40,549 bases of DNA from the NCBI GenBank assembly GCA_947471365.1, contig CANIWQ010000011.1:1-40549 (forward strand), in the 5' to 3' direction. The stretch comes from Gemmatimonadota bacterium. GTDB taxonomy: Bacteria; Gemmatimonadota; Gemmatimonadetes; Gemmatimonadales; Gemmatimonadaceae. The first letter of the stretch is position 1, and the number at the start of each line of letters is the position of its first letter. Position numbers and translations under genes: made by a program. This document shows, piece by piece, positions 1 to 40,549 of the stretch. The notes beneath the pieces are model-generated. The model searched no databases, was not told where the DNA came from, and saw only the letters and a list, made by a program, of their open reading frames with translations.

Positions 1-753
1 GGGAGCGGCGTGGTGACGCTCGTCCTGGTGACCGAAGCGGCGGGCGACACAAAAGTCATGATTCAGATGACGAAGACGTTCGGCTATTACTACGATCACG
101 TCATTTTGAAATCGGGGATTCAGCAGGGGACGCACGTCGCCGCGGGCGATTCGATTGGCACCACCACGGGGCGCTGCCCTTCCTTTGACCTCGGCGTGTG
201 GGACCTCGATGTGACGCTCCCCGGCCTTATCACGCCCGTGCGCTACGCCGATCAGAACCTCCACGCCGCATCGCCGTACAAGTATTTCCCAGAGCCGTTG
301 CGCAGCTATTACTACCGGCACGTGCGGTTGTTGGAAGGCGTTCCGGCGAACAAAGACGGGCGCATCGACTACGGCATTGCCGGCAAACTCTCGGGCGACT
401 GGTTCCACTCGTCGATCGCCGTGGATCGGTTTTCCACAGGCACGTCCGACGGCTGGGCACACACCATCGGCTTTGTGTACGACTGGTACAGTGGTGCCAC
501 GCGTGTGTCGATTGGCGGCACAATCGCTGGACCAGGGCTCTATGGCGTGGCGGCAACGGACCCCGACCCAGCCACGGTAAGCACGTCGAGTGGCCCGGTG
601 GCGTATCAATTGAACTTCTTGCAGGGAACGTCCGGCGTTGGCTGGTTACTCGTGCAAATGACAGCCGCCGACAAGATTCGCGTCGAGCCATTTGCCTCCG
701 GCGCGAGCCGCCCGACCGCGTTCACCACCGCCGCGCAGAATTATTTGCGATAG
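1..753 (+). CDS. M23-like exported protein, 5' truncated
   Basis: The reading frame is open from the first base of the window to a TAG at 751-753, so the true start and the N-terminal part lie outside. The visible 250 residues begin with a strand-rich stretch containing YYYDHVILKSG and HVAAGDSIGTT. This is the 'HxxxxxSGxxVxxGDxIGxxG' pattern of the LytM/M23 barrel that surrounds the zinc site in peptidoglycan endopeptidases. The rest is a beta-rich region with no motif I recognise. The canonical HxH zinc motif is not visible in the remaining part, so catalytic activity cannot be judged. A GTG at 10 could be read as a start, but the in-frame codons before it are also open and coding-like. It is the first gene of a plus-strand run; the next gene starts about 60 bases downstream. 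Confidence 0.6.
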   Translation, partial: GSGVVTLVLVTEAAGDTKVMIQMTKTFGYYYDHVILKSGIQQGTHVAAGDSIGTTTGRCPSFDLGVWDLDVTLPGLITPVRYADQNLHAASPYKYFPEPLRSYYYRHVRLLEGVPANKDGRIDYGIAGKLSGDWFHSSIAVDRFSTGTSDGWAHTIGFVYDWYSGATRVSIGGTIAGPGLYGVAATDPDPATVSTSSGPVAYQLNFLQGTSGVGWLLVQMTAADKIRVEPFASGASRPTAFTTAAQNYLR

Positions 754-815
754 CCTGCTGGACAGGGGAACGCCCTTACGCAGATTCCGTGGTGAACCCC
801 TGTCCGAGGCCTCGC

Positions 816-3800
816 GTGTCTTTCCGCCGAATCATCAGTTCTGTCGTCGTGTGCACGACCATCGCCCTTCTCGCCCTTCTCGTCGTTGTGCCGCCGCTCC
901 ATGCACAAGGCGCCCTCGACACGCGCGCCATCAAGGATTTGAAGTGGCGTAGCATCGGCCCATTCCGCGGCGGCCGCACCAAGAGTGCCACCGGCGTGCC
1001 GAGTCAGCCCAATGTGTTTTACATGGGCGTGATCAATGGCGGTGTGTGGAAGAGCACCGACTACGGACGTACCTGGAATCCCATCTTCGACGGACAGCCC
1101 ACGCAATCGGTGGGCGCGGTAGAAGTCTCACTCTCCAATCCCAACGTGCTCTACGTGGGATCGGGCGAGGGGCTGCAACGTCCCGATCTCTCCACCGGCG
1201 ACGGCATCTACAAGAGCACTGACGCCGGCAAGAGCTGGAAACACCTCGGCTTGCGGGACGCACAACAGATTCCGCGCATCGTGATTGATCCGACCAACCC
1301 CGAGCGCATTTTTGTGGCGGCGCTTGGTCATCCATACGGCCCCAACGCCGAACGAGGCGTCTTCCGCTCCGTGGACGGTGGCACGTCGTTTCAGCGCGTG
1401 CTTTTCAAGGACGAGAATACCGGCGCCGCGGAGTTGGTGATGGCGCCAGATGATCCCAACACGCTACTGGCCGCGCTGTGGGAAGCACGCCAAGGCCCGT
1501 GGGAGAATGGCGCGTTCCGCGGCCCCGGCACCGGCTTGTACAAGAGCACGGACGGCGGCACGACGTGGAAGCAGATCACCGCAGGTATTCCGAGCACCGC
1601 CGAGGGGATCGATCGCATTGGGTTGTCGTTTTCGCAGGCGAACCCGAAGCGCGTGTACGCCACCATCAACGCGCAACGCCAGTGCGGCATTTATCGGAGC
1701 GAGGACGCGGGCGACACGTGGACGCGCGTCAACAATGACAACCGCATCTGCGGCCGTGGCGATGACTTTGCCGCACCGACCGCAGACCCCAAGAATGCCG
1801 ACGTGGTGTATTCGGCAAACGTCGTGGCGTGGAAGTCGGTGGACGGCGGCAAAACGTGGAACGCCCATCGCGGTGCACCGGGTGGCGACGACTATCAGCG
1901 CTATTGGATCAATCCGAACAACACCGACATCCAGCTGCTCGTGAGCGATCAGGGCGGCGTGGTCACGGTCAACGGCGGCAAGAGCTGGAGTTCGTGGTAC
2001 AACCAGAACACGGCGCAGTTTTATCATGTCACGGCAGACAACGCGTATCCGTATCGTCTGTGCGGCGGGCAGCAGGAATCCGGCTCGGCGTGCGTGGCGA
2101 GTCGCGGCAATGACGGTTCGATTGGCTATCGCGAATGGCGGCCGGTGGGAGTCGAAGAGTACGGCTACGTGGCGCCCGACCCGCTGAACCCCGACATCGT
2201 CTATGGCGGCAAGGTGACGCGCTTCGACCGTCGGACCGGGCAGACACAGCAGGTTGGGCCGCGTATCGGTCGCGGTGGCGGCGCGGGTGTGAGCGACTAT
2301 CGCACCGTGCGCACCGCGCCGGTGCTGTTCTCGCCAACGAACCCAAAGAAACTGTACTTCGCCTCGAACACGCTGTGGGAAACCGTCGACGGCGGCCAGC
2401 ACTGGAAGCAGTCGAGTCCCGATCTGGCGCGTGAGTCGTGGGAGGCGCCAGCCAATGTGGGCAAGTACGCTGGCACGCCGGCAGCCGCGGCATCGAAGCG
2501 TGGCGTGATTTACACGATTGCGCCGAGCCCTAAGGATTCGAACACGATCTGGGCCGGCACGGATGACGGACAGATTCAGGTGACGCGCAATAACGGCAAG
2601 GCGTGGACGAACGTCACGCCCCCCTCGCTCCCAGCGTGGGCCAAAGTGTCGTTGATGGACGCCTCGCATTTTGATGCCGGCACTGCGTACGCCGCGATCA
2701 ACACACTGCGACTCGACGATTTGCGTCCGCACATTCTGCGCACGCGAGATGGCGGTAAAACGTGGGCAGATGTTGTGAGCGGCATCGACAGCGGCGCCAC
2801 CGTGAATGTGGTGCGCGAAGATCCTGCGCGGCGCGGATTGCTCTACGCGGGCACCGAGAACGGCGTGTGGGTGTCGATTGACGATGGCGACCACTGGCAG
2901 TCGCTGCGATTGAACTTGCCGTCCACGTCGGTGCGCGACCTGATTATCAAAGACAATGATGTCGCAGTGGGTACGCACGGCCGCGGATTCTGGATTCTTG
3001 ACGACGTGTCGGCATTGCGTCAGTGGAACAACAACTCGGCCGGCGTCACGCTCTATAAGCCGGCAATCGCCACGCGCGTGCGCTATTCGATGTACACCGA
3101 CACGCCAGTGCCGCCCGACGAACCGATGGCCGAAAACCCGCCGGACGGCGCGGCCATCGACTATTTTCTGGCCGCCGACGCGAACGGTCCGCTCACCATC
3201 GACATCGTGGACGCGAAAGGCGTGCTCGTGCGCCACTTCTCGAGCGAGGACAAGTACGACGCGCCGAAGGACGAAGGCAACTGGCCCTGGTATTGGTTCC
3301 GCCCGATGCATGCGCCAGCCAAGACCGCCGGCTTGCATCGCTATGTGTGGGATCTCCACTTCACGCCGCCGCCGGCGCAGAGTTTCTCGCTCCCCATTTC
3401 AGCGACCCCGTTTAATACCAAGAAGGAACCCGAAGGTCCGTGGGTGCACCCCGGCACGTACACCGTCAAACTCTCGGTGGGCGGCGCAACATTCACGCAG
3501 CCGATCACGGTGCGGATGGATCCTCGAGTGAAAACGGCGGAGTCGGCGTTGGCGCAGCAGTATGCGCTCTCGATTGGGCTCTATGACGCCGCGCGCGAAT
3601 CAGCGATGGCCGCGCAACAAGTACGTTCGCTACGCGCGCAAATAGCGGACAGAAAAACCAAAGCGCCGGCGCTCGTGAAAGAACTCGACGCGCTCGATGC
3701 CACGCTGCAGACGCTCGATGCGCCCGCCGCCGGTGGCCGCGGCGGTGGCGGCGGACGGGGCGGCGCCGCGCCGGCCGCGCCGGGCGCATTCGCGTCGATT

Positions 3801-4067
3801 GAATCGCAGGCCTTGCCGATCATGAATGTTCTGCAGGATGCAGATGCGGCGCCGACATCGCAGGTGGTCGCGGCGGCCGACGAACGCCTCCGGGCATTTG
3901 CGGTTGCGCGACGCACGTGGCATCATCTCACGAGCACCGATGTTCCGGCGCTCAATATCAAGTTGCGGGCGGCCGGCGCTGAGCCGCTCGCGATCACGAC
4001 ACCACGCGGACCGGGCGCTACGCCCAGCCCCGACGACGAAGACGTGCCCCTTGGAGGGAATCGCTAA
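816..4067 (+). CDS. Exported BNR/sortilin-like beta-propeller repeat protein
   Basis: This large exported protein (1083 aa) belongs to the 'glycosyl hydrolase BNR / VPS10-sortilin-like' group common in Bacteroidota, Acidobacteriota and Gemmatimonadota. After a signal peptide (SFRRIISSVVVC through LHAQ) there are about ten Asp-box repeats of the form S-x-D-x-G-x-T/S-W, for example KSTDYGRTW, KSTDAGKSW, KSVDGGKTW and RTRDGGKTW. These predict one or two beta-propellers. A C-terminal beta domain follows, then a helical segment interrupted by a Gly/Arg/Ala-rich linker around residue 970. No sialidase catalytic residues can be assigned, so the 'glycosyl hydrolase' label is only a family name; a protein- or glycan-binding role is equally possible. 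I chose GTG 816 because a GAGG lies six bases upstream and the signal peptide begins immediately. GTG 789 and 792 are alternatives, and the frame stays open much further upstream. Its TAA shares its last base with the ATG of the S9 peptidase gene, implying co-translation. Confidence 0.85.
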   Translation: MSFRRIISSVVVCTTIALLALLVVVPPLHAQGALDTRAIKDLKWRSIGPFRGGRTKSATGVPSQPNVFYMGVINGGVWKSTDYGRTWNPIFDGQPTQSVGAVEVSLSNPNVLYVGSGEGLQRPDLSTGDGIYKSTDAGKSWKHLGLRDAQQIPRIVIDPTNPERIFVAALGHPYGPNAERGVFRSVDGGTSFQRVLFKDENTGAAELVMAPDDPNTLLAALWEARQGPWENGAFRGPGTGLYKSTDGGTTWKQITAGIPSTAEGIDRIGLSFSQANPKRVYATINAQRQCGIYRSEDAGDTWTRVNNDNRICGRGDDFAAPTADPKNADVVYSANVVAWKSVDGGKTWNAHRGAPGGDDYQRYWINPNNTDIQLLVSDQGGVVTVNGGKSWSSWYNQNTAQFYHVTADNAYPYRLCGGQQESGSACVASRGNDGSIGYREWRPVGVEEYGYVAPDPLNPDIVYGGKVTRFDRRTGQTQQVGPRIGRGGGAGVSDYRTVRTAPVLFSPTNPKKLYFASNTLWETVDGGQHWKQSSPDLARESWEAPANVGKYAGTPAAAASKRGVIYTIAPSPKDSNTIWAGTDDGQIQVTRNNGKAWTNVTPPSLPAWAKVSLMDASHFDAGTAYAAINTLRLDDLRPHILRTRDGGKTWADVVSGIDSGATVNVVREDPARRGLLYAGTENGVWVSIDDGDHWQSLRLNLPSTSVRDLIIKDNDVAVGTHGRGFWILDDVSALRQWNNNSAGVTLYKPAIATRVRYSMYTDTPVPPDEPMAENPPDGAAIDYFLAADANGPLTIDIVDAKGVLVRHFSSEDKYDAPKDEGNWPWYWFRPMHAPAKTAGLHRYVWDLHFTPPPAQSFSLPISATPFNTKKEPEGPWVHPGTYTVKLSVGGATFTQPITVRMDPRVKTAESALAQQYALSIGLYDAARESAMAAQQVRSLRAQIADRKTKAPALVKELDALDATLQTLDAPAAGGRGGGGGRGGAAPAAPGAFASIESQALPIMNVLQDADAAPTSQVVAAADERLRAFAVARRTWHHLTSTDVPALNIKLRAAGAEPLAITTPRGPGATPSPDDEDVPLGGNR

Positions 4068-6064
4068 TGCGCCCAGTGCTACTGCTCGCTACCTGCGCCA
4101 GCCTGTTCGCGGGGGCCGCCTTCGCGCAGGGCGCCCCCGCCAAACGCCCGCTCGCCCTCGCCGACCTCTACCGCCTGCGCCAAGTGAGCGACCCGCAGCG
4201 GTCGAACGACGGACAGTGGGTGGCCTACACCGTCGCGCGCGTGGACACCACCAAGGATCGCTCCGACAGTGACCTCTGGATGACGAGTTGGGACGGTGCC
4301 ACCACGGTGCGCCTCACCAACAGCGACGAATCGGAACGGACGCCGCGGTGGAGTCCGGATGGCAAGCAGCTGGCATTTCTCTCGAGCCGGCAGGGTGCCA
4401 AGGGAGGGCAGGTCTGGCTGCTCAATCGCGCCGGCGGTGAAGCCGAAAAAATCACCGAGCTCAAGGGCGGCGTATCGTCATTCGCGTGGTCGCCCGACGG
4501 CACCAAGCTCGCGCTCGTGGTCAGCGACCCAGAGCCCGACAGTTCCGCGACGCCGAAACCAAAACCGATTGTGGTGGACCGCTATCAGTTCAAAACTGAC
4601 GGCAAAGGCTATCTCGACAAGCAGCACCAGCATCTGTTCGTGTTCGACTTGGCCACGCGCAAAAGCACGCAGGTGACCACGGGCGATTTTGACGACAGCG
4701 AACCGGCATGGTCACCCGACGGCACGCGACTCGCGTTCATTAGCGCGCGCGCAAAAGACGCCGAGCGTTTTGATAACTCGGATGTGTACGTCGTGGAGGC
4801 GAAGGCCGGTGCCACTCCGGTGCAGCTCACGACATTTCAGGGCGCCGACGAAGGGCCACTCGCCTGGAGCCCCGACGGCATGTGGGTGGCGTACCGTCAG
4901 GCGCAGGAACCGAAGTACTTCGGGTACGGCGGTGGATTCGGCACACTCGCCTTGGCACCAGCAGCTGGCGGTCCCGTCAAACTGCTGACCGAGAAACTCG
5001 ACCGCATGATGACGGGTGCTCGTTGGAGCCGCGACGGGAAGAGCCTCGTGGGCATCGTCACCGACGATCAGCGAGAGTATCTCCTGCGCGTCATGGCGGA
5101 TGGTTCGGGATGGAGCAAGATCGAAAGCCAGCTGCCCGTGATCACGGCGTTCAGTGAAGGCGTCGACGGGGCGTTCGCGGTGCTCGCCACGACGCCGAGT
5201 TCGCCGAGCGAGTTGTACGCGCTCGATAAAGGCGTCGCGCGCCCGCTGACGCACCAAAACAGCTGGCTCACCGATGTGGCGCTCGCCACGACATCGGTGG
5301 TCACCTCAAAGAGCGACGACGGCACCGAGGTGCATGGCATTTTGCGACGGCCTGCCAATGCCGCCGCTGGCACGAAGCTCCCGATGATTCTGCGCATTCA
5401 TGGCGGACCCGCGGGGCAGGATGCCCTGAGCTTTGACTTTGAGAAAGAACTGCTCGCCGCGCAGGGCTGGGCCGTGATTGCGCCGAACTACCGGGGCAGC
5501 AATGGCCGCGGCGCGGCATTCACGGTCGCGATTGCTGGCGACTGGTGCAATAAAGAAGTGCGCGATATCCGCGGCATGGTGGACCGCCTCATCAAAGACG
5601 GTGTGGCCGACGAATCGCGACTTGGCGTGGGCGGATGGAGCTACGGTGGCATTCTCACCGACTGCATGATCGCCGCCGACCCACGCTTCAAGGCCGCCAC
5701 GAGTGGCGCGGGCGTCAGTAATGTGTTGGGGATGTACGGGCACGATCAGTACATCGTGCAATACGATCAGGAACTGGGTCAGCCCTGGAAGAACGTGGAC
5801 AAATGGCTTAAGGTCTCTACGGCATTCTTCCACGCCGATCGCATCAAGACGCCAACGCTCTTCCTCGGTGGCTCCGCCGACTGGAACGTGCCCGTCATCG
5901 GTGGCGAGCAGATGTATCAGGCGTTGAAATCGCTCGGTATCGACACGCAGCTGATTGTGTACCCGGGTGAGCCGCACGGCATTCGACGCCCGAGTTTCCA
6001 GCGCGATCGGTTGGAGCGCTACGTCGCGTGGTACACGAAGTACCTCGCGGCAACGGTGCCCTGA
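4067..6064 (+). CDS. Exported S9 prolyl oligopeptidase-family peptidase
   Basis: A serine peptidase of clan SC (S9, acylaminoacyl-peptidase/DPP-like) that cleaves short peptides, probably in the periplasm. The 665 residues start with a signal peptide ending at AFAQ. TolB/WD40-like propeller blades follow (RWSPDGKQLAF, AWSPDGTKLAL, AWSPDGTRLAF, AWSPDGMWVAY). From about residue 430 there is an alpha/beta hydrolase domain with RIHGGPAGQ, the nucleophile elbow GWSYGG (Ser525), Asp605 in GSADWNVP and His637 in EPHGIRRP, so the catalytic triad is complete. The ATG overlaps the stop of the upstream BNR-repeat gene by one base and has a strong GGAGGG at 4053-4058. The two are almost certainly one operon, an exported pair for peptide or glycopeptide use. 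Confidence 0.93.
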   Translation: MRPVLLLATCASLFAGAAFAQGAPAKRPLALADLYRLRQVSDPQRSNDGQWVAYTVARVDTTKDRSDSDLWMTSWDGATTVRLTNSDESERTPRWSPDGKQLAFLSSRQGAKGGQVWLLNRAGGEAEKITELKGGVSSFAWSPDGTKLALVVSDPEPDSSATPKPKPIVVDRYQFKTDGKGYLDKQHQHLFVFDLATRKSTQVTTGDFDDSEPAWSPDGTRLAFISARAKDAERFDNSDVYVVEAKAGATPVQLTTFQGADEGPLAWSPDGMWVAYRQAQEPKYFGYGGGFGTLALAPAAGGPVKLLTEKLDRMMTGARWSRDGKSLVGIVTDDQREYLLRVMADGSGWSKIESQLPVITAFSEGVDGAFAVLATTPSSPSELYALDKGVARPLTHQNSWLTDVALATTSVVTSKSDDGTEVHGILRRPANAAAGTKLPMILRIHGGPAGQDALSFDFEKELLAAQGWAVIAPNYRGSNGRGAAFTVAIAGDWCNKEVRDIRGMVDRLIKDGVADESRLGVGGWSYGGILTDCMIAADPRFKAATSGAGVSNVLGMYGHDQYIVQYDQELGQPWKNVDKWLKVSTAFFHADRIKTPTLFLGGSADWNVPVIGGEQMYQALKSLGIDTQLIVYPGEPHGIRRPSFQRDRLERYVAWYTKYLAATVP

Positions 6065-6065
6065 G

Positions 6066-6845
6066 GTGGTTGGAAAGGTCGTACGTTCGGGAGTCGCGGC
6101 GCGCGCGCCGCGACTCACGGCCGTCAGTGCGCGGCGGCTGTTGCGCGCCCACGCGGATCCCGTGCGGGCGCGCCACACGGCGGGGTACTTCAAAACCGGC
6201 AAAGGGGAATACGGCGAGGGAGACCGTTTTATTGGTGTGACCATGCCGCAGATCCGTGCGCTGGCCCGGACGCTGCGCGAGATGCCGCTCTCGGAGATCG
6301 ACGCCCTCCTCGGCTCGCCCGTCCACGAGGATCGCGTGCTCGCGGTGGTGCTGCTCGGTCAGGCGTACGATCGCGGCGATGAGGAAATTCGGGACGAAGT
6401 GTTCCATTTGTATCTCGCACGCACGGACCGCATCAATAACTGGGACCTCGTGGACATGAGCGCCCCAGGGATTGTCGGCCGTCACCTCGTCTCTCGCCCG
6501 CGCGCCGTCCTCCACCGGCTCGCAGACTCGCCCATGCTCTGGGAGCGGCGGATCGCGGTGCTCGCCACGATGTGGTTTTTGCGAGAGGGCGAAACGGCCC
6601 CAACGTTGAAGATCGCGACGAAACTCCGGAACGATCCGCACGACCTCATGCACAAAGCCGTCGGGTGGCTCCTGCGCGAAGCGGCCAAGCGCGACAAGCC
6701 CGCGGTGGTCGCGTTTCTGCGCCGCTACGGAGCCACCCTCCCGCGGACGCTACTTCGCTACGCAATCGAGCACTTTCCTGCGCCAGCGCGCGCGCGTTTC
6801 CTCGCCGCCCGTACGACCTTGGTGCGCCGAATACCCGCCCGTTAA
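6066..6845 (+). CDS. AlkD-like DNA alkylation repair protein
   Basis: A HEAT-repeat DNA glycosylase of the AlkD family (259 aa), which removes positively charged alkylated bases (N3- and N7-alkylpurines) without flipping the base. Family signatures seen are FKTGKGEYGEGDRFIGV near residues 40-56 followed by MPQIRALAR, the INNWDLVD motif with the conserved Trp-Asp, and HKAVGWLLREAAKRD near the C-terminal third. All are typical positions in AlkD homologues. GTG 6066 is chosen because it lies immediately after the TGA of the S9 peptidase gene and gives the expected length; no strong ribosome-binding site is visible, so the exact start is uncertain. It may be co-transcribed with the peptidase but is functionally unrelated. 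Confidence 0.88.
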   Translation: MVGKVVRSGVAARAPRLTAVSARRLLRAHADPVRARHTAGYFKTGKGEYGEGDRFIGVTMPQIRALARTLREMPLSEIDALLGSPVHEDRVLAVVLLGQAYDRGDEEIRDEVFHLYLARTDRINNWDLVDMSAPGIVGRHLVSRPRAVLHRLADSPMLWERRIAVLATMWFLREGETAPTLKIATKLRNDPHDLMHKAVGWLLREAAKRDKPAVVAFLRRYGATLPRTLLRYAIEHFPAPARARFLAARTTLVRRIPAR

Positions 6846-6900
6846 GTTGCTGACAAGGCGCCTCCCCTCTGGCGCGAAGTCCTATCAGAGAGCCAACTTA
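6843..6900. repeat. Short inverted repeat after the AlkD-like gene
   Basis: A 7-base inverted repeat (TAAGTTG at 6843-6849, CAACTTA at 6894-6900) brackets a weaker 5-bp GCGCC/GGCGC hairpin (6858-6862 with 6871-6875). It fills the gap before the DinB-like gene. It could be a terminator or leader structure, but the arms are short and no T-run follows. Confidence 0.25.
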
Positions 6901-6905
6901 GACGT

Positions 6906-7400
6906 ATGTCATCGCTTGCAGATGTCTCCCGATTAATCGCTCGCGAACTCGCCACGCTGCGCGACGAGCTCTTGGCATATCCCGACGATGCATCCGTCTG
7001 GGCGCTGCCGGCCGGCGTCCCCAACTCCGCGGGGACGCTGACGTTGCACTTGGCCGGCAACCTCCGTTGGTTTGTGGGGGCGCAGCTCGGGGCGACGGCG
7101 TATGTGCGCGACCGCGAGGCGGAGTTTGCCACGCGCGACCTTCCCCGCGCAGAACTCATGGCACTCATCGAACGCACGTCCGACGAAGTGACGCGCTCGC
7201 TTGCCGCGCTCGATCCGGAGGCACTCGACGGCGACTTTCCGCTCGAGGTCGGTGGACTGCGGCTCGAGACCGGACGGTTTCTGTCGCACATTGCCTCACA
7301 TCTGGCGTATCATCTAGGCCAAGTGGATTACCACCGTCGCATCGTCACCGGCAACGCGTATTCGGTGGGCGCGCTCCCCCTCCCACCACTCGCGCGATGA
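6906..7400 (+). CDS. DinB-like four-helix metal-binding protein
   Basis: A small protein (164 aa) of the DinB/YfiT-like four-helix-bundle superfamily, whose members bind a divalent metal through three histidines. Many act as thiol-dependent transferases or are of unknown function. Seen here are LTLHLAGNLRWF (His48) in the first half, and HIASHLAYHLGQ with His128, His132 and His136 near the C-terminus. This is the expected N-terminal His plus C-terminal HxxxH arrangement. The ATG at 6906 is the first in frame and gives the normal family length. Its TGA overlaps the ATG of the next gene by four bases (ATGA), so the two are translationally coupled. No substrate can be predicted. Confidence 0.85.
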   Translation: MSSLADVSRLIARELATLRDELLAYPDDASVWALPAGVPNSAGTLTLHLAGNLRWFVGAQLGATAYVRDREAEFATRDLPRAELMALIERTSDEVTRSLAALDPEALDGDFPLEVGGLRLETGRFLSHIASHLAYHLGQVDYHRRIVTGNAYSVGALPLPPLAR

Positions 7401-8608
7401 ATCCTGAACCGTCTCATGTGCTCATGGCGGGGCTAGGACCGTTCGTCGAAGTCATTGGCGTGGTAGCGATCGTCGCACTGTTCACACTCCTCCGCGACCA
7501 AGCGGATCGGCGTCCGTACTTCAAAGCATGGGAAGAAGGCTGGGTGATGCTCGCCGTGTCGTTGACCGCCGGCGTTATTTACCAGCGACTCACCGATCCC
7601 ACGAGCGTACTCCTCAGCGCGTCGCGCGCTACGACGTGGATCTTCGCGGCCACATATTTTAGCTTCCGCCTGATGGCGCTGGCGTTGATGGTGCACGGGA
7701 CGCGCATGTACACGCGGGGCGATCGCAATCGCCGGTTGGTGACCGCCGCCGCGCCGGTTGGCCTCGCGCTCACGCTCTTTGCGGACACCTTCCGTACACC
7801 ACTTGGTGGTTTATCGCCGTACTTTGGGCCGTTCGTGGTACTCGCCACCGCCTATGCCGCATGGCAAATGGCGACGTTGCCGAAGTCCCGCCAAAGCGCG
7901 GGGAGTTCGGTGGCGCTCTGGTCGCTCGCGGGCGTGGCGGCGCTCTGGTCTGGCCTCGTGCTCTTCGGTATCGGCGTGCGCACCGGAAGTGCCTTTGCCT
8001 CAAATCCGTGGTTCGTGCGCTTTGAGCGGTACGGCTTCTTTCTCGATCTGATTGCGCTCACGGGTGTGGCGTACGCGATGGTGCAGTTGCTGTTTGAAGA
8101 CGCCCGTCGCGACAACGCGGACGCGCAGTCGCACGTGAACGTGCTCCACGACCGGAAACGTCTCGCCAAGTTTCACGACGACGAGAGTGGGTTGCTCAGC
8201 CGCCGAGCGTTCGAGGAAGCCCTCGGGCTCGACTTTGCGATGGCGAGCTTTGGCAGCGTCGCACGTATCCGCGTGACGAACCACGAGTCCCTGGCCGCCG
8301 AACACGGCAAACAAAACGCCGACGCCATGCTCGCACACTTTGCCGCCGTCTTGTCGAGCGGCACGCGCGCGCATGACTGGGTGTTCCGCTGGAATCCCAC
8401 CGATTTTCTCGTGGTGATGCCGCGCGCAGTTCCGCCGGTCGCGCTGAACCGTCTCAACGTCCTCCTCGCGCGAGCCGCACCGTTTGCCATCTCGGGCGTG
8501 CGCGATGCCGTGCGCGCCGACACCACGCTCGCCGTCGAACCATTCTCCGGCGCTGAGGATCTCACCGCAGCCGCCAAACGCGTGATGGACGATCACGTGG
8601 CACCGTAA
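7397..8608 (+). CDS. Membrane protein with degenerate GGDEF domain
   Basis: A 403-residue inner-membrane protein. About six hydrophobic segments span roughly residues 10-240, followed by a linker and a cytoplasmic domain (about 255-400) with a diguanylate-cyclase-like layout: DDESGLLSRRAFEEAL matches the 'D-x-LTGLxNRRxFxxxL' entry motif. The signature loop reads RWNPTDF (residues 331-337) where an active enzyme has R-x-GGDEF. Both glycines and the first acidic residue are lost, so it is probably not a cyclase; it may sense GTP or c-di-GMP or serve as a dimerisation module. ATG 7397 overlaps the upstream stop by four bases. A frame-compatible upstream extension exists but would overlap the DinB-like gene extensively and is not coding-like. 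Confidence 0.75.
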   Translation: MNPEPSHVLMAGLGPFVEVIGVVAIVALFTLLRDQADRRPYFKAWEEGWVMLAVSLTAGVIYQRLTDPTSVLLSASRATTWIFAATYFSFRLMALALMVHGTRMYTRGDRNRRLVTAAAPVGLALTLFADTFRTPLGGLSPYFGPFVVLATAYAAWQMATLPKSRQSAGSSVALWSLAGVAALWSGLVLFGIGVRTGSAFASNPWFVRFERYGFFLDLIALTGVAYAMVQLLFEDARRDNADAQSHVNVLHDRKRLAKFHDDESGLLSRRAFEEALGLDFAMASFGSVARIRVTNHESLAAEHGKQNADAMLAHFAAVLSSGTRAHDWVFRWNPTDFLVVMPRAVPPVALNRLNVLLARAAPFAISGVRDAVRADTTLAVEPFSGAEDLTAAAKRVMDDHVAP

Positions 8609-8609
8609 C

Positions 8610-9014
8610 GTGGCTACAGAAAAGTTTCCGCTCTTTCGGAGCACGGTGACGCTGGTCGGCGGTTTCGCGATCTATGCCTTCGCGCTCATGGTGCTGGTGC
8701 TGATCACGTCCATCGCCATGGCCAAGGGTGCCACGCCGTCGCATGAGGCAGTGGAGTTCGCCATGTTGGGGTCGTCGCTGGTGGCGGCATTGGCGGGCGG
8801 GTACGCCACGGCATCGCTCGCCCCGAACCGTCAACGTGGGCATGTGACCGTACTTGCAGCGATGATGTTACTCTCGCACATCAATCGCGTGGTGCACCCC
8901 ACCGCTGGGGCGTCGCGCTGGTATCCGATCGTCCTCGCCCTAGTCAGCACCGCGGCCGTCGTGGCCGGCGGATGGCTACGTCGTCCCCGATCACCGTCTC
9001 TGGAGTCCGCGTGA
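8610..9014 (+). CDS. Small four-helix membrane protein, unknown function
   Basis: A 134-residue protein starting at GTG 8610, one base after the upstream stop. It has four predicted transmembrane segments (approximately residues 13-37, 48-68, 78-92 and 102-121) joined by short polar loops, and ends in a basic tail. I recognise no family motif. Tight spacing to the degenerate-GGDEF gene and a four-base overlap (GTGA) with the amidohydrolase gene suggest it belongs to the same transcript. Confidence 0.6.
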   Translation: MATEKFPLFRSTVTLVGGFAIYAFALMVLVLITSIAMAKGATPSHEAVEFAMLGSSLVAALAGGYATASLAPNRQRGHVTVLAAMMLLSHINRVVHPTAGASRWYPIVLALVSTAAVVAGGWLRRPRSPSLESA

Positions 9015-10249
9015 ACCGTTCGCTCGTCGCCATCGCCGCGCTCTGCGCCACGCTCACGGCGGCGCCCGCCGCGGTGGCGCAGGATGCCGCCGTCATTTTG
9101 CGCACGTCGGTTGCGCTCGACGGCCGCGGAGCATCGCTCACGAATGTTGATGTCCTCGTGGAGCATGGTCGCATTACCAAAGTGGCCAAGGCCATCACCC
9201 TGTCTGGCGCACGCGTCATTGATTTGCGCGGACGCACCGTACTGCCTGGCCTCATCGATGTGCACACGCATCCGACCTGGTACTTCAACCGCCAAGGGCG
9301 CTACCACACCACCGGCGACGGCGACACCCCGCTTCAAGCGATGCTCGCTGCCAGCGCCAATGCGTACGCAACCTTGTCGGCAGGCTTTACCACCATTCAG
9401 AGCCTCGGTGCTACCGAAGACAAAGATCTGCGCGACTGGATCAACACACAGGGCGTCCCGGGGCCGCGCATCATCACGTCCCTGCAGGCCATCACCAACG
9501 GTGACCCGGACCGGCTGCGCCAGCTCGTGCAGCAACGCAAGCAGCAAGGTGCTGATGTCGTCAAGATTTTCGCATCGGCGAGCATTCGTGACGGCGGCAA
9601 GCAGTCCATGACCGACGAGCAGCTCGCGGCCGTCTGCGGTGAAGCCAAGGCGCAGGGACTCCGCAGCGTGGTGCACGCGCACAGCGCGGAATCGGTGCGC
9701 GCGGCGGTGAACGCTGGCTGTTCGCAGGTGGAGCACGGCGTGTTCGTGACGCAAGCCGAACTCGACCTGATGGCGTCGAAAGGCACGTGGTTCGACCCGC
9801 AGTGCTCACTCGTCTTCCGCAACTATCTCGACAATCGCGCGAAGTACGACGGCATCGGCAACTACAACGCCGAGGGGTTTGCCTCAATGGAACGGGCGCT
9901 GCCGCTCGCCGCAGAGGGCATTCGCAAGGCCGTGGCCACCAAGAATCTCAAGATGGTGTACGGCACCGATGCTGTGGCCGGTGCGCACGGGCGCAATGCA
10001 GAGGATATCCTCTGCCGTGTGCAGACCGCGGGGCAAAAGCCCATGGATGCCATTGTCTCAGCGACATCTCTTAATGCGGCGTCGCTCGGATGGGGCGCCA
10101 CGTTGGGCGCGCTGGCTGCCGGCTACGAGGCCGACATCATTGCCGTCGACGGCAATCCGCTCACCGATATCACGGCGGTGCGTCGCGTGAGTTTTGTCAT
10201 GAAGGGCGGCCGTGTGGTGAAGGACGACGGCCACCCCGGCTCCAAGTAA
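9011..10249 (+). CDS. Exported metal-dependent amidohydrolase
   Basis: An imidazolonepropionase/prolidase-like amidohydrolase (412 aa), predicted to hydrolyse an amide, dipeptide or cyclic amide outside the cytoplasm. The start GTG 9011 gives a clear signal peptide (NRSLVAIAALC... ending AVAQ) and overlaps the preceding stop by four bases; a start upstream would bury the signal. The metal-binding set is complete: HTH at His85/His87, Lys185 in DVVKIFAS (candidate carboxylated lysine), His222/His224 in VVHAHS, His242 in VEHGVF and Asp320 in YGTDAV. The C-terminal EADIIAVDGNPL strand is typical of the composite beta-sandwich domain. Substrate cannot be assigned. Transcription probably stops at the hairpin just downstream. 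Confidence 0.9.
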   Translation: MNRSLVAIAALCATLTAAPAAVAQDAAVILRTSVALDGRGASLTNVDVLVEHGRITKVAKAITLSGARVIDLRGRTVLPGLIDVHTHPTWYFNRQGRYHTTGDGDTPLQAMLAASANAYATLSAGFTTIQSLGATEDKDLRDWINTQGVPGPRIITSLQAITNGDPDRLRQLVQQRKQQGADVVKIFASASIRDGGKQSMTDEQLAAVCGEAKAQGLRSVVHAHSAESVRAAVNAGCSQVEHGVFVTQAELDLMASKGTWFDPQCSLVFRNYLDNRAKYDGIGNYNAEGFASMERALPLAAEGIRKAVATKNLKMVYGTDAVAGAHGRNAEDILCRVQTAGQKPMDAIVSATSLNAASLGWGATLGALAAGYEADIIAVDGNPLTDITAVRRVSFVMKGGRVVKDDGHPGSK

Positions 10250-10265
10250 CGGAGCCGCTCCGGTG

Positions 10266-10299
10266 CGCGGGTCGAGTAATACGTTCCTCTCGACCCGCG
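10266..10299. terminator. Bidirectional hairpin terminator
   Basis: A perfect 11-bp inverted repeat: arms 10266-10276 (CGCGGGTCGAG) and 10289-10299 (CTCGACCCGCG), with a 12-base loop. It lies in the 57-base space between the converging amidohydrolase and MetX-like genes. There is no long T-run on either side, so it may be weak or Rho-assisted. Confidence 0.6.
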
Positions 10300-10306
10300 G
10301 CGCCGT

Positions 10307-11377
10307 TTAGCGTTCCGGCAGCGTCGCCAGAAACTCCTTGAGATAGCTGCCCCAAATTGCCGGCTGCGAGTGCGTGCCATGCCCGCGCGTCTGCTCCGTG
10401 ATTGGCAGGAGGATGAACTTGGCCTGCTTCACTTTGGCGATCAACGGCTCCACAATGTGCAACTCCGGCGGGTTGACGAAATCGTCCGCGGAGTTAATCG
10501 CCAGCACCGGCGTTGTCACCGCGTCGAGATGCGACGACGGATCATACGTGCGCGAGGCGTCAAAATAGTACAGCATATTATTGGCGTCGGTTGTCTTCGA
10601 CGAAGACTCCACATAGGCGCGGATGAGCGAATCAGCGGCCTCACGCGTGGGCGCCAGACGGTGCTGCACGAGCGGCGCACTCGACATGATATACAAGGCC
10701 CGGATGGCCGCCTTCAGGCCGAGCATCGGCGGCGAGGTGTAGTCGCCATTCTTCCACTCGGGGTCGCTTTTGATGTTGTCGGCGATCATCGTGCGGATAA
10801 TGCGATTGCGTCCGACAAGCGACGTGGGTGCGCAGGCGAGCGGCACTAAGCCGTCCACAAAGGTGGGGTGCGCGTATCCCCACACCCAGGCGTGCATGCA
10901 TCCCATCGAGGTGCCCATCACGAGGCGCAGGTGATTCACCTGCAGGCCGTCGGTGAGCAGGCGATGCTGCAGTGCCACCATATCGTCATAAGTGTACTGC
11001 GGGAACTTCATCCGCAGTCCGTCGCTCGGCTTGCTCGAACCGCCGTGCCCGAGGTTGTCCGGAAGCACAATAAAGAACTTGCTGGTGTCGAGCATCTGCC
11101 CCGGACCAAAGAGTTCACCGGCAAAGTTCCGGGAGAGAAAGGCCCGCCCGGTCCCGCCGGTTCCGTGCAGAATCATCACCACATTGCGCGAGATGCCACC
11201 GGCGTCTCGGCGTAGTGTGCCGAGCGTGACGTAGTGGATCTTCACCTCGGGCAGGGTTTCGCCGGTGCTGAACCGGAAGTTGTGCGCCACATAATCGCCG
11301 GGTTTTCCCTGTGCCGAGAGCGGCACAACGGAGGGAGCGGCTATGAGCACCAAAAGAGCGAGAGCGAGTACGCGCAT
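10307..11377 (-). CDS. Exported MetX-like alpha/beta hydrolase
   Basis: A 356-residue alpha/beta-hydrolase of the homoserine O-acetyltransferase (MetX) family. Seen are a signal peptide (MRVLALALLVLIAAPSV..., cleavage near LSAQ), the oxyanion region ILHGTGGTGRAF, the nucleophile elbow GTSMGC (Ser157), NSADDFVNP carrying the acid (Asp298 or Asp299), and RGHGTHSQP carrying the histidine (His333 or His336). True MetX is cytoplasmic and makes O-acetylhomoserine; an exported version more likely acts as an esterase or hydrolase, and MetX-specific residues cannot be confirmed by eye. It faces the amidohydrolase across a terminator and diverges from the hemerythrin gene. The 141 bases upstream (11378-11518) must hold both promoters; I see no convincing -35/-10 pair there. 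Confidence 0.85.
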   Translation of the reverse strand: MRVLALALLVLIAAPSVVPLSAQGKPGDYVAHNFRFSTGETLPEVKIHYVTLGTLRRDAGGISRNVVMILHGTGGTGRAFLSRNFAGELFGPGQMLDTSKFFIVLPDNLGHGGSSKPSDGLRMKFPQYTYDDMVALQHRLLTDGLQVNHLRLVMGTSMGCMHAWVWGYAHPTFVDGLVPLACAPTSLVGRNRIIRTMIADNIKSDPEWKNGDYTSPPMLGLKAAIRALYIMSSAPLVQHRLAPTREAADSLIRAYVESSSKTTDANNMLYYFDASRTYDPSSHLDAVTTPVLAINSADDFVNPPELHIVEPLIAKVKQAKFILLPITEQTRGHGTHSQPAIWGSYLKEFLATLPER

Positions 11378-11518
11378 CGGAGTTCCAGGGTTGGTGGGTC
11401 GGTGGTAATGTACGCGACTTCGCTCCGTTTCGTCGGGGGCCGTCGCGCGCGCTGGCGCCGAGGTGGGACGCCCCTAGCTTTCACACAGGGAGTTTCCTCA
11501 CAACACAGAGCAACAGCC

Positions 11519-12082
11519 ATGCAGGCGACCGATATTTTGATGCAGGAGCACCGCGTGATCGAACGGGTGCTGGACGCGCTCGAAACCGCCGCGGTCGCGC
11601 TCGAGCGGGCTCGCCCCGTGCGGCCGGCGTTCTTCCTCGAGGCCGCCGATTTCATTGCTGGCTTTGCCGACGGCTGCCACCATCGCAAGGAAGAGGGAGT
11701 GCTCTTTGGCGCCATGATCGACAGTGGCGCTCCGCGGAACGGTGGCGCGATTGATATGATGCTCGAGGAGCACGAACAGGGGCGCGCGCTCACGCGCGCC
11801 ATGCGCGACGGCGCCCGCCGGCTCGGTGAAGGCGACCTCGACGCCGCCCGCGTGGTGGTCTCGAACGCCCGCCGCTACGTGGCGCTCCTGCGCGATCATA
11901 TTGCCAAGGAAGACGAAATGCTCTTTCCCATGGCCGACGAGATTATCACCCCGCAGCAGCTTGCCGCCGTACTGCACGGATATCAGCAGATCGAACAGCA
12001 GGATGCTGGCGATGGCGCGCACGAGCGGTTCCTCGCGCTGGCCGCGAGCCTCGAGACCGAAGCTCGCACCCTCGCCAGCTAA
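11519..12082 (+). CDS. Hemerythrin-like (HHE domain) protein
   Basis: A cytoplasmic all-helical protein (187 aa) with a hemerythrin cation-binding domain. The di-iron ligand pattern is visible in order: EHRVIERVL on helix 1, CHHRKEEGVLF on helix 2, LEEHEQGRAL on helix 3 and RDHIAKEDEMLFPMAD on helix 4. Such proteins bind O2, NO or iron and are often linked to oxygen or nitrosative stress. ATG 11519 is used because the first helix begins at once; an upstream in-frame extension is not coding-like. Its position beside an oxygen-sensitive aromatic-reduction cluster is suggestive, but it is on the other strand and separated by a terminator, so a link is speculation. Confidence 0.88.
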   Translation: MQATDILMQEHRVIERVLDALETAAVALERARPVRPAFFLEAADFIAGFADGCHHRKEEGVLFGAMIDSGAPRNGGAIDMMLEEHEQGRALTRAMRDGARRLGEGDLDAARVVVSNARRYVALLRDHIAKEDEMLFPMADEIITPQQLAAVLHGYQQIEQQDAGDGAHERFLALAASLETEARTLAS

Positions 12083-12098
12083 GACCCGCCGTGCGTGA

Positions 12099-12134
12099 CT
12101 GCCGACCGCGTCTCGTCTGCGTGCGGTCGGTCAG
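12099..12134. terminator. Bidirectional hairpin terminator at the end of the aromatic cluster
   Basis: An 8-bp perfect stem (CCGACCGC at 12102-12109, GCGGTCGG at 12123-12130) with a 13-base loop, extended by CTG/CAG across a bulged T. It sits between the convergent hemerythrin and had genes and overlaps the had stop codon. It would terminate the long minus-strand transcript; no strong T-run follows. Confidence 0.5.
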
Positions 12135-13210
12135 CCCGGAACGAGCACCACCCGTTTCGTGAGCCGCCCGTGGTGCGCATCGTCAAACACTTCGTTGATG
12201 CGATCCAACGGATGGCGCTCAATGTACGGCTTCACCGTCACCCGCCCCTCGCCAATCCACTGCAGCAGTTCTGGGTAGATGAGCGGATCGGCGCCCCAGT
12301 TACCGCGCACGGTGGCGTCGTACGCCATGAGGTTCGAGAGACTCACCTCGACTCGGTCCATCGTAAACCCAACCACGGCGAGCGACGCGCCAAAGCCAAG
12401 CAGCGAGTAGGCCGTCTCCTGACCAGCGCGCGTTCCTGACATTTCAAAAATCTTCCACAAGTGTGCTGGCGCTCCGAGCGCCTCGGCGAGCGAGCGCACT
12501 TGTTTGCGCACATCCTTGGTTGCCATGTCGCGCACATTGAGCACCGCCCCCGCCCCGGCCTCTCTCGCCTGAGCAAGTTTGCGATCGTCTACGTCGAGCG
12601 CGATTACCTTGGCGCCCGTCGCTGCCGCGATCTGCACGCCGTACACACCAATGCCGCCGATACCCACGATCAGTGCGGTTTCGCCGCTCGCGAGCCCCGA
12701 CCGTTTGACCGCTTCAAATGGCGTCGCCACCGCGTCGGACACGACGCTCAGTTCCCATAGATCATGCGTGGCGAGTGCCGCGGCCGGAACAGGACAGAGA
12801 AAGCGCGCCGGCACCACGACGTGCGAGGCGAAGCCGCCGTTGCCGTCGTTGCCTGGCATCACCTGACGCCGGCAGATCGTCCGGTGCCCCGAGCGGCACA
12901 AATCGCATTCGCCGCAGGGCAGAACCGCGGGCACGACCACGGCACGGCCGATCAGTGACGCGTCCACTCCCTCACCGACTTCGCGTACGACGCCGCTGAT
13001 TTCGTGGCCGAGCACCAGGGGAAGCGCGCCGCGTGTTTTGACGCCGTGATGCAAGAACGAGACATCCGTGTGGCACACCCCACACCCCGAGACCTCGATG
13101 GTCGCCTCTCCTGCCGCTGGGGGACGAGGCACTAACGACCGGTGCTCAAAGGGCGCGCCAGGCGCCGTCATCATCCACGCATCCCACATTCCGTCCCGTC
13201 GGGTCGTCAT
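12131..13210 (-). CDS. had: 6-hydroxycyclohex-1-ene-1-carbonyl-CoA dehydrogenase
   Basis: A zinc-type medium-chain dehydrogenase (359 aa) that would oxidise 6-hydroxycyclohex-1-ene-1-carbonyl-CoA to the 6-oxo compound with NAD+, the step before ring cleavage. Seen are the catalytic zinc ligands in GCGVCHTD (Cys46, His47) and GHE (His69, Glu70), four structural-zinc cysteines in CGECDLCRSGHRTIC, a Rossmann motif VGIGGIG, and MPGNDGNGGFASH with the C-terminal VFDDAHHGRLTKR. The last two recall the Had family of Thauera and Azoarcus and differ from ordinary alcohol dehydrogenases. Placement in a bcr cluster supports the specific call. ATG 13210 starts two bases after the upstream stop; TTG 13216 and ATG 13189 are alternatives. 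This is the last gene of the minus-strand unit. Confidence 0.85.
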   Translation of the reverse strand: MTTRRDGMWDAWMMTAPGAPFEHRSLVPRPPAAGEATIEVSGCGVCHTDVSFLHHGVKTRGALPLVLGHEISGVVREVGEGVDASLIGRAVVVPAVLPCGECDLCRSGHRTICRRQVMPGNDGNGGFASHVVVPARFLCPVPAAALATHDLWELSVVSDAVATPFEAVKRSGLASGETALIVGIGGIGVYGVQIAAATGAKVIALDVDDRKLAQAREAGAGAVLNVRDMATKDVRKQVRSLAEALGAPAHLWKIFEMSGTRAGQETAYSLLGFGASLAVVGFTMDRVEVSLSNLMAYDATVRGNWGADPLIYPELLQWIGEGRVTVKPYIERHPLDRINEVFDDAHHGRLTKRVVLVPG

Positions 13211-13212
13211 CG

Positions 13213-15135
13213 TCAATGGCTCAATTGGGTGGGTTCTGCATCGGGAGCATCACCAAACACGAAGCTCCCACAGGAATGGCATTGGTCAAGCGAACGTTCA
13301 ATTCCAGCAAAGCAAGCACGATCGTCCGGCCTGAGGCGCATCACCTTCCGTAAGAACCGACAGTCACAGTCCGCGCTCGGCGCATACACCGCTTCCAGAT
13401 ACTCCTCCGCATTCGACAGCACGTTGCGCACCCGTACCTTCATGGAGGGGGTGAGCTCCTCATTCTCAATCGTGAGCTCTTTGCTGATGACGGCAAAGGC
13501 CTGAATGCGCTCGTACCTCACCGGATGATCGCTATTGAAGGCGAGGAGCGTGGTGCGCAACGATTCTTTGACGACACGCTCTGCCGCCTCACGATCATCG
13601 CCGAACTGCTCTGCGATACGGAAGTAGTCAGGAAATATCAGGGCGGCGAGGAATCGCTCCCCCTGCCCCGCAACGATGACATGGCGGATGTAGTTATTCA
13701 TCCCCGCCAAACGGTTCTCGATTTCGGTTGGGACGACCTTTTCGGCGTTCAACATTTTGAAGACGCGGTCTTTACGCGCCACAAGCTTCAGTCCTGCACC
13801 CACAAACTCGCCGAGATCGCCGGTGTGGAACCAGCCATCACCCGGAAGCGCCTGCGCGGTGGCCTCAGGGTTTCCGAAATAGCCACGCATCACATTGGGG
13901 CCGCGCACTAATATCTCGCCATCCGCGGCAATGCGAATGGTCACGCCGGGAATCGGATATCCCACCATTCCCGGCACGGTGCGCGGCTGCGCGAGATCGG
14001 TGAGCGTGCAGCACGGGGACGTCTCAGTGAGTCCCCAGCCCTCAAGAACGGCCACGCCCTTGGAGGCGAAGTACGCCGATACATTTGCCGGCAGCGGCGC
14101 GGCCGCGGTGAAAACAAAGCGCAGTCCAGCATGAAAGATACTGCCTTCGTCTTCCGGACGTGACTGCACATGTGTCACTAACTGCTGATACACCTGTGGC
14201 ACGCTAAAGTAGATCGTTGGTCGAACCGCGGCCCAGTTGCGCCGCAGCGCATCAAAGTCTTTGCCGCGCGAGGTGTCTATATGAATCGTCGCGCCATTAT
14301 ACAACGCGGAATACTTCTCAAAAATTCCACCGAAGCTGTGATGCCAAGGAAGATACGACAGGAACCGGTCATGGTGTGTAACCGACCAGATCGCCGACAG
14401 CGCACGTTGCTGCGACAAGATGTTGTCGTGCGTGAGCAGCACACCTTTGAGTACGCCGCTCGTTCCCGAGGTGAAGTTCAGCAGGCATGGCTCGTTGGGA
14501 TCGATTTGCGATGCGTGTGCTGCAAAGGCGGAGCACCGCACCGTATCGCTGGCACCACTCGAGAGGGCGTCGGCGAACGTGGAGTAACGGGCCGCCGAGC
14601 CCTGTACGATCCCCTGCACCACGGTCGCATCCACCGCGTCAAAGGACACCAGCGCGCGCGTTGCTGTGCTGAGTGCGACGCCGGCCACCTGATCGCGGCC
14701 AGCGACAATAATGACGGTGGGTTGCAACTGACCGAGCAAACCTTGTACTTGGTCCGCAGGATAGGCGGAGAAGATGGGCGCGTACGTGGCACCCAGGCCC
14801 ATCGTGGCGAACTCTGCGACGAGCATCTCGCCGCGGTTGGGCGAGACCATCGCGACCCGTGTGCCGGGGCCGACACCTTCGGATGCGAGAAATGCTCCGA
14901 ATGACGCCACGTCGCGTGCGAAGTTGTTCCACGTCACCGCGCGGTATGCACCATCACGCAGTTCGCTGAACACGGCGTGGTCGCCAAAGCGCGCCACATT
15001 GCGCGCGAGCAACCGGCCAATACTCTCAGGCACTCCCACCGTCTCCAATTGGGAGCGAATGGTGTCACCTTCGCGAATGGCAGCGAGTGCGTGCTTCATG
15101 GCGGCCGGTGCTCCATCGGTGTGGTCAATCGCCAT
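13213..15135 (-). CDS. AMP-forming acyl/aryl-CoA ligase with Cys-rich tail
   Basis: An ANL-superfamily ligase (640 aa) that activates a carboxylic acid to its CoA thioester. Signature motifs are present: FTSGTSGVLKG (P-loop-like), GWGLTETSP, GWFHTGDLGE and KDRVFKMLNAEKV. The length and C-terminal pattern resemble long-chain FadD-type enzymes rather than the 520-530 aa benzoate-CoA ligases, so the substrate may be benzoate, an alicyclic or a fatty acid. The context favours an aromatic or ring acid. Oddly, the last ~50 residues carry five cysteines (Cys590, 592, 608, 619, 622, pattern CxC...C...CxxC), which is not part of the ligase fold and looks like an added metal-binding tail. ATG 15135 overlaps the upstream ATPase gene by 11 bases; ATG 15144 is equally possible. 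Confidence 0.82.
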   Translation of the reverse strand: MAIDHTDGAPAAMKHALAAIREGDTIRSQLETVGVPESIGRLLARNVARFGDHAVFSELRDGAYRAVTWNNFARDVASFGAFLASEGVGPGTRVAMVSPNRGEMLVAEFATMGLGATYAPIFSAYPADQVQGLLGQLQPTVIIVAGRDQVAGVALSTATRALVSFDAVDATVVQGIVQGSAARYSTFADALSSGASDTVRCSAFAAHASQIDPNEPCLLNFTSGTSGVLKGVLLTHDNILSQQRALSAIWSVTHHDRFLSYLPWHHSFGGIFEKYSALYNGATIHIDTSRGKDFDALRRNWAAVRPTIYFSVPQVYQQLVTHVQSRPEDEGSIFHAGLRFVFTAAAPLPANVSAYFASKGVAVLEGWGLTETSPCCTLTDLAQPRTVPGMVGYPIPGVTIRIAADGEILVRGPNVMRGYFGNPEATAQALPGDGWFHTGDLGEFVGAGLKLVARKDRVFKMLNAEKVVPTEIENRLAGMNNYIRHVIVAGQGERFLAALIFPDYFRIAEQFGDDREAAERVVKESLRTTLLAFNSDHPVRYERIQAFAVISKELTIENEELTPSMKVRVRNVLSNAEEYLEAVYAPSADCDCRFLRKVMRLRPDDRACFAGIERSLDQCHSCGSFVFGDAPDAEPTQLSH

Positions 15136-15967
15136 CGTCAGCATCCGTCGGCGTTGTTGTGCGAGGTGTAGCCGGCACACTGCCTGGCCCTACCGACACC
15201 GCGCCGTCACGAGCCGCGAGCGCCGCGCCAAATGCGCCCATCTCCTGCGGATGTGGTGGCACGATCACGTCGGTCCCCGTCGCCTCAGAGAGGAGCGTCA
15301 CCATGGTTGGGTGATGGGCGACCACACCGCCGGTCGCCACCACGCGCCCCTCGAACACATCCATCGCGATCACTCGCTTCATGAGCGACCGATACGCCGC
15401 CATAGCCAGATCGGCGGGACGCCGTCCTGACCGAATGAGCGTGAGTAATTCCGTGCCAGCAAACACCGTGCAGAAACTGGAGAGTTCCAACTCTTCGGTT
15501 GCTCCCGCAGCGAGCGGGTCGAGCGCGGCCGTATCGATGCCGAGACGGAGGGCGATTTCGTCGAGAAAGCTTCCCGTGCCTGCCGCGCACTTGCGATTCA
15601 TCCGGTGCGAGAGCCGCTGCCCATTCGCATCAATGCGAATCACTTTGGCATCTTGTCCGCCAATGTCAATCACCACCAGCGGCCCCTGCACATGAAACGC
15701 GGCGCCACGACCATGGCAGTCCAGTTCCGTGCGCGATCCATTCGCAAATGGCACTGCGTTGCGACCGAAACCCGTCGACCACACCGCCGACACATCAGCC
15801 GCCGCACAGCCGGCAGCCGCCAGCGCTTCGGCGTAGGCCCGCTCCGCCGCCACGGTGAGATCGGCGCCGGAGCGCACCACGCTGGTGCCGAGCACGTGGC
15901 CCGCGTCATCAATGACCACGGCTTTCGTGTTCCACGATCCGCTGTCCACTCCGGCAAAGCGCGCCAT
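15125..15967 (-). CDS. BadF/BcrA/HgdC-type ATPase (second module, activase 1)
   Basis: A 280-residue ASKHA-fold ATPase of the 2-hydroxyacyl-CoA dehydratase activator / benzoyl-CoA reductase ATPase family. These are homodimers or heterodimers with a bridging [4Fe-4S] cluster that couple ATP hydrolysis to low-potential electron transfer. Seen are VDSGSWNTKAVV (phosphate 1), DIGGQDAKVI (phosphate 2), the cluster-ligand cysteines Cys127 in RKCAAGTGSFLDEIA and Cys166 in SSFCTVFAGTE, and ATGGVVAH (adenosine). All key positions are intact. It has the short form, lacking the ~140-residue insertion of BcrA. Its ATG shares one base with the stop of the upstream HgdB-like gene. It likely pairs with the second ATPase at 17220-18017 or acts as a homodimer. 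Confidence 0.9.
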   Translation of the reverse strand: MARFAGVDSGSWNTKAVVIDDAGHVLGTSVVRSGADLTVAAERAYAEALAAAGCAAADVSAVWSTGFGRNAVPFANGSRTELDCHGRGAAFHVQGPLVVIDIGGQDAKVIRIDANGQRLSHRMNRKCAAGTGSFLDEIALRLGIDTAALDPLAAGATEELELSSFCTVFAGTELLTLIRSGRRPADLAMAAYRSLMKRVIAMDVFEGRVVATGGVVAHHPTMVTLLSEATGTDVIVPPHPQEMGAFGAALAARDGAVSVGPGSVPATPRTTTPTDADDGD

Positions 15968-17220
15968 TATCGCGTCACTCGGCTAGCGTGGGTGCGCGCG
16001 TCCGAGAGTTGCTCCACAAAGCCTTCGATGTTCGTGCGCGCTTGCTCGTCGGAGAAACAGCGCAAATCGTTGACGTCGCCGTCAAGCACAAGCGTGGGGA
16101 TGCCGAGTTTGTCGGACAACCGACGTGGCATGCCGTAGCGCGTGTTCGTGTTATTCGGGCAGGTGCGGCAGTCGTGAAAGACGATGCCGTCCACGTCGTA
16201 CAGCTCCACCATGCGCTCGATATAGCGCTCCTTGGGGCCATCGGATCGCGCAATGAACAACTCCACCGATGCGCGCGCCATCGAGCGCCACGGGTCGGCG
16301 GGGTCGAGCATCGAGAAAATCCAGCTGTTGCAGTAGGTGGACGCCACCACCGCCGTGTGGAACTCTGCGAATGTCGTGGAGAGCGCACGAAGCCGTCCCC
16401 AAACCGGCATACCATCCCAGTAGAGTCGGAGCGTTTCGCCAGGCACCGCCTGCACACCGCCGCGCACGCGCTCCTCGAGCTCCGCAAGCAACACGTGGTA
16501 GTAGGCCGCTGCCTCTGGAGCACCGCGGAGTACCACCGCCGGCCCCATGTGGATGGTGCCATCGAAGAACGTGAACGGGGACGGCTTGTTCGCCGCGGTG
16601 TGCAGGCAGCGCTCCCACAGTTCTGACGCTTCGCGCGCGGATTTCATCGCGGCGGCGAGGCGCCCACCGTCAAGCCGCACACCGGCCACCGACTCCAGCA
16701 CGGGGACGAGCGCTTCGAGCTGCGCCGTGACGTCGTCTACTTCTGCGTCGGTGACATCGCCCACCGAGCGCGGCGAGTTGATACCCACCACCGGCGCGTT
16801 CCATTGACGGCCATACCACTCGAACCAGTCGCGTACGTCGCGGCACTGATTGGTATTGAACACGAGCACGTCCGCACGCGGTACACCGGTCAGGCCAAAC
16901 GCTGAGAGCGGCGACTCGCCGGCGAGGTACGCGCCCACATCGCTCGTGAGATACGAACAGATATCCTGCGAATACCCCTGTGCGTGTGCCACGGGGAGAT
17001 ACTTATTCGCCGTGCGTCCCGCGCCGAGCATTGCGGCATGATTCTCGGGAAAGTGCACGGCAAACCCAAGCGCGCGCAGCAACTCTGCGGGTCCGACGCT
17101 CGTGCACCACGCCACCGGCGCCGATTTGGTCGTGACCGCGTCGCCGAGCGTCTTGTAGTAGGCGCTCATCGTGTCGCGTAGCGCCGCGGTGCTCCGCAGT
17201 TCCGTGCGTGCTTCGGCCAT
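15967..17220 (-). CDS. HgdB/BcrC-like 2-hydroxyacyl-CoA dehydratase subunit
   Basis: A 417-residue protein of the HgdB/BcrB/BcrC (2-hydroxyacyl-CoA dehydratase D-component) family, whose members bind a [4Fe-4S] cluster that receives the activated electron for ketyl-radical chemistry. The likely cluster cysteines are present: Cys39 in VAWCTSVGP, Cys88 in QDICSYLTSD and Cys351/Cys354 in HDCRTCPNNTNTRYG. It retains a cysteine at the first position (Cys39), where BcrB and BcrC of this window have none. The surroundings (two ATPases and the PanE fusion) form a four-gene module. Substrate is unknown. ATG 17220 overlaps the upstream ATPase stop by one base. Confidence 0.88.
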   Translation of the reverse strand: MAEARTELRSTAALRDTMSAYYKTLGDAVTTKSAPVAWCTSVGPAELLRALGFAVHFPENHAAMLGAGRTANKYLPVAHAQGYSQDICSYLTSDVGAYLAGESPLSAFGLTGVPRADVLVFNTNQCRDVRDWFEWYGRQWNAPVVGINSPRSVGDVTDAEVDDVTAQLEALVPVLESVAGVRLDGGRLAAAMKSAREASELWERCLHTAANKPSPFTFFDGTIHMGPAVVLRGAPEAAAYYHVLLAELEERVRGGVQAVPGETLRLYWDGMPVWGRLRALSTTFAEFHTAVVASTYCNSWIFSMLDPADPWRSMARASVELFIARSDGPKERYIERMVELYDVDGIVFHDCRTCPNNTNTRYGMPRRLSDKLGIPTLVLDGDVNDLRCFSDEQARTNIEGFVEQLSDARTHASRVTR

Positions 17221-18017
17221 CAGCTCTCCTGCGCTTGCTGGAAGACGCTGAGCGACGCTCCGAGGGCCGCCGTAAAGATCGCATCAGGAACCGCCTGCAC
17301 GCTCAACCCCGTCATCGCTTCGAGCGCGGTGAGTACGCCCGGGAAGTATTCCACCACACCGCCGCACACCACCACGGGCTCGTCAAAACCTCCAATCTCG
17401 ACAATTCGCTCCGCAATCGAATGCATGCACCCGAGGGCGATTTCTTCGCGTGTGGCCCCCTCGCGGAGCCGTTCGAGCACCTCGGAGGCGGAATACACGG
17501 AGCAGTAGCTACTCACGCGAGCGGCCCGATCGCCCGCCGCGGATGCCAACTCCTGGAGCCGCGTGGGACTGACGTCGAGATGTCGGGCGGCGAACATGAG
17601 GAAGCTGCCAAGCCCGACGGCACAGCGGCGTGCACCACGCGCGGCGGTGCGACGGCCTTCGGCGTCCACCGAAATCACGTGCGGATCTCGTCCGCCAATG
17701 TTCACGAGCGTCATGGCATGACCAATGTGCTGAAAGGCACCAAAGGCATGCGACGATGCTTCGGTGATCGTCACGGTGGCTTTGGGCACGCAGTCCATAC
17801 CGAAACCGGTCGCACCAATCCCGGTGAGCTCTTCTTCTTTGCGCTGCGCGTCATCGAGTGCGGCCGCGAGCGCTTCGTACACGCAGGCCTGAAAATATCC
17901 GCGGGTCGCCAGCACCGAGCGGCCAATCACGCGACCGTCCTCCGCCGCGATGATCGCCTTCACGCACTCCGTACCGACATCGATTCCTGCAGCGATGCGC
18001 AGCGCTCGTTCAGCCAT
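17220..18017 (-). CDS. Divergent BadF/BcrD-type ATPase (second module, activase 2)
   Basis: A 265-residue ASKHA ATPase of the same family as the neighbouring activase but more divergent. The bridging-cluster cysteines are kept (Cys132 in RRCAVGLGSF, Cys172 in SSYCSVYSASE) and phosphate-1 reads AGIDVGTECVKAI. The phosphate-2 loop reads NIGGRDPHVI where others have DIGGQDxKxI, and the usual CAxGxG is CAVGLG. It may therefore be the weaker or regulatory half of a heterodimeric ATPase, as BcrA and BcrD are unequal in benzoyl-CoA reductase. It lies 27 bases after the PanE-HgdB fusion and overlaps the HgdB-like gene by one base. Confidence 0.85.
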   Translation of the reverse strand: MAERALRIAAGIDVGTECVKAIIAAEDGRVIGRSVLATRGYFQACVYEALAAALDDAQRKEEELTGIGATGFGMDCVPKATVTITEASSHAFGAFQHIGHAMTLVNIGGRDPHVISVDAEGRRTAARGARRCAVGLGSFLMFAARHLDVSPTRLQELASAAGDRAARVSSYCSVYSASEVLERLREGATREEIALGCMHSIAERIVEIGGFDEPVVVCGGVVEYFPGVLTALEAMTGLSVQAVPDAIFTAALGASLSVFQQAQES

Positions 18018-18044
18018 GAGTCGGCCCCTCCACGCGACCGCGCG

Positions 18045-20345
18045 TCATTGCGCACCAATCCGTTCGGCGCGATGCTCAAGAAAATCGGAAAACTGTTCCT
18101 GCAGTCGTTCGGTCGAAAAGAGCCGCAGATCGTGTGAATCGGCTTCAATCACCAACCCTGGCACCTGCGCGAGATGCTCGGTGCGCGACAACGGCCCATA
18201 CCGTACGTGACTGGTTTCAGGCGTCGTGCGGCAATCGTGATACACCGCTGCGTCCACGGAGTACTGCTCAAATTGCTGGGCGAGGTATGCCGCCCGATAA
18301 TCTTCCGACCGATTGTCAAAGATGCCGGTATATGCGCGGGCCATGCTTTCGAGCGGGTCGACGGGGTCGAGTCCGTTCAACGCAAATTCCGAACAGAAGG
18401 TCGAGGCGACGATCGCGGCTCCCGCTTCCTCAAAGAGTCGGGCCAATGGACGCAACGCACACCAAATAGGTGGTCCGTCCCAGTAGAGGCGATGCGACTC
18501 ATTGGGCACGGCCGACACGCCTTGCACCACACGATCCTCAATCTCCGTCTTGAGTTGCCGGTAGTAGTCCACCGCGTCCGCCGTCCCGCGCAGCAGGATC
18601 ATGGGCGCGACATGAATGAGCGTATCAAAGAAAGTGATCGGAGCCGGCGTGTGGCGCGCGAGCGCGAGAATATCGCCCCACAGCTCAGCCGCCTGCGCCG
18701 AGTACCCCACCACCTCGCCGAGCCGGTCCATATCGAGCGACCGGCCGCTCGCCTCTTCAAGACGCCGCTGCAGTCGCAGGAGCTGGTGTACGGCCGCGTC
18801 GACGTCGATCTGTTCGAGCACGTCCAGCGCTGGCGGCGGATGCACACCCATGACGGGTACGCCATAGTGCGACCCGTAAAACTCAAACCAGCGCACCAGT
18901 TCGTGGCCCGTATTCGTGCTATAGGTGACGATATCGGGACGCGGGACGCCCGCAATGCCGTGCGCATCAGTGAGCGGCGTGGTTCCGGTGAGCAACGCGC
19001 CAATGTCCGTGCGCATTGCGGAGCTCACGAACTGAGAGAATCCGTCAGCGGTCGCGCGCGCGATGTACGGGCCCGCGCGCCGTGAGGCCGCAATCAGCGC
19101 CGCATGATTTTCTGGGAAGTACGGCACAATGTCCATGGCCCGCAGCAGTTCTACCGGACCGAGCCCAGACACGGCCGCTACGAGGCGGGTCGAATCTTCT
19201 GAGGCCGCTGCGAGATCGAGGTAGTACTCGTGCATCAGCTCCTTCAGACGGCGCGTGCTTTCCAGCGGCGGGCCACCGGGCGGCATCCCCGCATCGGCGT
19301 CCCGTGGCGCGGTACGCGCTGGCACGCGCGGAACAGCGCGCAAGCGGGGGCGCGGCGCTTCTTCTTCTGCCGCGCGCGTGCGGTCGAGTCCGAGTTGCTG
19401 CACGATCTCTTGCTTGCGCAGGAACTTCTGCCGCTCGCGGGAATGGATGAACCGCACGAGGGCGGAGTTGTGCGGCACCGAAAGTCCGAGCCGGTCGGCC
19501 TCACGGACAATGGCGCCGTTGAGCGCGTCGATTTCCGTGCGCGTGCCGCGGGCCAGATCCTGCCACATCGACGGGCGATTCTTCCCGAGTGCTTTGAGTG
19601 ATCCAGTCACCGGACGGAAGGGATCTTCTTCGTCCATAATCGGGACGCCGCGCGCGCGCATCACCGACACAATCTCGTTGCACAAGTCGCGCATGAACGC
19701 CATGAGCTGTTCGTCGGCGAGCAGTTCGCGGCAGGTGAGCCCGGTGATTGCGGACGTCGGGTTCACGACAGCGTTGTGCAACAGTTTCTGCCAGAGCGCG
19801 TGATCGACGTTCGGCACCACGTTGGTCTCGAACCCCGCCTTCCGGAACGCGACGGCAATCGCCTCCACTTCCGGCGTCGCCCCGCCCTCCACGGCCGAGA
19901 TCTGAATTGGCTTGATGCCAGCGCGGTAGCGTAACCGCCCCGGCCCTGAATGCTCGATGCTGTGATACGTCACGCCACATAGCACGCGTGATGCGCCCAC
20001 GATCTCGGCGATCGCTTCGGCATTGCCAATGCCATTCTGCAGCGAAAAGAACAGCGTGGCTGGGCTCGTGGCGGCGAGGGCCGCACGCACCGCGTCTTGC
20101 GTCTGGTATGTCTTCGTGGCCACAAACACGAGCTCGAATGGCGCGAGCCCCACGACTGAGGTCACAACGTGAATCGGAATAGTGGTCTCATCCTGCCCCA
20201 CGCGCGTGATGTGCAATCCGGCGGCGGCGAGTAGTTGCGCGCGCGCCTGATTGACTTCGAGCAACGTCACGTCCTCGCCGGAGCGCGAGAGATACGCGCC
20301 CACGAGTCCACCCAGTGCTCCGGCCCCGACGATCAGGATCCGCAT
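18045..20345 (-). CDS. Fusion: ketopantoate reductase-family domain + HgdB/BcrC-like domain
   Basis: A 766-residue two-domain protein. Residues 1-305 are a complete PanE/ApbA-family NADP-dependent 2-oxoacid reductase: GAGALGG (8-14), Asn105 in SLQNGIGN, catalytic-type Lys187 in LWQKLLHNAVVNP, and Glu271 in TEIDALNGAIV. A Pro/Arg/Glu-rich linker (about 325-360) joins it to an HgdB/BcrC-like domain (365-766) similar to the neighbour at 15967-17220. Where that neighbour has cysteines, this domain reads VAAVSGLGP and FVSSAMRTD; only Cys705 in HDCRTTPETS remains. It may thus be a structural partner or bind a different cofactor. ATG 20345 is supported by a strong GGAGGGGA just upstream. An internal ATG at 19286, before the second domain, could yield that domain alone. 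Combining 2-oxoacid reduction with 2-hydroxyacyl-CoA dehydration in one polypeptide is chemically sensible but unproven. Confidence 0.88.
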   Translation of the reverse strand: MRILIVGAGALGGLVGAYLSRSGEDVTLLEVNQARAQLLAAAGLHITRVGQDETTIPIHVVTSVVGLAPFELVFVATKTYQTQDAVRAALAATSPATLFFSLQNGIGNAEAIAEIVGASRVLCGVTYHSIEHSGPGRLRYRAGIKPIQISAVEGGATPEVEAIAVAFRKAGFETNVVPNVDHALWQKLLHNAVVNPTSAITGLTCRELLADEQLMAFMRDLCNEIVSVMRARGVPIMDEEDPFRPVTGSLKALGKNRPSMWQDLARGTRTEIDALNGAIVREADRLGLSVPHNSALVRFIHSRERQKFLRKQEIVQQLGLDRTRAAEEEAPRPRLRAVPRVPARTAPRDADAGMPPGGPPLESTRRLKELMHEYYLDLAAASEDSTRLVAAVSGLGPVELLRAMDIVPYFPENHAALIAASRRAGPYIARATADGFSQFVSSAMRTDIGALLTGTTPLTDAHGIAGVPRPDIVTYSTNTGHELVRWFEFYGSHYGVPVMGVHPPPALDVLEQIDVDAAVHQLLRLQRRLEEASGRSLDMDRLGEVVGYSAQAAELWGDILALARHTPAPITFFDTLIHVAPMILLRGTADAVDYYRQLKTEIEDRVVQGVSAVPNESHRLYWDGPPIWCALRPLARLFEEAGAAIVASTFCSEFALNGLDPVDPLESMARAYTGIFDNRSEDYRAAYLAQQFEQYSVDAAVYHDCRTTPETSHVRYGPLSRTEHLAQVPGLVIEADSHDLRLFSTERLQEQFSDFLEHRAERIGAQ

Positions 20346-20376
20346 CGTCTCCCCTCCGGTCGCGTGAACACGCAAC

Positions 20377-21156
20377 TCACCGGTTCTTCCACGCGGGACG
20401 CCGCTTCTCAAAGAACGACGCAATGCCTTCGCGCACATCCTCGGTGGCCATGAGTTCACTCAAAAACACACGCTCCGCCTCTAGGCGGGCTTCTTCGAAC
20501 GGACGTCCGTTTAACGACTTGGCGAGCCGAACATTCATGCGCATCACCAACGGACTCGCCCGCCGGAGGTCGCTCAGCACCTGCGCCAGCGCCGCTGCCA
20601 ATCCGCCTTCGGCGACCACCCGTGACACCAAGCCCATCGTGTGCATCTCGGCCGCGGAGTACGTGCGACCAGTCGACGTCACCTCAATGGCCCGCGCCAC
20701 CCCAATGCGCGCCGGCAACCACGCCACCCCCACCGGCGCAAAGAAGCCGATTCGTATTTCAGGCTGACCGAAGGTCGAACGCTCGGTGGCGAGGAGCACA
20801 TCGGCCATCATCACCAACTCAAAGCCCGCGCCGAGCGCCGCGCCGTCCACGGCCATCACCATGGGCAGCTCAAGCGCGCCGAACGCGGCAAACAAGCGAC
20901 TGAACCCGGCAATCATCCCCGGCGCTTCTTCCGGCCGGTGATCACCGACGTCGGCGCCCGCCGAGAACGCTCGGCCCGCCGATTCCAGTACCACCGCCTT
21001 CAGCGTTCGGTCGCCCTGCGCCCGCTCCACCGCTTCAGCGAGTTCATGCATCGTCGCCGATCGCAGCACATTCACCGGCGGCACGTCGAGCGTGAGGAAC
21101 GCAACATCGTCGCGCACCTCGTACCGCACCGCTGGGAGAGCCACTGTCTCGGTCAT
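20377..21156 (-). CDS. dch: Cyclohexa-1,5-dienecarbonyl-CoA hydratase (probable)
   Basis: A crotonase-fold protein (259 aa). In this context it most likely adds water to cyclohexa-1,5-diene-1-carbonyl-CoA, the product of benzoyl-CoA reductase, giving 6-hydroxycyclohex-1-ene-1-carbonyl-CoA. Seen are the CoA/oxyanion loop AFSAGADVGDH, GAALGAGFELVMMADV, and FGQPEIRIGFFAPVGVAWLP. The last has the 'GQPEI...PPV...LP' character of Dch rather than the 'GTIPGAGGTQRL' of general enoyl-CoA hydratases. Both glutamates at the usual catalytic positions are present. ATG 21156 is chosen for its GAGAGGAAAG site and the family length. The alternative is a generic enoyl-CoA hydratase. Confidence 0.72.
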   Translation of the reverse strand: MTETVALPAVRYEVRDDVAFLTLDVPPVNVLRSATMHELAEAVERAQGDRTLKAVVLESAGRAFSAGADVGDHRPEEAPGMIAGFSRLFAAFGALELPMVMAVDGAALGAGFELVMMADVLLATERSTFGQPEIRIGFFAPVGVAWLPARIGVARAIEVTSTGRTYSAAEMHTMGLVSRVVAEGGLAAALAQVLSDLRRASPLVMRMNVRLAKSLNGRPFEEARLEAERVFLSELMATEDVREGIASFFEKRRPAWKNR

Positions 21157-21166
21157 TGCTTTCCTC

Positions 21167-21928
21167 TCAGGTGTACTGGCCGCCATCGACCTTGATGACC
21201 TCGCCCGTGACGTACCGAGCGCGATCGGACAACAAGAATGCCACCACCGACGCCACTTCGTCGGGTTCACCGAGGCGACCAAGCGCCGACTCTGCAGAGG
21301 CGCGCTCAAGGACAACCGGTGGCACGATGTCGGTCATCTCGGTGCGAATGAAGCCTGGCGCGACGCAGTTCACGTTCACGCCGCTTGGGCCAAGTTCGCG
21401 CGCCAACGTCTTGGTCAGGCCAATCACACCAGCCTTGGACGCCGCATAGTTGGATTGCCCGAACTTTCCGCGCATCCCATTGATCGAGGCGATCGTGACA
21501 ATACGTCCACCCTGTTGGGCGCGAAACAGCGGCGCCGCGGCTCGGCAATACGCAAAGCACCCCTTCAGGTTCACATCGAGCACCGCATCCCACGCCGCCT
21601 CGGTCATCTTCCACGACACGCCGTCACGCGTAATGCCCGCGTTGCACACGATTCCGTCAAGTTTCCCAAGCGCCGCGACGGCCGCCGCGACCGCCGCTTC
21701 GGCAGCCGCGAAATCCGACACATCCGCTTTCAACGCCACCGCCTTGCGACCCATCGCGCGCAACTCCGCCGCGAGTCGCTCGGCGTCGTCAAAGGCACCG
21801 AGATCTACGAGGGCGACATCGCTCCCCTGCTGAGCGAGTTCGCGAGCGATGGCCGCGCCAATGCCGCGGCCACCGCCAGTCACGAGGGTCGCCTGCCCTG
21901 CGAGATCGCGTTTCATCGTCCGTGTCAT
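21167..21928 (-). CDS. SDR-family 3-hydroxyacyl-CoA/3-oxoacyl reductase
   Basis: A short-chain dehydrogenase/reductase (253 aa), FabG-like. Motifs: TLVTGGGRGIG (cofactor), DVSD, NAGITRDG, Ser148 in TIASINGMRG, and Tyr161/Lys165 in YAASKAG, so the catalytic set is complete. It probably oxidises a 3-hydroxyacyl-CoA (such as 3-hydroxypimelyl-CoA after ring opening) or reduces the 3-oxo form. FabG proper cannot be excluded, but no other fatty-acid synthesis genes are nearby. ATG 21928 overlaps the stop of the ring-cleavage hydrolase gene by four bases (ATGA), so the two are translationally coupled. Confidence 0.85.
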   Translation of the reverse strand: MTRTMKRDLAGQATLVTGGGRGIGAAIARELAQQGSDVALVDLGAFDDAERLAAELRAMGRKAVALKADVSDFAAAEAAVAAAVAALGKLDGIVCNAGITRDGVSWKMTEAAWDAVLDVNLKGCFAYCRAAAPLFRAQQGGRIVTIASINGMRGKFGQSNYAASKAGVIGLTKTLARELGPSGVNVNCVAPGFIRTEMTDIVPPVVLERASAESALGRLGEPDEVASVVAFLLSDRARYVTGEVIKVDGGQYT

Positions 21929-22884
21929 GTGAGTTTGGCGCCGCAACCGCCACAGAAGGTGAACTGCTTCGGGATTCCCTTGGCACCGCAGCCGCCACAC
22001 GTCTGGCTGTACGGCCCCCAGAGGAATTCGCTGCTCGCATGTTCGTCAGCGGCTTTCTTGCGAAGACCCATGAAGTCGATTTTTCGCTTCTCCACAAACG
22101 CCTGCATGCCTTCGTACGGCTCAAGCGTCGTGAAGTGCGTGGAGAGCCAGTCGCGCGCATGACCGACGGTCGCGTGCCACGAAGCTTCCTTCCAGTAGTT
22201 CACCTGCTGCTTGGTGTAACGCGTGCACTCCGGGAATTTCTCGAGGAGCTGTTTCACCAGCGCGTTCACTTCGTCGTCGAGCTGGGCGCGCGGGACGACA
22301 CGATTCACCAACCCCCACTCCAAGGCTTTCGCCGCCGGAATGCGCGGATTGAGGAATAGCATTTCGCGCGCGCGCCGGTCGCCGACGTGAATCGACAGCC
22401 ACTGCGTGGCGCCGCCGCAGGCGACGCTCCCGACGCTCGTGCCAACCTGGCCGAGGTAGGTGTCATCGGCCATCACCGCAAGATCGCAGGCGAGCTGCGT
22501 TTCGTTGCCGCCGCCCACCGCGATGCCATTGAGGCGCGCGATGGTAACCTTCCCACTGCGCAGGATGCTTTCGATGTACTTGGCGAACAGCCCCATGTAC
22601 TTGAAGTAGTCGTGCGGGCTTTGCGTGTACGTGCCTGCATACTCTTTCACATCGCCACCGGTGCAGAACGCTTTATCGCCAGCACCCGTCAGCACAATCA
22701 CACCTACGGTGTCGTCATTCGACGCATCGTCGATGGCCGTGATCAGTTCTTGCAAGGTGGACGTCGTGTAGCAGTTGAAGGACTCGGGGCGATTGATCGT
22801 AATACGCCCCACCCAGTCCTTCTTCTCATACAGGATGTCTTTGAATCCGAAGCTGGAAGCCTCTTTGGAGGCGAAATAATTCAT
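21925..22884 (-). CDS. oah: 6-oxocyclohex-1-ene-1-carbonyl-CoA hydrolase-like, with zinc ribbon
   Basis: A crotonase-fold ring-cleavage hydrolase candidate (319 aa). Oah/BamA adds water to 6-oxocyclohexene-carbonyl-CoA and hydrolyses the ring to 3-hydroxypimelyl-CoA. Family-like segments are NRPESFNCYTT, AGDKAFCTGGDVKEYAG, DYFKYMGLF, IAVGGGNETQLACD, GQVGTSVGSVACGGAT, FPECT and WHATVGHARDWL. It lacks the insertion of roughly 50 residues that, as I recall, characterised Oah proteins carry after the VP strand (here VPRAQLDDEV). It also ends in an added CxxC-x11-CxxC ribbon (Cys296, 299, 311, 314). BadI-like 2-ketocyclohexanecarboxyl-CoA hydrolase is the main alternative. ATG 22884 has GGAGAGGG upstream; ATG 22905 is possible. 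Confidence 0.7.
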   Translation of the reverse strand: MNYFASKEASSFGFKDILYEKKDWVGRITINRPESFNCYTTSTLQELITAIDDASNDDTVGVIVLTGAGDKAFCTGGDVKEYAGTYTQSPHDYFKYMGLFAKYIESILRSGKVTIARLNGIAVGGGNETQLACDLAVMADDTYLGQVGTSVGSVACGGATQWLSIHVGDRRAREMLFLNPRIPAAKALEWGLVNRVVPRAQLDDEVNALVKQLLEKFPECTRYTKQQVNYWKEASWHATVGHARDWLSTHFTTLEPYEGMQAFVEKRKIDFMGLRKKAADEHASSEFLWGPYSQTCGGCGAKGIPKQFTFCGGCGAKLT

Positions 22885-22914
22885 GGCTGGTGCCCTCTCC
22901 GTCATTCCACGTGT

Positions 22915-24144
22915 TCAGCGCATGCTGACTTTCAATACCACCGCGGCGGCGCTGTCGCCTGCGGCACAGCCAGTGAACAGTCCATACCCACCACCGGTCA
23001 TCGCGAGATCTTCGATGAGCTCGATCACCGAACGGAGCCCCGTGGGTCCCTGCGGGTGGCCCCACACGAGCGAACAGCCATGTCGGTTCATCCGCTCTGG
23101 GTCGAGCTTGAGTTCGCGCGAGAGGTACACATCGTTGACCGCGAACGGATTGTGCGACGTCACGCTGCCGAGTTGGGTAGCCGTGATGCCCGCCCGTTCA
23201 AGTGCCTGCGCCGCTGCCGGTACGACGGCCATTGGCATGAACCCCTTCTTCACGCGCGCTTGGCCAACCGAGAGGAGCTGCACATCCACCAAGCCAGCCG
23301 GCGCGATTGCACGGGCGCGATCGCGACCAGCGGTGAGCACCATACCGGCATTGCCGTCGGCGGGATGCGTTTGCGTTCCGAAGGTCACCGATCCGCCTTC
23401 GATCACAGGGCGCAATCCAGCAAGGCCCTGCGCGGTGGTGCCATGGACGCCTTCATCGCCGCTCACGGTCGCGACGACCTTTTTGCCACGAGCATCTTTT
23501 ACTTCGAGCGGCCACGGCATGTAGCGCTTGAGGAATGCACTGTCATCAGCGGTAGCAGTGGCATACTGCGCATACCGCAGGAGCGTCATCTCCTCCTGCT
23601 GCTCGCGCGTGATGCCCGCTTCCTTGGCCACGTTCTCCGCGGTCTGCAACATCGAATTCTTGGCCCACGGATCGTGACCAAAGCTATCGAGCACAAGATT
23701 CTCAGCGTCGCCCGTCCCACCAGGACCGGCGGGGTTCGGGTAGAAAACGTGCGGCCCATTGCTCGTGCGGTCGGCCGCGGCGGCAAGGTACACGGTGGCG
23801 CCACCGGTGCTCAGCTCTTGCGCAGCGGTCGCGAGACAGCGCACCGACGTGGCGCAGGCCTGACTGATCGTTGGGCCGGTCGTGTGGCCGAGGCCGGCCA
23901 AACCAGCGAACCAGGGCGTGCCGTAGAACGAGTACTTGCTCGCTACGGTGATGCCGAGGCAGAGACCGTCGATTGTCGCGGGTTCGATATGGCGCTGCGC
24001 GAGCGCCCGCGCGGTGACTTCTGCGGCGAACGGAATCGGCGGAAGCGTTGCCAAACTTCCCTGCCACGAGCAAAATGGCGTCGACCAATATGCGCCATAG
24101 GGAATGAACACATCGTTGAACTGCACGGTCGTACCCCTCGTCAT
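22915..24144 (-). CDS. Thiolase-family acyl-CoA acetyltransferase
   Basis: A thiolase-superfamily protein (409 aa) that probably performs the thiolytic step in beta-oxidation of the ring-opened C7 dicarboxyl-CoA. Seen are the nucleophile Cys97 in SQACATSVRC, the SHNPFAVND segment, GHPQGPTGLRS with the base His363, and a second reactive Cys393 in TGCAAGDSA. It diverges from classical FadA/PhaA and is nearer to the 'acetyl-CoA acetyltransferase / SCP2-like' branch seen in other aromatic and steroid clusters, so chain-length specificity is open. ATG 24144 is preferred; ATG 24168 would add eight residues. Confidence 0.82.
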   Translation of the reverse strand: MTRGTTVQFNDVFIPYGAYWSTPFCSWQGSLATLPPIPFAAEVTARALAQRHIEPATIDGLCLGITVASKYSFYGTPWFAGLAGLGHTTGPTISQACATSVRCLATAAQELSTGGATVYLAAAADRTSNGPHVFYPNPAGPGGTGDAENLVLDSFGHDPWAKNSMLQTAENVAKEAGITREQQEEMTLLRYAQYATATADDSAFLKRYMPWPLEVKDARGKKVVATVSGDEGVHGTTAQGLAGLRPVIEGGSVTFGTQTHPADGNAGMVLTAGRDRARAIAPAGLVDVQLLSVGQARVKKGFMPMAVVPAAAQALERAGITATQLGSVTSHNPFAVNDVYLSRELKLDPERMNRHGCSLVWGHPQGPTGLRSVIELIEDLAMTGGGYGLFTGCAAGDSAAAVVLKVSMR

Positions 24145-24190
24145 CGGGAATCCCACCGGCGCCGGCATGGAGCCGGTGCACCATCCAGCA

Positions 24191-24844
24191 CTATTTGCCT
24201 CCCTTCCTCCGCTTGAGTCCATGCATGACGAGATCGCGCATTTCTTCGCCGATCTGCGACACGCTCCCGTGACGGGACGGTTCGTACCACATGAAAATCC
24301 AGTTGAGCATGCCAAAGATGAACAGCGTCGCGTGGCGACTCTGCCGCGTTTCTTTCGCGGACGCCTGGCGCGCCTGCATCACATCGGTGACCACGGATGT
24401 CATCAACCGATAGTATTTCCGGCGTATCGCTTCGACGGTGCGGTAATCGTCAACGGAGAGCGACTCAAGCTCGAACGTGCAGGCCTTCAACTCGTTCGTG
24501 TGCTTCGCATAAAACTCCAGGTGTCCCGTCAGCAGCCGCGCAAAGCGTTCGTCTGGCGTTCCGGGGAGTGCGGCGATCACCTGCTGCGACTCGAGCAGCG
24601 CCGAGAACGTCCGGTGTTGCAACTGATACAGCAGGTCTTCTTTGCTCGAGAAATAGTGGTACAAACCCGCCAGACTCGCGTCGATCGCTTTGGCGAGGTC
24701 GCGCATGGTCGTTGCTTCGAATCCTTTCTTCGCGATCAGCGCGGCTGCTTTCATCAGCAGTTCGTCGAGTTTGCGTTGCGTTTTTTCGCGAGCCAGTCGT
24801 GGCCCGGGTGCCGTGGGGGTTCGAGCGCGCTTGATGGGTGTCAT
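24191..24844 (-). CDS. TetR-family transcriptional regulator
   Basis: A 217-residue TetR-type repressor. The N-terminal helix-turn-helix is clear: LLMKAAALIAKKGFEATTMRD, then LAKAIDASLAGLYHYFSSKEDLLYQL. A helical ligand-binding domain follows, with a C-terminal FMWYEPSRHG segment. Such proteins in acyl-CoA catabolic clusters usually bind a CoA thioester as inducer; here a ring or ring-cleavage CoA ester is likely. ATG 24844 overlaps the stop of the molybdenum-enzyme gene by four bases, so it is expressed from within the operon it probably controls. The palindrome at 33293-33308 is the best candidate operator. This differs from BzdR or two-component control in Azoarcus and Geobacter. Confidence 0.9.
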   Translation of the reverse strand: MTPIKRARTPTAPGPRLAREKTQRKLDELLMKAAALIAKKGFEATTMRDLAKAIDASLAGLYHYFSSKEDLLYQLQHRTFSALLESQQVIAALPGTPDERFARLLTGHLEFYAKHTNELKACTFELESLSVDDYRTVEAIRRKYYRLMTSVVTDVMQARQASAKETRQSRHATLFIFGMLNWIFMWYEPSRHGSVSQIGEEMRDLVMHGLKRRKGGK

Positions 24845-27687
24845 CCTCGTGCTCCAGTCGCCACGGCGGCCGCTCCACCATTGGCCTTGATGCCGCGTAG
24901 AATCTTCTCTGGGGTGATCGGCAGTTCCGTCACCCGCACGCCACACGCGTTGTAAATGGCGTTTGCAATCGCGCCAAACACGGGAAGCATAGAGCCCTCC
25001 CCGATTTCCTTTGCGCCGAACGGACCACGCGGCTCAAAGCTCTCCACGGCCGCCGTATGAATCGCCGGCGTCTCGGCGATCGTCGGAATGAGATAGTCGT
25101 GGAGATTGGCGTTAGCAAACTTACCGCTGGGACCCACGATCGTGTCCTCAAGCAGCGTCTCACCCAACCCCATGATGATTGCGCCCTCAACCTGACCGTG
25201 CAGCGTCACCGGATTGATCACGGTTCCGGCATCGCTGTAGTCCGTGAAGCGATCGACGGTCACATACCCGGTTTCTAAATCCACGGTCACTTCGGCCACC
25301 GCCGTCGAGAAGCTATAAGCGGGGGAGGTGCCCACCGTGCCGCCCTTGAACTCGCCGCCGAGATGCTTGGGCGGCGAATACGAACCGGTGCCAACCACCG
25401 GACCCTTCTTTGAGAATGCCGCGCGTGCGACATCGGCCCAGGACATTCCGACGGACGGATGTTGCGGCACAAAGATGCGACCATCGCGCACGGTCAGCGC
25501 TGTGGGGTCGCAACCCAACTCTCGGGCCGCCACTTCGCGGAGCTGCGCCGACACATTCGCGGCCGCCATCTTCACGGCATTGCCGCCCATAAGGGTCACG
25601 CGACTCGAATAGGAGCCCAGGTCGAGCGGACTGACCGTCGTGTCACAGTCCGCCATCCACACCCACTCGTACGGTACACCAAGCTCCTCGGCGGCGATCT
25701 GCACCAACACGGTGTCTGAGCCCTGCCCAATCTCCGCCGCGGCAATGTGCAGCGTCACGCCGGTGCCATCCTCGTGTACGCGGATCATGGCGTTGGAGTG
25801 CGGGAAGTCCGATCGGTAAATCGGATATCCCGCGCCCGACACAAAGCCGCCGCAGCCGACGCCAATCCCCTTGCCCGGCGGTAGCTTGCCGCGCTTCTCG
25901 GCCCACCCAGATGTCTCGCGCGCGCGATTGAGTGTGGCAATAAACTCACACGACGAAATGTCGAGCGCATTGCCAGTACGCGTATTCGGTTCCATGGCAT
26001 TCTTGAGCCGAATATCAAAGGGATCGATACCGAGTTCTTCGGCCATCATGTCGAGCAATGATTCAAAGGCAAAGCGCGGCTGTGGTACCCCGTGTCCGCG
26101 GAACGCGCCGGACGCCGGTAGGTTCGTGTACACGCGCGTGCCTTCATACTTGTAGTTCGGAATTTTGTAGAGCGTCGGCAGCATCGACCCCGCGTAGTAC
26201 GCCGTGATCACGCCGTACGACGTATAGGCGCCACCATCCAGCACCACGGTATGTTCCGCGGCCGTGATTGTGCCGTCTTTCTTGAGACCGATCTTGAGAT
26301 CGATGTATTGCTTATGACGGCCGCGGAAGTGCGTGTACATCTCCTCCCGCGTGTACTCCATCGCGACGGGGCGCCCCGTCATCTTAGAAAGGATCGCCGC
26401 GCAGAAATCGAGCGGTGTCGCTTCCGCCTTGGCACCGAATCCGCCGCCGACCGCCGGGCGAATAACGCGAATGCTCCCCATGGGAACGCCGAGCACGCGC
26501 GAGAGCGAGCGGTGCAGATAGTGCGGCGTTTGTGTGGAGGACCAGAGGGTCAGACGATCGCCGTGATGCTCCCAGCGCGCCAGCGCCGCATGCGGCTCCA
26601 TCGGCGACTGGTACGTACGATTGCCAATAAATCGCTCTTCCCGCACGAGGTCCGCCTCGGCGAATCCCTTCTGCACGTCGCCAAAGTGCCAGTCCACGCG
26701 CGTGTTGATGTTGCCCGCGTAGCGCGGCTTTTCTGGATGGATCACTGGCGCACCGGGCGCCATCGCCGCCACCGGATCAAAGACCGCCGGCAGCTCCTCG
26801 TACTCCACTTCAATCAGCTTGAGCGCCGCTTCGGCGGTTGCGTCGTCCAATGCTGCTACCGCAGCCACTTCATCGCCCACGTAGCGGACGCGCTCCTTGG
26901 CGAGAATCTGTTCATCTTCGCGGGCGGGGCTCACGCCGTAGAAGGCGTCTGGCACATCGGCGCCGGTGATCACCGCCAGCACGCCCGGCAAGGCGCGTGC
27001 TTTGGTTACGTCAATGCGCTTGATGATCCCGTGCGCCACCCTGCTTCCCAGAATCTTGCCGACGATCGTGTCGGGGAGGTGCAGGTCCGCCGTGTACTTG
27101 GCACGCCCGGTGACTTTGTCCGGTCCGTCGTAGCGCGTGACGCCGTGACTCACCGTATCGTGATCGCGCACCTGGTCGCGTTCGGCGTGCCCGTGCGGTT
27201 TGGAGTTGAAGGGCACGCCCTCGAACTCTTTCCACCCAGACACCGCTTTGATCATGCGCGGGTATGTTGCGCAGCGGCACAAGTTGCCCGAGAGCGCTTC
27301 TTTGATCTCGCCCTCAGTCGGCGTCGGATTTCTGTCGATGAGCGCCTTCGATGCCATTACCGCGCCGCTCGTGCAATAGCCGCACTGAATCGCCCCGTGC
27401 TTGACGAACGCATGCTGCAGGGGGTGCAATTCACCGTCGTGCGACAGTCCTTCGATGGTCGTAATGCGCTTTCCCTGCGCCGCGACGGCCAGCATGAGGC
27501 ACGAGTTTACCGGATCGCCGTCCACCTGTACGGTGCACGCGCCACAGTCGCCCGTGCCGCATCCCTTCTTGGTGCCGGTCAGCCCAAGGTGTTGCCGCAA
27601 CGCGGCGAGCAGCGTGGTGTTCGGTTTGAGCGCGAGGGTACGATCCTCACCATTGATGTTCAAACGAACGAGGACTTCGGTGCTCAT
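24841..27687 (-). CDS. Fused [2Fe-2S] + molybdopterin subunit of a hydroxybenzoyl-CoA reductase-like enzyme
   Basis: A xanthine oxidase-family molybdenum hydroxylase (948 aa) joining two subunits that are usually separate. Residues 1-160 hold two [2Fe-2S] clusters (Cys43/48/51/63 in KGCGTGDCGACT and beyond; Cys102/105 with Cys137/139 in NLCRCA). From about 175 onward is the molybdopterin domain, with QSPMEPHAALA, AVGGGFGAKAEA, AFRGHGVPQPRFAFE and GPFGAKEIGEGSM, where the C-terminal Glu matches the active-site base. In a benzoyl-CoA cluster the best guess is 4-hydroxybenzoyl-CoA reductase (HcrC-HcrA fused), removing a phenolic hydroxyl; an aldehyde or N-heterocycle hydroxylase is possible. It overlaps the FAD-subunit gene and the TetR gene by four bases each. 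Confidence 0.82.
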   Translation of the reverse strand: MSTEVLVRLNINGEDRTLALKPNTTLLAALRQHLGLTGTKKGCGTGDCGACTVQVDGDPVNSCLMLAVAAQGKRITTIEGLSHDGELHPLQHAFVKHGAIQCGYCTSGAVMASKALIDRNPTPTEGEIKEALSGNLCRCATYPRMIKAVSGWKEFEGVPFNSKPHGHAERDQVRDHDTVSHGVTRYDGPDKVTGRAKYTADLHLPDTIVGKILGSRVAHGIIKRIDVTKARALPGVLAVITGADVPDAFYGVSPAREDEQILAKERVRYVGDEVAAVAALDDATAEAALKLIEVEYEELPAVFDPVAAMAPGAPVIHPEKPRYAGNINTRVDWHFGDVQKGFAEADLVREERFIGNRTYQSPMEPHAALARWEHHGDRLTLWSSTQTPHYLHRSLSRVLGVPMGSIRVIRPAVGGGFGAKAEATPLDFCAAILSKMTGRPVAMEYTREEMYTHFRGRHKQYIDLKIGLKKDGTITAAEHTVVLDGGAYTSYGVITAYYAGSMLPTLYKIPNYKYEGTRVYTNLPASGAFRGHGVPQPRFAFESLLDMMAEELGIDPFDIRLKNAMEPNTRTGNALDISSCEFIATLNRARETSGWAEKRGKLPPGKGIGVGCGGFVSGAGYPIYRSDFPHSNAMIRVHEDGTGVTLHIAAAEIGQGSDTVLVQIAAEELGVPYEWVWMADCDTTVSPLDLGSYSSRVTLMGGNAVKMAAANVSAQLREVAARELGCDPTALTVRDGRIFVPQHPSVGMSWADVARAAFSKKGPVVGTGSYSPPKHLGGEFKGGTVGTSPAYSFSTAVAEVTVDLETGYVTVDRFTDYSDAGTVINPVTLHGQVEGAIIMGLGETLLEDTIVGPSGKFANANLHDYLIPTIAETPAIHTAAVESFEPRGPFGAKEIGEGSMLPVFGAIANAIYNACGVRVTELPITPEKILRGIKANGGAAAVATGARG

Positions 27688-28559
27688 GAGCGTCCCTCCG
27701 CGCGTTCTACCGCCTGCTCAAATGCGCGCTGAGCCAGAACGCTCACCAGTTCACGTCGGAAGTCAGCTGTGCCGCGAACATCGGTAATTGGCAGCGCCTC
27801 AACGGCGCACTGCGCCGCCGCCTTGGCAAAGAGCGCCGCCGATGGCCGCTCTCCCTCGAGCATCGCCGCCGCCGCGCTGATCATGAGTGGTACTGGGGAG
27901 ACCGCACCGAGCACGATGCGTGCGCCCTGCATGCGTCCCTTAGCCACCGTAATTCGAGCGGCGACGGCCGCCACCGCGAGCGACGCGCCTTTGCGTCGCG
28001 AGAATCGCTGATAACTCGTCCCAGACCCAGCGGGCTGCGCCGGTAGCAGAATCGCGACGAGCACCTCGCCTGAGGTGAGCACCGTGCGCCGCGGCCCCAG
28101 AAAGAACTCTTCGGCCGGCATCTCACGCGTGCCATGCACACCAATCAAGCGGACCCGAGCGCCGGAGGCGATCGCCGCGGGCGGCGTGTCCGCGCACGGC
28201 ACCGCACGACAAAAATTTCCGCCGATGGTCGCCAAGCTTCTGATCTGCGCGCTGCCAATCGCTCGGGCCGCGTCGGCCAGCGCGACACTGCGGGCGCGCA
28301 CGAGCGGCGAGGACGCCACCGCTGACACCGTCGTGAGGCCGCCGATGCACAGCCCGCCTCCGTCCTCGGCAATCCCTCGAAGCTCCGGCAAATGATCGAG
28401 CGCAATCAGCTGACGCGCCGTCTCCCGTTCTCGCTGAAAGTCGGGAATGAGTTCGGTGCCGCCGGCGATAAACGCGGCGTCGGCGCCGAGGCTCGAGGCG
28501 AGCGCGCACGCGTCGCTCAAGCTCCCCGGCCGCACATAGGTAAAATCCGGCATCGCCAT
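27684..28559 (-). CDS. FAD-binding subunit of the molybdenum hydroxylase
   Basis: The medium (CoxM/HcrB-type) flavin subunit, 291 aa. It carries the FAD motifs AGGTELIPDF and TIGGNFCRAVPCADTPPA, and FSRRKGASLAVAAVAA in the C-terminal half. Characterised 4-hydroxybenzoyl-CoA reductases have an extra ~40-residue loop in this subunit that binds an additional [4Fe-4S] cluster. Here the matching region (GVHGTREMPAEEF) has no insertion and no cysteines, so electron flow may run as in ordinary xanthine dehydrogenases. Its stop overlaps the start of the large subunit by four bases (ATGA). ATG 28559 is used; ATG 28553 is as good. Confidence 0.87.
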   Translation of the reverse strand: MAMPDFTYVRPGSLSDACALASSLGADAAFIAGGTELIPDFQRERETARQLIALDHLPELRGIAEDGGGLCIGGLTTVSAVASSPLVRARSVALADAARAIGSAQIRSLATIGGNFCRAVPCADTPPAAIASGARVRLIGVHGTREMPAEEFFLGPRRTVLTSGEVLVAILLPAQPAGSGTSYQRFSRRKGASLAVAAVAARITVAKGRMQGARIVLGAVSPVPLMISAAAAMLEGERPSAALFAKAAAQCAVEALPITDVRGTADFRRELVSVLAQRAFEQAVERAEGRS

Positions 28560-28622
28560 GCGAAAGCACTCAGTGGAGAGATGGGACGGCGTGCATGCGA
28601 TAGCGAACGAGGCCGCCTCGCA

Positions 28623-29480
28623 TCACGCCACCTTCGACGCGGCAGTCCACGCCACATCCTGCTGCGACATCTTCCGATACCGGAACGCACCCCACAGCGC
28701 CGCGCCAATGGAGCCGGCAAAAATCGCGTCGTCGTGCGTCACCACTTCGAGTTTTCCAAGTTCAGCTTCCTTCTTTGCCAACGAATCGCGCAACGCCGTG
28801 AGCAGCCCGGTGTCTGAGGCGAGTCCACCACTCACGAACACCGCCCCCTCAAACTCCAGCGACCGCAACAACCGCACAAAGCGCTCGGCCATACTCTCGT
28901 GCACGCCGCGCAGGATGTCGCTGGTCGTAATGCCACGCGACACCATGTTGATCACGTCAGTCTCGGCGAGCACCGCGCAGATCGAGCTCACCTTTTCCGG
29001 CTTGGTGGCGAGGATCGACAGCTGCCCGATTTCGTCGTGCGACACGCCGAGATAGCGCGCGATGTTCTCGAGGAACTGCCCGGAACCCGACGCGCACTGG
29101 CTGGTCATTTTGTAGTCCTTCACACGGCCGTGGCCGTCCATGGCCACCGCGCGCGTATGAAGTGCGCCCACATCGAGCACCGCGCCAATGCCAGGCGTCA
29201 GAAACAGCGCGCCACGCGCGTGCGTGGTCATGCCGTAGAAATGCCCCGTGGCATACGGCACTTCGCCACCCTCGCCCGTGGTGCCGATGTAGTGGATCTC
29301 GTTCACGCCGGCCATCTCGACTGCGGCATCAAAGGTTTCGTCGACGACTTTCGCAATCTCACGCCGGCGAATGCGCGTCGACACTTGCGCGAGTAACTGC
29401 TCCGAGCCCTCGCCGTTCGTGCGCATCACGGTCACCTTCACGGCGCCGCTCCCAACGTCGATTCCCGCTGTGGTGATCAT
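28623..29480 (-). CDS. bcrD: Benzoyl-CoA reductase ATPase subunit D
   Basis: The shorter ATPase subunit of class I benzoyl-CoA reductase (285 aa). With BcrA it binds two ATP and a bridging [4Fe-4S] cluster and drives electrons onto the BcrBC catalytic half. Seen are GIDVGSGAVKV, YIGTTGEGGEVPYATGHFYG, LDVGALHTRAVAMD, Cys129 in TSQCASGSGQFLENIARYLGV and Cys168 in SSICAVLAETD. The CASGSGQFLENIARYLG run is characteristic of BcrD/BadG/BzdP. It begins one base into the stop of bcrA, completing the order bcrC-B-A-D. Confidence 0.93.
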   Translation of the reverse strand: MITTAGIDVGSGAVKVTVMRTNGEGSEQLLAQVSTRIRRREIAKVVDETFDAAVEMAGVNEIHYIGTTGEGGEVPYATGHFYGMTTHARGALFLTPGIGAVLDVGALHTRAVAMDGHGRVKDYKMTSQCASGSGQFLENIARYLGVSHDEIGQLSILATKPEKVSSICAVLAETDVINMVSRGITTSDILRGVHESMAERFVRLLRSLEFEGAVFVSGGLASDTGLLTALRDSLAKKEAELGKLEVVTHDDAIFAGSIGAALWGAFRYRKMSQQDVAWTAASKVA

Positions 29481-30748
29481 TAGGCCACCATCCGGTTGGC
29501 AAAGAGCGCCGCACCCAGCGCGCCCGTGTAGATACTCTCCGCTGAAATATTCAGCGTGCGCGCGCCATAGTTTTCCTGAATCAATTCGCGAATCGCGCGC
29601 ACCGCCGCGGGATTCTTGGCCACGCCGCCGGTGAAGGTGAACTCATCGTCCACACCACCCGAGCGCGCCAATAGACTCATTGCGCGAATCACGATCGCGC
29701 GGTGCAACCCAGCCAGAATGTCTTCGCGCTTCTCGCCAAGCGACAGCCGCTCGCGGAGTTCCGCGCCCGCAAACACGGTGCAGGTGGAATTGATCTTCAC
29801 GCTCCGCTTGGAGAGTTCCGCTAGCGGACCAAGCTCATGTAGGCCGAGGTTCATTTCGTCCGCGATGTAGCCGAGGTAGCGTCCGCAGCCCGCCGCGCAC
29901 CGGTCGTTCATCTGGAAGCCCGTGACGATTCCCGCGGCGTCCACCTGAATCGCCTTGGTGTCCTGGCCGCCGATATCGAGCACCGTGCGTGTGTTCGGGA
30001 ACATCGCGTGTGCCCCGAGTCCGTGACACAGAATCTCAGAGCGGATCTGTTCTTTCGGGAACGGGAGCCGCGCACGACCGTATCCCGTGCCAACCGTGGC
30101 AGCCGGGCTCAGGTCGTACGCCACCGCAAACTCTACGGCATGGGCCAATCGCGGATTGCTCACCCGAGTCAGCGCATCGCCAATGTGATCGCGGAAGTCG
30201 AGATCCATCGGCTCGTTTTCTACGCGAATGATGCACTTGTCGTACACGCCAATCAGGCGATCGAAACTCACCCCCGTGGGGTCGCCACTCTGCTCGGCAA
30301 TGCGCATAAATGCCGAGCCGACCGCGTCACGGAAGAAGTCCGAACGAAGTTCGGCGGGACGCTTGAATCGTTCTTCTTCTTCCACCGTAATGCGTCGGCA
30401 GATTTCTTCAATCGCGTCACGGAAGGGCGCCTTGAGTTCCTGCGGCGCCGACTTGTCGATCTCCTCGAGCAGCAACTGCTCCAACCGTCGCAGCTGATGC
30501 AGCAACTGCTCCATCACAAAGGCACGCCGCAGATCGCTCACGGCCTGCACCGTCTCCGTCGACTCCACATGCTGCTCAATCAGCCCAAAGCGCGCATTGA
30601 TAAACGCTTCGGTCTTGGCGACCGCCGCCGCCAGATCGTAGTTCGAACGCGAGTTCGTGATGCCTCGACCGAGCACATCGCCGTTCTCATCCAGAATCAC
30701 GGCCTTCGTAGTGGTCGAGCCTAGGTCAATCCCGACGACGCAACTCAT
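29480..30748 (-). CDS. bcrA: Benzoyl-CoA reductase ATPase subunit A
   Basis: The longer ATPase subunit (422 aa) of class I benzoyl-CoA reductase. GIDLGSTTTKAVI opens the ASKHA fold. An insertion of about 140 helical, charged residues (roughly 65-200) follows; it is typical of BcrA/BadF/BzdQ and absent from simple activases. Then come GTGYGRARLPFP, LDIGGQDTKAIQVD, Cys284 in NDRCAAGCGRYLGYIADEM, Cys323 in NSTCTVFAGAE and TFTGGVAKN. All nucleotide and cluster positions are intact. Its ATG overlaps the bcrB stop by four bases. Confidence 0.94.
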   Translation of the reverse strand: MSCVVGIDLGSTTTKAVILDENGDVLGRGITNSRSNYDLAAAVAKTEAFINARFGLIEQHVESTETVQAVSDLRRAFVMEQLLHQLRRLEQLLLEEIDKSAPQELKAPFRDAIEEICRRITVEEEERFKRPAELRSDFFRDAVGSAFMRIAEQSGDPTGVSFDRLIGVYDKCIIRVENEPMDLDFRDHIGDALTRVSNPRLAHAVEFAVAYDLSPAATVGTGYGRARLPFPKEQIRSEILCHGLGAHAMFPNTRTVLDIGGQDTKAIQVDAAGIVTGFQMNDRCAAGCGRYLGYIADEMNLGLHELGPLAELSKRSVKINSTCTVFAGAELRERLSLGEKREDILAGLHRAIVIRAMSLLARSGGVDDEFTFTGGVAKNPAAVRAIRELIQENYGARTLNISAESIYTGALGAALFANRMVA

Positions 30749-32019
30749 GCGCCCTTCCCCGCGCGGCGCGCGTCAATCATTTGGAAATAGCTTTCGAGGC
30801 GATTCTTGATATTGGCCGCCGAGAAATAGCGCGGATCCACCAAATCCGATTCGATGAACGCCCCGGGGATCCCCGTGCGCTTCTCCACCTCACGCAGAAT
30901 CATCAGCTGTCCCGCCGAGAACGAGTTGCACGACTTCACGGAGTTAATCAGGAAGCCGTCGGCCTTGTACTCTTTGATGTAGTTGCAGATCATATCAATG
31001 CGCGACGGCAAGTTCAGATTGGTGTAACAGCCGCTGCAGTAATCCGCGAGCGTACCGAGCGGATCATTGGGGTTGTGGCGGAAGCCAAAGTCATAGGTGC
31101 CGCCGACCTTGGTATACGTCGAGGCCACCACGACAGCTTTTTCGTCGGCGAACATCTTCCAGAAGTCGCGGAAGTGCGTCCAGTTAGGCGGCCCCTCCAC
31201 CACCAGGCGATACTTCTCCCCTTCGAGCGGCCCTTCGGGCGTGATCGGCCCAAGGCCAAGCATCGCGCGCTCCTCCACTTCCTCGCGCAGCGCCTTGTAG
31301 TAGTCCACTCCTTCCTGCGTCCCACGGAACGCACTGAAGATCGGCCCGACGTAGTACACGGTGCCGAAGTATCCATCAATCGGACTCGGCACCTGCTTGC
31401 CAGCCTGCAGCACCGCCACAAGATCGTCCTCGGCCTGCGCCGAGAGCTGCAAGTGATGGCGCAGTTTTTCTTCGTCATACTTGTTGCCGGTCGCCTTCTC
31501 GAGCGCCGGAATCACTGTCTCGCGCAACTGGCGCAGCATATACTCGCGGTGCTCGGGCTCGAGCTTGCCGTCGCCCTGATACGGCACGTGGAACATCACC
31601 GTCGGGCAGTCATACTCCTCACGCAGCAACTCAAACCACTTCATGAAGGTGTAGCAGCCGGTGTACGAGAGGAGGAGCAGATCGGGCTTCGGGAGCTTGG
31701 TGCCACCGGGTCCGATATTCCCCGAGCGCATCATCCCGATGTCGCACTTCACATAGGTGCACACATCCTCGGAGTGCCCGCCGCGCTCAGCCTCAGCGAT
31801 GTAATCGCCAGACTGCTTCCGCATCCCCGACTGCAGCGCATTGATCTCGGGAAGCACGGGGAGCGCACCGAACGAGCGAATGAGCTCGGTCAGATTTCCC
31901 GGCACAAACGTGTACACCACCGGAGTCTTCGTCTCAGGCGCTTTCGCCAACAACTCAAAATGATTGGCGATCATTTCTTTCTGCAGCACCATCGACCGGT
32001 CCTTGAGAACTTCAGCCAT
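30745..32019 (-). CDS. bcrB: Benzoyl-CoA reductase catalytic subunit B
   Basis: The larger catalytic subunit (424 aa), BcrB/BadE/BzdO type. With BcrC it carries the [4Fe-4S] clusters and the aromatic CoA-ester site for the Birch-like two-electron reduction of the ring to cyclohexa-1,5-dienecarbonyl-CoA. Candidate cluster cysteines are Cys87/Cys92 in SEDVCTYVKCDIG and Cys364 in SVKSCNSFSAGQ; DYCSGCYTN adds two more. The length fits BcrB (about 430-440) rather than BcrC (about 380-390). ATG 32019 shares a base with the bcrC stop (TAATG), implying strong coupling. Confidence 0.92.
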   Translation of the reverse strand: MAEVLKDRSMVLQKEMIANHFELLAKAPETKTPVVYTFVPGNLTELIRSFGALPVLPEINALQSGMRKQSGDYIAEAERGGHSEDVCTYVKCDIGMMRSGNIGPGGTKLPKPDLLLLSYTGCYTFMKWFELLREEYDCPTVMFHVPYQGDGKLEPEHREYMLRQLRETVIPALEKATGNKYDEEKLRHHLQLSAQAEDDLVAVLQAGKQVPSPIDGYFGTVYYVGPIFSAFRGTQEGVDYYKALREEVEERAMLGLGPITPEGPLEGEKYRLVVEGPPNWTHFRDFWKMFADEKAVVVASTYTKVGGTYDFGFRHNPNDPLGTLADYCSGCYTNLNLPSRIDMICNYIKEYKADGFLINSVKSCNSFSAGQLMILREVEKRTGIPGAFIESDLVDPRYFSAANIKNRLESYFQMIDARRAGKGA

Positions 32020-33206
32020 TAGGCGGCCCCCCAGAGCTTAATCGAGTCGGCGAAGGTGCCGGCCTGTTCGCGGAACTGCTGAAACTGCCCCGTGTTCTCC
32101 GCGTACTTGAACGCGATACACGGGATCCCTGCTTTTTCCGCGCCATCCCGCAGCATCGGTTGGTCGAGCAGTGCGGGGTCGCAGAAACTCGGTGTCGCAA
32201 AAATAATTCCATCCGCCTTGGCATCGGCCACACGGTTCTTCATCAGGTTGCGCTTGCCGAGCGGATTGATTTCGTAGAGCACCGACGACGCCATGTCGTT
32301 GCGAATGAAGGCGTCGGCCAGCGCACGCACCGGCTCGCCATCATCCCGCACAGTGGTCGTCAAAAAGCGATTGCCGAGGAGAAAGTCATCGTCCACGATG
32401 TAGCAGCCGGCGCGCTCAATACTTTTAATGAGCCCCAGCGGCGGTTGCTCGCAGAACGCGCCCACGACGACGACGCGACTGTTGTCGCGCGGGCGTTTGG
32501 GGTCGGCGGCCACGGCCGCGATGTACTGCTTGGCGTGCGCAATGAACGTCTCAGGCGCCACGCTCTCGCCAGCGCGGAGCAACAGATAGAGCTCTTCGGT
32601 CGGCACATCCCAGGGCCGATCCCGCCGCAGGGCATACAATTCACGAATGACCGCGCGGGCTTCGTTGTACACGGCGATCGAGCGCTGCAAGTCCACATCG
32701 GTCGGACGATGCCCCGATACCTCGGCGAGCCCGTCAATCATGTGGTGCAGCTCGCCGGCCCAGAACTCAGCGGACGCACCTGGATCCGGCACCTGCGGCA
32801 CGTCGATGTACCGCACGTAGGTATCGGGATACAGGAGCTTCCACATGCCCGACAAATTGCGAATCACGTCGCACGTCGAGGGAAAAAGCACCGCCGAGAG
32901 CATGTCGAGCCGCCCCGACTGCGCCAACTCAATCACCGAGCGCGGCAAATGGCAGATATAGGACTGATAGAAAGCGTCGCCGCGAATGATCTCAATGCGG
33001 TCGCCGCCGCCGTGGATCCCCACCGGCAAGAACCCCGTCGCATGGAGCACCTCCCGCGGCGCGTAGACCGGGAGATAGCCGCCCGCCTTGCGCCCCGGAT
33101 TGTCCTCGAGCCACTGTCGAACGACCGTAAAGTCGAGATCTTCAAATATGTCGCGCGCCCAGTCTACGATTGCAGTGCGCGTCATCAACTCGTCGTGCTT
33201 GGCCAT
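32019..33206 (-). CDS. bcrC: Benzoyl-CoA reductase catalytic subunit C
   Basis: The smaller catalytic subunit (395 aa), BcrC/BadD/BzdN type, and the first gene of the minus-strand unit. Visible candidate cluster cysteines are Cys85 in QSYICHLPRS, Cys112 in FPSTCDVIRN and Cys342 in ATPSFCDPALL; this three-position pattern is typical of the family. GGYLPVYAPREVLHATGFLPVGI is the N-terminal family signature. ATG 33206 has GGAAG a few bases upstream. The ~100-base leader before it contains a hairpin and, further up, the operator-like palindrome. Confidence 0.93.
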   Translation of the reverse strand: MAKHDELMTRTAIVDWARDIFEDLDFTVVRQWLEDNPGRKAGGYLPVYAPREVLHATGFLPVGIHGGGDRIEIIRGDAFYQSYICHLPRSVIELAQSGRLDMLSAVLFPSTCDVIRNLSGMWKLLYPDTYVRYIDVPQVPDPGASAEFWAGELHHMIDGLAEVSGHRPTDVDLQRSIAVYNEARAVIRELYALRRDRPWDVPTEELYLLLRAGESVAPETFIAHAKQYIAAVAADPKRPRDNSRVVVVGAFCEQPPLGLIKSIERAGCYIVDDDFLLGNRFLTTTVRDDGEPVRALADAFIRNDMASSVLYEINPLGKRNLMKNRVADAKADGIIFATPSFCDPALLDQPMLRDGAEKAGIPCIAFKYAENTGQFQQFREQAGTFADSIKLWGAA

Positions 33207-33255
33207 GGCAACTTCCAGCGTGCGATGGTGAGGTGCGGCCCGACCAGCGGCCCGT

Positions 33256-33271
33256 ACCCGCTCAAGCGGGT
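33256..33271. other. Palindromic hairpin in the bcrC leader
   Basis: ACCCGCTCAAGCGGGT forms a 6- to 7-bp stem with a tiny loop, 50 bases upstream of the bcrC start and inside its likely 5' untranslated leader. It could be an mRNA-stabilising hairpin, an attenuator or a second protein-binding site. It lacks a T-run in the minus direction, so I do not call it a terminator. Confidence 0.4.
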
Positions 33272-33292
33272 GTTCTTGCGTCTGTTCCTATT

Positions 33293-33308
33293 TCGAACGG
33301 ACGTTCGA
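33293..33308. promoter_or_regulatory. TetR-type operator palindrome
   Basis: TCGAACGgaCGTTCGA: two 7-base half-sites in perfect inverted repeat around a 2-base centre, within the 217-base divergent region between bcrC and the fused dehydrogenase/hydratase gene. Size and symmetry fit a TetR-family site. It would lie at the likely transcription start of the bcr unit and in the promoter spacer of the opposite unit, so one repressor could control both. Confidence 0.55.
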
Positions 33309-33311
33309 TAG

Positions 33312-33343
33312 AATATACTTGAACATTGTACCACGCTCGTCAA
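33312..33343. promoter_or_regulatory. Candidate divergent promoter elements
   Basis: This is the most AT-rich stretch of the region. On the minus strand TTGACG (33338-33343) and TATATT (33312-33317) resemble -35/-10 boxes, but the spacer is 20 bases, longer than ideal. On the plus strand TATACT (33314-33319) could be a -10 box without a good -35. Both are tentative. A plus-strand start here gives a leader of about 100 bases for the fusion gene. Confidence 0.3.
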
Positions 33344-33423
33344 TAGGGGTTACCCTGTCATCGATGGCTCGCGCCGCCGGCCCCCGTGGCCGAGCCGGAC
33401 GGCGGGCCCAGAGGATCAAGGCC

Positions 33424-35451
33424 ATGAGCTACCGCTTCAGGGATCTCAGCATCGACAAGATCGGCGTCGTCGGATCGGGCAATATCGGTCCCGACATCGC
33501 CCTCTTCTTCGCGAAGGCGTTCCACGCCCACGGCGTCCCTGTAGTCGTTGTCGATGTCTCCGCTGACGCCATCGCCCGCGGACGGGCCAACGCCGAGCAG
33601 AAGATCGCCAAGGGGCGCGAAAGCGGCGCCTTCAAGCCGGCCGCCGCCGACGCCATGCTCGCCGCCCTCACCTTCACCACCGACTACGCCGAGCTCGCGG
33701 GCGCCACTCTCGTGATCGAAGCCGCTACCGAAAACCTCGACATCAAGCGCGCCATCTTCACTCAGCTCGAGTCGCTCTGCGGGCCACACACCATCCTCGC
33801 TTCCAACTCCTCCCACATCGAACCGGAGGAGATCTTCGGCGGGCTCGGCGCCGCCACGCGCGCCCGCACCGCCGTCATTCACTATTTCTTCCCCGCCGAG
33901 CGAAACCTGCTCGTGGAGATTGTGCCGGGACGCGACACCAATCCCGTGCACACCCGCGCCCTCATGGGGCTCTACGAAGAAATCGGGAAAATCCCGGTGC
34001 TCGTTGGCGGACGCTTCGGCTACGCCGTCAATCCGGTTTTTGAAGGGCTCTTTCTCGCTGCGGCGCTTGCCGTGGAAGACGGCCTGGGCACAGTCAAAGA
34101 GGTCGACACCGCCGCCAAGATCGCCCTCGGGCTCGGCGTCGGCCCCTTCACCGCCATGAACCTCACGGGCGGCAATCCTATTACGAACCATTCGCTCGAT
34201 GTCATGACATCGAAGCTGAATAGCTGGTTCCGCTCGCCGCGCCTCATGAAAGAAGCGATGGCCGCCGGCAAACCGTGGGACGTGCCCAAGCGCGACGAAA
34301 CAGTCGCGATGACCGCCGCACAACAGGCCACCATCACCGACACCATGCTCGGCGCCTACTTTGGCCTCGCGGGTGAAATCCTCGACAGCGGAATCATCAC
34401 TCTTGCCGATCTCGAACTGGGCGTGGAAACGGGACTCGCCATGCGCGCGCCCTTTGCCATGATGAACAGCCTAGGCGTCAAGCGCGCCCTCGCGCTCGTG
34501 CAAGCGTATGCCGCCTCGCACACCGGATTCCCCGTGCCGCGTTGCCTTACCGCACAGGCCGCCGCCGGCACACCATTCCGTATTGAACATGTGATTCGGC
34601 ACGACGAAGGCGATGTGGCGGTGCTTACCATCCGCCGCCCCAAGGTGCTGAACGCGCTCAACGACGATGTCTACGACCAGCTCACCGCGCACGCGAAGGC
34701 GCTGCGTACCGATGCCGCGATTTCCGCCGTGGTGATCACCGGCTTCGGCCCCAAAGCCTTTGTCTCCGGCGCCGACGTGAACTTCCTCGCCGCCATTAAG
34801 AGCCCAGCCGATGGAGTCACCACCTCCGAGCGCTCCAAAGTGCCGGGCAATCTTTTTGAACAGCTCGGCAAACCGGTCATTTGCGCCATGAACGGCATGG
34901 CGTTCGGCGGCGGGAACGAACTCGCCATGTGCTGCACCGCTCGCCTCATTCGCACCGGACTCGGCGTGGCCGTCGGTCAGCCGGAGGCGAACCTCGGCAT
35001 CGTGCCAGGCGCGGGCGCTACGCAACGGCTACCGCGCCTCGTGGGCGTCGAGAAAGCTGCCGAGATGCTGCGCACCGGTCGCACCCTCTCTAGCCGCGAA
35101 GCGGTGGCGAGCGGGCTCGTACGCGCCGAAGTGGACGGCGATGTGGTGGCCGCAGCCATCGCGCTCGCTCGCGCCGCCGTGCGCGGTGAGGTCACGCTCA
35201 CCCCCATCAATAGCGGCCCAATTGAAACGCCCAGCGCACTCCCCACCGTGGAACTCGGGCACCTGAGCAAAGCCACGGACGCCCTCATTGCGCGCGCCAT
35301 CGTGGAAGGGTGCCGCAAGCCGCTCGCCGAGGGGCTCCGGGTCGAGTCCGAGCTGTTCGGCGCCTGCTGTGCCACCGAGGATATGCGGATCGGCGTGTCG
35401 AATTTCATCACCAACGGTCCGCGCGCCAAGGCAGAGTTCGTGCACCGGTAA
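33424..35451 (+). CDS. 3-hydroxyacyl-CoA dehydrogenase / enoyl-CoA hydratase fusion
   Basis: A bifunctional beta-oxidation enzyme (675 aa) with the dehydrogenase first and the hydratase second. This is the reverse of FadB/FadJ and matches the order of archaeal crotonyl-CoA hydratase/3-hydroxybutyryl-CoA dehydrogenases. Seen are VVGSGNIG (NAD site, residues 15-22), EAATENLDIKRAIF, SSHIEPEEI, and the catalytic-type His153 in VIHYFFPAERN. From about residue 385 is a crotonase domain with FVSGADVNFLA, FGGGNELAMCC and GQPEANLGIVPGAGATQRL, carrying both catalytic glutamates. ATG 33424 has GAGGA upstream. It diverges from bcrC and likely handles enoyl- and 3-hydroxyacyl-CoA intermediates after ring cleavage. 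Confidence 0.9.
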   Translation: MSYRFRDLSIDKIGVVGSGNIGPDIALFFAKAFHAHGVPVVVVDVSADAIARGRANAEQKIAKGRESGAFKPAAADAMLAALTFTTDYAELAGATLVIEAATENLDIKRAIFTQLESLCGPHTILASNSSHIEPEEIFGGLGAATRARTAVIHYFFPAERNLLVEIVPGRDTNPVHTRALMGLYEEIGKIPVLVGGRFGYAVNPVFEGLFLAAALAVEDGLGTVKEVDTAAKIALGLGVGPFTAMNLTGGNPITNHSLDVMTSKLNSWFRSPRLMKEAMAAGKPWDVPKRDETVAMTAAQQATITDTMLGAYFGLAGEILDSGIITLADLELGVETGLAMRAPFAMMNSLGVKRALALVQAYAASHTGFPVPRCLTAQAAAGTPFRIEHVIRHDEGDVAVLTIRRPKVLNALNDDVYDQLTAHAKALRTDAAISAVVITGFGPKAFVSGADVNFLAAIKSPADGVTTSERSKVPGNLFEQLGKPVICAMNGMAFGGGNELAMCCTARLIRTGLGVAVGQPEANLGIVPGAGATQRLPRLVGVEKAAEMLRTGRTLSSREAVASGLVRAEVDGDVVAAAIALARAAVRGEVTLTPINSGPIETPSALPTVELGHLSKATDALIARAIVEGCRKPLAEGLRVESELFGACCATEDMRIGVSNFITNGPRAKAEFVHR

Positions 35452-35465
35452 GCCGCGGGGGACGC

Positions 35466-35484
35466 GCGCCACCCGCGTTGGCGC
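35466..35484 (+). terminator. Weak hairpin after the fusion gene
   Basis: A 6-bp stem GCGCCA/TGGCGC with a 7-base loop, followed by TTATCATT, in the 45 bases before the exporter gene. It may partly terminate transcription there; the stem is short. Confidence 0.3.
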
Positions 35485-35496
35485 TTATCATTCGTC

Positions 35497-37053
35497 ATGT
35501 CTGCAACGGACGAAGGCGAACCGCACAAATACATCATCGCCTTCGCGGTGACGCTGGCGTCGTTGCTGCAGGTGATTGATGCGTCCATTGTGAATGTTGC
35601 CCTCCCCGATATGATGGGGAACCTCGGCGCGTCGCTCGACGAAATTGCTTGGGTCTCCACGGGCTACATTCTCGCCTCGGTGATTGTCATTCCCCTCACC
35701 GGGTGGCTGGGGTCGTTTTTCGGGCGGAAGCGCTACTTCGTGGGGTCTGTGCTGCTGTTCACCGCCGCGAGCTTCATGTGCGGCGCCTCGCATTCGCTGG
35801 GCGCGCTGATTTTCTGGCGCATCGTGCAAGGCATCGGCGGCGGCGCGCTGATGACGACGTCGCAGGTGGTGCTACTCGAGGCATTCCCGCGCAAAGAAGC
35901 GGGCACCGCCATGGCACTGTTCGGCCTCGGCGTGATGGTGGGTCCCACCCTCGGCCCCACGCTCGGCGGATGGATCACGGACAACTACAACTGGCCGTGG
36001 ATTTTCTATATCAACGTTCCCCTTGGCATTATTGCCGCGCTGATGATCGCCGAGTACGTGCACGATTCTCCGCACCACCGGCGAGCACCGAGCGTGGACT
36101 ACACAGGGATCGCGCTCCTGATCATGAGCGTTGCCGCGATGCAGTACCTGCTCGAGCACGGACAGCGCGAAGACTGGTTCGATTCACGGATCATGGTCGG
36201 CCTTGGCATTGTCAGCGTCGTGGCCGGTACGGCGTTGGTGTGGCGCGAACTGACCATTGAGCATCCGGTGATCGACTTCCGCGTACTGCGTCACCGTCAG
36301 ATGTGGGTTGGTACCATCCTCGGCATCGTGATGGGAATGGGGCTGTTTGCGTCGGTCTTCACACTCCCCGTGTTCTTGCAAGGCAACCTTCGCATGACGG
36401 CCCAGCAGACCGGCATGGTGCTCTTACCCGGCGCGGCCGCGACGGCCCTCTCGATGGTCGTGTCCGGACGACTCAACGCCCGCTACGATCCGCGCGCACT
36501 GGTTGCCGCGGGAGCGCTCATGTTCGTGGGCGCGATGTGGCAACTTTCGCTCATTACCGGCGATAGTGGCAGCCCCGATTTCTTTTGGCCGCTCATTATT
36601 CGCGGCTTCGGACTCGGCTTGATGTTTGTGCCGCTCACGACCATCACGCTCGCCGACTTGTCGCACATTGAACTTCCGCAGGCGACGGGGCTCTTTAATT
36701 TCTTTCGTCAGCTGGGCGGATCGCTGGGCATTGCCGGCATCGCCACCGTGGTGTCACACAACACGGTGCTGTATAAGGCCACGCTCACCGAGCATGTGAC
36801 GCGATTTGACCCCGCAAGTCTGGCACGGATTTCCATGTTCGAGCGCGCCTTTCAGGGACGCGGGGCCGATTTTGTCACCGCCCATCAACGCGCCCTCGCC
36901 ATCGTGGATCGGCAGATTGCTGGACAAGCCAGCGTGATCGCCTATTCGCGAACCTACATCTTGGCCGCGCTCTTGGTCTTTTCCATTATTCCCCTGCTCG
37001 CCCTCGTTCGGGTCACCCGAAGCACCGTTAAACACGAGATGATTCTCGAGTAG
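35497..37053 (+). CDS. DHA2-family MFS multidrug exporter
   Basis: A 518-residue inner-membrane drug:H+ antiporter of the 14-helix EmrB/QacA type. Family features are QVIDASIVNVALPDM in helix 1, the loop 2-3 motif GSFFGRKRYF, GPTLGPTLGGWITD (motif C of antiporters) in helix 5, and WPWIFYINVPLGI. The remaining hydrophobic segments fit 14 helices. No EmrA-type periplasmic adaptor or TolC gene adjoins it, so it may act alone. Being next to the aromatic genes, it might export aromatic acids or toxic intermediates, but a hairpin separates it from the upstream gene and the link is only positional. Confidence 0.92.
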   Translation: MSATDEGEPHKYIIAFAVTLASLLQVIDASIVNVALPDMMGNLGASLDEIAWVSTGYILASVIVIPLTGWLGSFFGRKRYFVGSVLLFTAASFMCGASHSLGALIFWRIVQGIGGGALMTTSQVVLLEAFPRKEAGTAMALFGLGVMVGPTLGPTLGGWITDNYNWPWIFYINVPLGIIAALMIAEYVHDSPHHRRAPSVDYTGIALLIMSVAAMQYLLEHGQREDWFDSRIMVGLGIVSVVAGTALVWRELTIEHPVIDFRVLRHRQMWVGTILGIVMGMGLFASVFTLPVFLQGNLRMTAQQTGMVLLPGAAATALSMVVSGRLNARYDPRALVAAGALMFVGAMWQLSLITGDSGSPDFFWPLIIRGFGLGLMFVPLTTITLADLSHIELPQATGLFNFFRQLGGSLGIAGIATVVSHNTVLYKATLTEHVTRFDPASLARISMFERAFQGRGADFVTAHQRALAIVDRQIAGQASVIAYSRTYILAALLVFSIIPLLALVRVTRSTVKHEMILE

Positions 37054-37105
37054 ATTACTGGGAACCGATCGTCAGTCTGGACTTTTACCTCTGAGGCAAC
37101 GAGCG

Positions 37106-37468
37106 ATGGTCGAAATCACCGTGCACGGCGACACCATCACCTTCGAAATCGAGGGCATGGACAAGCTCTGGGCGCTGAAAAGCCGGCTCGACATTCCGTT
37201 GGCGCATATCAAGGGCGCCCGGGTAGACGACGAGGCCGCCAAAGGCTGGTGGCACGGCGTCAAGCTCGGCGGTTCCGACCTCCCAGGGGTGATCACGGCC
37301 GGGACGTTCTACCGGAAGGGACGGATGGTGTTTTACGACGTCCACCACCCCGACCACACGATCATCGTAGACCTCGACCACGAGGACTACGACCAGCTCA
37401 TTCTGCAGGTGCGGAACCCTGAGACCGAAGTACAGATGATCAACGACGCGGCGGGGCGGCGGAGCTAG
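37106..37468 (+). CDS. Small PH-like domain protein
   Basis: A 120-residue cytoplasmic protein, all-beta with a final helix. I do not know a gene name. The segments IPLAHIKGARVDDEAAKG, LPGVITAGTFYRKGRMVFYDV and TIIVDLDHEDYDQLILQVRNP resemble uncharacterised bacterial PH-like proteins with a 'PGVI.AGTF...G...F.D' core. No signal peptide or membrane segment. ATG 37106 has GAGG at 37094-37097, about eight bases upstream. Function unknown. Confidence 0.75.
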   Translation: MVEITVHGDTITFEIEGMDKLWALKSRLDIPLAHIKGARVDDEAAKGWWHGVKLGGSDLPGVITAGTFYRKGRMVFYDVHHPDHTIIVDLDHEDYDQLILQVRNPETEVQMINDAAGRRS

Positions 37469-37491
37469 CCGGAGCGTCGTATCTTATATAG

Positions 37492-38895
37492 ATGCGACTC
37501 TCCTCTCTGATTGGCGCCCTGCTGGCTTCGGCCGCGGCGCTCCCGGCACAGTCTCCCGTTCGTAGCAATGTGCAGGTCACGGCCCGCGAAGTGCTCGCGG
37601 AACTGATTGGCATCAATACCGACCACGACTCGGGGAGCACCACGGTGGCGGCACAGGCCGTGGCCAAGCGGCTTCTGGCTGCGGGCATCCCCGCGGCCGA
37701 CGTACATGTCATCGGACCGGCCAACTCCAAGAACCACAATCTCGTCGCGCGCCTGCACGGCACCGGCGTGCGCAAGCCGCTGTTGCTTCTCGCGCATCTC
37801 GACGTGGTCACCGCCCGTCCGAGCGACTGGACCTTGCCGCCCTACGCTCTGACCGAAAAAGACGGCTTCCTCTACGGCCGCGGTACGAGCGACATCAAGA
37901 ACGGTGCGGCGGTACTCGTTGCGGCGTTCCTGCAAATGAAACGCGACGGCATCACACCAGACCGCGACGTGATTCTCGCTCTCACAGCCGGCGAGGAATC
38001 AAACCCCGACTACAGCGGCGTGGAATGGCTGCTCGCCAACCACCGCGATTTGATTGACGCGGAGTGGTGCTGGAACGTGGACGGCGGCGATCCGCTCATC
38101 CTCAAGGGCAAGCGCATCATGCGCACCGTACAGGCGAGTGAAAAAGTCTACGCCTCGTATCAGCTGGAAGTCACCGGCGCGGGCGGGCACAGTTCGCTAC
38201 CGCCGCGCGACAACCCGATCTACCGCCTGAGCAAGGCGCTGGTGCGCTTACAAGCCTTCGATTTTCCGGTAGCGTTGAGTCCTGTCACACGTGGTGCGTT
38301 GGCGGGTGCCGCCAACTTTGAACCCGCGGCGATCGCGGCCGATTTGCGGCTCGTGGTGGCGACCAAACCGGACGCGGCTGCGGTCAAGCGCCTCTCCGCG
38401 GGGTCCCCGTTCTACAACGCGCAGATGCGTACCACCTGCGTCACGACCCTGCTCGAAGGTGGTCACGCCGAGAACGCGCTGCCGCAGCGCGCACGCGCCA
38501 CGGTGAACTGCCGCATCCTCCCCGAGGAGTCGAGCGACTACGTTCTCGAAACGTTGCGCAAAGTCGTGGCCGATTCGCAGGTGAAGTTCTCGGTGGTCTC
38601 GCCCGCCACGCCGAGCCCGCCGTCTCCGCTCCGTCCCGACGTAATGCAAGCCGTGGAACGGGTGACCAAGGCGTTTTGGCCCGGCGTCCCCGTAGTGCCG
38701 CAGATGGAGACCGGCGCCACAGACGGCGCCGTGCTCCGCAACGCCGGACTGCTCACCTACGGTATTTCATCGATTTTCCTCGACCGCGACGACATCCGTG
38801 CGCACGGCCGCGACGAACGCATCATCGCAAAAGAGTTCGACTCGGGCGCCGACTACGGGTACGCGCTCCTCAAAGCGTTCGCGACCAAGAACTAA
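37492..38895 (+). CDS. Exported M20-family metallopeptidase
   Basis: A zinc carboxypeptidase/dipeptidase of family M20 (467 aa) with a signal peptide (MRLSSLIGALLASAAALPAQ). Metal and catalytic motifs are complete: LLLAHLDVV (His and the following Asp), GRGTSDIKNG (bridging Asp), LTAGEESNPD (catalytic Glu plus metal Glu), WNVDGGDP, GAGGHSSLPP in the dimerisation domain, and a C-terminal HGRDERI (metal His). It would release amino acids from peptides in the periplasm. It precedes the DPP-IV-like gene by 26 bases, suggesting a peptide-utilisation pair. An AT-rich TTATATAG directly precedes the start. Confidence 0.92.
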   Translation: MRLSSLIGALLASAAALPAQSPVRSNVQVTAREVLAELIGINTDHDSGSTTVAAQAVAKRLLAAGIPAADVHVIGPANSKNHNLVARLHGTGVRKPLLLLAHLDVVTARPSDWTLPPYALTEKDGFLYGRGTSDIKNGAAVLVAAFLQMKRDGITPDRDVILALTAGEESNPDYSGVEWLLANHRDLIDAEWCWNVDGGDPLILKGKRIMRTVQASEKVYASYQLEVTGAGGHSSLPPRDNPIYRLSKALVRLQAFDFPVALSPVTRGALAGAANFEPAAIAADLRLVVATKPDAAAVKRLSAGSPFYNAQMRTTCVTTLLEGGHAENALPQRARATVNCRILPEESSDYVLETLRKVVADSQVKFSVVSPATPSPPSPLRPDVMQAVERVTKAFWPGVPVVPQMETGATDGAVLRNAGLLTYGISSIFLDRDDIRAHGRDERIIAKEFDSGADYGYALLKAFATKN

Positions 38896-38921
38896 CCCTG
38901 TTTCCCTTTCTCCGAATCACT

Positions 38922-40549
38922 ATGCGACGCACGTTTATTACCGTTGCCATTCTGCTGTCTGCACCGCTCGCGGCGCAGCAGCGGCCCGCCGACCCCGCAT
39001 TGCTCACCGTGGAGCGCATTTTCGCGTCCGGTGAGTTTCGCGCAGCTGGCTTCGGCCAAATCCGCTGGCTCGACGATAGCACCTATACCACGGTGGAAGC
39101 CGCAGCCGGAGGCAAAGGCGCGGAGTTGGTGCGCTACGACGCCGCCTCAGGCAACAAACGTGTGTTGGTGACCGCGGCACAGCTCACGCCAAAGGGCGCG
39201 AGCGAACCGCTCGAGCTAGAGGATTACGCCTGGTCGGCCGATCACGCGAAGCTCATGATCTTCACCAACTCCGCGCGCGTCTGGCGGGAAAACACGCGCG
39301 GTGACTTTTGGGTGCTCGACGTTGCCTCGCACCGTCTCGCCAAACTCGGCGGCACCGCCGCCAAGCCCTCCACATTGCAGTTTGCGAAGTTCTCACCCGA
39401 CGGAACGCGGGCCGCATACGTGCGCGAGCACAATCTGTTTGTGGAATCGCTGGCGGATGGTCGCGTCACACCGCTCACGCGCGACGGCTCGGTCACCACG
39501 ATCAACGGCACCTTCGACTGGGTGTACGAAGAAGAGCTGTACATGCGCGACGGCTTCCGGTGGAGTCCTGACGGCACGCACATCGCGTACTGGCAACTCG
39601 ACGCCAACGGTGTGCGGGACTTCTTGCTGATCAACAACACGGATTCGCTCTACTCGTTCGTGACACCCGTGCAGTATCCCAAGGCCGGCACCACGAACTC
39701 TGCGGCGCGCGTGGGCGTGGTGAGCGCCAATGGCGGCGCTACGACTTGGCTCAAGATTCCCGGTGATTCGCGCAACAACTATCTCGCGCGCATGGACTGG
39801 GCGGCAAACTCGAACGAAGTCGCGGTACAACAACTCAATCGCCGGCAGACGCAGAACACCCTCTGGTTTGCCAACGCCACCTCGGGCGTCGCGCGTTCGG
39901 TGCTCGTGGAAAAAGACAGCGCGTGGCTCGACATCTGGGATGACCACGTCGGCTATGGCCCCGGTCCGTCACTGCACTGGTTCGACGGTGGCAAGTCGTT
40001 CTTCTGGCTGAGCGAGCGCGACGGTTGGCGCCACGCGTATGTCGTGGGTCGCGATGGCAGCACACGGCTCGTCACCAAGGGCGCGTACGATGTGATGCGT
40101 GTGGTCAGCATCGACAGTAAGGGCGGCTGGCTCTATTACGAAGGCTCGCCGGAGAACGCCACGCAGCTCTCCCTCTGGCGTAGTAAGCTCGACGGCACCG
40201 GCACGCCGGAGCGCCTCACCCCCGCCGCCGCGCGCGGCGTACATAGCTACGATCTCGCGCCCGGTGGCGCATGGGCCGTGCATTCGGTGAGCGCGTGGGG
40301 CGTGCCGCCGAGCACCGACGTCGTGCGGCTTCCCTCGCACACCGTCGTGCGCACGCTGGTGACGAACGAGGCGCTCAAAGCCAAGCTTGCGACGCTCAAG
40401 ACCGGACCGCAGGAGTTCCTTCAGGTGGATGTCGGCGGGGGCGTGAAGCTCGACGGCTGGATGATGAAGCCCGCCGATTTTGATCCCGCCAAAAAGTATC
40501 CCGTGCTGTTCTATGTGTACGGCGAACCCGCAGCGCAGACGGTGACGGA
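38922..40549 (+). CDS. DPP-IV-like S9 peptidase, 3' truncated by window end
   Basis: The open frame runs from ATG 38922 to the last base with no stop, giving 542 codons of a protein usually 700-780 long. A signal peptide (MRRTFITVAILLSAPLAAQ) is followed by the DPP-IV propeller: KFSPDGTRAAYVREHNLFV, then TFDWVYEEELYMRDGFRWSPDG. This contains the EE pair that anchors the substrate N-terminus in dipeptidyl peptidases, followed by IAYWQLDANGVRDF. The last visible part enters the hydrolase domain (KYPVLFYVYGEP). The catalytic Ser, Asp and His lie beyond the window. Confidence 0.9.
   Translation, partial: MRRTFITVAILLSAPLAAQQRPADPALLTVERIFASGEFRAAGFGQIRWLDDSTYTTVEAAAGGKGAELVRYDAASGNKRVLVTAAQLTPKGASEPLELEDYAWSADHAKLMIFTNSARVWRENTRGDFWVLDVASHRLAKLGGTAAKPSTLQFAKFSPDGTRAAYVREHNLFVESLADGRVTPLTRDGSVTTINGTFDWVYEEELYMRDGFRWSPDGTHIAYWQLDANGVRDFLLINNTDSLYSFVTPVQYPKAGTTNSAARVGVVSANGGATTWLKIPGDSRNNYLARMDWAANSNEVAVQQLNRRQTQNTLWFANATSGVARSVLVEKDSAWLDIWDDHVGYGPGPSLHWFDGGKSFFWLSERDGWRHAYVVGRDGSTRLVTKGAYDVMRVVSIDSKGGWLYYEGSPENATQLSLWRSKLDGTGTPERLTPAAARGVHSYDLAPGGAWAVHSVSAWGVPPSTDVVRLPSHTVVRTLVTNEALKAKLATLKTGPQEFLQVDVGGGVKLDGWMMKPADFDPAKKYPVLFYVYGEPAAQTVT

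Follow-up and report, generated by a model that had tools for sequence, protein, structure and literature searches.

A ketopantoate-reductase-family domain fused to a cluster-free dehydratase-type subunit in a benzoyl-CoA operon of Gemmatimonadota

The stretch of DNA analysed here (the window; 40,549 nt of contig CANIWQ010000011.1, assembly GCA_947471365.1, from a Gemmatimonadota bacterium of the Gemmatimonadaceae) carries on its minus strand what is, by predicted gene content, a complete operon for anaerobic benzoyl-CoA degradation. Coordinates are window positions, and genes lie on the minus strand unless stated otherwise. From high to low coordinates the operon comprises bcrCBAD (28623-33206), encoding a class I, Thauera-type benzoyl-CoA reductase (BCR; bcrB, bcrC and bcrD score above their NCBIfam cut-offs and bcrA just below, 570 vs 578), a 4-hydroxybenzoyl-CoA-reductase-like enzyme (24841-28559; fused gamma-alpha 24841-27687, beta 27684-28559; nearest PDB entry 1rm6), a TetR-family regulator (24191-24841), a thiolase (22915-24150), an oah/badI-like ring-cleaving hydrolase (21925-22905), a FabG-like SDR dehydrogenase (21167-21931) and a dch-like dienoyl-CoA hydratase/enoyl-CoA hydratase (20377-21153). 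Beyond dch lies a gene, panE::HGDx (18045-20345), in which a ketopantoate-reductase-family domain is fused to an HGD-D domain. It is followed by a BadF/BcrA-type ATPase activase, Act2 (17220-18017), an alpha-type HGD-D subunit, HGD2 (15967-17220), a second BadF/BcrA-type activase, Act4 (15125-15967), an AMP-binding acyl-CoA ligase (13213-15144) and had, for 6-hydroxycyclohex-1-ene-1-carbonyl-CoA dehydrogenase (12131-13210; TIGR03201 over cut-off). The two activases are unlike each other, and each has both cluster Cys motifs intact. The genes overlap or are spaced by at most 63 bp, act2, HGD2 and act4 being joined by -1 overlaps, and the operon contains no CoA-transferase gene.

Some of these genes have peculiarities of their own. 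The Oah-like hydrolase ends in a zinc-ribbon-like CxxC-CxxC tail and the acyl-CoA ligase in a Cys-rich one. The beta subunit of the 4-hydroxybenzoyl-CoA-reductase-like enzyme (291 aa) agrees with the HcrB model over some stretches only and may lack the extra [4Fe-4S] loop; another Gemmatimonadota genome, G167, encodes a full-length HcrB-like beta subunit.

The fused gene (P0001) reads from an ATG at 20345 to a stop at 18047-18045, a single frame of 766 codons as the preliminary description had proposed, although that description omitted the strand. Its 766-residue product contains three Pfam domains, each above its gathering cut-off: ApbA (residues 3-152; 8e-35), ApbA_C (179-303; 3e-34) and HGD-D (397-757; 2e-50). 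These divide it into a PanE/ApbA half (aa 1-310; 19416-20345), a Pro/Arg-rich linker (aa 311-355; 19281-19415) and the HGD-D half, here called HGDx (aa 356-766; 18048-19280). The linker varies in length and is in frame in every homologue; its pLDDT below 50 in the predicted model (about residues 310-357) points to disorder. The fused frame is intact at 17 loci in 16 independently assembled Gemmatimonadota genomes (60-96% identity), with no stop or frameshift between the domains, an outcome the preliminary description had left open. Named MAG contigs in public records, sampled from fen, palsa, groundwater and elsewhere, carry it as well (some of them are the same contigs as those of the 17 loci), and its hosts are soil and wetland Gemmatimonadota. 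Between pairs of homologues dN/dS lies at 0.03-0.13 (PanE half), 0.03-0.25 (HGD-D half) and 0.07-0.49 (linker). An assembly artefact is ruled out by the 17 unbroken loci together with this purifying selection. The ATG at 20345 is preceded by GGAGGGGAG. The preliminary description would have taken the fusion as refuted if the only product were a separate second domain starting at the internal ATG at 19286. That codon is Met354, which is replaced in 7 of the 17 homologues, so that such a product is not conserved, and I saw no ribosome site at good spacing before it. Thus the fusion is real, old and kept by selection, because it is unbroken at 17 loci, its dN/dS is low and the internal start is not conserved.

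The surroundings are as constant as the frame. At every locus the fusion sits in the same benzoyl-CoA operon, between dch and the block of activase, HGD-D subunit, activase, ligase and had, and wherever enough contig is available the run from the fusion through act2, HGD2, act4 and the ligase to had is contiguous and co-oriented. The order of the operon as a whole is likewise conserved in related loci with enough contig; G167 has no SDR match and carries other BCR and Hcr-like genes. At one locus, L048 (G168:C94), homologues of window 33319-35451, bcrA and bcrD (at about 1790, 5737 and 6540) each lie in two pieces and look frameshifted, by assembly error or decay. Genome G307 holds two diverged copies of the operon, L046 (G307:C144) and L047 (G307:C60), whose fusions are 86% and 63% identical to that of the window; duplication, transfer or a mixed bin could account for them.

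A contig scan across species, sensitive to close relatives only, found the fusion only in Gemmatimonadota, and no plasmid record matched over 80% of the fusion query. A literature search returned no paper joining '2-hydroxyacyl-CoA dehydratase' with 'ketopantoate reductase', and I found such a fusion described nowhere. To judge from its genes, the system is a new variant within the family of BCRs and 2-hydroxyacyl-CoA dehydratases (HADs), apparently undescribed.

What, then, does the PanE half do? Its two Pfam domains and its catalytic Lys, Asn and Glu place it in the PanE/ApbA family, in agreement with the preliminary description. K72, N98, K176, N180, N184 and E256 (E. coli KPR numbering; the reference sequence agrees with PDB 1yjq over its whole length) and the glycine-rich loop are invariant in the 17 homologues. 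Structural matches of the predicted model include ketopantoate reductases as well as D-mandelate dehydrogenases (PDB 3WFI, 8WL1). With the ketopantoate-reductase family, which includes NADH-dependent D-mandelate dehydrogenases, the PanE half shares the fold and the catalytic K, N and E; it differs in its C-terminal HGD-D fusion, in a Cys at the position of E. coli KPR N194 in all fusion homologues and in an acidic end of beta2. The last of these (Glu or Asp in 16 of 17) suggests use of NADH rather than NADPH, because the NADP-binding relatives 3hwr and 5hws have Arg there.

It is tempting to see in this domain simply the ketopantoate reductase with which the cell makes coenzyme A, accidentally fused, since it passes TIGR00745 (256 vs 141 bits) and the genome of the window has no other PanE. 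However, that genome has no panC, as is the case for 17 of the 18 genomes of its genus, and several genus members without the fusion give no PanE match either. Given the missing panC, the absent beta2 Arg and the Cys in place of N194, a role in pantothenate synthesis is very improbable. The loss of panC across the genus suggests, as a separate matter, pantothenate auxotrophy or an unrecognised route. PanE-family enzymes yield (R)/D-hydroxyacids. This is the stereochemistry needed by the known dehydratases, which act on (R)-2-hydroxyacyl-CoA (PMC11971306, PMC8473912).

The preliminary description called the second domain HgdB/BcrC-type. The HGD-D family assignment holds (Pfam), and a predicted model of HGDx superposes on 3o3m_C with a TM score of 0.92 (target-normalised), but BcrC is not its type: a maximum-likelihood tree groups HGDx with HGD2 as its sister clade (100/99), both among the alpha (HadB/BcrB) subunits and apart from HadC and BcrC. 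What that description missed, and what is the main point as far as the residues tell, is that the cluster site of HGDx is lost while that of its neighbour HGD2 is intact. In HadB numbering (3o3m, the alignment reference), all 17 HGD2 proteins have the cluster cysteines C84, C117 and C346, whereas none of the 17 HGDx domains has any of them; the residues there are Ser/Asn, Gly/Ser and Thr/Ala/Ser, respectively. HGDx also lacks W34 and the thioester tyrosine Y86 and has mostly lost S37, retaining E55. HGD2 has the equivalents of S37 and E55 at all 17 loci and keeps W34, S37, P54-E55-N56 and Y86 (the further motifs in nine aligned representatives). For comparison, the cluster ligands of BzdO are Cys95, Cys128 and Cys380, and its thioester-binding tyrosine is Tyr97 (PMC11971306).

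Because the three cysteines are lost, HGDx, as its residues stand, cannot itself be the radical subunit. The genome encodes four HGD-D proteins, namely BcrC, BcrB, HGD2 and HGDx, and no beta-type (HadC) partner for HGD2 or HGDx except BcrC. The catalytic pair is thus likely to be an alpha subunit (HGD2) and a degenerate alpha-prime (HGDx), as these are sister alpha clades and the genome has no further HGD-D proteins besides BcrB and BcrC; that the two dimerise would follow from this pairing. A HAD activator is a homodimer with two Cys per subunit, and Act2 and Act4 may each form homodimers or join as a heterodimer. Known dehydratases are alpha/beta heterodimers with a [4Fe-4S] cluster in each subunit and a homodimeric ATPase activator (PMC8473912). 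By its ligands, the HGD2/HGDx pair could not work as such two-cluster enzymes do unless BcrC is borrowed. HGD2 does have the Cys-ligated alpha architecture of a HAD with S37 and E55, but its presumed partner is alpha-type and lacks the three cluster cysteines; with one subunit of the pair short of a cluster, I have not placed the system among the HADs.

The loss of ligands invites the view that HGDx is a scaffold or regulatory subunit, which would sense CoA esters and tether an unrelated PanE-family dehydrogenase to HGD2 with no channelling. Consistent with this, HGDx is under purifying selection despite having lost the cluster ligands and most catalytic residues, and it changes more quickly than HGD2, the mean identity among homologues being 65% for HGDx and 73% for HGD2. 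However, the catalytic residues of the PanE half are fully conserved, as expected if the fused reductase acts on something relevant to the operon, and I consider a mere scaffold quite unlikely. Far harder to credit is the proposal, made in the preliminary description, that the PanE half feeds NAD(P)H electrons directly to the radical enzyme. Physical tethering speaks for it. Hydride transfer in the PanE family proceeds without flavin, however, and Pfam found no flavin domain. With neither flavin nor cluster, the fused protein should be unable to split a hydride into single low-potential electrons, and the acidic (Glu/Asp), NAD-type cofactor loop sits poorly with the NADPH originally invoked.

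The distribution of the module around the fusion bears on its relation to ring reduction. Among Gemmatimonadota genomes with an over-cut-off Thauera-type BcrB the fusion occurs in 15 of 17, against 1 of 378 without (Fisher p 4e-24, although the genomes are related and so are not independent evidence). The single fusion genome lacking such a BcrB is G167, where the module stands beside an MBR-type BCR; the two BcrB genomes without the fusion are G273, whose contig is only 5.9 kb, and G038, which has a diverged BCR cluster and no module. MBR-type (MbdO-like) class I BCR clusters are widespread in the phylum (L094 5600-8909 in G167, L096-L107). I found no module in the 12 other Gemmatimonadota BCR clusters inspected, which are MBR-type and mostly have homologues of Had, Oah and Dch. 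On this showing the module is an addition to the core ring-reduction pathway and not part of it, because these 12 clusters do without it. A tie to the 4-hydroxybenzoyl-CoA reductase was considered and rejected, as a TIGR03194-like enzyme is found in nearly all BCR-bearing Gemmatimonadota, with or without the module.

This setting gives some weight to another explanation, that HGDx, HGD2, Act2 and Act4 form another BCR-like enzyme, one that reduces an aryl- or dienoyl-CoA with stoichiometric use of ATP and whose target would be a substituted benzoyl-CoA or a dienoyl-CoA product, the PanE half oxidising or reducing a side product of the pathway. The paired unlike activases recall BcrA and BcrD, the benzoyl-CoA context holds at every locus, even in G167 with its MBR-type BCR, and the association with Thauera-type BcrB points the same way. 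The active site of HGD2 does not. Its PEN motif, W34 and S37 are as in HadB and a Fusobacterium relative, and neither BCR- nor MBR-type: the same sites read T/P/PEI in BcrB and A or M/PEI in MbdO-type proteins, with PEIN and no serine in either. NCBIfam scores likewise favour HadB, with 191 bits for HGD2 against 129 for BcrB (the true BcrB of the genome scores 174 and 686), and HGD2 falls below the class I BCR cut-offs (BcrB 129 vs 487; BzdO 80 vs 449). Moreover, the operon already encodes a complete BCR, and such a scheme leaves PanE without an evident role. A second reductase is therefore unlikely.

The reading I prefer, with a probability of roughly 0.4, is that of a variant (R)-2-hydroxyacyl-CoA dehydratase encoded within the benzoyl-CoA operon. 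The PanE half, as an NADH-type reductase, would convert a 2-oxoacid to the (R)-2-hydroxyacid, and a CoA ligase, probably that at 13213-15144, would turn this into the CoA thioester. Act2 and Act4, presumably acting as a pair, would activate HGD2 by ATP-driven transfer of one electron, and HGD2, the sole cluster-capable subunit of its pair, would carry out the dehydration through a ketyl radical. HGDx, which arose by duplication of the alpha subunit and has no cluster, would replace the usual beta partner and tether the reductase to the dehydratase, and the resulting 2-enoyl-CoA would pass to beta-oxidation and to the operon's own benzoyl-CoA pathway. As the likeliest substrates, phenylpyruvate and 4-hydroxyphenylpyruvate are a guess from context. 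Of the two proposals in the preliminary description, that of 2-oxoacid reduction coupled to 2-hydroxyacyl-CoA dehydration is the better one: it fits the anatomy of the fusion and the HAD-type residues of HGD2.

Known systems provide partial precedents. HadBC with HadI (Clostridioides difficile; PDB 3O3M) shares with HGD2 the three cluster cysteines, S37, E55 and Y86, and an adjoining ATPase activase; here, by contrast, HadC is replaced by an alpha paralogue without a cluster, there are two unlike activases and a reductase is fused to this paralogue. The phenyllactyl-CoA dehydratase pathway of Clostridium sporogenes (FldH, FldA, FldBC, FldI) follows the same proposed order, 2-oxoacid reduction, CoA activation and radical dehydration of aryl-lactyl-CoA, but it is encoded by separate genes and uses a CoA-transferase, whereas here the reductase is fused, the operon has no such transferase and the setting is a benzoyl-CoA operon. 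Class I BCRs (BcrCBAD, BzdNOPQ, MbdONPQ) likewise have two HGD-D subunits and two unlike activases, and one shares this operon, but HGD2 has HAD-type motifs, cluster ligands are absent from HGDx and a beta-type subunit is missing. Separately, plasmids of Rhodococcus ruber, Sphingopyxis and Azoarcus KH32C (L070, L071 and L077) carry paired 2-hydroxyacyl-CoA dehydratase-like genes together with a single activase gene, an SDR gene and genes for a CoA-transferase or ligase. Two of these three host genera are aerobic.

Several points weigh against a dehydratase. The cluster-free HGDx with two unlike activases, as in benzoyl-CoA reductases, is not what a dehydratase would predict; the ligase, in an operon without a CoA-transferase, could equally serve benzoate or 4-hydroxybenzoate; and the module, missing from 12 BCR clusters, is not needed by the core pathway. 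An aryl-pyruvate substrate is further questioned by the aerobic tyrosine route that module genomes also carry: among 52 genomes searched, 4-hydroxyphenylpyruvate dioxygenase (HPPD) was found in 16 of 16 module genomes and was absent from 27 module-less BCR/MBR genomes. This contrast holds even within one family, and genus members without a BCR also have HPPD, so I set it aside as a substrate marker; the pattern probably reflects lifestyle or phylogeny.

Should the dehydratase reading hold in its fullest form, HGD2 and HGDx would make up a new branch of the BCR/HAD family, in which the catalytic alpha, paired with a cluster-free alpha-prime in place of a cluster-bearing beta subunit, draws its electron straight from a heterodimeric activase and receives the hydroxyacid channelled from the reductase attached to its partner. 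I regard this as possible but doubtful. Its interest lies in the comparison, as the characterised HADs and class I BCRs considered here are alpha plus beta enzymes with a cluster in each subunit, the first of which is held to take the electron of the activator, and a conserved system with a cluster-free partner would offer a direct test of whether the cluster relay is required. Little was found described on anaerobic ring degradation in Gemmatimonadota, and the branch, if real, would let the phylum feed an (aryl) 2-oxoacid anaerobically into the benzoyl-CoA pathway by means of a single operon. Through the fusion, an NADH-type reductase would be attached to a radical enzyme, and 2-oxoacid metabolism linked with anaerobic ring degradation.

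Finally, a hemerythrin-domain protein (11234-12082, plus strand) adjoins had and the benzoyl-CoA operon at most loci and is also encoded near several MBR-type clusters, where it possibly protects radical enzymes against O2 or NO.

Follow-up and report, generated by a model that had tools for sequence, protein, structure and literature searches.

A palindrome conserved upstream of benzoyl-CoA pathway genes in Gemmatimonadota and other phyla, a predicted operator of a TetR protein encoded in the same operon

The regulation of the benzoyl-CoA pathway is known mainly from cultured Proteobacteria. How might it be controlled in Gemmatimonadota? The excerpted text of an ecogenomic survey places benzoyl-CoA degradation genes in MAGs of this phylum (PMC10581226), and among the papers listed in our literature searches, no title or abstract opening described bcr or box genes of this phylum as controlled by a TetR. 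We analyzed a stretch of 40,549 nucleotides, hereafter the window (contig CANIWQ010000011.1 of assembly GCA_947471365.1), from a genome whose near relatives are Gemmatimonadota MAGs. Its minus strand carries a unit running from bcrC (frame start at 33206) to the gene for Had (12131), in which ORFs overlap or have short gaps, and its plus strand carries a divergent fusion gene. The original prediction was that a single TetR-type palindrome in the gap between them, next to an AT-rich stretch, would control both units. This gap spans positions 33207-33423, and the palindrome, TCGAACGgaCGTTCGA, indeed lies inside it, at 33293-33308, with bcrC (minus strand) on one side and the fusion gene (plus strand, ATG at 33424) on the other; the AT-rich stretch (33309-33320) abuts it. 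Is this palindrome an operator, for which protein and which genes, and what would release it? From the comparisons below, we consider it highly likely that a TetR operator lies over the bcr promoter, through which the bcr operon and probably the fusion gene would be repressed until a CoA thioester, most likely benzoyl-CoA, releases the repressor. The relevant features of the window are:

12131-24193, minus strand: rest of the unit, encoding a thiolase, an Oah/BadI-like hydratase, an SDR, a Dch-like hydratase, a ketopantoate-reductase/HGD-D fusion (KPR-HGD-D), two BadF-type ATPases, an HGD-D protein, an acyl-CoA ligase and Had
24194-24844, minus strand: tetR, predicted repressor of 217 aa (PF00440, PF17932)
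24841-27687, minus strand: fused [2Fe-2S] and molybdopterin subunit, 4-hydroxybenzoyl-CoA-reductase-like (PF01799, PF02738, PF20256)
27684-28559, minus strand: molybdopterin-dehydrogenase FAD subunit, 4-hydroxybenzoyl-CoA-reductase-like (PF00941, PF03450)
28623-29480, minus strand: bcrD (TIGR02261, 334 bits, above cut-off)
29480-30748, minus strand: bcrA (TIGR02259, 570 bits, slightly below the cut-off of 578)
30745-32019, minus strand: bcrB (TIGR02260, 686 bits, above cut-off)
32019-33206, minus strand: bcrC, benzoyl-CoA reductase subunit C (TIGR02263, 480 bits, above cut-off)
33293-33308, no strand: predicted operator TCGAACGGACGTTCGA, core GAAC-N4-GTTC (exact in 10/10 readable gaps, core kept in 26/26 units)
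33309-33320, no strand: AT-rich patch tagaatatactt, adjoining the palindrome; it would hold the bcr -10 (minus strand) and the TATACT of the fusion gene (plus strand)
33338-33343, minus strand: predicted -35 box TTGACG of the bcr promoter (TTGAC 5' of the palindrome in 22/26 units)
33424-35451, plus strand: 3-hydroxyacyl-CoA dehydrogenase/enoyl-CoA hydratase fusion gene (PF02737, PF00725, PF00378)

The unit has genes for all four subunits BcrA, BcrB, BcrC and BcrD, i.e., it is an ATP-dependent benzoyl-CoA reductase operon in which BcrA scores 570 bits for a cut-off of 578. Had is above the cut-off of TIGR03201, and the genes of the rest of the unit have the same order in relatives. The likely start of the fusion gene is the ATG at 33424, with AGAGGA at 33410-33415; a longer ORF would begin at a TTG at 33319. 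The expectation that the divergent units separate an upper from a lower pathway was not borne out. The minus-strand unit has the ligase, BcrCBAD, the hydratases, Had and the thiolase and thus holds nearly the whole pathway, so that "upper and lower" do not match the divergent split.

Some other aspects of gene content deserve mention. The fused subunit at 24841-27687 has 948 aa and nearly full-length matches in many relatives. After the bcr genes, positions 15125-20459 hold a second reductase-like set (KPR-HGD-D fusion, two BadF-type ATPases, HGD-D protein), possibly another dearomatising enzyme. At loci of other phyla (e.g., L062, L076 and L078), this fusion is present along with a BadF-type ATPase and Had, but homologues of bcrCBAD were not detected in the sequence examined. 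A gene for an MFS transporter (35497-37053) follows the divergent fusion gene in the window and in G006, and was not found beside it at the other loci read. Finally, PaaA is above the cut-off (507 bits) at G000:C44:5827-6693 in the window's genome, which therefore probably also has an oxygen-dependent phenylacetate route.

Taken by itself, the palindrome is close to chance level. By simple arithmetic, around 2.5 random palindromes with 7-bp arms and a 2-bp spacer are expected per 40.5 kb, and the window has 9 matches to the palindrome with up to three mismatches, for a mean of 5.2 in shuffled sequence. Hence, its significance must be drawn from the comparison with relatives. The scan of the source genome (3.3 Mb) that had been proposed returned the exact palindrome a single time, together with five places at one mismatch that established no wider regulon: one (7168 in the window) is in a GGDEF frame, those on contigs C194, C1 and C33 are in long open frames, and the fifth is C106:10297. 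Extra operators in the window were also rejected, as the candidates at 20495 and 30643 (two mismatches) and at 7168 (one mismatch) are all inside the reading frames of annotated genes. The first two recur, at two mismatches, in only some near relatives, and we thus read them as coding coincidence.

We searched for the TetR protein in the source genome and 60 relatives (61 genomes in all) and compared the flanks of its orthologues. The exact palindrome was found between bcrC and the fusion gene in all ten readable loci (the window, G006, G009, G011, G023, G041, G028, G018, L054 and G016, the latter counted via its fusion side, since its contig ends after the fusion gene and the palindrome). In an alignment of eight loci, the gap is otherwise largely diverged except among the nearest relatives. 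GTDB contigs were then scanned with the TetR alignment, which yielded 34 loci. TetR loci are found in Gemmatimonadota, Acidobacteria, Krumholzibacteriota, Zixiibacteriota, Eisenbacteria, Deltaproteobacteria (Myxococcota in the tree labels) and Planctomycetota, and L085 is an alphaproteobacterial outlier (29% identity).

Among the 27 units with a TetR orthologue, 26 have the motif with at most two mismatches upstream of the first gene (13 exact, 19 within one mismatch). This first gene varies, being bcrC, hcr (hcrFAD) or tetR itself, and the core GAAC-N4-GTTC is invariant in the 26 units. As a control, 629 scrambled half-sites with the same letters reached at most 4 of the 27 units (mean of 0.03). 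We counted duplicate loci once (G011/L052, G009/L059, G041/L056, G028/L057, G056/L065), included G016/L083 through the fusion-side contig end L124, and left out the loci with a contig end or missing upstream sequence (G009:C60/L055, G017/L053, G029/L060, L058, L061, L068, L070, L077 and L079). At L074, the motif is absent within 400 bases of the presumed first gene (the best match has five mismatches) and absent at up to two mismatches across the locus. It is also absent at up to two mismatches in the loci L084 (Planctomycetota, 37% identity) and L085, both outside the 27. That the palindrome is the product of chance, or an RNA hairpin or terminator devoid of regulatory role, is practically ruled out, provided the alignments are right: such palindromes are expected a few times per window and loose matches are near background, but this one is conserved at the same place across phyla and no terminator-like site was found at it.

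At the level of genomes, the exact motif occurs in 20 of the 27 that have the TetR (E <=1e-29, a cut-off chosen after the table was seen) and in 2 of the 34 that lack it (Fisher p 2.3e-8, which overstates the association because relatives are not independent). The exact copies of G017 and G046 are in an open frame away from TetR, hence 18 of the 27 genomes have the exact motif at the TetR unit. The genome G016 carries 10 exact palindromes (L123-L132), for 0-1 in each of the other 60 genomes; nine are in long open frames and one is the operon copy L124. The genome G009 has two bcr clusters (C144 and C60), with TetR orthologues 76% and 68% identical to the window's, and contig C60 ends after bcrA.

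Which protein would bind this site? As originally predicted, the bcr unit encodes its own TetR (24194-24844, minus strand). It has PF00440 and PF17932 above cut-offs, a TetR fold in the structure model (pLDDT 84.8) and TetRs as best structural matches, and the comparison of loci puts a putative palindromic operator near the promoter it would regulate. No second protein with PF17932 was found in the source genome. The nearest solved folds are PfmR (3vpr), AibR (5k7h, with isovaleryl-CoA), an unnamed Bordetella TetR and KstR2 (4w97), with FadR (3whc) also near. Some of these have acyl-CoA ligands, but PfmR, AibR, KstR2 and FadR are only around 20-27% identical to the window's TetR and act in other pathways. 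A search of PDB sequences returned general TetR kin only, and a search of plasmids gave one match only, at 29.5%.

The gene tetR is the seventh of the bcr operon and does not adjoin the palindrome, from which it lies around 8.4 kb downstream. One might thus think that another regulator binds the palindrome while the TetR controls something else. We regard this as very improbable. Seven loci where tetR is the first gene have the motif upstream of tetR itself, and no further regulator gene was seen among the operon products. Moreover, the link between motif and protein extends to a sister TetR clade (33-39% identical), where 15 of 16 cases have the motif no more than 60 bases from tetR, with at most one mismatch (9 exact), and is lost outside it: none of 15 further TetRs (25-34% identical) has it at this threshold and one has it at two mismatches. 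The helix-turn-helix pattern RD[LV]...SL[AG]G[ML]Y is retained to a large extent in the clades that have the motif and usually differs elsewhere, with exceptions such as L061 (in a motif-bearing clade, pattern not kept) and L084 (a like helix, no motif). The palindrome is also absent in four distant TetR loci (L149, L150, L156 and L158; 27-30% identity). Two of these, L149 and L150, adjoin other bcr-like or Had genes, and L150 and L158 have variants such as TTGAACAGGAGTTCGA upstream. Judging from this distribution, the palindrome is very probably the operator of the bcr operon's own TetR.

To see which genes this operator would control, one can look at the promoters. The sequence TTGAC is found 24-37 bases 5' of the palindrome, in the direction of the unit, in 22 of the 26 units (8 of 26 for the best other permutation), which suggests that the operator covers the start region of the promoter. 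In most of the hcr-first and tetR-first units, TAnnnT follows 16-18 bases past TTGAC, its last base falling shortly before the palindrome. The bcrC group conserves the -35 equally well but is looser in the spelling of the -10, the candidates in the window giving a spacing of 17-22. A generic sigma-70 promoter scan of positions 33150-33480 gave nothing above threshold, hence the promoter consensus is weak in the window. Comparison of sequences establishes the motif, its position, the promoter box and the motif's tie to the TetR clade.

The proposal that one palindrome serves two divergent units stands for the bcr direction, where the promoter box is conserved, and control of the fusion gene is plausible from where it lies and from a TATA-like element. 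Across the palindrome, all 10 readable loci have this gene as the divergent neighbour, and L073 and L075 also have a divergent fusion gene (35% identical). On its strand, TATACT or TATAAT is found within 5 bases past the palindrome in 8 of the 10 loci (TATACT at 33314-33319, plus strand, in the window); G016 has TATGTT and no such element was found after the palindrome in G028. Alternatively, the operator may serve the bcr operon only, the fusion gene having a separate promoter that is unregulated or differently regulated. The TTGAC box and the position of the operator suit the bcr direction, hcr-first loci keep the operator though no divergent fusion gene was found at it, and a proper -35 was not found for the fusion gene; in the two-promoter model the bcr direction alone has independent support. 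The constancy of the divergent neighbour and the TATA-like element of most loci argue against this alternative, which we find rather unlikely, and we retain as plausible that the fusion gene is repressed through the same palindrome.

The company kept by TetR orthologues gives indications on the inducer. G056 (locus L065) and the genome of L064 have a TetR orthologue around 50% identical, with the motif directly upstream at no more than one and two mismatches, respectively. Both clusters have, above cut-offs, benzoate-CoA ligase (763 and 717 bits), BoxC (913 and 879) and BoxB (557, at a contig end, and 852), i.e., the genes of the aerobic box route. The box label is firm for these two loci, where BoxB, BoxC and the ligase are on the contig. 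No match to BcrB was found in G056 and no hcr-like gene was detected in either locus. Two further cases are L072, with a benzoate-CoA ligase on the TetR contig, and L069, with BoxB elsewhere in the genome. In the phylogenetic tree, L064, L065, L069 and L072 form one clade (support 96/87), placed as sister to the bcr TetRs of Gemmatimonadota (14 rows, 100/99), so that this four-member box clade is nested inside a clade from anaerobic clusters. In the more distant 33-39% identical clade, the neighbours include an enoyl-CoA hydratase, an aldehyde dehydrogenase and a 3-oxoadipyl-CoA thiolase. In 11 of the 15 cases with the motif, the contig of the TetR also encodes BoxB-like or PaaA-like proteins, all below family cut-offs.

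Since benzoate and benzoyl-CoA occur in both the aerobic box route and the anaerobic bcr route, benzoyl-CoA is the likeliest inducer, and our best guess from gene company. A response of the TetR to a CoA ester is suggested by the acyl-CoA-binding TetR structures nearby and by the box-cluster orthologues. It might answer another CoA ester, e.g., 4-hydroxybenzoyl-CoA or a later beta-oxidation intermediate: hydroxybenzoyl-CoA-reductase-like genes adjoin tetR in the operon, and many loci keep hcr beside tetR without bcrCBAD in the sequence examined. Against this, the two firm box clusters combine BoxB, BoxC and benzoate-CoA ligase with the lack of a detected hcr-like gene, although ligand range can shift within 50% identity. 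We find this alternative less likely than not, though somewhat more probable than an operator restricted to the bcr operon, and prefer benzoyl-CoA.

From these elements we infer repression, benzoyl-CoA as inducer and control of the fusion gene, in a mechanism that might be as follows. A TetR dimer on 33293-33308 would cover the -10 and start region of the bcr promoter (-35 TTGACG at 33338-33343) and block the 21-kb bcr operon, tetR included; as tetR is inside the repressed operon, the repressor would limit its own synthesis. The same dimer would cover the region upstream of TATACT, and the fusion gene would probably be repressed too. Upon entry, an aromatic acid would be activated to its CoA thioester, most likely benzoyl-CoA, which would bind the TetR, release the DNA and allow both units to be made.

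Beyond this locus, we lean towards the view that the TetR-operator module is a benzoyl-CoA switch travelling with benzoyl-CoA degradation across phyla (Gemmatimonadota, Acidobacteriota, Krumholzibacteriota, Zixiibacteriota, Eisenbacteria, Myxococcota and Planctomycetota). It would have passed from anaerobic to box clusters in Gemmatimonadota with the operator kept, and the same site before further ring-epoxidase-like sets in the sister clade would make the operator a mark of aryl-CoA catabolism as a whole. The spread of the module and its presence in both oxygen regimes are a stronger result than the operator itself. A conserved and readily searched operator, together with its TetR, offers a way to test regulation in uncultured Gemmatimonadota and in other phyla, and the module points to benzoyl-CoA as the signal. 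The operator can be used to find pathway members, including clusters without classical bcrCBAD, and the pair would be a compact candidate biosensor.

How does this compare with known systems? The control described here was predicted to be unlike that by BzdR or BamVW, and this contrast holds. According to the excerpts of the papers cited here and below, BoxR and BzdR are XRE-type regulators of the box genes for the aerobic route and the bzd genes for the anaerobic one (PMC6449761, PMC10803450). As here, related regulators serve both benzoyl-CoA routes and box clusters are divergent, and the travelling TetR module would be their counterpart. The window's protein is a TetR_N plus TetR_C_24 protein with no XRE-type DNA-binding domain, which makes the TetR system a parallel to this group and not a member of it. 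BadR acts on an alicyclic CoA pathway, with operators in the gap between divergent genes and a CoA-ester effector (PMC9795900), but it is of the MarR family and its operator is CAAN4TTG.

A TetR is already known to control a pathway of this kind, which narrows the contrast originally drawn. In Azoarcus sp. CIB, the TetR repressor MbdR controls the anaerobic degradation of 3-methylbenzoate and responds to 3-methylbenzoyl-CoA as inducer (PMC4424350). It resembles the system proposed here as a TetR repressor of an anaerobic aroyl-CoA pathway, with an operator over promoter and start regions and with the pathway's first CoA ester as inducer. It differs in that mbdR has its own promoter, that its cluster has several operators, and that these read ATACN10GTAT, which the conserved motif GAAC-N4-GTTC does not fit. 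Its structure (4uds) matches our TetR model at rank 30 (Z 17.3, rmsd 3.2 over 184 residues, 14% identity). PaaR of Thermus thermophilus HB8 is a phenylacetyl-CoA-responsive TetR with the published site CNAACGNNCGTTNG; the consensus obtained by in vitro selection, AACnAACGTTnGTT, departs from it somewhat (PMC6651687, PMC9493321). The sequence CGAACGGACGTTCG at 33294-33307 fits the published site letter for letter; PaaR further has a CoA-ester effector and a gene inside an operon that it controls, as proposed here for the bcr TetR. PaaR differs in that it controls phenylacetate genes, whereas the operon here is of the bcr/had/oah type and the one PaaA above cut-off in the genome is on contig C44. 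Hence, on these published accounts, MbdR and PaaR are the TetR precedents for the present system.
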